IMG/VR virus record: IMGVR_UViG_3300032053_004743
Coordinates: 1 to 32,458 of that record
Length of the DNA stretch: 32,458 bases
Reading direction: 5' to 3' (one strand)
From: a virus
Shown here: positions 1 through 32,458 of the stretch, one piece after another
Position numbering within the stretch: the stretch's first letter is position 1
Layout of the letters: each line of letters begins with the position of its first letter
The notes under the pieces: generated by a model
What the model saw: only the letters and a program-made list of their open reading frames with translations
Told to the model about the DNA's origin: nothing
Database searches by the model: none
Program-made: the position numbers and the translations under genes

Positions 1-2471
1 GTATGTGATGCCGTAGTATTAAACCACACCAAATAGTTTCCTGCACCTGGAGTAGTTGTCATACCATCGAGAAGTGCATAAGTAGTACCTGATGTGGTGC
101 TGGTGTTAACGTCCGTAAGTTGCGTTATAGCTACAGATGTACTACCGGTAGTTCCGGTTCTGCCAGTCTTGCCAGTCTTGCCAGTCCCAGTTTTACCAGT
201 TACACCTTTGACTCCTGTTGTACCCTTAACACCTGTTGTACCCTTAACACCAGTAGTACCAGTTTTACCTTTTGTTCCCGTAGTACCCTTAACACCAGTA
301 GTACCAGTTTTACCTTTTGTTCCCGTAGTACCAGTCTTACCTTTGGAACCAGTTGGACCAGTTTTACCAGTCTTACCCGTTCTACCAAATCCGGTTTTAC
401 CAGTCTTACCAGTTTTACCTTTGGTGCCGGTTGGACCAGTTTTACCCGTTCTACCAGTTTTACCCGTCTTCCCAGTTCTACCAAAACCCGTAAGTCCAGT
501 CTTACCTTTGGAACCAGTTAAACCTGTCTTACCAGTCTTACCAGTCTTACCAGTCTTTCCAGTTCTACCGAACCCAGTTATACCCTTAACTCCTGTAAGT
601 CCAGTCTTACCTTTGGAACCAGTTAAGCCTGTCTTACCCGTTCGACCAGTTTTACCCGTCTTACCTTTGGAACCAGTTGGACCAGTTTTCCCAGTCTTTC
701 CAGTTCTACCGAACCCAGTTATACCCTTAACTCCTGTTAAACCAGTTCTACCAGTCTTACCTTTGGAACCGGTTGGACCAGTTTTACCAGTTTTACCTTT
801 GGTGCCGGTTGGACCAGTTTTACCCGTTTTTCCAGTTCTACCGAACCCAGTTATACCCTTAACTCCTGTTAAACCAGTTCTACCAGTTTTACCTTTGGTG
901 CCGGTTGGACCAGTTTTACCCGTCTTTCCAGTTCTACCAAAACCTGTAAGTCCAGTCTTACCTTTGGAACCGGTTGGACCAGTCTTTCCAGTCTTTCCAG
1001 TTCTACCAAAACCTGTAAGTCCAGTCTTACCTTTGGTACCAGTTAAGCCAGTCTTACCTTTGGAACCAGTTAAGCCTGTCTTACCTTTGGAACCAGTTAA
1101 GCCTGTCTTTCCAGTTTTACCTTTGGTGCCGGTTGGACCAGTTTTCCCCGTCTTTCCCGTTTTTCCAGTCTTTCCTGTCCTGCCTGTATGTCCATAAGTA
1201 CCAGTAATACCAGTTCTACCTCTTAATCCAGTTTGACCAAGAGGACCAGTTTTTCCAGTATGTCCTGTAATACCAGTTTTACCAAAATGACCAGTTGTAC
1301 CAGTTTTCCCAGTTTTACCTTTAGAACCAGTTGGACCAGTTTTCCCAGTCTTACCACGCACACCAGTAATGCCTGTAGTTCCTTTATTACCGGTTTTACC
1401 AGTTTGTCCCTTAAAACCAGTCTTACCTGTTTGTCCTTTGGAGCCAGTTGAACCTGTTGGCCCTTTAACACCTGTAAAACCTGTTCTTCCTTTAGGACCT
1501 GTGAAACCAGTTTTACCAGCAGCCCCAGTCTTACCTGTTTTTCCAGTTTTTCCGGTCCTACCAAAACCAGTTTTCCCAGTCTTACCTGTTTTTCCAGTCT
1601 TACCAGTTATTCCCTTAAAACCTGTTGGACCACGAACACCTGTAAGTCCAGTAGTTCCCTTAGAACCTGTACGACCAGTCTTACCAGTCTTACCAGTCTT
1701 ACCTGTTTGTCCTTTGGAACCAGTCTTACCAGTATAACCTCTAACACCTGTAAGCCCCGTCTTACCATAATGACCAGTTTGACCTGTTTGTCCCTTAATT
1801 CCGGTTGGACCACGAGGTCCGGTTATACCACGAATACCCGTTAGTCCGGTTTTTCCAATTGGACCGGTTTTCCCTGTTTTGCCTTTGGAACCAGTTGGAC
1901 CAGTTTTACCAGTCTTACCCGTTCTACCAAATCCGGTTTTACCGGTTTTACCCGTCTTACCAGTTTGTCCTTTAGAACCAGTGGAACCAGTCTTTCCTTT
2001 AGGACCGGTGGAACCAGTCTTTCCTTTAGGACCAGTGGAACCAGTCTTTCCTTTAGTACCAGTAGGACCTTTTACACCAGTTAATCCTTTAACACCTGTA
2101 GGACCAGTAAAACCAGTTTTCCCTTTTGGACCAGTCTTCCCTTTTGGTCCAGTAGGTCCTTGTGGTCCACCTGCTGGTGCAATTTGTACACCATTAAATC
2201 TAATAACACCATTAACAGCATCTAATTGAAAATCATCACTTGGCCCAGGAATTGGGCCTTGAAAATTTACAATATCACTAGTTGTAACAAAATTACTTGC
2301 TTCTAATGCGATTAGACCTTGATTAGTGAGATTCTGAAGATCTGGTAATATTTTAGTATAAATTTCAGGAAGTATATCTTGAGCAATTATCTGCCCAATA
2401 TAAGTAACAGTAGGAAACGGAGACGGTAAAGATACCGAATTATTTGTTAATGCTTTTATTACAATCAGCAT
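1..2471 (-). CDS. Collagen-like phage fibre protein (3' end cut by window)
   Basis: Read on the minus strand from the ATG at 2471, this frame stays open to base 1 (823 codons). An N-terminal part of about 100 residues (starts [20 protein letters not shown]) probably attaches to the virion. It is followed by a Gly-X-Y collagen-like rod (bases 2168-138) and then a C-terminal domain whose first residues ([11 protein letters not shown]...NYLVWFN) resemble the C1q/TNF-type jelly-roll heads that trimerise bacterial and phage collagens; that head is cut by the window edge. Triplets are dominated by [15 protein letters not shown] and GTK. The likely role is a trimeric tail or capsid fibre, or a surface decoration. 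A weak ribosome site (AGGT) lies 5 bases before the ATG. The plus-strand frame rich in PVLPV over the same bases is a shadow. Fibre identity is firm; its position on the virion is inferred. Confidence 0.88.
138..2168 (-). repeat. Collagen Gly-X-Y repeat tract with ten G1G breaks
   Basis: The tract is 677 codons of degenerate 9-base repeats encoding Gly-X-Y. Threonine or lysine usually fills the Y position and proline appears only at X. I saw no acidic residue in the triplets I translated, so the rod is strongly basic. Nine copies of a GFGRTG element and one GTGKTG element each drop one residue from the triplet register (Gly-X-Gly). The GFG elements lie near 382, 478, 565, 706, 838, 934, 1003, 1558 and 1924, and the GTG near 186. 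The intervals between successive GFG elements are all 3n+2 codons, which confirms the register. 677 plus 10 missing residues equals 229 triplets. Longer units of about 23-47 codons recur between 382 and 1003, suggesting growth by duplication. Confidence 0.88.
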
Positions 2472-2508
2472 GCAGAACCTATATTAAATAGTTGTTCTAT
2501 ATAATAAA

Positions 2509-5500
2509 TTAGTATTTGATCTTGTCACTAATATCACCACTCCATTTACTTCCATTTCCCACAAACATTTCTGACTCAACAACTTCCCCATCACCTAGAT
2601 ACTTTGATAATCTATTAAATTCTTTTTCTTTATTTACCTTCATACTACCAATTTCACCACTAGCTATATCTCTTAATATACCTTCCTGATCTAATATTTT
2701 TCGCAATTCTCGAATATCACTCCCAGGATACCCCTTGTCCTCAAGGAATTCCTCTATTACATCTAGGGCTTCCATGGGGTCTCCACTATTAATAGCTTGT
2801 CGGAACCTATTTCCATCTAAGTCACCCCATAATGGTGACTCCGTATGCCCTTCCCGTACAAGGGAAGATAGTTCTGTGACCTCTGAGGCGGTCCAATTTC
2901 CATATTTCCCTTTATGGTCCCAAATATCAGATTCTGTCTTAATTTTTGCCGGGTCTTTTTTCCCACTTGGACCTGTTCCACCACCCGCACTATTTTTATC
3001 ACTAGACCCTTCAGCAGCAGGTGGCATAGAACCACCTGGAGCCCCACCAGGCATTTCCCCAGCACCTTCACCTGGCATTCCTTCACCAGGTTCACCCATA
3101 GGTGGTGGAGGGGAGAGTAGGCCGCCTCCACCACCCCCAGCTCCACCAGGTGCCGCTCCCGGCTGCATCTCTGGTGGAATATACTCAACCATCTTTCGTT
3201 CAAAAGCTTGCTCTTCCTTAATCTTAAGTACCTCTTCTTCATACTTTCGATTTACAGCTGCATACTTAGTAGTCTTAGAGAATTTGATACCCAATCCTTC
3301 CAATGCTGTCATTGCTTGGACTAGTTCTGTATTAACAGTATGATCTAACTGCTTCTCCCACTCCATCTTAGGTACAATATACCGATTCTCTTGTTCAAGC
3401 TCGTGCTGAGAACGCTTAATACGATAACGATGTGTTAACTCACCTGGACGAGGTTTAATCCAACCATTTATTTTTGCTATTGGCTTAAAGAATTTGGGGA
3501 TAAGCCATGAATTAACAAAGAAATTACGCACAGCTTTCATGCGTTGTAGAAACACAGATAAACCAGTGTATGAACTGGCGTAACTCACCTCTCCATGCAT
3601 AAAACTCTTACTAATTCCAAGAGCAATCAGTTTAATACGTTCAATGACTTCATTATGCTGACTAATATTCATTACACGTTCTTGAACACCAACTAATTCA
3701 AATTTAATACCATAGTGGTACACCAACCAACTAGCAGGATCCATCTCAGCTTGGGCTAGCAATTGAAGTAAACGTTGCTCGTGCTCTGGAGATGGGATCC
3801 AACCAGTCTGAGGATTCCCCAAGAGGGCTGCCTTCAGGGGTGCCGCTTGTCGACGTGCCGTCTGAATACTATTATAGGTTCCAAGTCCATAGGCTTGATA
3901 TGAATGATCACCACTAACTGTTATGTTATATACACAGTCATTATATTTAACTATATCTACACTAGTAATTGGTACATAAATAAAATTATCATCCATCCAC
4001 GTGCGACAGGGAATAGCCTCATTATACCCTTCTCTCTCACGTGGTGAATTTTTACCTAAAACTATCTTCCATAGAGTATCTAATGATGGCCCCTGTATAG
4101 ATAATACCCATTGATCTTTACGTTTCTTACCATCTGACTGTTTACGTTTTGAATATGGAACATAACTAATAGCAGCAAATATACCACAATGAGCACATAT
4201 TTGACGAATTTGATATATAAGCTGTTGTGAAACACTCGAACACTTAATTTGTAAAGTATGGCTGACCCTATTTTTTGATTTTCTAAACGAGCCGTCACCG
4301 GCAAAATATCCTTTTAATAATTCTTTCTTTAATTTAATTGGCCAAGACATAATCTCTTTTGTTAATTTCTTGTATTCAGCATATTCACCACCATCAGCTC
4401 GTAACATATTAGCAATTGATAAGCTAGATTTTCTATGAGCAGATACTGTACAGCCATTACGTTTGATATCCTGATATATATGACCAACAGTATTGAATTT
4501 CTTCAATATCCTAGCAATATCAAACGCCAATGTATTTAATTCGTCTAAACATAAGCTGAAATTTAATCCTCTACCCCAAGAAAGATTCTTAGAACTTCCT
4601 TCTGCCAAATAATATCCTAATAATCTAGCATATTCTATAGTTTTGTTAGTTTTTATTTCCTTGAATTTTCTAGGCAACATTAAATAATCGCCGGGTCTTA
4701 CATCCTCAGCCTTTAGCTGCTTATAAGGTTCATACCATTCTGGAACCCTTACTTGCCATCGATTGGTTCCTTGCCCCTTCCATTTAATTACATTTTTATA
4801 TTTACCTTCACCAAACCCACTACTATGTCCACCAGCAAATGATGCCCCACCATGCATTTCCATACCACAACCACACAAACATGTACGTGGTAATGCAAAT
4901 ACCGGGTATTTATGATTTTTAGTTGATTCTAAGGCTATAGTCCCCTGTGCTTTTACAATAACAATTTCTTTAGGAAAATCTTCTACCCACACGGCATCAA
5001 CAGTAGATTCATAACCATGTCTATCCAACACTTTATCATCAACTGATATATCACATATTGATTTAACAGAACCATCACTCATAGTGACTTTAGTGTTCTT
5101 AGTGTAACAGGCATTATATACGCCGTCTTCGTACATCAGTATTCGCCACATCCTACTAATAACACTTGTACCACGTGTATCATACGGATGCAGACGACGC
5201 GGAAGAAATGTACAATTAACTGGACTAAGTGGTATATTTTGACGAGCAATTAAACGTGAGATTAATTCCGGTGGCATCTGTTCTCGAACACGACGTAACA
5301 ACGTATTATTAGAAGTTAAAACTGCACGAAGCCGATCATCTGGAATAAATTCAATAATTGGATCCATCTTAATAAATGGTGCATCAATTACTTCAAGCTG
5401 ATCTGGATTATGTAAAGCTATATAAGACCATACCCCCTTAGTTTCATCGAACATACAATGTGGGACACATTCTCCAATAACCATAAATTCCTTAACCATA

Positions 5501-6042
5501 TACTCAAGAATTTTTAATAATTCAACGTCTTTACACATCTCCTCATAAGCTTCTCTAATTTCACCAGTTATGCCTTCACCAGATAATTGAAATTCTGACC
5601 AAGGCATCATACTATACAGGTCTAAACAAGAACTAATAACTGGGTCAAGTTTATAAAACAAACGCCAATAACGATTGGCTAAGATACGGTGCACAGGATA
5701 GTGCATCCTGTCCGGTGACTCGTATTCTGGCATGTAGGGGCGTTGTGGTGTTACCATTGCCCCACCACTTGTTAATCCACCACCTCCACCATATCCAACA
5801 CCACCACCCCAGTCTGCTCGTTTTTGAGTTCTAGGATCTAATTCAGCACCTTGAGGTAATATATCTTCAAAGAAATTACGAGATGTCGATCCATGTTTAG
5901 ATGCTAAACCTGGAACAAAAGACTCAAATTTAGAAGCTATATCCTCAACAGTTTGTGGTGTTAAACCATGGGGCATAGGATCCTTATTAGCCTGTAGCCT
6001 AGGGTCTCCATATTTATTCCCTAGTATAATTTTATTTGACAT
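2509..6042 (-). CDS. Portal protein precursor, interrupted by an intein
   Basis: The 1177-residue precursor should splice to a 764-residue portal, the ring at the capsid vertex through which DNA is packaged and ejected. N-extein: an unstructured Gly-rich start (residues 78-95), then HYPVHRILANRYWRLFYKLD and further portal-like alpha/beta sequence to residue 311. C-extein: resumes with SIQTARRQAAPLKAALLGNP, a helical stretch typical of large-phage portal clip and stem regions, with conserved features such as the segment ending LGISKSFMHGEVSYASS. The tail is a low-complexity Pro/Gly linker (about 990-1060) followed by a charged C-terminal segment. The intein occupies residues 312-724. The gene starts 6 bases after the zinc-ribbon gene stop, with a poor ribosome site. 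Portal assignment rests on sequence character plus its position near terminase; I am fairly but not fully sure. Confidence 0.75.
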   Translation of the reverse strand: MSNKIILGNKYGDPRLQANKDPMPHGLTPQTVEDIASKFESFVPGLASKHGSTSRNFFEDILPQGAELDPRTQKRADWGGGVGYGGGGGLTSGGAMVTPQRPYMPEYESPDRMHYPVHRILANRYWRLFYKLDPVISSCLDLYSMMPWSEFQLSGEGITGEIREAYEEMCKDVELLKILEYMVKEFMVIGECVPHCMFDETKGVWSYIALHNPDQLEVIDAPFIKMDPIIEFIPDDRLRAVLTSNNTLLRRVREQMPPELISRLIARQNIPLSPVNCTFLPRRLHPYDTRGTSVISRMWRILMYEDGVYNACYTKNTKVTMSDGSVKSICDISVDDKVLDRHGYESTVDAVWVEDFPKEIVIVKAQGTIALESTKNHKYPVFALPRTCLCGCGMEMHGGASFAGGHSSGFGEGKYKNVIKWKGQGTNRWQVRVPEWYEPYKQLKAEDVRPGDYLMLPRKFKEIKTNKTIEYARLLGYYLAEGSSKNLSWGRGLNFSLCLDELNTLAFDIARILKKFNTVGHIYQDIKRNGCTVSAHRKSSLSIANMLRADGGEYAEYKKLTKEIMSWPIKLKKELLKGYFAGDGSFRKSKNRVSHTLQIKCSSVSQQLIYQIRQICAHCGIFAAISYVPYSKRKQSDGKKRKDQWVLSIQGPSLDTLWKIVLGKNSPREREGYNEAIPCRTWMDDNFIYVPITSVDIVKYNDCVYNITVSGDHSYQAYGLGTYNSIQTARRQAAPLKAALLGNPQTGWIPSPEHEQRLLQLLAQAEMDPASWLVYHYGIKFELVGVQERVMNISQHNEVIERIKLIALGISKSFMHGEVSYASSYTGLSVFLQRMKAVRNFFVNSWLIPKFFKPIAKINGWIKPRPGELTHRYRIKRSQHELEQENRYIVPKMEWEKQLDHTVNTELVQAMTALEGLGIKFSKTTKYAAVNRKYEEEVLKIKEEQAFERKMVEYIPPEMQPGAAPGGAGGGGGGLLSPPPPMGEPGEGMPGEGAGEMPGGAPGGSMPPAAEGSSDKNSAGGGTGPSGKKDPAKIKTESDIWDHKGKYGNWTASEVTELSSLVREGHTESPLWGDLDGNRFRQAINSGDPMEALDVIEEFLEDKGYPGSDIRELRKILDQEGILRDIASGEIGSMKVNKEKEFNRLSKYLGDGEVVESEMFVGNGSKWSGDISDKIKY
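3871..5109 (-). other. Portal intein with LAGLIDADG homing endonuclease (413 aa)
   Basis: This is a protein-splicing element inside the portal, with junctions MYEDGVYNA/CYTKNTKVTM and GLGTYN/SIQTARR. It has Cys1, a TKNH block B motif near intein residues 63-66, two LAGLIDADG helices (LLGYYLAEG, about 163-171, and LLKGYFAGDG, about 264-273) and a C-terminal block CVYNITVSGDHSYQAYGLG ending in Asn, followed by Ser+1. The penultimate residue is Tyr instead of the usual His. Residues 77-95 carry CLCGCG...FAGGH, a metal-binding-like motif also seen in phage homing endonucleases. The endonuclease half would cut intein-free portal alleles. Splicing itself is inferred from intact motifs. Confidence 0.92.
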
Positions 6043-6048
6043 ATTTCA

Positions 6049-6324
6049 CTATTTAGGTTTTTGCATAGTGCCATCAATTATTTCTACTGGTTCATGTTCT
6101 GGTATATAGATTGTTTGGTGTTTAACCCACACCCAGGTTATTTTAACATTATCGCACCCATGAGGGCAACGTAGATCACCAATATTACTCTCAACCATAA
6201 ACATGCGATTACAATTCGCACATTGACCCATTAACCAATCACCTGCAACTATGCAGGTTGTTCCACCATCATCGTCAGGATATTCTATTACATCAGGCTT
6301 GCGCCTTAAGACGCTTTTGGTCAT
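6049..6324 (-). CDS. Small zinc-ribbon protein, function unknown
   Basis: A 91-residue protein with two cysteine pairs, CANC (residues 35-38) and CPHGC (53-57), separated by a short beta-type stretch. This arrangement is typical of a zinc ribbon. It also has an acidic patch (EYPDDDGG) and an aromatic, beta-rich region (KITWVWVKHQTIYIP). It sits between the multi-enzyme protein gene and the portal gene, 6 bases before the portal start, so it is probably co-expressed with the packaging genes. A ribosome site (AGGAAAG) is present but lies unusually far (about 14 bases) from the ATG. I do not recognise a family. It could be a portal- or terminase-associated adaptor, but nothing in the sequence proves this. 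Confidence 0.65.
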   Translation of the reverse strand: MTKSVLRRKPDVIEYPDDDGGTTCIVAGDWLMGQCANCNRMFMVESNIGDLRCPHGCDNVKITWVWVKHQTIYIPEHEPVEIIDGTMQKPK

Positions 6325-6389
6325 TACTTAAACAACTTTCCTATTACTTAAAATAGTATAAAAATATGCAAATTTAGAAATTGTCTTAG

Positions 6390-9300
6390 TTATGCATGAC
6401 GATACTTCAAACGTTCTTGATCTGCTGGACGAGAAATATCTCTGCTCTCTCTAGTCTCTAGAGGATCAATTTCGTTTTTCATAAAGCTATCGTCTATTGA
6501 GCCTGGGAAAGCTATACCAGATTCTTTATCAGAATGTGGTGCCTCTTCTACCCAATGGTCCTTAGTATGAGGAAACACATAAGAACAAGCATCACGACCA
6601 TCTTCTAAGGTGATTAATATACGCTCGTATGGTTGTTCAAAAGCATCCACTTCGGCCAAACATTCATCACTTACTTGGTATAATTCTCCAATAATTGAGT
6701 TTATACCACCTTCAACTAATCCTGGACTATCTTCTGCTGTAATCAATTCATATTTAGGCATAGTTTTAATAGCACCTAAAAATTTAGCGTTCTCAAGAAA
6801 ATGATGATTTGGTTCACCTTTTCGGAGTGTGCCATAGACAAAAAGATAGTTTGACTGCGGGGCATCAGCAGTTGGACCACCAATACCACCAACCTGCGAT
6901 GTACCAGGCCCTACATAGTCTGATTTTGTTTTCTTATTGATTTTGGGATCAAATGTATCAGCCTCTTTATCATTCCCAACCAAAGCCGTAAAAAAACCAG
7001 ACCCATCTGGTAGTTTATGCATTTTTTGACTATTCATGTGTAACACTTGTGTGCCAGTTGGACCCACATCTTTAATTTTCTTTTCAGGAAATATCATCTT
7101 ATGGACTGGTATTTCACCATACTGATCTTTTACTTCCTTCATAAACTTGTTATTCATTAACATTAGTCTTACTATATTGTTAGAGAGATCTTTTATATCA
7201 ACATTAATATCGGTATACTTAGCTAACCACTGCATAGTAGATTGATTATCCATATCATTAATAATTTTTAATGCCATGTCAGCATATGCAGCCTGCTTCA
7301 ACATGGCTACCATCTGCATATCTCCAGCATTATCTAATTTAATAATACGAGGATCACCCATACCCCAAATTTCAATTTCATTTACTATCCATGATCCAGA
7401 TGGATTCACGTTATCAAATTTAGATTCCTCACCAGGATCAACGTATTCAATAGTTACATGACCTTTAAATGGTCTATCAGGATTCTTTAATTTAAATCCG
7501 TCGTCCAACAATCTTTGTTTAATTACGTCGTGTAATCCTGTTAGAAATTCACTTTTAATTGGACTATGAAGTATTCGTTGATCATGTTGATTGGTGAATT
7601 CGTCTGGTGGAAGAAGCTCAATTTCAAATGGTCCAGTTCGTACCAATTCTTCTCTAACAATCTGTTCTAATCTATCAAATTGACCTTCTGGTACATCACC
7701 AATATAAAGCAAGGTCATGTGTGGATCTGAATCATCTTCACCAGCACGTCCTTTTATTGGATATTGTTTAGCTAATTCTGGTGGAAGTGGAATGAATAAT
7801 CCAACTTTTTCACCAGATTTTTTACCGGCCATATATTTAAGACCGGCAGACATTTTAAATGATTTTTTAGTTTGTTCTGCCTTCTTTTCTTCAGATGGAA
7901 TTAGATCTTCCTGTCCACGTCTATCTTCAGGCTCGCCATACAGCGCATTGACCAATTTTTCTATTGGCACCTCTCTAATATCTCCAAACATATACCCTGG
8001 GAGATGCTTAAGATACATATCAACAGCTTCTTCTTCAGACTGCGCACCGAGTACGACTTTATCCTCGTCATATGATTGATCATCTTTTAATTGTTCAATT
8101 ATATATGCTATTTCAGAGTCTCCATCCATTAAATAAACATCTAAACCTTCAGTATCTGCTCCTTCAATACCACTAGCGAACCCGTAATCGCACTTCATAT
8201 GTGTTACATAAGTATCATCACCTTTATATGATCTAATAGAACCTTTAGGCCATTCAACATCAATCTTAATACCTTTATAATTTTTCTTATCTTTTACTTC
8301 ATCCTCGGCCACTTTACGAATTTCTCTATCCCATTTTTGAGTGTAATCACTACCAGCTGTTAATTCGTCCAATAGCTCTTTTGGTATTCCATAATAATGA
8401 CTAAGAAAATCCATCATCTTACCAGTTGAATGGACTTGGTTAAGACCAATACTAAATGTTGCCATATCAGTGTGAATATTACCAGTTGGTATTAGTTTAC
8501 CCATAGTTGACCTTATATCATAAACTAATGCTGCCCAATCTGGATCACCTGGTGCAAAGGCAGGATCGCCTGAAATTAATAACCAATTCTTATATACATT
8601 TTCTTTAAGGAAAAGAATGGCTTTCTTAAGTAGACCGGCTAAAAGGGTTCTCATTTCACTAACAATAGCCTGACCCTCTTCTCCTAAACCTTCTTCTACT
8701 TTCTTATCTTCTAATTTTGAAATCTTATAGTAATATTCATAAATAGTTATTAAATCTTGAGCAGTTAATAAAGTATCAGCCTTCTTTATCAGCCTCCCCT
8801 TAATCTCATTTAAAGCAGTAACCCAATCACCATCAAATGGAACATTACGGTCATCTAGATATACGTGAGCCGGGAGCTTCTTCCCTACATAAATTTCAGA
8901 ATAAGGAATTCCATTAGTGTCTAATTCGGTACTTATTGCTTCTTTTAAATCATCCTCTTGTTGTTTATTTTTGGTAAAATATTGTCTAGCAGTATAGATA
9001 GACACTTTAACATTTTCATTGATTAGTTCTTGTAAAGCTTCCATGGCCCCTTTAATTGGTTTTCCAAACAGATGCTTGCCACTTTTATCCTGATAAATCC
9101 CTTCGGAAGGGGGTTCAAGGATTGTTCCGTCGAGATCGATTGCGACCCAAGAATAGTCTGGTCCTTTGTTTGGGTTAATGTCTTCGTATTTTTGGGCGTG
9201 GAGGATGATGTTATGTTTTTCTTTATTGGCATCTTCATACCTTGGGTTTGGTTGTCCAATGCCATCAGTATATGGAGGATAGACGGCTTCAGACAATGGA

Positions 9301-9683
9301 TCTATATCCTCCTCACCCATTTTATCTGGTGGATAGCCCCCCTCAAATTGGTTTACACTTTTATATGAATCTTCCCACATACCATGTTGGGTATTCACTC
9401 GCTGATTCGGTTTGGAGGTGTGTCGTTCAGTAGTAAGATCTGTTAGTGTTTGACCATATTCTGCCTGTCTAGGCATGTGGTAAAGTGATTCCATCGACCC
9501 ATTTTCATTATCAGATTGTTCTCCTGCCGGATACTCGGAAGGAAATGATAATTGTTCTGCCCCACCAACATCTTCAGTTTCTTTATCTATTATATTTACC
9601 GCTGATTCTTTATCACCTAATTCTTTGGATAGTTTCTTTAGTTTCCGCAAATCACTATCTATCCAACTTCTTCTTTTCTTCAT
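6390..9683 (-). CDS. Multi-enzyme protein: HAD phosphatase, PPase-like, 2H phosphoesterase, GGCT-like
   Basis: A 1097-residue protein with four recognisable enzyme domains on one chain. Residues 1-175 are disordered and acidic. Residues 178-295 are a HAD hydrolase (DLDGT at 183-187, T231 of YTAR, DD at 277-278). Residues 300-455 are a helical linker region. Residues 470-585 match the inorganic-pyrophosphatase-like domain known from phage polyvalent proteins (GADTEGLDVYLMDG, then DEDKVVLGAQSEEEA). Residues 625-775 are a 2H phosphoesterase (2'-5' RNA ligase-like) with both catalytic HxT motifs, H655-M-T and H742-V-T. Residues 946-1040 are a gamma-glutamylcyclotransferase (AIG2)-like fold (FVYGTLRKGE, with E1016 in DAFEQPYE as the probable catalytic Glu). 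A ribosome site (GGGTGA) precedes the ATG. It lies between terminase and portal, so a virion or ejected protein is likely, but this is inference. Domain calls are strong; the substrates are unknown. Confidence 0.85.
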   Translation of the reverse strand: MKKRRSWIDSDLRKLKKLSKELGDKESAVNIIDKETEDVGGAEQLSFPSEYPAGEQSDNENGSMESLYHMPRQAEYGQTLTDLTTERHTSKPNQRVNTQHGMWEDSYKSVNQFEGGYPPDKMGEEDIDPLSEAVYPPYTDGIGQPNPRYEDANKEKHNIILHAQKYEDINPNKGPDYSWVAIDLDGTILEPPSEGIYQDKSGKHLFGKPIKGAMEALQELINENVKVSIYTARQYFTKNKQQEDDLKEAISTELDTNGIPYSEIYVGKKLPAHVYLDDRNVPFDGDWVTALNEIKGRLIKKADTLLTAQDLITIYEYYYKISKLEDKKVEEGLGEEGQAIVSEMRTLLAGLLKKAILFLKENVYKNWLLISGDPAFAPGDPDWAALVYDIRSTMGKLIPTGNIHTDMATFSIGLNQVHSTGKMMDFLSHYYGIPKELLDELTAGSDYTQKWDREIRKVAEDEVKDKKNYKGIKIDVEWPKGSIRSYKGDDTYVTHMKCDYGFASGIEGADTEGLDVYLMDGDSEIAYIIEQLKDDQSYDEDKVVLGAQSEEEAVDMYLKHLPGYMFGDIREVPIEKLVNALYGEPEDRRGQEDLIPSEEKKAEQTKKSFKMSAGLKYMAGKKSGEKVGLFIPLPPELAKQYPIKGRAGEDDSDPHMTLLYIGDVPEGQFDRLEQIVREELVRTGPFEIELLPPDEFTNQHDQRILHSPIKSEFLTGLHDVIKQRLLDDGFKLKNPDRPFKGHVTIEYVDPGEESKFDNVNPSGSWIVNEIEIWGMGDPRIIKLDNAGDMQMVAMLKQAAYADMALKIINDMDNQSTMQWLAKYTDINVDIKDLSNNIVRLMLMNNKFMKEVKDQYGEIPVHKMIFPEKKIKDVGPTGTQVLHMNSQKMHKLPDGSGFFTALVGNDKEADTFDPKINKKTKSDYVGPGTSQVGGIGGPTADAPQSNYLFVYGTLRKGEPNHHFLENAKFLGAIKTMPKYELITAEDSPGLVEGGINSIIGELYQVSDECLAEVDAFEQPYERILITLEDGRDACSYVFPHTKDHWVEEAPHSDKESGIAFPGSIDDSFMKNEIDPLETRESRDISRPADQERLKYRHA

Positions 9684-9725
9684 AAAATCACCCAGAAAAT
9701 ATTAAAGAAACTTAGATTGCTAGGT

Positions 9726-12700
9726 TTACCATCGTCTACCACCAGCCCCCATTAAACCAGATCTTGCAGGATTAAATATAGAACCACCATTAGAAAAGCT
9801 CCAAGATTGGCTCATTACCTCTTCAGATTTAAGCCTTGACTGACGACTACGAATTTTTTCTCCACTGGGTCTAATTTGACTATTCTGAAGCATCTGGTGT
9901 AAGTGGACAAGTACAACTGCTACGTCATCAGAATTATAACCCCGTCGTTTACCTTTTTGTGGATTTATTACTCTCTTATCATCCACTGATCGTTCTAGTC
10001 GCCCTAATTCATATAATCCAACCGCTGCTGCTGATTTAAATGGTGGATCTAATCTATCATCACCGGGTTCTTTAGGTAATAATCTAATTCTTCCCATTTG
10101 TCCATCAGCAACAAATTTAATATAGTCATCTGGTCTAATTGACTTCTGTTCAGCTCGAATACCTAAATTACGAATTTGTTGTATTAGTGTAACACTATTC
10201 CAACGGTCAAATTCAATTTGGGCGATCTTTTGATGCTTCATCTGAAAAGCGATTAAATCAATACATGAGTCAAACCATACTTCCATACCATTACTTGGTA
10301 ATATTCTAAGGACCCAATCTATTACAGATATAAACTCTTGATTGTCACCCTCTTGTTTAATTTCAAGATGTCCACAAGCACCAGTGAATGAGTCGAAATT
10401 TTGTCCCGCATCATAACATATGAATCGAGAAGCATCACGGGATAATTGACACTCTACCATTTGAGCTTTGTGATATCTTTGACCTGTTTTATCAGTAAAT
10501 GGAATAATTTCTATCTTTGCTGTTGGTTGAAGGGCAATGTCAACAGCTCGTTCTTCAAATTTACCAGGATCAACAATTAGAGGATTAGCTGCTAATGGTG
10601 GTTTAGCACCAAAATCACGCTCAGTACCTACTGGATCCTTTTCGTATGCTTCATTGTAGTATTCACGTTTCTCATCTGGGTTGAAATCCCAAGTAGCATA
10701 ATGCATTGCATACATACCCTTAATCTTTGTTGACTGATACATCAGTTCCATAGATTTATCATCAACTGAGATTGGGGATGATACTGATACAATTAAGCCA
10801 AGCCATGTTAATAAATCACGATTAATAGTCGCAGATCGGATTGTACGAAGTGAGTTCTCCATTACGCGGTATGCTTCTTCAGCACCCATGGATGATTCTG
10901 ATTGTTTAAACCGCGACAATTCATCAATAAATGACGCAATTCGTGTACGACCTGCTAGACCAGACGAATTGGAGTTCTTAGAATTAAACTTTGTATTTAA
11001 AAAACCATTCTCAATTTCTTTGGTTGTTTCTTGGTATTTCCATCCTTCCATGCCGGTTGTTATATGTTGTTCTTTTTGTTTCTTTTTTAACCATTCAACA
11101 CATCGATTAAACCAGGGCGAATTAATTCTAGCATTTCTATAGTGTGCCCATATTGTATCATTAGATTGAACCTCAGTAGACGCAATAAATGTAACTTCAA
11201 ATGGTGGTTTCAATCCAAAATAAGTTGATAATTTTCCATCTTCTTGACTTAGTGCAAGAGTCATTAAACGGTGTTCAACATAAGCACCAACTAACGCAGC
11301 AGTTACAGTCTTGCCACTATTATGGTTAAGAACAGAATTAGCTACAAATGAATGTGTCCCAGGCACATGTAAGTCACCCATTGGTACTTCTGGACCATCT
11401 TCAATCTTAACAATGGGTAAGAACCGAGATTCTTCTCTAGATAAACGCTCTAGTAGCTGTAAATCTTCTTGTCTAAAAGTTTTATTTGTAAAATACTCAA
11501 TCAATCTCTCGTTAATATCAACATTGTCTGATAATAATTTGTAGTATGTTGATTCAATTGAGGTATTTTGATACTCGGTAATATAATCAAGTATTTGTTT
11601 TAATCGTGGTCTATATATAGACTTATATTCCCCAGCTTGTATGTGAGCTATAGTATCTGCCATCCCAGATTCGGTCTTACATATAATTTTATTAAAGATA
11701 GCCTTAATTAACGGGATAGCGTCAAATATTTTAGTTCGCTCGCCAGTAGTTTTCAAATATAATTGGTAAAGTTCATTATACTCATTTGTGACGTCAAAAC
11801 CAGCAAAATAATTGAGTAAATCAGACTTCTTAACAACCCTAGCATGTAATTGGTCCAATAGACTGAACTCAATATGATTATTACGATATTCCTTCAGGTA
11901 CTTAATCAAATTTACCACTAAAAATCTGGATGCAGTGTCATATTGTCCACTTATAACATTATTAATATGATATGACACAGGAATACTAATACTATTATGT
12001 ATTCTACTTAATACTGGTCGTAGTCCAGGAATAAATGAATCTTGAATTTTGGTGTTTTTCACTATCTCAATACATTCACCTAGAGCTTTTTGTTTTCTTG
12101 CAGAATAAAAACCAATCTTGTTGGCATATTTGATAATATTATCACCATATACACGGACAGCATAGCAATCATGATCAAATTTTTCTTTAGAAGAGAACTT
12201 ACGAGACTTAGAAGCACTAATAGTCGCATCTATCCCAAGATTCCATAATATTTGTTGAGTTTCTAATGCCAATTGCTTAGATACAGTATACGATGACACT
12301 GTTGGTTTATTAGACTCTTTCTCAATGGCTGCTGTACCATCACCCTCAAAATAGGCACGCAGAAATGCACAAATTATAGGTTCAGATGCTGACCATAATG
12401 CTTCTGGGACACACTTTGTTTTAGCTACTGATTCTTTAACCCCAAGTGCTTTTAAAAATCTACGAACACCAGCGTGATTAACATCTATATCAAAAACTGC
12501 ATTATGTAATATTCTAGCACTCTTAACGTTGAATAACCTATGATTCAAAGCAACAAAATGCTGCAGTGTTTCTTCTTCAGAGTTAAAGAATGTAAAACAT
12601 AGGTCTGTTGATACATCGCCCTCCGATATCAAATACCCGATAAGTGCTGCTAGATCTTCTGACCACTCTGTCGGAGTGGTGTACACAACTTTACCAGCGT

Positions 12701-13505
12701 ATTTAATATTATTAATTGCTGATGTTGTTACATTATTGAACGTATCCACACCATACCATTTAGGTGCAACTCGACATTCAACATACTCACCAATCTTTAA
12801 TTCATTGGTCTTATGCCATCCCCACTCACCATTATGGAATCCATATAATGGATGAACTGGACTAACTACATGCTCTATACCACCAGCTAATGTAATCTTT
12901 TTGGATGGTAAATTACCGGCATAGTACACATCAGAAACCGTCTCCCAGCCATTCTCTCCAAATACTTGTAAGTTATTAAGAGGATAGAATTGATCAACTT
13001 TAGGATTAGGTGGCAATAGATCTTTTAACCTAATCAACCCATAATTAGTATATAACTGAACATTTGTACAGTAGCAGCGCATCCCACATAGAAGGTTGAA
13101 TTGGTTATATCTTTCTATTAACTTATCTTTAATTAATTCGTGTCTGGTTGTCCCACATTTTGGACACACATCATCTTCACATTTGTCTGACCAAGTAAGT
13201 AGTTCTTCAGATTGTAAATAGGTTTTAGTTTTACCCCAGCAATCAATATCTTCTGGCTTTTGTGAATTACAGATTGGACAACGAAGCTGAAATAAATCCC
13301 TAATAACTTGATATTGCCTTACGTATTTATAAACTGAAGGAACATTTAAAAGCTGTGGCGAAGAAATAAATTCAATGATATTGGGTGCTGGGACTTTAAG
13401 ATAATCCCGTTCAATATCTTTTTCAGCTATGGGGATGGTATTAAGTAGAGGTGCTACTATAGATTCAATAGACGTACGAAAATCTTGCGACGTTTTCCCA
13501 CTCAA
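9726..13505 (-). CDS. terL: Terminase large subunit precursor, interrupted by an intein
   Basis: The 1259-residue precursor splices to a 673-residue packaging motor. The N-extein (1-143) carries cysteine pairs CPIC (76-79) and CPKC (114-117), a zinc-ribbon-like extension, and ends in LLCGMR. The C-extein starts SGKT, so splicing rebuilds the Walker A loop GMRSGKT. Walker B is IASFIDEL near 857-863. The RNase H-like nuclease follows, with acidic residues in FICYDAG (D1032), MEVWFDS (D1079) and NSDDVAVV (D1193/1194). The start appears to be TTG, preceded by AAGGTGG that overlaps the stop region of the upstream gene; no ATG is well placed. TerL cuts concatemers and pumps DNA through the portal, which is encoded two genes further on. 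I am very confident of the family. Confidence 0.93.
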   Translation of the reverse strand: MSGKTSQDFRTSIESIVAPLLNTIPIAEKDIERDYLKVPAPNIIEFISSPQLLNVPSVYKYVRQYQVIRDLFQLRCPICNSQKPEDIDCWGKTKTYLQSEELLTWSDKCEDDVCPKCGTTRHELIKDKLIERYNQFNLLCGMRCYCTNVQLYTNYGLIRLKDLLPPNPKVDQFYPLNNLQVFGENGWETVSDVYYAGNLPSKKITLAGGIEHVVSPVHPLYGFHNGEWGWHKTNELKIGEYVECRVAPKWYGVDTFNNVTTSAINNIKYAGKVVYTTPTEWSEDLAALIGYLISEGDVSTDLCFTFFNSEEETLQHFVALNHRLFNVKSARILHNAVFDIDVNHAGVRRFLKALGVKESVAKTKCVPEALWSASEPIICAFLRAYFEGDGTAAIEKESNKPTVSSYTVSKQLALETQQILWNLGIDATISASKSRKFSSKEKFDHDCYAVRVYGDNIIKYANKIGFYSARKQKALGECIEIVKNTKIQDSFIPGLRPVLSRIHNSISIPVSYHINNVISGQYDTASRFLVVNLIKYLKEYRNNHIEFSLLDQLHARVVKKSDLLNYFAGFDVTNEYNELYQLYLKTTGERTKIFDAIPLIKAIFNKIICKTESGMADTIAHIQAGEYKSIYRPRLKQILDYITEYQNTSIESTYYKLLSDNVDINERLIEYFTNKTFRQEDLQLLERLSREESRFLPIVKIEDGPEVPMGDLHVPGTHSFVANSVLNHNSGKTVTAALVGAYVEHRLMTLALSQEDGKLSTYFGLKPPFEVTFIASTEVQSNDTIWAHYRNARINSPWFNRCVEWLKKKQKEQHITTGMEGWKYQETTKEIENGFLNTKFNSKNSNSSGLAGRTRIASFIDELSRFKQSESSMGAEEAYRVMENSLRTIRSATINRDLLTWLGLIVSVSSPISVDDKSMELMYQSTKIKGMYAMHYATWDFNPDEKREYYNEAYEKDPVGTERDFGAKPPLAANPLIVDPGKFEERAVDIALQPTAKIEIIPFTDKTGQRYHKAQMVECQLSRDASRFICYDAGQNFDSFTGACGHLEIKQEGDNQEFISVIDWVLRILPSNGMEVWFDSCIDLIAFQMKHQKIAQIEFDRWNSVTLIQQIRNLGIRAEQKSIRPDDYIKFVADGQMGRIRLLPKEPGDDRLDPPFKSAAAVGLYELGRLERSVDDKRVINPQKGKRRGYNSDDVAVVLVHLHQMLQNSQIRPSGEKIRSRQSRLKSEEVMSQSWSFSNGGSIFNPARSGLMGAGGRRW
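11319..13076 (-). other. TerL intein with LAGLIDADG endonuclease (586 aa), inside Walker A
   Basis: Splice junctions are LLCGMR/CYCTNVQLYT and VANSVLNHN/SGKT. Cys1, an SPVH block B motif (intein residues 72-75), a canonical HN terminus and Ser+1 are all present. The LAGLIDADG motifs are LIGYLISEG (145-153) and LRAYFEGDG (239-247). Between the endonuclease and the C-terminal splicing block lies an extra, mostly helical region of about 200 residues (345-550), making this intein clearly longer than common bifunctional ones. Insertion exactly between GMR and SGKT means no ATPase activity before splicing. The distance from Cys1 to the glycine of block A (13 residues) matches the portal intein. Confidence 0.95.
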
Positions 13506-13514
13506 GTGCCCACC

Positions 13515-15206
13515 TTACTTATTTAACCCAGCTAAAACTTCTTCTGCTTGATCTGGGTATTTATTTTGTATGGCCTGCCTAATATCAATCGGGCGATATC
13601 CCTCGCGTAGAAGTTCACGAACTTCATATTTTACTTGGTCTACTGTTGCCGCAGTCTTAGCAATGAAAGCATAAAACTTATTAAACGCTTTAACAGAAGT
13701 AGATGGGATTTTAGATTTGCCTTGCATTATCTTTAGAAACTGTGGAATAAGGTTGGGATACTTTTGACTAATAATCTTATATGCTTGAGCGGGATCCTTA
13801 TCCATAATTTGTTCTATAGACAATCCAGATAATTTATACCCAATTGATGTACCACCTGGGTATGGAATATCTTTTAACACCTCTTGGATAGCGGTGTCAA
13901 CTGGTCGAATATCTGCCTCTTTATCAAAAGGGCGGCGAGATGCCCCCTTGAGCATCTTAGAAGGTACTACGGCATGGAAACCTAGATCTTCAAAACATAC
14001 GTCTAACATCAATCCATCACCATATATATCCTTCATCACTTGTCCAGATTCACCACTTGGAATAATAATCTGGCTGCCACCTCGCTCACGAACTTCAATA
14101 TCTTCATCAGCGGTAACAATATCTCCAACAGCCCAATTATCATCAATATCCCGTTCAGCAGGATCTAGAAGATGATCCTTTGGCTTCTCCCAAACTTCTG
14201 GGAATTGAACAGGATCCTCAATATTTACACGCTTCCGTGGTTCACCTTTATGTGTCTTCTTTTGAGCTTGCTTCTTGCTAGCTTCTAGTTCTAATGTTGG
14301 AGCTTTCTCAAGCCCCTCTTCTTGTTCAAAAAGTTGACTCGGTGTGGTTTTTTGTTGCATCTTTACATCAACCGGGCGACGCATATTACCACAATTACGG
14401 CAACCAGCTTCACTAGCTGGCATAGAATAACCACATTTTTCACATTCTGCTTCAGCATATGGACTAAGACGAGCACCTTCTACATCAGATTCCTGCATAG
14501 GAACCCATTTGCCTTCAGGACCCATATCAAGTGTTTTCCTTGGAGTCATTGGTGAAATTGCTTCATTAATCTTTTCAAGTACCGATTCATCTTTTTGTGA
14601 GTATCTTTTAAATTTCCAAGGATTTCTTACACCACTATCAAACATGTGTTCTCGATTAATAATTGGTTGACGCGGAAGGTCTTTAGCTACTTCTGCGAGT
14701 AAAGGGGCTGAATACATACGACGAAGCTGTGGATCCTTTTGGAGTGTGCCACGTTTAATCAATTGAGATAATGCTGGGGCACAAAAAATATAAGGAGCCC
14801 CATCATAGAAAAACAGTGCTGGTTCAAGCAAACTTTTACTATGAACAATAACTGGAATATCTATACTAGCTCTATGGCCCATAAGTGTGGAAAGTATTGC
14901 ATTAAGACGAATTACGCCTTCTTCAATATTACCATCCCTTGATGTAGCACTTTTAACCATGCCACAGAATGATAACTTGGGCCGTGATGGAAGACCAAAA
15001 CCATCAATCAATCCAGACACTAGTTCAATTGCTTTGATACTAGCATTTTTATTTTGGTCAATCTTAGTACCTTTATCACCCCTAGTCAAATCAAATGTTA
15101 ATGTGGCATTACGGGGTGTTAAACCTTTTAGAGCGGCCTTAATTTTTGAATTAGTTTCAGCCCGCTTCTTTTTTAAATGTGTCTTAGCCGCTTTATAAAA
15201 TGTCAT
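13515..15206 (-). CDS. Unknown virion-module protein with zinc ribbon and SH3-like domain
   Basis: A 563-residue protein that I do not recognise. Visible parts: a basic N-terminus; an alpha/beta region at 35-180 with hydrophobic strands (ASIDIPVIVHSKSLLEPALF); a zinc ribbon with C255, C258, C269 and C272 (CEKCGYSMPASEAGCRNCG); a charged linker (about 300-345); an SH3-like beta domain (about 365-425, starting AVGDIVTADEDIEV and including SGQVMKDIYGDGL); and a helical C-terminus with a UBA-like or short HTH-like segment (LREGYRPIDIRQAIQNKYP). The start is well supported by AAAGGTG, 4 bases before the ATG. It is immediately upstream of terL, so a role in packaging or head assembly is plausible but unproven. 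Confidence 0.6.
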   Translation of the reverse strand: MTFYKAAKTHLKKKRAETNSKIKAALKGLTPRNATLTFDLTRGDKGTKIDQNKNASIKAIELVSGLIDGFGLPSRPKLSFCGMVKSATSRDGNIEEGVIRLNAILSTLMGHRASIDIPVIVHSKSLLEPALFFYDGAPYIFCAPALSQLIKRGTLQKDPQLRRMYSAPLLAEVAKDLPRQPIINREHMFDSGVRNPWKFKRYSQKDESVLEKINEAISPMTPRKTLDMGPEGKWVPMQESDVEGARLSPYAEAECEKCGYSMPASEAGCRNCGNMRRPVDVKMQQKTTPSQLFEQEEGLEKAPTLELEASKKQAQKKTHKGEPRKRVNIEDPVQFPEVWEKPKDHLLDPAERDIDDNWAVGDIVTADEDIEVRERGGSQIIIPSGESGQVMKDIYGDGLMLDVCFEDLGFHAVVPSKMLKGASRRPFDKEADIRPVDTAIQEVLKDIPYPGGTSIGYKLSGLSIEQIMDKDPAQAYKIISQKYPNLIPQFLKIMQGKSKIPSTSVKAFNKFYAFIAKTAATVDQVKYEVRELLREGYRPIDIRQAIQNKYPDQAEEVLAGLNK

Positions 15207-15215
15207 ATTACACCT

Positions 15216-16943
15216 TTACATGCTGTAAATAAGAAGATCATTTCCAAGTAATTCATAGGACTTGATATTATCCTCAAAACCAATCTGTGTCAGCTTCTCA
15301 CCCAGGGCCTTTTTAAATTTATCTGTATACACATTCTCTTTAATTAAATCATTTTGCTCTTGACTAAAGCCAAGACTATTAATCCAATTACTGATAAGTT
15401 TATCATCGATAATAGCAACGGCTCTATACTTATCATCTTCTTTACCCTGTTTCCACTTCGGCTTGAGCTTATTATATAATTGTGTCATGCCATCTACAAG
15501 TTTATCAAAATCTACTGATGATTCTACAGTTACCTTCTGGGCGGAAGGTCGAATAGCATATGGGTGATCTTCTTCACGGAAAGTGATAGGATCATATCCA
15601 ATTTGTTGTTCAAAATGAGATTGATCATACTGAGTTACAGATGGATCAGCAGGATTAATAGGATTATAATTTATAGCGTCTTCACCACCACCAATTAACG
15701 GTACATCAGAATGCCGAAATCTATCAGTTGGATTTCGCTTATCTACCTCACCAGGTTGTTCACGATAAGTAACTGGTTTAACTTTATAATTTTCTTGAGC
15801 ATTTTTCTTTGATGGTCTATTCTTATAATCTTCTTGAGCATTTTTCTTTGATGGTCGATTCTTATAATCTTCTACCATCTTAGTATATTTTTCAGGTCCC
15901 ATATGTTTTTTCATATATTCATCATATTCTTCATCAGATAAATGATCTAAATCTGGAACTTCGGTTGGTTGACTTTGTGGCTCATCTTCTTTTAGATATG
16001 GAAACAAACGAATTACATCTTGAAAAAGCGGGTCTTCTTTACCTGCCTCTGTAATAGTCCGAAGTAAATCATATGTCATAGCCCCATCTTTATCAGATGT
16101 AATCCTAGATTTTTGTGGAGCTGACCATGATGTATTAAGTAATCGTTCTATCTCAGAACGACCGGCTCGCTTCTTATTAGTAAGTGGGGTTTGAATAGTA
16201 TCTCCAACTCCGATTCTATTTTTCCCACACCATCCACCATTAATTTCAATCACATCTGTACAACCACAAGACCAAGAACCTGCCTGTCGTGGCTGAACAT
16301 CTGAAATTATTTTAGAAATTCTATTGTCATCCACAAATATAATATCAATGGGGAATACAACATCTCCCATATGAAAAGTAGCAACGCGTCGGCAGTATTG
16401 AGGAAACCAAAGTCCATGATCATCTGAAAGATGATCATATGCTTGTAATCCACTGGCTTGTTGTTTGGGCGTTACAGCAACATCACATGTAATATTTTTA
16501 TCCTTAATAGCAATTTTAATATTAGCCCGTTCTGATTTAACCCAGTGTCCTGCTTTACGCTGTAAATTCTGTTGTGTCATCATCTGCTGCATCTGTAATG
16601 TTTGCTGATTTGTAATATCCTGTTGTTGATCTAATTGTTGTTGTTCTTCTTCCTCTTTTTGCTCATATTCTTCCATGCGGTCTAAATTCCCCATTGGATC
16701 AGCACCCGCTGGAATTTTAGGAGCAGAAATCTGTGCCAGCCTATCTGACAAAGAAGCAATAGCCTGCTTTAATTGCTGAAGGGCAGATAGTTCTTTATCT
16801 TTTGACTGCTTGTCCAATTCAATAGTTCTAATTTGTTCCTCTATTACCTTCTTTTGTTGATCTGTCATGGGAGTAGGTGATATAGTCTGTACGGCTGGTG
16901 TAACCGATTTAACTGGCTCGTCAATTTGAGAAACTCTCTTCAT
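15216..16943 (-). CDS. DUF192-domain protein with Gln-rich coiled coil
   Basis: A 575-residue protein. Residues 26-128 form a charged, then Gln-rich, coiled-coil-like region. Residues about 150-250 match the DUF192 fold: VAVTPKQQASGLQ, GLWFPQY, FPIDIIFVDD and the closing IGVGDTIQTP are the usual conserved points. DUF192 proteins are small beta-rich proteins of poorly known function found free in bacteria and archaea; here the domain is embedded in a long chain. Downstream are an acidic region, a short tandem repeat (15789-15866), and a C-terminal domain (about 480-575) predicted alpha/beta. The ATG overlaps the preceding gene's TAA (TAATG), indicating translational coupling. A structural or packaged role is inferred from context only. 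Confidence 0.7.
   Translation of the reverse strand: MKRVSQIDEPVKSVTPAVQTISPTPMTDQQKKVIEEQIRTIELDKQSKDKELSALQQLKQAIASLSDRLAQISAPKIPAGADPMGNLDRMEEYEQKEEEEQQQLDQQQDITNQQTLQMQQMMTQQNLQRKAGHWVKSERANIKIAIKDKNITCDVAVTPKQQASGLQAYDHLSDDHGLWFPQYCRRVATFHMGDVVFPIDIIFVDDNRISKIISDVQPRQAGSWSCGCTDVIEINGGWCGKNRIGVGDTIQTPLTNKKRAGRSEIERLLNTSWSAPQKSRITSDKDGAMTYDLLRTITEAGKEDPLFQDVIRLFPYLKEDEPQSQPTEVPDLDHLSDEEYDEYMKKHMGPEKYTKMVEDYKNRPSKKNAQEDYKNRPSKKNAQENYKVKPVTYREQPGEVDKRNPTDRFRHSDVPLIGGGEDAINYNPINPADPSVTQYDQSHFEQQIGYDPITFREEDHPYAIRPSAQKVTVESSVDFDKLVDGMTQLYNKLKPKWKQGKEDDKYRAVAIIDDKLISNWINSLGFSQEQNDLIKENVYTDKFKKALGEKLTQIGFEDNIKSYELLGNDLLIYSM
15789..15866 (-). repeat. Two tandem 39-bp in-frame repeats
   Basis: Two nearly identical 13-codon units encode YKNRPSKKNAQED and YKNRPSKKNAQEN, followed by a partial third unit beginning YKVKP. 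They lie in the linker of the DUF192-domain protein. This is a recent in-frame duplication within a disordered, basic segment. Confidence 0.9.
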
Positions 16944-17986
16944 TAATTAATCGGTAACTTAAATTCTTTTTTAGTCATGGTTAATGCCCGGTCAGCACCA
17001 TCCAAAATAATCTTAGCAAGTCTACTATGAGTAATTTCATTATAAGTATTAATAATATTAGGATCTACATCATGTCTTTGCATAATATTAGACAATGCAG
17101 AAAATTCTGCAGATAATCTATCAACAATATCTTTAGTATAAGTCTCTAATAAATATTTAGAAACTACTTCAATTAGCTTGTCTCCTTGTCGCATCTTAGC
17201 AATCTCAGACAAAATAGCCTTCTGGGTATTAACCATGGTCACATATGTTTGTATCTTGTTCTGAGAATATTCTCGAACACCACCCTTGGGTGGACCAAGA
17301 AGTGACGCGGCTGCCTCATATATCATATCATTTGTCTCTCTAAATTTTACATAGAGAGCACATAATTCTTTATATTCATCAAAATTACCTTGTCTAAGCT
17401 CATTAATAAGCTCTTCTTTGATAATAGCTTCTGTGCCCTTTTCTTTATATCCTTTCCTAGCTATTTCCAAAGTAATTTGATCTGCTTGTGAGATATGATT
17501 CTTGAAATGTAAAAACACCGATCTAATATATGGTGGTTTAATATGCGGGTATTGATTGGTCATATGCTCAATTAAGAGTCTATGAACAGCCCTAGGAGAA
17601 CACCCCATCAATGCCTTACTAGCAACCCAATTATAAAGCTTAATATTGTGTTTTGACCAGATACACAAAGTACACATATTTACAGTTTTAAATGGGGGCA
17701 GAATAAGATCTGGATGACTCTGTGAGACACTATCAACTGGAATAGTGTCAGAGGCAGTATCTAAAACTTCCTCATCTTCCTCATCTTCCTCAGATTCTTC
17801 TATTTCTTCGGATTCATCTATAATTTCAGAGGTACATGCCTCATGAACTTCAACAGGAGTTTCAATACTTCCAGCTGTTTTAACTGGTGTACGCCAAGCA
17901 ACAGCCTCAGCCGCCTGTTCTTTGATTTCTTCTAATAATTCTGGGCTGGGTTCTTCTAATGACGGAAGCTTATCATTTACCATCAT
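16943..17986 (-). CDS. Unknown protein with acidic N-terminus and helical core
   Basis: A 347-residue protein without a family I can name. The first 90 residues are disordered and very acidic (a run of Glu/Asp around 58-75). From about 100 onward it is helical: a CTLC pair (CTLCIWSKHNIKLYNWV) precedes a helix-turn-helix-like stretch (ALMGCSPRAVHRLLIEHM), then long amphipathic helices to the end. The start overlaps the stop of the previous gene (CAATGATGG), and either of two adjacent ATGs may be used. Helical DNA-binding-like proteins upstream of terL are sometimes small terminase subunits, and the HTH-like stretch would allow that, but length and distance from terL make it only a weak suggestion. 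Confidence 0.55.
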   Translation of the reverse strand: MMVNDKLPSLEEPSPELLEEIKEQAAEAVAWRTPVKTAGSIETPVEVHEACTSEIIDESEEIEESEEDEEDEEVLDTASDTIPVDSVSQSHPDLILPPFKTVNMCTLCIWSKHNIKLYNWVASKALMGCSPRAVHRLLIEHMTNQYPHIKPPYIRSVFLHFKNHISQADQITLEIARKGYKEKGTEAIIKEELINELRQGNFDEYKELCALYVKFRETNDMIYEAAASLLGPPKGGVREYSQNKIQTYVTMVNTQKAILSEIAKMRQGDKLIEVVSKYLLETYTKDIVDRLSAEFSALSNIMQRHDVDPNIINTYNEITHSRLAKIILDGADRALTMTKKEFKLPIN

Positions 17987-18588
17987 TGAGCCCCGAGAAT
18001 CGTATCAATCATTTTCTTTTTATTTGCAAATTTATCCATCTTTAAATTAAATCTCCTATTACCAAGCTTAACAAGGTCATCCCTACTCATTTCCATTAAA
18101 TCTTCTTTAGTATACTTAGTATAGGCTATTTTAACAGGCATAGGATCAACTGGTGAATTAGCTTCTCCACGTTTGACTGCCTCAAACTGATCCTGGGCAG
18201 CTAAAACAGCTGATATTTCTAGGTCAGGCTTAGTGGTGTCTTCATGTTGAACGGGTACTACTACCGGTGTTTCTATTACAATCCTACTCCCATCAGCTTG
18301 TAAAAGCTTATCAATATCCACCGGTATATTTCCATCATCACAAACATGAATATGTAAGTATTTATTAGCCACATGTTGAAGAACATCCTTACTAAATTTT
18401 ACTGAAGCATGCGCTCTTTCAAGTGAACCTTGAAAATAGGGCAAAATATCAGCAGACACACCCTTGTCTAAACTTAATACTACCTCCGGACCAACCCTAC
18501 GCATACTGCCATTATTACGTTGGCGTGTTGGATCAAAAAGATCAATCTGTAAAGCTGCCTCAGAAATATTAACCAATTTATATTTCAT
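17983..18588 (-). CDS. Unknown protein with C-terminal SAP/HeH-like motif
   Basis: A 201-residue protein. The N-terminal 100 residues look beta-rich (KYKLVNISEAALQIDLFD). A linker follows, and the last 40 residues (YTKEDLMEMSRDDLVKLGNRR followed by ANKKKMIDTILG) resemble the short two-helix SAP, HeH or Rho-N-type motifs that often bind nucleic acid and are common at the ends of phage virion proteins. It shares the pentapeptide VKIAY, placed just before this motif, with the 1561-residue protein next to it. A strong ribosome site (TAGGAGA) precedes the ATG. The location suggests a head or connector component; the specific role is unknown. Confidence 0.6.
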   Translation of the reverse strand: MKYKLVNISEAALQIDLFDPTRQRNNGSMRRVGPEVVLSLDKGVSADILPYFQGSLERAHASVKFSKDVLQHVANKYLHIHVCDDGNIPVDIDKLLQADGSRIVIETPVVVPVQHEDTTKPDLEISAVLAAQDQFEAVKRGEANSPVDPMPVKIAYTKYTKEDLMEMSRDDLVKLGNRRFNLKMDKFANKKKMIDTILGAQ

Positions 18589-18597
18589 GCTTGTCTC

Positions 18598-21500
18598 CTA
18601 CCGTAAACCATGGATTGGATTAGTATTAATATCGTGGTCTGAATCAGTATAATTTAATGATACCAAGCCCCTTGTATTGGAACAACGAACTTTAATTTGA
18701 GCTACACCAGCGTCTCTATCCATTTCCATAAGTTTTGGTTTACCCATTACACCAAAATCGTGGAAATATTTATCACTTTCAAGACCCTTAATATATGAAA
18801 TGATTTGATGCTGGATGTTTTGAGTACTCATACCTTCAAATTTATCTGGATCCCAGGCCAATTCAATAATGGCATAACCAGCATCTTGAGAAGATGAGGT
18901 TGAATACATACGTGTCACACAAAATCTGGTTTGAGTACGTGATGGCTGCATATTATGTGGAATATAATCCGGATCATCCCGATAAGTTTTATCGGGTTTA
19001 TTATATGCATTCGGACCTGGACCGGCTTTACTAATTCGCTTCATGTATGCACCAGCTTTAACTATTTCCTCGGGAGTCAATTCTTTTTCAATATGACCCA
19101 AAGCGAGTAGTTGTTTATCAAACTCATCTTCAGAGATCAAACCACGTTCACGCTTTTCACCTAATAACCTAGCTAAATATTTCTTAGACTCCTTCATAGT
19201 CTTTGGTGGTCTATTAATAGACATCTCTTGCATGATCTTAATGTCGTCATCAGTAAATTTATCTGAAAATCGTAGGTATTGATCATATAAAGCACCAGCT
19301 TTCGCAGCACCAACATATTCATTATATGCTTCTAACTCGTTACCTTCAAACCCCTCTCCTGGATTAAAATGATTTTCAAACAGGTACTTCATAAGTCTAA
19401 ATCTATCCCATTCGTCACCTTTTTGTTCATCTTCTTCAGATCGTGGTGTCATAATTTCATTAATGGTTCGACCAGCAAATGGTCCTTCCGGCATCTTCCA
19501 CTGAGTGGAATAATATTGAACTTCTTTTTTATATTTATTTTTACTTTCTTCTTGTGTTTCTTTTTTAATTTTAGCTTCCTGCTCTTGTTCAATCTCGATC
19601 TTAGACTTTGGTTTAGCTTTCAGCTCCTGTTCGGTCATCATATCTGGTGCTTTCACACCATGAATTTTTGCAACCCTATCCCGTTCTTTAGCCATTCCTT
19701 CTTCAATAAATTCAGAACGTCGCTCTGGAGCCATACCAACCGATTGTATCCAAAGCTTAGATTTCATGAATTCAAACCAGGTTTGTGGATCATTTCGAGC
19801 CATGAAATTGGCTACATGCTCACCACCCATTTCTCTAATGGCTGTAGTAATAGACATTCCAACTAATGGTCCTTCACCCTTTTCAACCATGTAATTATGA
19901 ATTTCAGATTTAGCCTTTCGAAGAGCTTCTTCTTCTCTACGAGAACGATCCATTTCTATTTCTGTTTTTATTCCTTCTTCAAGATTGGGTGGGCGGGTTG
20001 TACGCTTACTTTCTGGTGGGCGGGTTGTACGTTTAAATTTTTCTTTAGCTCTTTGTAAAGCCTCTAAAGCTTCAGTCTGCTCAATGGGCATTGGTCCTGG
20101 TAAATCACCCTTCACATAAGGTGCTTCTTTACCAATTGCTTCTTCTTGCATCTTCCTCTGTTTAAGAAGATCTGCAGGAGATTGCTGTAAATATTTTTTA
20201 GACCGTTCTACATCCTGCCTAGACTTTGTTCTCGCTTTTTCTCTTTCTTTACGAGCAAGAGCTTGGGCGACTTGTTCCTTAAGCAATTGATTAAATTCTC
20301 TAGTTGGACGAAATTTACCCTTATAATCATAATGACCTAAAGCCGTTATTTTAGCAAATTCCAAAAAAGGTTTAACTAGTTCCGGACGAAAGTCCTTTAT
20401 AAATTGTAAAGCATATGATGGATCAGTGAAAAAAATGTCTTTCAGATTCATTTTATAATATTTAGCATAATGTCCGGTCTTGTCGGGAACACTAAATGGA
20501 ACCCAATCTTCCATTGTTTCCATGAGAGTAGAAACAGATGGATTTGTTCGTTCGGTATGCTCAATAATTTTATTCCATCTATTATATGCTTTACCCCATT
20601 CTTTTTCAGTTAAACCGCTACCTGTTCCACCAGCTTCAAATAGTGGCTTCATATGCTCAGGAAGAGGTCCTGCTGGGAAAATCTTTTCAATAGGTGATTT
20701 CTTTTGATCTTCAAAAGCTTGGTTCATTTTCCATAGTTTACTTTTCTGAACCTTAACTTTAGTATCAAGTTCATCACGTGTTTTTTGTTTAATAACATTT
20801 TTTCTATCGGCGTCGTATTCTTTCTTAGCTTCCTCAAGTTCAGATTCTAATTTTTCTACTTCTTGTTCTGCCGCAATTAACTGATCTTCAGTAACTGTAG
20901 TGGTCACATCTGGGCGTGTCTCTTGTGAAGAAGCTGGCCCTTCTTGTTCTTTTAATAGTTCCTTTTGTCTTTTTTGTTCATTCTTCCAATCTTCTTTAGT
21001 CATGGTGTCAGCCGTTTTAGGCTGTCTTGATTTTAAGAGTTCTTCAACAACTTTAGCATCTTGTTGAGGAACTTGCATTGTAATGTAACCAGATACACCC
21101 TGAGCTGGCTGCTTCATTTTCTCAGTCTGTTGCTCGTGAAATAGCTTACGTTGTTCGTCAAGTTGCTTCCAACGTGGATTCTTCCACCTACTTTCATATC
21201 CATGAATTAATTTCTTAAGTTGTTTATATGCCCGATTAGAGTCATTTATAGCATAGGTAAGAATAAAAGCATTTGCTCTATCATCTAAAGTTCTACTACC
21301 ATATTCATCCTCAATTAAATTCATGATTTGTGGTTTAATTCGGATATAGTCATGAACAATAGTGGTCACTGCCTGTTGAACATCTGGATCCTTCTGTGCT
21401 ATATCAATAGCCCATTTAGTAATATTTTTAAGATCTGGTTTAAGATATTCTCCAGTAGGTTGCTTATTGCCCCAATTGACGGCAATTTTTTCCATGGCAG

Positions 21501-23283
21501 CATCAACCATATCTAATGCCGACATGTGTTTAAACATCTCTACTTGTTGTAATCGCTTCTTAGCTTCGTCTTTGGACTTATATGTACCACCACTCCATTT
21601 TGGATTTTTTTCACTTTTTACTTCATACTCACCACTGTCCGTCTTCTTAATATAGGCGGTATAATCACTAGCAACCCGTGAAGCAGTTTTCTTGGGTGCT
21701 TTAGATGGTTGAACAGGCTTTAACATTTGCTCGCCATACCAACCATCATCAAACATACTACCACCCCAATAATTTGTCCAATACTCAATCATAAAACTGT
21801 CTGCTTCTGGGTGGTATTTTTGGGCTGTTTTATGTTCCTTACGAGGAATATCACGTGTAAAAGCCTTACCATAATCCTTCAAATAACCAGACCAATATTT
21901 CTTAGCAGTGTCATCAATCGCTAATTTGGTAAGACGTGCATCAAATTCAGCCTGTGCCTCTGCGGTATATCCACCATGTGTACTCAATACTGTATCAGCC
22001 TCAGCCATACAAGCTGTAAAACCTGAAACATAATTACTTGCTGTTAACCCAAATCCATATTCTTGTGCGGCTTGTGGACCAGTTGGACCAACTAACATAA
22101 CCAATGGTAGATTGCCCTCTGAATCAACCTGAATAAACCCACGCAACGGCTTTGCATCTGTGGATGCCTCTGTTACAATTGCACCACTGCGTGAGATAAA
22201 AAGATCTAATAATTCATCATCATTCTTCTTGCTAAGTGAGAATGATAATCTAACTACTCGATTCTCACCGTCACCAGCCATTTCATTTTCTTGTGGAATA
22301 GCATAAAATTCAGGATTGCTATTATTAAAACGAGTTAATACCCACCGCGCTGCACGAACAAGATCATTATATTGATCACCAGCACCTGGTTGACCTAACT
22401 GAGCCTCTTTAGAAACATCCTTGGACAACAAAACATCGTCAAGGGATATGGTTTGAGAAGCATTCTTATAATATTCAGGCTCTTTAATTAAATTTTCATA
22501 AGCAATATCTGTGGCCTTAACTGGATCGCCAGTAGCCTTCATCTCAACAGTTGCACCTGCAAGTAGAGTATCGTAATCAATTTCAGTTTCAGCTTCTGGT
22601 TCTGCAATAACATCTACTTCAGCATACACATCAGAAGCAGCAATTATTCCAGTTCCTTCAATCTCTTCACTAGATAATGCACGACCACGCTCACCAGGCA
22701 TTTTTGGTGCTGAGCTTTGTGGCTTAACATCTTCAGCAGCTTGTTTTGTCTGGTCAATCTTAAATACTAAATCCATTATTTGATCACCCCTAACAACTGC
22801 ATCAAGTAGGGGTAGCTCTGGGAAATGCTCTGATGCCCAGAATTTTAATTGATCATCGTTGGGTTGATGCCCAGCATAAGCAATCTTAACAACATGAATA
22901 CCCGAAACTGTATTTTCATTAAGTAGCTTAATTTGTGGTGCCACTTCACGCTTCATCGCTTCTCTAACTTTATCAGAGTCAGGTGTTACCTTAGAAAAGC
23001 GCTTAATTGGAAGTAAGTATGACTCACCAGGCTGGATATCAACAATATAATCTTCACCACTTTTTGAAGCAATAACACCACGATAATTTGTTCCATCTGG
23101 GGTCGTAAATTCAACTTGAGTCCCGGCTGGATATGGATCATCTTCAGCAGGTGGTTTACGACATCCAATTAGATCAGAGGCGTGCTTAATAGACCAAGCA
23201 TCCTTATTAGCAATGCCAATGAAATCATCTTTGCTATATTGCTTATCAGGACTTGACTTTGAAAGAAAATTATCGACAATCAT
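18598..23283 (-). CDS. Very large unknown virion-module protein (1561 aa)
   Basis: This is the largest intact single reading frame in the window. Order of visible parts: an SH3-like module at about 48-95 (YPAGTQVEFTTPDGTNYRG); a segment with FWASEHFPELPLLDAVV near 160; an acidic linker; a compact alpha/beta region at about 300-440 (RWVLTRFNNSNPEFYAIP); a YWSGYL segment at about 450-482 that recurs in the small gene at 26948-27253; a KWSGGTYKSKDEAKKRL segment near 570; a long Lys/Glu coiled coil at about 750-860; a KRTTRPP duplication near 1085-1100; and a C-terminal beta-rich domain (about 1440-1561). A good ribosome site (AGGGAGA) precedes the ATG. No enzyme motif was found. The size and modular build would suit a packaged or tape-measure-like protein, but there is no membrane-spanning region of the kind many tape measures have. 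Confidence 0.6.
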   Translation of the reverse strand: MIVDNFLSKSSPDKQYSKDDFIGIANKDAWSIKHASDLIGCRKPPAEDDPYPAGTQVEFTTPDGTNYRGVIASKSGEDYIVDIQPGESYLLPIKRFSKVTPDSDKVREAMKREVAPQIKLLNENTVSGIHVVKIAYAGHQPNDDQLKFWASEHFPELPLLDAVVRGDQIMDLVFKIDQTKQAAEDVKPQSSAPKMPGERGRALSSEEIEGTGIIAASDVYAEVDVIAEPEAETEIDYDTLLAGATVEMKATGDPVKATDIAYENLIKEPEYYKNASQTISLDDVLLSKDVSKEAQLGQPGAGDQYNDLVRAARWVLTRFNNSNPEFYAIPQENEMAGDGENRVVRLSFSLSKKNDDELLDLFISRSGAIVTEASTDAKPLRGFIQVDSEGNLPLVMLVGPTGPQAAQEYGFGLTASNYVSGFTACMAEADTVLSTHGGYTAEAQAEFDARLTKLAIDDTAKKYWSGYLKDYGKAFTRDIPRKEHKTAQKYHPEADSFMIEYWTNYWGGSMFDDGWYGEQMLKPVQPSKAPKKTASRVASDYTAYIKKTDSGEYEVKSEKNPKWSGGTYKSKDEAKKRLQQVEMFKHMSALDMVDAAMEKIAVNWGNKQPTGEYLKPDLKNITKWAIDIAQKDPDVQQAVTTIVHDYIRIKPQIMNLIEDEYGSRTLDDRANAFILTYAINDSNRAYKQLKKLIHGYESRWKNPRWKQLDEQRKLFHEQQTEKMKQPAQGVSGYITMQVPQQDAKVVEELLKSRQPKTADTMTKEDWKNEQKRQKELLKEQEGPASSQETRPDVTTTVTEDQLIAAEQEVEKLESELEEAKKEYDADRKNVIKQKTRDELDTKVKVQKSKLWKMNQAFEDQKKSPIEKIFPAGPLPEHMKPLFEAGGTGSGLTEKEWGKAYNRWNKIIEHTERTNPSVSTLMETMEDWVPFSVPDKTGHYAKYYKMNLKDIFFTDPSYALQFIKDFRPELVKPFLEFAKITALGHYDYKGKFRPTREFNQLLKEQVAQALARKEREKARTKSRQDVERSKKYLQQSPADLLKQRKMQEEAIGKEAPYVKGDLPGPMPIEQTEALEALQRAKEKFKRTTRPPESKRTTRPPNLEEGIKTEIEMDRSRREEEALRKAKSEIHNYMVEKGEGPLVGMSITTAIREMGGEHVANFMARNDPQTWFEFMKSKLWIQSVGMAPERRSEFIEEGMAKERDRVAKIHGVKAPDMMTEQELKAKPKSKIEIEQEQEAKIKKETQEESKNKYKKEVQYYSTQWKMPEGPFAGRTINEIMTPRSEEDEQKGDEWDRFRLMKYLFENHFNPGEGFEGNELEAYNEYVGAAKAGALYDQYLRFSDKFTDDDIKIMQEMSINRPPKTMKESKKYLARLLGEKRERGLISEDEFDKQLLALGHIEKELTPEEIVKAGAYMKRISKAGPGPNAYNKPDKTYRDDPDYIPHNMQPSRTQTRFCVTRMYSTSSSQDAGYAIIELAWDPDKFEGMSTQNIQHQIISYIKGLESDKYFHDFGVMGKPKLMEMDRDAGVAQIKVRCSNTRGLVSLNYTDSDHDINTNPIHGLR

Positions 23284-23301
23284 AGCTATCTCCCTGAGGA
23301 G

Positions 23302-26300
23302 TTATGCTGGTGACTTAGTAAAGGTATTCCAAAAATTTGCAGCTTGCATCTGTTGCATTGGCTGAGCTGGCTGAGTTGGCTTCTTGGGAGCAACTGCTGT
23401 TGGTGTTTCTTTTTGAAATACTGAATATACTTGCTTATAATAATTAGGATTAGAGAACATCGCTGACATTACTTGAGCAACCTCTGGGCTAATTGCGGGA
23501 TTTTCCTTCTTCAAGGTATCAAACCACTTAATATGCTGACCACCAGAACCTTGTGTTGCGGTCTCTTCCGCAGAAGCAAGAAGTTGTGAGGCCTTCTCAT
23601 CTGTCTTAGACATTTCAATCAACTTTTGAGCATGTGGCTGTAAGCTCTTATATTTGTCCCAATCAGCAGCCTCTTTCATAAAAGCAGACCGTTGATTACC
23701 ATAAGCCGCTGCACTTTCACTATCCCACTTCTTAGTGGTTGTATTGTCCCCTGTATCAGAGTCGTCACCAAGGTCTGTTGATGGTAACTTTACCCCCTTC
23801 TGATCTGTAATCGGATGCTGGGCTTGTGGCTTACCTGCTCCAAATGAACCTGGGTCTTTGCTATCGGTCTCTGGACCTAACTTTGGATCACTAAATTTAC
23901 CTTGTGGCTTTATCTGAGTCTTAATCTTACCAGGTAATGGAAGTAGATCTTCTTGGTCTGAATCTTTGCCAAGACCCTCAGCCTTTACCCAATCTTCTTG
24001 TTGAGTGTTAATCTTCTTTGGAGTAGGCACATCAGCCTGTTTTTTACCAGCCACAACTGGCATTTCCTCAGGCTCTGGATTAGTTTGTTCAATCTCGGGT
24101 GTTAAGGCTAATTCATTATCAAGTTGGGCAAAATCATCTGCCCCACCACCAAACACTTCATTAGCAATCTTAACCACTAACTCTTGATCAAACTCATATC
24201 CTACTTGATTACCCTCTTCATCCTTTTTTCCTTCACCATAGTCTTTCTTGAACTGAGCAATGGCATCAACTGCCTTCATACCCGTATTTTTATAATGTTC
24301 CATGGCTGAACGAATTACTTTATCATCAGCCATTTTTAGATTGCTGGCTGGTGAAATTGCTGATTCAGTAGGCATTGCCGATTCATTGGGCATACCTGGC
24401 TCAACAGCTGACATTGGTTCTGATAAACCAACATCTTGAGCAAGTGGCTTAAATCCGGCCTGTCTCATAAAATCCCAAACTTCTGCAAGTTTTTCATTGG
24501 TTGGGTTAATTGCGTACGCTTCAGCATAACAACCAGCCACACCAACTTCATTCGTCCCAAGCAGTTCAGCAGCCTTGGCGAATTTATCACCAAAATCACC
24601 CTGTAAGTCTACAGGAGTGACTGCAACAAGTACTGCTTCTTCAACAGCAACACCACTATTCAATGCAGCAGTAACTACCTTAGATGGTAAAATAACTCCA
24701 CACTTATCACAGGTTAGATCTTCAGCTGTTTTTGGCATTTCGTAGCTGTTCACTTCTGAACAGCCAGGGCAATTTAACCTTAAACCTTCACGAATAAAGA
24801 ACACAGGAGCCGGTGGCTCACCAGCTGGATGCTTTGATGTACTAGCTAAATAAATAAAATCAGCAATTGCACCATCAAGGTCCAACATCGCATACTTTTT
24901 GCTACCTGTCTTGGTAGTAATATTAATATAGTCATCACCAGCAATCTTGATTGAGTACCCTGCTGATTTAAACTCAGCACCACTAAGCAATGTCTTCTCT
25001 ATTTGTTCCTTATTTATTTCAGCAAACTTTGGCTTTTTGTCTTCTTTTTTGTCGTCCTTCTTTTTATCCTTGGGCTGTTTCTTAAATTTTTCAAGGAAAG
25101 CCGGAAGCTTACCGGCTTCTTTATCAATAGCCGCCTGAACAGTCTGTTTAAGTTCATCAACTGAACCAAGCCACCAAGCGGGTGACTTATTCATACCTTG
25201 AACAGTTTTAAGAGATTGTTCAGCAAATTCAATTGTATGAATTGGGAAATGTGCTGCACTGTCATCTACAAATGGGTGTGTTGGTTCAATAGCAGCTTTC
25301 ATTTTAGCACGAGCTTGAGCTAATTCCTTTTCTTTAGTAAGAACCTCAAGACCCTGATCTTCATCAAGTTTCAATTGTGGATCTTGTTGCTCATTTACAG
25401 TCGGCTCAAATTCCACACATGCTGGTTTATCTGATGCACTCTTAATTGTATTCCACTTCTTACCAGGCTGATCCAACGACTTCCACATCGCATCACCAGT
25501 TTGTGCGGCTTGCTTAACCATTTCGTCTTCAACACTAGCGTTAATTGGTAACATACCAGTACCATCTACACCCATTTCACATTCCTTATCAGGTTCAACT
25601 TTAATTTCCGGTTCAGCCTTGATTTCTGGTTCTTCAGTAGCATACTTCTGTAAACGGCTGGCAACACGAGATGCAATGTCCTTACCAGTAATTCGTCGGC
25701 TGTGATGTTCCATACCCTTGAGTTTATCTGCTACATCTTGAACTTCTGTAGCAATGTCCTCAAGCTGACTAGCAGCTTCTGCCTCTTCACCCTCTTCTTG
25801 CTTGTGAATGGGGCTGAGGTCTGATGTGTCCTCAGCAGTAACTGTCGGAGGAGTAGCAACAGCTGGTACTGGACCAGCCTGAGCTTTACGATTTACCAAC
25901 GCACGAATAAACGAGCGTGCTCGAATGCTCTTAAGATCGTCTCCCTGTAGACCATTATGAACCACAGCAAGATCAAAATCTTGTTGAGTTTCAATCTGGG
26001 CAGCAATACGAGTTAATTTCGCAACAGCTAGATTCTTGAATGACACCTTAGGAATCTCAGCGTCAATCACTTGACTAACTACTGACCTGGGTGATTCAAC
26101 TTGATAGTGATCACGAAGATGTGACAATGCGCCGGCACTAAGCGACCCCATAGGATCCTTATGCCACAAACGCTCCAAATGTAGTGCCATTTTACGCAGA
26201 CCAATATCACCTACGTTCATACGCGACGCGTTTTTAACAACTGTAAAAGCGTCAAAACGAGTCACAATTGGCGTATCATCTGGTAAGGCAGCATTCTTAA

Positions 26301-26511
26301 GGATTTCATCTACCTTATTGCGTGCAATCTGAAGTACCGGTTGTGCAATGGCAGATGCATGTCGCCGCTGTGCCATACGAGTTTCAGTTTCACGTTTATC
26401 GTGTAGTTTAATCAACCAATCCGCGTTGGCCGCTAATGGCCCACCTGCAGAAACTTGATCAACCATCATCTTTCCCTTGCTAAGACTCTTCAATGCTTTA
26501 CGGGTCTGCAT
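23302..26511 (-). CDS. Large unknown virion-module protein with zinc ribbon
   Basis: A 1069-residue protein. I place the start at the ATG at 26511 (MQTRKALKSLSKGK), because AGGGAG lies 7 bases upstream; the longer frame would begin at 26538 inside the preceding gene. The first 250 residues are helical and basic. Then come Glu-rich linkers, a beta-rich region around 520-570, a zinc ribbon near 576-606 (CPGC and CDKC), a helical region with a LGTNEVGVAGCYAEAYAINP stretch, disordered Pro/Asp linkers (about 830-950), and a C-terminal helical domain ending in a Gln/Pro-rich tail. No family recognised. It may be a head scaffold-like or packaged protein. Its many KxA tripeptides at domain edges are shared with neighbouring proteins. 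Confidence 0.6.
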   Translation of the reverse strand: MQTRKALKSLSKGKMMVDQVSAGGPLAANADWLIKLHDKRETETRMAQRRHASAIAQPVLQIARNKVDEILKNAALPDDTPIVTRFDAFTVVKNASRMNVGDIGLRKMALHLERLWHKDPMGSLSAGALSHLRDHYQVESPRSVVSQVIDAEIPKVSFKNLAVAKLTRIAAQIETQQDFDLAVVHNGLQGDDLKSIRARSFIRALVNRKAQAGPVPAVATPPTVTAEDTSDLSPIHKQEEGEEAEAASQLEDIATEVQDVADKLKGMEHHSRRITGKDIASRVASRLQKYATEEPEIKAEPEIKVEPDKECEMGVDGTGMLPINASVEDEMVKQAAQTGDAMWKSLDQPGKKWNTIKSASDKPACVEFEPTVNEQQDPQLKLDEDQGLEVLTKEKELAQARAKMKAAIEPTHPFVDDSAAHFPIHTIEFAEQSLKTVQGMNKSPAWWLGSVDELKQTVQAAIDKEAGKLPAFLEKFKKQPKDKKKDDKKEDKKPKFAEINKEQIEKTLLSGAEFKSAGYSIKIAGDDYINITTKTGSKKYAMLDLDGAIADFIYLASTSKHPAGEPPAPVFFIREGLRLNCPGCSEVNSYEMPKTAEDLTCDKCGVILPSKVVTAALNSGVAVEEAVLVAVTPVDLQGDFGDKFAKAAELLGTNEVGVAGCYAEAYAINPTNEKLAEVWDFMRQAGFKPLAQDVGLSEPMSAVEPGMPNESAMPTESAISPASNLKMADDKVIRSAMEHYKNTGMKAVDAIAQFKKDYGEGKKDEEGNQVGYEFDQELVVKIANEVFGGGADDFAQLDNELALTPEIEQTNPEPEEMPVVAGKKQADVPTPKKINTQQEDWVKAEGLGKDSDQEDLLPLPGKIKTQIKPQGKFSDPKLGPETDSKDPGSFGAGKPQAQHPITDQKGVKLPSTDLGDDSDTGDNTTTKKWDSESAAAYGNQRSAFMKEAADWDKYKSLQPHAQKLIEMSKTDEKASQLLASAEETATQGSGGQHIKWFDTLKKENPAISPEVAQVMSAMFSNPNYYKQVYSVFQKETPTAVAPKKPTQPAQPMQQMQAANFWNTFTKSPA

Positions 26512-26522
26512 TTTGCTTCTCC

Positions 26523-26948
26523 CTACTGAACAAAACATTCAGATAGTTTAGTTTTATATCTAAATCCATGTTTGACTTCGAAACCAGTACATGAACCTAT
26601 AATACACATTCCTAATATATTACTCCATTTACTACAACCAGGACATTGATCTGAACCAGGATGATATATTTGAATTGTTGATACTTTTTCTTGAGCTAAT
26701 GAGTCAATAAAGTCCGAAACACCGGCACGTTTCAAAATTTCATATGATTTCTGTACAAGCATAAAAACAGATTCCACACCACCTTTATCAGGATGAGATA
26801 TGGATACCATCTCTTTATACTTCTTTTTAATGTCGTTATGAAACTCTTGAAATAGAACTTCAACTGGTTTGGTCACAGACCAAATTTCAGCATGTGCCTT
26901 AACCATTGGCCAAATACCAAGGTTTATGCTAGCTTCATAAACATTCAT
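26523..26948 (-). CDS. Small J-domain (DnaJ-like) protein with C-terminal Cys cluster
   Basis: A 141-residue protein. Residues about 30-80 form a J domain: helix II (FHNDIKKKYKEMVSIS), the HPD motif at 52-54 within HPDKGG, then helix III (VFMLVQKSYEILKRAG). The HPD tripeptide is what stimulates the ATPase of DnaK/Hsp70. The C-terminal part has C102, C105, C115 and C120 (CPGC...C....C), probably a zinc site. The gene overlaps the previous stop by one base (TAATG) and ends 11 bases before the next start. It could recruit host DnaK to fold or assemble the giant neighbouring proteins; that role is inferred. The J-domain call rests on the motif and the helix pattern. Confidence 0.8.
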   Translation of the reverse strand: MNVYEASINLGIWPMVKAHAEIWSVTKPVEVLFQEFHNDIKKKYKEMVSISHPDKGGVESVFMLVQKSYEILKRAGVSDFIDSLAQEKVSTIQIYHPGSDQCPGCSKWSNILGMCIIGSCTGFEVKHGFRYKTKLSECFVQ

Positions 26949-27253
26949 TAACTAATTCTGGTCGTATCAAACGACTTCAACTCACCATCACCATTAAACT
27001 CGGCGGTGATAAGGATCCTAGCATCCCGATTATCAACCTTACCAGTGAATGCTGCTTCCAAAGATAGTGTACCATCTTTAGCAGCTTCATGGGCCAATGG
27101 CTTAAGAGTACCTTCAAGTGTGGTGGCTTGAATCTCACGCTTTAAGGCAGCCTTAATTCGTCGTGGAATTTCTCTTACCCACATTTCTCCGAGCTGGCCT
27201 AAATAACCAGACCAATAAGCTTTCGCAGTAGCATCAACGGCTTTCTTTTCCAT
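26948..27253 (-). CDS. Small paralogue of a segment of the 1561-aa protein
   Basis: A 101-residue protein of unknown function. Its first 32 residues (including DATAKAYWSGYLGQLGEMW and REIPRR) clearly match residues about 450-482 of the large protein at 18598-23283 (DDTAKKYWSGYLKDYGKAF and RDIPRK). The remainder is helical followed by beta strands (GTLSLEAAFTGKVDNRDARI). The ribosome site AGGAGA lies 6 bases before the ATG and overlaps the preceding gene's stop region. Because the same module appears alone and embedded, it probably binds a common partner or symmetric site on the virion, or is an assembly peptide; this is inference. Confidence 0.65.
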   Translation of the reverse strand: MEKKAVDATAKAYWSGYLGQLGEMWVREIPRRIKAALKREIQATTLEGTLKPLAHEAAKDGTLSLEAAFTGKVDNRDARILITAEFNGDGELKSFDTTRIS

Positions 27254-27262
27254 TTTTATCTC

Positions 27263-29056
27263 CTATTCAGCTGGTTGCTTGGATAAAATCTTTGCTTTTT
27301 CATGCATGTCTATTTCTAATTTATCTATCTTTGGATTCCACTCATGTATTTTACCATCATCTGTACGGACCATAATAGTTTTAGACGGTGTAACTTCTTG
27401 AATTACACCTGTTACTGCCTGTGATCTACCTGGTCTACCAACATCAGGCATGTCTTCTTTAGGATCCGCGTTTCGTACTCTATCACCAACACCCACCCAG
27501 AATTGCTTACCTTTACCCTGTCTGGCCCTAAATGCATCCCAAACTTGAACTCTCTCCCGGATTTTTTGTTTCTCAACCGGGCGACGAGGTTCATCAGGCT
27601 CACCAATTCCCTCTAATGAGAGGTGTTCTGGTTCTTGAAATGGAGTTTTAACTAATGGTGCCGGTGTCCTCTTAGCAACCTCTAATTCAGACTCCTCTAC
27701 ACCCTCGGGTTCAAGACCCTCTAGTGAAAGGTGATCAGGTTCTTCTCCCTCTTCCTCTTCTTCTTCATCTATTTCTTCATACTTTTTCAGTGTTTGTTCT
27801 TCAGGCTCTTCTTGTTTAATTTCTTCTTCATCTTCAAATGGAGCCTCAACAGTTTGTCCTTCTTGATACTCAGTAACATCGTCAGAAAACAGGTCGCCTT
27901 CGACTCTCCTAGCACGTTCATCTACACTTAAACCTGCAACTTGTTCAACTACATACTTAGCAAGTTGTGGCTTGGATTTAACAAGCATCACAAATTCAGC
28001 AGGATACTTCAAATATGCTGTAACTAAGAAATCTACTGAATCACCAATAGTCTCAAATTCACTAAACTTCTTGACAAGAAGTTCAAAAACCTTCATATCA
28101 ACTTCGGGTTCTTCAACTTCTTCAACTGGTTCTTCAGTTATTTGTTGCGTCCAACCAAGTTCAGGACTCTCAGCATATGCTGGGACAGTTGATACTTCTG
28201 ATTCTTCAGTAGTTGGGGCTCGTTTCCTAACAGGTTCATATAAACCACTAAGTTCTGTTTCGCCTGCTGGCTCAATTTTCTCTATCATTTCACTAAATGA
28301 TGGCTCGGCTTCTGATTTATCTAGTTCTGGCTCTGAGATTGGTAGTGGGAAAATATCCTTATAAAGAGACTGCCATTGTTCTGGAGTAGTTTTAGCTAGC
28401 TCTTCATAGAGTGTTTTAAATTTATAAAGCTCATATTTATTCTTTTGATCTTCTCGTTTAGGCCATAGATCTTGGGTTATATGATCTTCAATAGCCTCAA
28501 GAGCTATATTCTTTGCATCTTCAACAGAGTGCATCTTGCCAATCCTGGCCGGTAACAATTTATTCTTAAGCCATGCCAGATTTTGTTCCCAAGAAATAGC
28601 AAGTTTTCTGTTAGCTGTAACTACTACAACAACTGATTCTGGCTCTTCTCGCGGCTCAATCATTCGCATTAAATCAGACATATGCTCATGTTCTTCAGAT
28701 AAAATATCACCAATATCATTTTGAAGACCATGGATACCAATCGAAAGTTCCATAGCCTCATGGTATAAATTAGCACCATCTATTTCAGATTGAAGTAGCC
28801 ACTTAATTGATTTATTTAAATCACCTTCGAATTGCTCAACTGGTGGAACACTGGTTGGTGGGATACCACCAAGATCAGTAACCCAACGAATAATTAGTCT
28901 AGCATGCTCAAGTTCATTGGCCGCATGTTCACTAAAATGTTCCTCAACAGTATCTGTATGCGGACCATAATGCAAAGCAGAAAGAAATGTGTAACGCATC
29001 CACTGTGCGTGCTCTGCTTGTATTATATTACAGAGTAGTTCAGTTAAATTACTCAT
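27263..29056 (-). CDS. Bacterioferritin-like di-iron domain fused to long acidic tail and SH3-like end
   Basis: A 597-residue protein using the ATG at 29056 (TGATG overlap with the upstream stop; a GTG one codon earlier is less likely). Residues 1-135 form a four-helix ferritin-like bundle with a full set of di-iron ligands: E15, E48 and H51 (ELEH), E91, E122 and H125 (EHEH). The spacing closely follows E. coli bacterioferritin (E18, E51, H54, E94, E127, H130), but the residue equivalent to the haem-binding Met52 is Leu, so haem binding is not expected. A second helical part (about 150-215) and an extremely Glu-rich linker (about 220-500) follow, and an SH3-like beta domain (about 505-580, WVGVGDRVRNADPKED) ends the chain. 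Iron oxidation or peroxide protection is the family role; here it is untested. Confidence 0.8.
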   Translation of the reverse strand: MSNLTELLCNIIQAEHAQWMRYTFLSALHYGPHTDTVEEHFSEHAANELEHARLIIRWVTDLGGIPPTSVPPVEQFEGDLNKSIKWLLQSEIDGANLYHEAMELSIGIHGLQNDIGDILSEEHEHMSDLMRMIEPREEPESVVVVVTANRKLAISWEQNLAWLKNKLLPARIGKMHSVEDAKNIALEAIEDHITQDLWPKREDQKNKYELYKFKTLYEELAKTTPEQWQSLYKDIFPLPISEPELDKSEAEPSFSEMIEKIEPAGETELSGLYEPVRKRAPTTEESEVSTVPAYAESPELGWTQQITEEPVEEVEEPEVDMKVFELLVKKFSEFETIGDSVDFLVTAYLKYPAEFVMLVKSKPQLAKYVVEQVAGLSVDERARRVEGDLFSDDVTEYQEGQTVEAPFEDEEEIKQEEPEEQTLKKYEEIDEEEEEEGEEPDHLSLEGLEPEGVEESELEVAKRTPAPLVKTPFQEPEHLSLEGIGEPDEPRRPVEKQKIRERVQVWDAFRARQGKGKQFWVGVGDRVRNADPKEDMPDVGRPGRSQAVTGVIQEVTPSKTIMVRTDDGKIHEWNPKIDKLEIDMHEKAKILSKQPAE

Positions 29057-29358
29057 CACTCTTTATCCATAAACATCTTATGCACAGCTGATGCAGTTAC
29101 CAAATATGCTATTTTCTTGTAGGCATTTTGTCCTACAAAATCAACAATCTCATTACGCGAAACACATTTAGCAGCTCGTCGATCTTCCGGATCGATCTTG
29201 TCTTCTAAACCTTGGTTAAATGAAGAAATGGCCTGAGTAAGTAACATGGCCCAAATTTCATCTTTATGTTTTGGATCTCTGTTGTATGACTGTGCAATTT
29301 TTGATTGATTAAAATTGTTAAAATACCAACTAACTACTTGATTTCTTAAATTTGACAT
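29056..29358 (-). CDS. Small helical protein, first gene of the leftward block
   Basis: A 100-residue protein, mostly helical, with no recognised family. It starts MSNLRNQVVSWYFNNFNQSK and ends in KKIAYLVTASAVHKMF. It is the promoter-proximal gene of the leftward structural block, and its stop overlaps the ferritin-like start (TGATG). A ribosome site (TAGGAT) lies about 7 bases before the ATG. The gap to the divergent plus-strand gene (29359-29468) should hold the block's promoter, but I could not pick out a convincing minus-strand -10/-35 pair. Confidence 0.6.
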   Translation of the reverse strand: MSNLRNQVVSWYFNNFNQSKIAQSYNRDPKHKDEIWAMLLTQAISSFNQGLEDKIDPEDRRAAKCVSRNEIVDFVGQNAYKKIAYLVTASAVHKMFMDKE

Positions 29359-29429
29359 TTATATCCTACAGTCAAGAAATTACAGTACATTCAATAGTAA
29401 AAATTGTACAGGCCCCTAGCAATGATTAC

Positions 29430-29446
29430 TTGGCCCGCTCTTTGCA
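29430..29446 (+). promoter_or_regulatory. Possible sigma-54-type promoter
   Basis: TTGGCCCGCTCTTTGCA has the GG-N10-GC arrangement of -24/-12 promoters and differs from YTGGCACGRNNNTTGCW at two positions. Predicted transcription would begin near 29457, just ahead of the AGAGG ribosome site and the ATG at 29469. An overlapping TATAGT at 29448-29453 could instead act as a sigma-70 -10 box, but its -35 (ATTACT) is poor. Confidence 0.4.
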
Positions 29447-29468
29447 CTATAGTAAAATAGAGGTACAC

Positions 29469-29642
29469 ATGTACAAGAAATTATGCATATTGTGTGATCA
29501 AATAGTCAGACGACCACTTGACCATCCACACTGCATTGGTTCAAGATGTGGAGATTTGTACATCAGAGAGGCCAAACGAAAACCGCTGCCCACAGAAATA
29601 ACTCAAGAAATTGATATACAAAAACTAGGTCTATTAAGATAA
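29469..29642 (+). CDS. Small Cys/His-rich protein
   Basis: A 57-residue protein; the ATG at 29469 follows AGAGG by 5 bases, so it is preferred over the longer frame from 29352, which lacks a ribosome site and would overlap the opposite gene. Residues CILC (6-9), then HPHCIG and RC, give four Cys and two His, which looks like a small zinc-binding knuckle. It is divergent from the leftward structural block and its stop directly abuts the stop of the LexA-like gene. No known function; small zinc proteins next to regulators are common in phage control regions. Confidence 0.55.
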   Translation: MYKKLCILCDQIVRRPLDHPHCIGSRCGDLYIREAKRKPLPTEITQEIDIQKLGLLR

Positions 29643-30002
29643 CTATTCAATTTTAATATTCAACTTAGACAAAAGTTCTACTGCTGTGTTAATAGGAAGA
29701 TTATGCCCTCTTGTTTTTAGGTCAGCAATTGCTTTAGAAAATAGGGCAGAGTCAATAATGTGATAACCCATGATTTTATCAACTAATTGTATTGTTCTAG
29801 CGTACGCCCTACCATTTGAATGTGCATGCGTAATATACCCTTTACTCTCAAGTTTTCGTAAATGCGCTACAGCTGAGTTATTTGATTGATATCCAAAATT
29901 GTCTTGAATTTCACGAATTGTTGGTGGATAATTATGATCCCTAAGAAATTCTACAATAAAACCATAAATTCTTTGTTGCCCTTCTGAAAGTTCAGCTCTC
30001 AT
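29643..30002 (-). CDS. LexA-type winged-helix regulator without protease domain
   Basis: A 119-residue protein. Residues 1-72 match the LexA N-terminal DNA-binding domain: LSEGQQRIYGFIVEFLRDHN, YPPTIREIQDNFGYQS (the PPT..EI..GF.S signature) and VAHLRKLESKGYI. The remaining 45 residues are helical and lack the S24 self-cleavage domain, so it cannot respond to RecA by autoproteolysis as LexA does. The start at 30002 is chosen because AAAGGAG lies 5 bases upstream; the longer frame to 30044 would begin inside the promoter. A dyad within its own promoter (30027-30039) suggests autoregulation. Probable role: repressor or timing switch for the divergent neighbouring genes. Confidence 0.82.
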   Translation of the reverse strand: MRAELSEGQQRIYGFIVEFLRDHNYPPTIREIQDNFGYQSNNSAVAHLRKLESKGYITHAHSNGRAYARTIQLVDKIMGYHIIDSALFSKAIADLKTRGHNLPINTAVELLSKLNIKIE

Positions 30003-30019
30003 GTTTACTCCTTTGGCAT

Positions 30020-30048
30020 ATAATAACATACAATGTATGCTCACACAA
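30020..30048 (-). promoter_or_regulatory. Promoter of the LexA-like gene with operator dyad in the spacer
   Basis: On the minus strand, a -35-like TTGTGT (30048-30043) and a -10 TATTAT (30025-30020) are separated by exactly 17 bases. The spacer contains CATACATTGTATG (30027-30039), a perfect 13-bp dyad with 6-bp arms around one base. A repressor bound there would cover the polymerase site. The -35 is only a partial match to TTGACA. Confidence 0.55.
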
Positions 30049-30095
30049 TTTATTTTTATAAATTCTAAAAATTAAAGATTGGGGAATATTAAAGC

Positions 30096-30278
30096 ATGGA
30101 AAATAATAATATTTACTTCTTTCAGAAACAGACAAAGGACAAGAAAATAGAAAAATGTGAGTGGTCAAAACAACTTAAAATTTATATCCATCGGTATGAT
30201 TCCGGAGCTAAAATTTGCAGATGTGGTAAAGACAAAGTACGAATAGAAATAAAAACCGGTGGATGGCGGAGTAAATAA
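30096..30278 (+). CDS. Small basic protein, first of a coupled plus-strand trio
   Basis: A 60-residue, Lys-rich protein with KCEW and ICRCGKDK, so three cysteines and one His (YIHRY) could form a metal site. The upstream ribosome site is weak (GGGG about 10 bases away). Its TAA overlaps the ATG of the transglycosylase gene (TAATG), so the two are probably translated together. I do not recognise a family. An accessory to lysis or regulation is possible from position only. Confidence 0.5.
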   Translation: MENNNIYFFQKQTKDKKIEKCEWSKQLKIYIHRYDSGAKICRCGKDKVRIEIKTGGWRSK

Positions 30279-30931
30279 TGGAAAATAGTAAAAAATACAA
30301 ACCGCAAATCTTGCGGAATTTACCGGCATGTTTGATAGGAATGATACTAATTTGTGATACGTGGGGATTTACACCGACATACGCAGAAACCGAAAAGCTA
30401 GATGTAGTCTCAGAAACGGAAGACGTTCAAAAAGCTCTGAAAGAATTAGAAGAAATTAGTCTAATTCAATATAAAATATCTTCTATTAGAAAGAAAATTG
30501 ATATAACACTGTCTTATGATATCGCAGATGCAGTATATAAACATAGTAGAGCAAATAATAAAGACATTGACATGGTTTTGGCCATAATCGCTGTTGAATC
30601 ATATTTTAATCCTAGAGCAAAATCACCGGCAAATGCTAGGGGCCTAATGCAGATTATGCCTCTATGGACAAAAGAATTTGGGATAGAATTAAAAGATCTA
30701 TATGATGTAGATACAAATATTAAATATGGTATCAAAATATTAATAACCTATGAAAAAATGTATCAAAAATATGATATGGTATTAACTGCCTATAACAAAG
30801 GACCTCTACAAATTAGAAAAGATATTAGGGAAGGAAAAGATCCTAGAACTGGATATTCAGCAGCGATTATTAAGACATACAATAGACTAAAGAAAATTCA
30901 ATTTGAAAAGGTGTACTTAGCCTCAAATTAA
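30278..30931 (+). CDS. Secreted lytic transglycosylase (SLT family)
   Basis: A 217-residue protein. Residues 1-36 form a signal peptide: basic start, hydrophobic core LPACLIGMILICDTWGF, and a probable cleavage site after TYA. A helical linker follows, then an SLT/goose-lysozyme-like domain at about 82-205 with catalytic E107 in AIIAVESYFNPRAKSP, the GLMQIMP motif at 122-128 and AYNKGP near 170. The enzyme cleaves the MurNAc-GlcNAc bond of peptidoglycan with formation of 1,6-anhydro ends. Because it has an export signal and lies away from the structural block, host lysis or wall remodelling during release is more likely than a virion tail function. It is translationally coupled on both sides. 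Confidence 0.88.
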   Translation: MENSKKYKPQILRNLPACLIGMILICDTWGFTPTYAETEKLDVVSETEDVQKALKELEEISLIQYKISSIRKKIDITLSYDIADAVYKHSRANNKDIDMVLAIIAVESYFNPRAKSPANARGLMQIMPLWTKEFGIELKDLYDVDTNIKYGIKILITYEKMYQKYDMVLTAYNKGPLQIRKDIREGKDPRTGYSAAIIKTYNRLKKIQFEKVYLASN

Positions 30932-31119
30932 TGTGTGAGGCACTCATATACCTAATTTCTACCACACCATTTAGAAAAATTAAAATTGGTGAACGATTTA
31001 GAGTGCCTAAAGACCCGAATGTTTATATTAAAACTGGTGAATGTACTGGAATAACCACACCCGATGACGGTTTTACAATTATTTGTGGTAGTACCGTGCG
31101 TGTTTATCGTTGGCCATGA
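30931..31119 (+). CDS. Small beta-rich protein downstream of the transglycosylase
   Basis: A 62-residue protein whose ATG overlaps the preceding TAA (TAATG). Sequence such as KIKIGERFRVPKDPNVYIKT resembles short phage proteins of unknown role with a small beta-barrel look; no enzyme motif is visible. Its last 16 bases overlap the 3' end of the opposing gene at 31104, so the two transcription units converge with no room for a separate terminator. Confidence 0.5.
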   Translation: MCEALIYLISTTPFRKIKIGERFRVPKDPNVYIKTGECTGITTPDDGFTIICGSTVRVYRWP

Positions 31120-31325
31120 TTAGGGTCAATACGGACATCTTTATTATTTAAATTAATTCTTTCAAAATTTTTATCTGGTTCATCATTCATTGGGTCTTTA
31201 GCCACCCACATAGCAGAACATTCCGCGCAAATTAAATAATATCCACCACTACCGAAAAATAAAGTTTTATGCCTACACCTAGATTTAATTAGAATTTCAG
31301 AAGTAAAGTCTTCAACCTGTGGCAT
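31104..31325 (-). CDS. Small Cys/His protein, unknown
   Basis: A 73-residue protein with a probable zinc site: RCRH (C17, H19) and CAEC (C33, C36) separated by LFFGSGGYYLI, an arrangement seen in small treble-clef or ribbon proteins. The C-terminal 35 residues are charged and look disordered. It is the last gene of the right-hand leftward group and converges with the plus-strand trio. No function can be assigned. Confidence 0.55.
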   Translation of the reverse strand: MPQVEDFTSEILIKSRCRHKTLFFGSGGYYLICAECSAMWVAKDPMNDEPDKNFERINLNNKDVRIDPNHGQR

Positions 31326-31352
31326 AAAGAATAATCAACCACAGATTTCTGG

Positions 31353-31613
31353 CTAGATAGTATCAAATGCTCTAACAGTTTTTCGATTGTTTGCCTTGGC
31401 TCGCATACCAGATCGTCTAACACTTTCAATTACAAATTCGTTGAAAGCCTCATAATAATCACCTGATACTAATAATCCCATTCCATTTAAGAGTTCCTTA
31501 ATTCGAGTATTCATCACTATTTGTGTTTTATCTGTTGGTTCAGAAATCTTGGTAACTTCAATCACATTAGTGGCTTCTACAACCTTAGTAACTTCAGTGT
31601 TTTCTTCTACCAT
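31353..31613 (-). CDS. Histone-fold protein (phage/bacterial-type single histone)
   Basis: An 86-residue protein. Residues 1-33 form a Thr/Val/Glu-rich tail. Residues 34-86 fit a histone fold: helix 1 (MNTRIKELLNGMGLLVS), loop 1 (SGDYY), long helix 2 (EAFNEFVIESVRRSG into MRAKANNR), loop 2 (RKTVRAFD), then the chain stops with almost no helix 3. The stretch RAKANNRKTVRAFD is very close to the signature of bacterial histones of the Bdellovibrio Bd0055 type, which also end shortly after loop 2. Such proteins dimerise and bind DNA. A good ribosome site (AGGAGA) lies 6 bases upstream. Possible roles are phage DNA compaction or host chromatin take-over; neither is shown. The fold call is from pattern recognition only. 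Confidence 0.7.
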   Translation of the reverse strand: MVEENTEVTKVVEATNVIEVTKISEPTDKTQIVMNTRIKELLNGMGLLVSGDYYEAFNEFVIESVRRSGMRAKANNRKTVRAFDTI

Positions 31614-31622
31614 AGTATTCTC

Positions 31623-32015
31623 CTATTCAGATGGCGCATCTAAGGGTTTACCTGTTTGATTAACTAACATCTGTATCGTATCAAAACTTAACATCTTTTT
31701 GGTTAGCCTACATTTACCTCTAGTACAACTAAATCCACCACGACATTCTGTATCATTTGAACATTCATTAACCACACGTTCATCACTTGATAATACAATT
31801 GGTGACATAACCTTTTCATTGAAGAAAACTGGTGGTTCAATATCAAGCTTCTTCTCAATCTTAATCAATCTGTAATTAATCATCGCAAACATACTACGCA
31901 TCATATTTTCATTATATTGTGTTTTTACATAAAACTGCCAAAAACCCAATAATGCTGTTGATATTGCAGTAACCAAAGCAGCAATACCTACATAATGCGG
32001 AGTTCTACTAGCCAT
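31623..32015 (-). CDS. Membrane-anchored protein with C-terminal Cys cluster
   Basis: A 130-residue protein. Residues 8-30 form a single membrane helix (YVGIAALVTAISTALLGFWQ). It is followed by a helical stretch (MFAMINYRLIKIEKKLDI) and a C-terminal part with four cysteines in CSNDTECRGGFSCTRGKC, a spacing typical of small disulfide-bonded modules and therefore suggesting exposure outside the cytoplasm. A ribosome site (AAGGGTGA) lies 4 bases before the ATG, overlapping the methyltransferase stop. It could be a spanin-like or superinfection-related membrane protein, but no family is recognised. Confidence 0.6.
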   Translation of the reverse strand: MASRTPHYVGIAALVTAISTALLGFWQFYVKTQYNENMMRSMFAMINYRLIKIEKKLDIEPPVFFNEKVMSPIVLSSDERVVNECSNDTECRGGFSCTRGKCRLTKKMLSFDTIQMLVNQTGKPLDAPSE

Positions 32016-32018
32016 AAA

Positions 32019-32458
32019 TCACCCTTCTATAGAAGTATCAACATTATCAGATTTAATAGTATCATCACAATCCAGCTGGTTACCATAGCTTATCCATCCA
32101 GGACGTGATTGGCGAGCGAAAAATTCAACTCTGGGTCCTGGTGAAATCGTTTCAATTAATTTATATGATTCTTCCGGTTTTTTGCTATGTTTAGTCGTGG
32201 AAATTGCTTTATCACCAATCCAGGTAGATATATTTTTAATTTCCGGCAGCATAACACCAATGGTCCCAAACAATAAAATCTCATGTTTACCACGTAGATA
32301 TCTACCCATCCCAAAATTGGTCTTAGTCCAAACAGCGTTAGTGATATATCTAAATCCAAGTTCCTCCATTAATTTTAAACCCATGGGTAGATGATTATTA
32401 GTAGCCCACATCCACATATGACAACCAGAAAGGTCTGGTAGAAAATATCCAGAGTTAC
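32019..32458 (-). CDS. MT-A70-type adenine methyltransferase (5' end cut by window)
   Basis: The frame is open to the right edge, so the upstream part (expected to hold the DPPW motif) is missing. What remains has the C-terminal hallmarks of MT-A70-like N6-adenine methyltransferases: HMWMWATNNHLPMGLKLM followed by ELGF, then NAVWTKTNFGMGRYLRGKHE, an HSKKPEESYKLIE stretch, then a FFARQSRPGW stretch. These enzymes transfer a methyl group from S-adenosylmethionine to adenine in DNA, or in RNA in eukaryotic relatives. A phage copy probably modifies its own DNA against restriction. The ATG at 32417 is internal to the motif region, so it is not the real start. Confidence 0.85.
   Translation of the reverse strand, partial: NSGYFLPDLSGCHMWMWATNNHLPMGLKLMEELGFRYITNAVWTKTNFGMGRYLRGKHEILLFGTIGVMLPEIKNISTWIGDKAISTTKHSKKPEESYKLIETISPGPRVEFFARQSRPGWISYGNQLDCDDTIKSDNVDTSIEG

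Follow-up and report, generated by a model that had tools for sequence, protein, structure and literature searches.

A conserved frame around variable enzyme domains in the gene between terminase and portal of a tailed-phage lineage

Results

A long gene lies between terminase and portal

The window, by which we mean the whole stretch of 32,458 nucleotides analysed here, is a 32-kb fragment from an uncultured virus. Its minus strand carries at positions 6390-9683 an open reading frame of 1097 aa that begins with ATG, contains no internal stop and is immediately preceded by a plausible, GGGTGA-like ribosome site. The large terminase subunit TerL is encoded upstream (9726-13505, minus strand) and the portal protein downstream (2509-6042, minus strand), both confirmed by profiles, and a small 91-aa ORF with a weak zinc-ribbon match (6049-6324, minus strand) separates the long gene from the portal gene.

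Both large neighbours carry LAGLIDADG inteins. The one in TerL lies inside the Walker A motif, with GMR and SGKT around the insert, at a site where TerL of phage Rctr197k reads GQRAGKS without an intein. Long TerL genes also occur in loci L004 and L014 and may hold inteins, and the portal ORFs of several relatives (L013, L015, L022, L023, L024, L030) reach 1106-1990 aa, suggesting that inteins are common in the packaging genes of this lineage.

Four enzyme domains on one chain

Profile searches placed four domains on the 1097-residue protein in the order HAD phosphatase, inorganic pyrophosphatase (InPase, PF18823), 2H phosphoesterase and gamma-glutamylcyclotransferase (GGCT/AIG2). A sequence-only reading of this DNA had proposed a single chain between TerL and portal with four enzyme-type domains, all intact, and profiles, folds and residues agree with it; the residues that it named (183-187, 277-278, H655/H742, E1016) were all found correct on inspection of the sequence. 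Its description of the chain as four nucleotide-type enzymes stands as to the four enzyme domains and fails as to their type, because GGCT acts on gamma-glutamyl compounds and is no nucleotide enzyme, and HAD need not act on nucleotides.

When all relatives were aligned globally, the 2H half of the protein came out in the wrong place; this alignment was discarded, and the two halves were modelled separately with AlphaFold2. The HAD, 2H and helical (residues 305-459) domains were modelled confidently, InPase was partly resolved and GGCT came out poorly, its part of the model being of low confidence and excluded from use. Structure prediction, which the earlier reading had suggested for each domain, was informative for HAD and 2H, and gave a poor InPase core and a low-confidence GGCT.

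The HAD domain (residues 177-301; 8781-9155, minus strand) matches phrog_1238 at 3.8e-15, its Pfam match (0.015) falling under the cut-off, and its model aligns with HAD phosphatases at a Z of about 10 in a fold search. All motifs of the superfamily are present on a HAD fold: D183/D185/T187 of the DxDGT signature (DLDGT at residues 183-187), T231, K269 and D277, next to D278. Diverse relatives show no or almost no variation at D183, D185, T187, R233, K269 and D277, and have either D or N at position 278. Since the matches of the domain include BT0820, the phage arabinose-diphosphate phosphatase AfhF, deoxyribonucleotidases and T4 Pnkp, the substrate could be a sugar phosphate, a nucleotide or a 3' end.

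The InPase domain (residues 464-579; 7947-8294, minus strand) scores 78.6 bits against PF18823 (5e-22; cut-off 26.8). Its acidic residues D510/E512/D515 and D539/E540, with K542 close by, are conserved in the alignment, with occasional D-to-E exchanges. Inorganic pyrophosphatases were absent from the Foldseek and VIA-align PDB matches, with a poorly modelled core, and a search of a viral structure library listed one InPase-domain protein; the assignment to this family is made from sequence.

In the 2H domain (residues 623-777; 7353-7817, minus strand), residues 652-773 match 2_5_RNA_ligase2 (PF13563; 4.7e-11, 43.4 bits, cut-off 27), and the bilobed 2H fold carries two HxT motifs with H655 (HMT) and H742 (HVT). 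The model superimposes on the RNA 2',3'-cyclic phosphodiesterase drCPDase with Z 16.9 (rmsd 3.4, 164 residues) and on E. coli LigT with Z 14.2, compared with Z 8.6-9.3 for the anti-CBASS nuclease Acb1, with which it shares the 2H fold and two catalytic histidines. The window domain is thus nearer to LigT/CPDase than to Acb1, a statement about the fold from which the substrate cannot be read. The window protein gave no match to the Acb1 family profile PF23474 at any E up to 1; the 2H domain of L015 matches this profile at 5.6e-6, slightly under the cut-off. Both HxT motifs are retained in L007, L015 and L022, the last of which shares 72% identity with the window over the 2H region.

The GGCT/AIG2-like domain (residues 942-1042; 6558-6860, minus strand) exceeds the cut-off of GGACT (PF06094; residues 947-1039, 5.9e-19, 69.2 bits against 22.8), matches YtfP (1xhs) by phmmer and contains the YGTLR motif, here YGTLRKG, together with the catalytic E1016, which is kept in L022 and L030.

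Two helical parts lie between these enzymes. The domain at residues 305-459 (8307-8771, minus strand), of unknown family, was modelled with pLDDT mostly about 75-87, and fold searches in which it was embedded in a larger query returned nothing for it; it is single in the window and in L009 and apparently duplicated in tandem in L022 (4892-7297). Part of a helical segment following the 2H domain (residues about 786-855; 7119-7328, minus strand) is also found in L027 and L008.

Enzyme content changes while the position is kept

A search of viral contigs with the 1097-aa protein as single query found no relative. Relatives were obtained by using profiles of TerL and portal to scan viral contigs, complemented by one scan of genome contigs, which yielded 35 distinct loci, the window included, each with TerL and portal and with duplicates removed. 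The genome-collection scan contributed a single contig, from an Actinomycetes MAG (L053), too little for a host assignment. The order TerL-cargo-portal is common to the window, Rctr197k and the 33 other loci, and the interval usually holds one ORF, of a size ranging from <150 to 2175 aa.

This survey of domain order in related phages, another proposal of the sequence-only reading, revealed that enzyme content varies at a constant place: HAD was detected in 19 of the 35 loci, InPase in 10, 2H in 6 and GGCT in 3, and further cargo types comprise GNAT, ferritin-like, DUF7178 and ParB-like domains. All four enzymes of the window occur together only there and in L022, its closest relative, where the set is spread over two chains, N-HAD-InPase and 2H-GGCT, with an HNH endonuclease ORF between them. 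Among the 35 loci, the combination that had been singled out as striking is thus confined to the window as one chain, but not as a set. On a portal tree of 24 rows the window and L022 group at 97/97; on the 35-row tree L060, which has InPase only, stands beside L022 at 83/92, and the minimum number of domain changes is 7 for HAD, 2 for InPase, 6 for 2H and 3 for GGCT. As far as these sequences tell, the TerL-portal gene behaves as a hypervariable locus that keeps its ends and exchanges the enzymes lying between them. The four-domain set captures this rapidly changing gene in one of its states, and is more informative in that role than as a unique chain.

Several individual loci deserve mention. 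The HNH ORF of L022 spans 7294-8094, and the edge sequence GEPEDRRG..DLVPSEE is found on both its sides. A ParB-like region of L022 was read by eye, below the support of a Pfam cut-off, and a PHROG search of L015 gave a weak match to ParB. DUF7178 (PF23802, 6e-28) is the cargo in L004 (6108-9263), and in L064 (3857-6442) the TerL-portal gene joins ferritin to InPase on a single chain.

Rctr197k, the closest GenBank genome, comes from a DAMO/AAA enrichment. Over the shared parts, identity to the window proteins is 43% for its TerL and 52% for its portal. Its gp045 (KX853510) likewise sits between TerL and portal and has the HAD domain in common (44% identity), but is 2175 aa long and carries GNAT and other cargo, without InPase, 2H or GGCT; the N-module and C-tail profiles described below did not detect end modules in it. 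Zincin-like and PRTase-like regions of gp045 were by-eye readings that reached no Pfam cut-off and were not retained. A second Rctr197k protein, of 2039 aa, has a 2H match, and its gene lies three genes away from one whose annotation notes similarity to a structural protein.

Conserved ends frame the variable middle

The two ends of the window protein recur on genes with very different middles. At the N-terminus a module of residues 5-183 (9135-9671, minus strand) is predicted to be disordered, and at the C-terminus a short tail (residues 1059-1095; 6399-6509, minus strand) has the consensus RxxRxIxRPxxxExxxY. Profiles were built from the first 190 and the last 42 residues of window-clade sequences only and compared in a single uniterated run with the 1978 ORFs of all loci. 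At E<=1 the N module was matched in 26 loci and the C tail in 18, every time between TerL and portal, and neither profile had a match outside this interval among the 1978 ORFs; a control with reversed sequences gave nothing better than 0.65. Iterated profiles extended the counts to 28 of the 35 loci for the N module and 20 for the C tail. In nearly all proteins the tail is at the C-terminus or a few residues from it, L015 extending about 80 residues further. The N module is split into two halves by a 2H domain in L053 and L054 and holds insertions in L011 and L022, and the L055 protein, of 196 aa, consists essentially of both ends with no enzyme detected.

Because the ends are confined to the TerL-portal gene, the middles differ and L055 presents the ends alone, the gene amounts to a small conserved frame that receives enzyme insertions. 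We regard this frame as the main new result. AlphaFold2 assigns low pLDDT to both ends of the window protein, so that N module and C tail are probably both disordered. Their restriction to this one gene, a point against the packaging reading discussed below, means that no general tag is shared by several head proteins.

Comparison with known systems

In the polyvalent proteins of phages described by Iyer et al. 2017 (PMC5512222), unrelated enzyme domains share one chain encoded among the late genes of terminase-portal phages. Both InPase and 2H figure among these domains, the former proposed to remove PPi or nucleotide signals and the latter to act as RNases or to degrade signals. The window protein likewise joins unrelated enzyme activities (HAD, InPase, 2H and GGCT) and is encoded, as in its relatives, near the virion genes of a terminase-portal phage. 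Its membership of the polyvalent type, already put forward in the sequence-only reading, is therefore well backed by profile matches, folds and the comparison of genomes. It differs in its HAD and GGCT domains, the words 'haloacid' and 'cyclotransferase' being absent from the text of that paper, and in the conserved ends around variable cargo at a fixed locus, which the sections covered do not describe.

The T4 internal proteins (IPI and others; PMC3012670) offer an analogy for the ends, in that one conserved targeting sequence is attached to diverse counter-defence cargo; the window lineage similarly has conserved end sequences on otherwise different proteins, a likeness of design with no homology claimed. 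The T4 proteins are small with a short targeting sequence, which in this class steers loading into the head and is cleaved by the prohead protease, whereas the window chain is long, multi-enzyme, tagged at both ends and a putative virion protein.

InPase domains are also found in virion proteins of other phages. Gp020 of Cellulophaga phage phi13:1, a head-gene product recorded in the virion by MS/MS, combines in a domain scan InPase with a Clp-type protease and not with HAD, 2H or GGCT. Portal chain 9b41_L (gp19, 765 aa) has an InPase-like match in its C-terminal part, at 639-746. The 765-residue gp19 portal of Pa193, of which 9b41 is presumably the entry, has no density for residues 529-765 (PMC11042391), so that the position of this domain is not visible.

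Discussion

Our favoured explanation, which we consider reasonably probable, is that the window gene belongs to a tailed-phage lineage and encodes a cargo protein of the polyvalent type, whose ends load the chain into the head, whose intervening enzymes are gained and lost, and which is ejected with the DNA. We infer packaging and ejection from the position kept between TerL and portal, from the ends that flank a variable middle and from the presence of InPase in virion proteins of other phages. The N module and the C tail would act as anchors or loading tags, the phage lineage would exchange the enzyme domains between them, and the chain would enter the cell with the DNA on infection and act early. 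There the 2H domain might cut cyclic or 2'-5' phosphodiesters, in damaged RNA ends or defence signals; HAD might take phosphate off a sugar, a nucleotide or a 3' end; InPase might break PPi or a nucleotide phosphoanhydride; and GGCT might cyclise gamma-glutamyl compounds. The idea that such a chain rewrites nucleotide or signalling pools of the host would suit 2H, and perhaps InPase and HAD, but does not fit GGCT. An integrated RNA end-repair pathway combining 2H with a HAD 3'-phosphatase was set aside, as there is no ligase here.

Binding to TerL or portal inside the producing cell would suit the ends equally well; the whole protein might then be a cofactor of assembly or packaging, with ends that bind TerL, portal or scaffold and enzymes that act on the spot, for instance in clearing pyrophosphate or trimming ends, and stay out of the virion. 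The restriction of the ends to a gene always beside TerL and portal agrees with this, and minimal enzyme-free forms such as L055 suggest a core role that is not enzymatic. GGCT, GNAT and ferritin-like domains, however, come and go without a plausible role in packaging, each enzyme is lacking in part of the family, so that packaging seems able to do without the enzymes as such, and other phages have the same domains in virion proteins; we therefore judge such a cofactor unlikely.

We give still less credit to an ordinary cytosolic chain of metabolic or counter-defence enzymes, made during infection and placed among late genes by chance. Infected cells do produce T4 Acb1, itself a 2H enzyme (PMC9117128), and GGCT is commonly carried by phages as a stand-alone gene, but the fixed place in 35 loci and the conserved ends would be left unexplained. 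A decaying or accidental fusion devoid of joint function, to which the rarity of GGCT (3/35), the fast turnover of domain content and the split chain of L022 might point, seems highly improbable in view of the intact catalytic residues in all four domains and of a 2H region so close to its L022 counterpart, in which both HxT motifs persist.

Within the favoured reading of an injected cargo protein, a more specific version can be tentatively entertained, although we would not yet bet on it: the two ends would form a two-ended virion-loading signal, the chassis of the lineage, any enzyme inserted between or within them would be carried to the next host, and the TerL-portal gene would be an evolving slot for injected effectors. 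If the ends do load the chain into the head, the content of this single, constantly placed gene would tell for each phage which enzymes its lineage finds worth injecting, and would provide a search handle for new counter-defence enzymes. The injection proposal for polyvalent proteins would also become directly testable, with defined sequences to remove.

Some other genes of the window may be noted. A 575-aa protein encoded upstream of TerL (15216-16943) contains a DUF192 domain (3.2e-19), and its counterpart Rctr197k_042 has, by eye, a similar sequence. The product of 27263-29059 starts with a ferritin-like domain (PF00210, 1.4e-11). Long low-complexity repeats at 94-2229 read as collagen-like (Gly-x-y type) on the minus strand; this is probably a fibre gene, and the plus-strand ORFs listed there are likely spurious.

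Follow-up and report, generated by a model that had tools for sequence, protein, structure and literature searches.

Ferritin-like proteins in phages are known mostly as free Dps-type proteins. Dps-like proteins protect cell DNA from Fenton chemistry, and in encapsulins a phage-derived shell can host ferritins. Free-standing phage Dps proteins and Mn-catalases, with proposed roles in oxidative stress, are described in the cited portions of reports on Gratiaviridae and Lactobacillus phages (PMC8008677, PMC6669764). In the Vi01-like phage Sajous1 the gene product gp217, a ferritin predicted by Phyre2, was recorded among virion peptides by mass spectrometry, according to the cited part of that work (PMC10892097). 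Ferritin bundles dimerise and build 12- or 24-mers; the portion of the mini-bacterioferritin study used here lists the di-iron ligands E16, E49, H52, E91, E124 and H127, spaced by 33, 3, 39, 33 and 3 residues, together with tyrosines Y23 and Y98 (PMC13168243). A literature search by title and abstract returned no ferritin domain fused to a phage packaging-region protein, the Vi01-like report (PMC10892097) being the nearest.

The window analyzed here is the whole of IMG/VR virus record IMGVR_UViG_3300032053_004743, 32,458 bases of an uncultured tailed phage. Its gene at 27263..29056 on the minus strand encodes a 597-aa protein with an N-terminal ferritin-like domain, numbered here from the ATG at 29054-29056. 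The ORF call (27263-29059, minus strand) begins one codon earlier at a GTG (29057-29059), a less likely start, because the inner ATG is where both orthologues, found in the related records G001 and G002, start. The 100-aa gene before it ends in a stop codon that shares bases with this ATG (TGATG). The protein is divided into a ferritin-like domain (residues 1-136; 28649..29056, minus strand), delimited by PF00210, AlphaFold2 and the match to PDB entry 9qq4 discussed below; a mostly helical middle segment (residues 137-240; 28337..28648, minus strand); an acidic linker with 29% D+E (residues 241-495; 27572..28336, minus strand); and a basic C-terminal beta domain with a pI of 9.7 (residues 496-597; 27266..27571, minus strand). 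Among the three orthologues, the ferritin domains are 59-66% identical, the middle segments 19-38%, the linkers 28-41% and the C-terminal domains 36-55%; by these alignments the ferritin domain is the most conserved segment of the protein.

The Pfam family PF00210 matches residues 7-134 of the window protein (E 1.4e-11; 45 bits, cut-off 24.5). It also scores above its cut-off in the two orthologues and in a more distant fusion on the viral contig L038, described below (E 4e-10, 4.5e-12 and 1.7e-16), that is, in four of four proteins. NCBIfam gave weak matches far under the cut-off, mostly to Dps-type DNA-protection proteins, and a PHROGs search of the window protein gave no ferritin match. With a profile of the four domain sequences, 62 different sequences in the PDB scored E <= 0.01, the best being 2qqy (E 2e-14). 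Structure prediction, proposed as a check in the earlier note, returned a confident four-helix bundle: the AlphaFold2 model built from the same four rows has a pLDDT of 88.6 and a pTM of 0.84, with helices at residues 3-27, 35-61, 80-104 and 109-133. Foldseek retrieved 163 PDB chains at E <= 0.001 with this model, the first being the mini-bacterioferritin 9qq4 (TM 0.89). VIA-align superposed model and 9qq4 over 135 residues at 1.9 A and 22% identity with a Z of 20.8, well over the caution level of about 13 for helical bundles; the Z for 2qqy was 20.7. These predictions place the N-terminal domain in the ferritin-like superfamily (PF00210). That the ligand pattern described next arose by chance on an ordinary helical protein, with no real ferritin behind it, is hardly credible: PF00210 exceeds its cut-off in all four proteins, and the agreement of AlphaFold2, Foldseek and VIA-align refutes this explanation as far as prediction can.

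The domain carries four glutamates and two histidines within one subunit, in the order E15, E48xxH51, E91, E122xxH125 and with a spacing of 33, 3, 40, 31 and 3. The predicted di-iron ligands, all encoded on the minus strand, are Glu15 in helix A (29012..29014), Glu48 in helix B (28913..28915), His51 (28904..28906), Glu91 in helix C (28784..28786), Glu122 in helix D (28691..28693) and His125 (28682..28684). Each of them is invariant in the three orthologues and, with L038 included, in all four sequences. The alignment of the four (27-63% identity to the window) has 26 invariant columns out of 136, and all six ligands are among them; the chance that six random columns would all be invariant is 2.9e-5, a figure that comes from four related rows and ignores kinship and the baseline conservation of residues. 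The second-shell tyrosines Y22 and Y98 are kept in all three orthologues; in L038 Y22 is retained and Y98 is replaced by Trp. At the position of the haem-ligand Met, taken from the cited section of PMC13168243, all four proteins have Leu (Leu49; 28910..28912, minus strand). The complete six-ligand site with bacterioferritin-like spacing and the Met-to-Leu exchange reported in the earlier note are thus both confirmed, and extend to the orthologues.

Judged by its ligand pattern, this is a bacterioferritin-type di-iron domain and, since both site and fold are conserved, likely an active ferroxidase. Phages could also have reused the bundle purely as an oligomerisation module in which metal binding is irrelevant. 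Ferritin bundles do dimerise and form 12- and 24-mers, as stated in the part of PMC13168243 cited here, and the glycine conserved in 12-mers is present (G31). The strict retention of the ligands disfavors such reuse, which we consider rather improbable: even the L038 domain, at 27% identity, has all six and Tyr22.

The remainder of the protein is less well defined. The full-length AlphaFold2 model (three rows) has a pLDDT of 46.5, falling to about 40 over the ferritin region, and was used for rough secondary structure of the tail only. In it the acidic linker is mostly of low confidence and likely disordered, and the C-terminal domain reaches a pLDDT of about 70-79 in places. Foldseek of this model gave no match at E <= 0.001, and the best rows were Tudor, PWWP and biotin ligase structures at E 0.055 or worse; a C-terminal SH3/Tudor-like barrel is therefore suspected at most. 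Profile comparison of the middle and C-terminal segments with 14 other gene groups revealed no shared domain. The fusion to a long tail recognized in the earlier note is borne out, with about 460 residues following the domain and the fusion kept in three phages; its description of some 450 residues of acidic linker plus an SH3-like end is roughly right in layout, the barrel being its weakly supported part.

The gene lies in a co-directional run on the minus strand that extends from the 100-aa gene to the portal gene and includes, besides the ferritin fusion, genes for the 101-aa, J-domain-like, 1078-aa, 1561-aa and DUF192 proteins, the terminase, the 1097-aa protein and the portal protein. The genes around the fusion overlap or are closely spaced. 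Directly upstream is the 100-aa gene (29056..29358, minus strand), kept in four relatives, and directly downstream the gene of a 101-aa protein (26948..27253, minus strand) with an N-terminal motif that recurs within the 1561-aa protein (18598-23283, minus strand) and in relatives of that protein (30 residues, hhalign E 2e-11) and may be a shared docking or targeting signal. This motif was sought in the ferritin-fusion protein and was not found there. The J-domain-like protein (26523..26948, minus strand) has an HPD motif and matches PF00226 at 26 bits, just below the cut-off of 27.8; it is small, ends in a C-terminal cysteine cluster and is kept in four relatives.

Further along the run are the terminase large subunit (9726..13505, minus strand; phrog_17415, E 2.8e-80) and the portal protein (2509..6042, minus strand; phrog_16240, E 3.9e-69), each with an intein of the LAGLIDADG type. 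The terminases of G001 and G002 are intein-free (678 and 677 aa), and the G002 portal protein (1160 aa) aligns with the window portal over nearly its whole length. A DUF192 domain is found within a 575-aa packaging-region protein (15216-16943, minus strand) with a counterpart in Virus Rctr197k. Just upstream of the late run, a 133-aa protein (29643-30044, minus strand) contains a LexA DNA-binding domain; it is too short for a full LexA and is a candidate regulator, and its gene holds this place in four relatives. Between this gene and the late run, a small ORF on the plus strand (29352-29642) has a 54%-identical counterpart in G001, from which it follows that it is probably a real gene. A promoter scan of the window gave 26 hits against 25.8 in shuffled sequence, and a terminator scan 9 against 6.2, slightly over.

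The 1097-aa protein (6390..9683, minus strand) combines matches to pyrophosphatase (InPase), 2H ligase and GGACT (gamma-glutamylcyclotransferase) domains with a weak HAD match, and its counterparts vary, being a 618-aa protein in G001 and two ORFs in G002. By its domain matches it looks like a 'polyvalent' protein, a class of which a share is predicted to be packaged, according to the cited section of PMC5512222. The ferritin-fusion protein thus sits among late genes with likely packaged enzymes, a context that would suit a location in the virion. The earlier note had called it a protein of the phage structural block; the shared co-directional run with terminase and portal genes agrees with this, and a place in the virion itself would be an extrapolation from that context. 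Capsid proteins of the family phrog_2522 were detected in five of the six lineage records searched and, distantly, in L038, and no capsid gene was found among the ORFs scanned in the window fragment.

The gene context also bears on whether the protein could be an iron-loaded part of the virion that engages host uptake receptors, the 'Ferrojan horse' idea. The detection of the predicted ferritin gp217 of Sajous1 by mass spectrometry would fit it; however, the same report, in the part cited, found the phage to depend on neither TonB nor FeoB in the host it tested (PMC10892097), and the window gene belongs to a packaging/portal run with no tail fibre gene identified beside it. We regard such iron carriage as very doubtful.

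Virus Rctr197k, known from a large but partial phage genome recovered from a DAMO/AAA enrichment culture, has a terminase with 43% identity to the one in the window, and on terminase sequence the window phage belongs to the Rctr197k-like lineage. Rctr197k has been placed near the group of Pseudomonas phage PaBG, according to the cited portion of PMC7412058. A single-protein scan of viral contigs gave no close relatives, and terminase scans reached six IMG/VR records (G001-G006); with the window and Rctr197k they form a lineage set of eight. The ferritin fusion occurs in three of the eight: the window, G001 (659 aa) and G002 (424 aa). PF00210 gave no match in the partial Rctr197k record of 197 kb. 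A domain profile run on G003-G006 detected the ferritin in none of the four, including elsewhere in the G003 and G006 fragments; this search had no positive control of its own, and a like search with PF00210 detected the domains of G001 and G002. Since G004 (7.5 kb) misses the locus and G005 ends inside the neighboring gene run, both were left out of the presence/absence count, and two of the eight records (G003 and G006) cover the syntenic locus without a ferritin domain.

The gene order common to five phages is LexA-like, 100 aa, either the ferritin fusion or a protein of 212-220 aa, 101 aa, J-like, 1078 aa and 1561 aa, and it is in G003 and G006 that a 212- or 220-aa protein lies between the 100-aa-like and 101-aa genes. 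With a profile of the middle segment of the window protein, these two ranked first and second among 462 ORFs (E 0.006 and 0.010), and in the reverse search the G002 orthologue ranked first of 448 (E 0.013). The highest of 600 shuffled tails scored 7.1 bits; the G002 tail scored 11.4, and the window and G001 tails scored below zero. In blastp, the G003 protein matched the G002 orthologue at E 6.8e-5. A whole-tail profile placed the two proteins fourth and sixth, not significantly; a C-terminal profile gave no significant match to them either, though both sides have an RRPVE motif in common. On account of these weak sequence matches and the same position at the locus, the 212-220 aa proteins are probably homologous to the middle (137-240) of the ferritin-fusion protein.

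The ferritin domain, in these sequence comparisons, looks like a module gained or lost on one late protein. In the terminase tree that includes the distant Rctr197k, ferritin carriers were grouped in 28% of bootstrap trees; in the tree without Rctr197k they formed one side of a branch with support of 89/92. The terminase tree allows a single change, and this could have been a gain or a loss. With no domain at the locus in G003 and G006 and none elsewhere in their fragments, its function would be dispensable or supplied otherwise, a point against the reading favored below. Genome-contig scans with the ferritin domain and with the terminase returned no relative, and therefore we name no host or cellular donor.

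Outside this lineage, tblastn of the whole protein, the ferritin domain and the L038 domain gave no match for any of them in 50,697 deposited phage records. L038 itself is a 5.7-kb viral contig with a phrog_2522 capsid protein (E 9e-12) and, four genes after the capsid gene, a ferritin fusion of at least 502 aa (4226-5731 of L038, plus strand) inside which the contig ends. A complete ferritin domain at about residues 56-181 is followed there by a Gly-rich and then a Gln/Ala-rich stretch. When the L038 proteins were compared with 970 ORFs of the window lineage, one of eight, the ferritin fusion, had a match, confined to the ferritin domain at 30-32% identity; this match was seen in blastp with the low-complexity filter off and disappeared with the filter on. 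The L038 domain is 27% identical to that of the window, and the rest of the protein is otherwise unrelated. BFVD also contains ferritin-like models for long proteins (290-763 residues) of uncultured tailed phages; several bear the name prohead protease or Dps, as judged from entry names, lengths and scores.

Because of the L038 fusion and these long ferritin-like proteins, we suggest that ferritin fusions recur in phage head regions through repeated recruitment, and ferritin modules on long phage proteins are not unique to the window phage. The earlier note had considered such domains rare. The empty search of 50,697 records agrees with that, and L038, the BFVD proteins and the Vi01-like ferritin (in the cited part of PMC10892097) qualify it.

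The same comparison concerns the view that the fusion is a late non-virion protein, structural by gene position only, whose ferritin domain would act in the infected cell by storing iron or limiting oxidative damage. The free phage Dps proteins and Mn-catalases with proposed oxidative-stress roles lend it some credit, but in the cited portions of those reports they are not described as long fusions in a packaging/portal run, as the window protein is (PMC8008677, PMC6669764), and the L038 fusion lies just after a capsid gene. We consider a role confined to the infected cell possible and on the whole unlikely.

We tentatively favor, for the protein as a whole, a haem-less bacterioferritin-type domain joined to the N-terminus of a late assembly-region protein, which would handle Fe(II) or peroxide around phage DNA. 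The domain would bind two irons and oxidize Fe(II) with O2 or, more likely, peroxide, and the bundle would form dimers or a larger assembly. The tail, with its helical segment, acidic linker and basic beta domain, may tie the domain to the virion or to the packaging/assembly machinery; an acidic linker with a basic end that may be SH3/Tudor-like is what one might expect of a tether to DNA or an assembly partner. The phage could gain shielding of its DNA from Fenton chemistry during assembly, storage or entry, and the weak NCBIfam matches, mostly Dps-type DNA-protection proteins, speak for this role. After DNA protection, our confidence decreases from an in-cell role through structural reuse to iron carriage for entry.

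More speculatively, we can imagine the phage head as an iron/peroxide compartment. Ferroxidase domains would be anchored to an internal head protein through acidic linkers and would line the HK97-type shell around the DNA, as an independent counterpart of ferritin-loaded encapsulins. The module would come and go on one and the same protein among sister phages and, elsewhere, be transferred to other head proteins. This extension is a long shot.

Three phages keep a domain with an intact predicted ferroxidase site on a packaging-region protein, and in two sisters the same protein seems to lack it, which offers a natural comparison. It hints that some phages bolt an iron/peroxide-handling unit onto a late, possibly virion, protein, and poses the question of whether phage DNA is protected, or iron loaded, in or at the virion of some phages. 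A single recombinant domain and a single virion preparation would be enough to test this.

Among the described systems, the mini-bacterioferritin Mper-mBfr (9qq4) shares with the phage domain the four-helix-only fold, the intrasubunit di-iron ligands and the two tyrosines; Gly34, kept in 12-mer types, corresponds to Gly31 here in all three orthologues, which aligns with Gly32 of 9qq4. The haem Met (Met52 in the published alignment), however, is Leu49 in all three phage domains, the interface His29 is Ser26 by ungapped offset from two flanking ligands, and the mini-bacterioferritin has no N- or C-terminal extension, whereas about 460 residues follow the phage domain. With no Met, no His and a long extension, the phage domain departs from the signature in the cited sections of PMC13168243, and we rejected this assignment. 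The 24-mer bacterioferritins are marked by a haem Met and a C-terminal E-helix. The Met is absent from the phage domain, but even in bacterioferritins it is only 'mostly present' according to the same sections (PMC13168243), and the phage chain runs on into other segments.

The Bacillus anthracis protein 2qqy, the top PDB sequence match (E 2e-14) with a fold Z of 20.7, differs in that it is a cellular protein of 149 residues that stands alone. Dps-like proteins (8w1d/8w1e, PA4880; 2clb) resemble the phage domain in having a bacterioferritin-type site without haem, as described in the cited part of PMC13168243, and were matched by the profile at E 8.4e-11 and 1.8e-10. DpsL proteins have an extra helix in the B-C loop (PMC13168243, same part), unlike the phage model, which has none between residues 61 and 80; on this model, of lower pLDDT in part of the loop, a DpsL assignment was discarded.

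In Flp-fusion and Flp-cargo encapsulins, too, a ferritin-like domain is associated with an HK97-type shell, by fusion or by packaging. In the systems covered by the cited part of PMC8346489, the Flp either forms part of the shell protein or is packaged separately as a decameric cargo, whereas the phage domain is on another long protein. The rest of that protein matches no capsid family, and it was set aside as a Flp-fusion encapsulin; the capsid gene (phrog_2522) is separate in all five lineage records where it was found. The Dps and ferritin proteins of Gratiaviridae and Lactobacillus phages (PMC8008677, PMC6669764) and the Vi01-like gp217 (PMC10892097) are phage-encoded too, and gp217 was seen in virion mass spectrometry; in the cited portions of these reports none is described as the N-terminal part of a packaging-region protein of 600 residues.

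Polyvalent proteins, which combine several effector or enzyme domains on one chain in a packaging-gene context, differ in that the ferritin-fusion protein has a single known enzyme-type domain, and the word 'ferritin' has a count of 0 in PMC5512222. InPase and 2H domains, both of which are present on the 1097-aa neighbor in the window, are treated there, and polyvalent proteins are long phage proteins with enzyme domains for which packaging is predicted (PMC5512222). Of these features, the ferritin-fusion protein has the packaging-gene context and one known enzyme-type domain.
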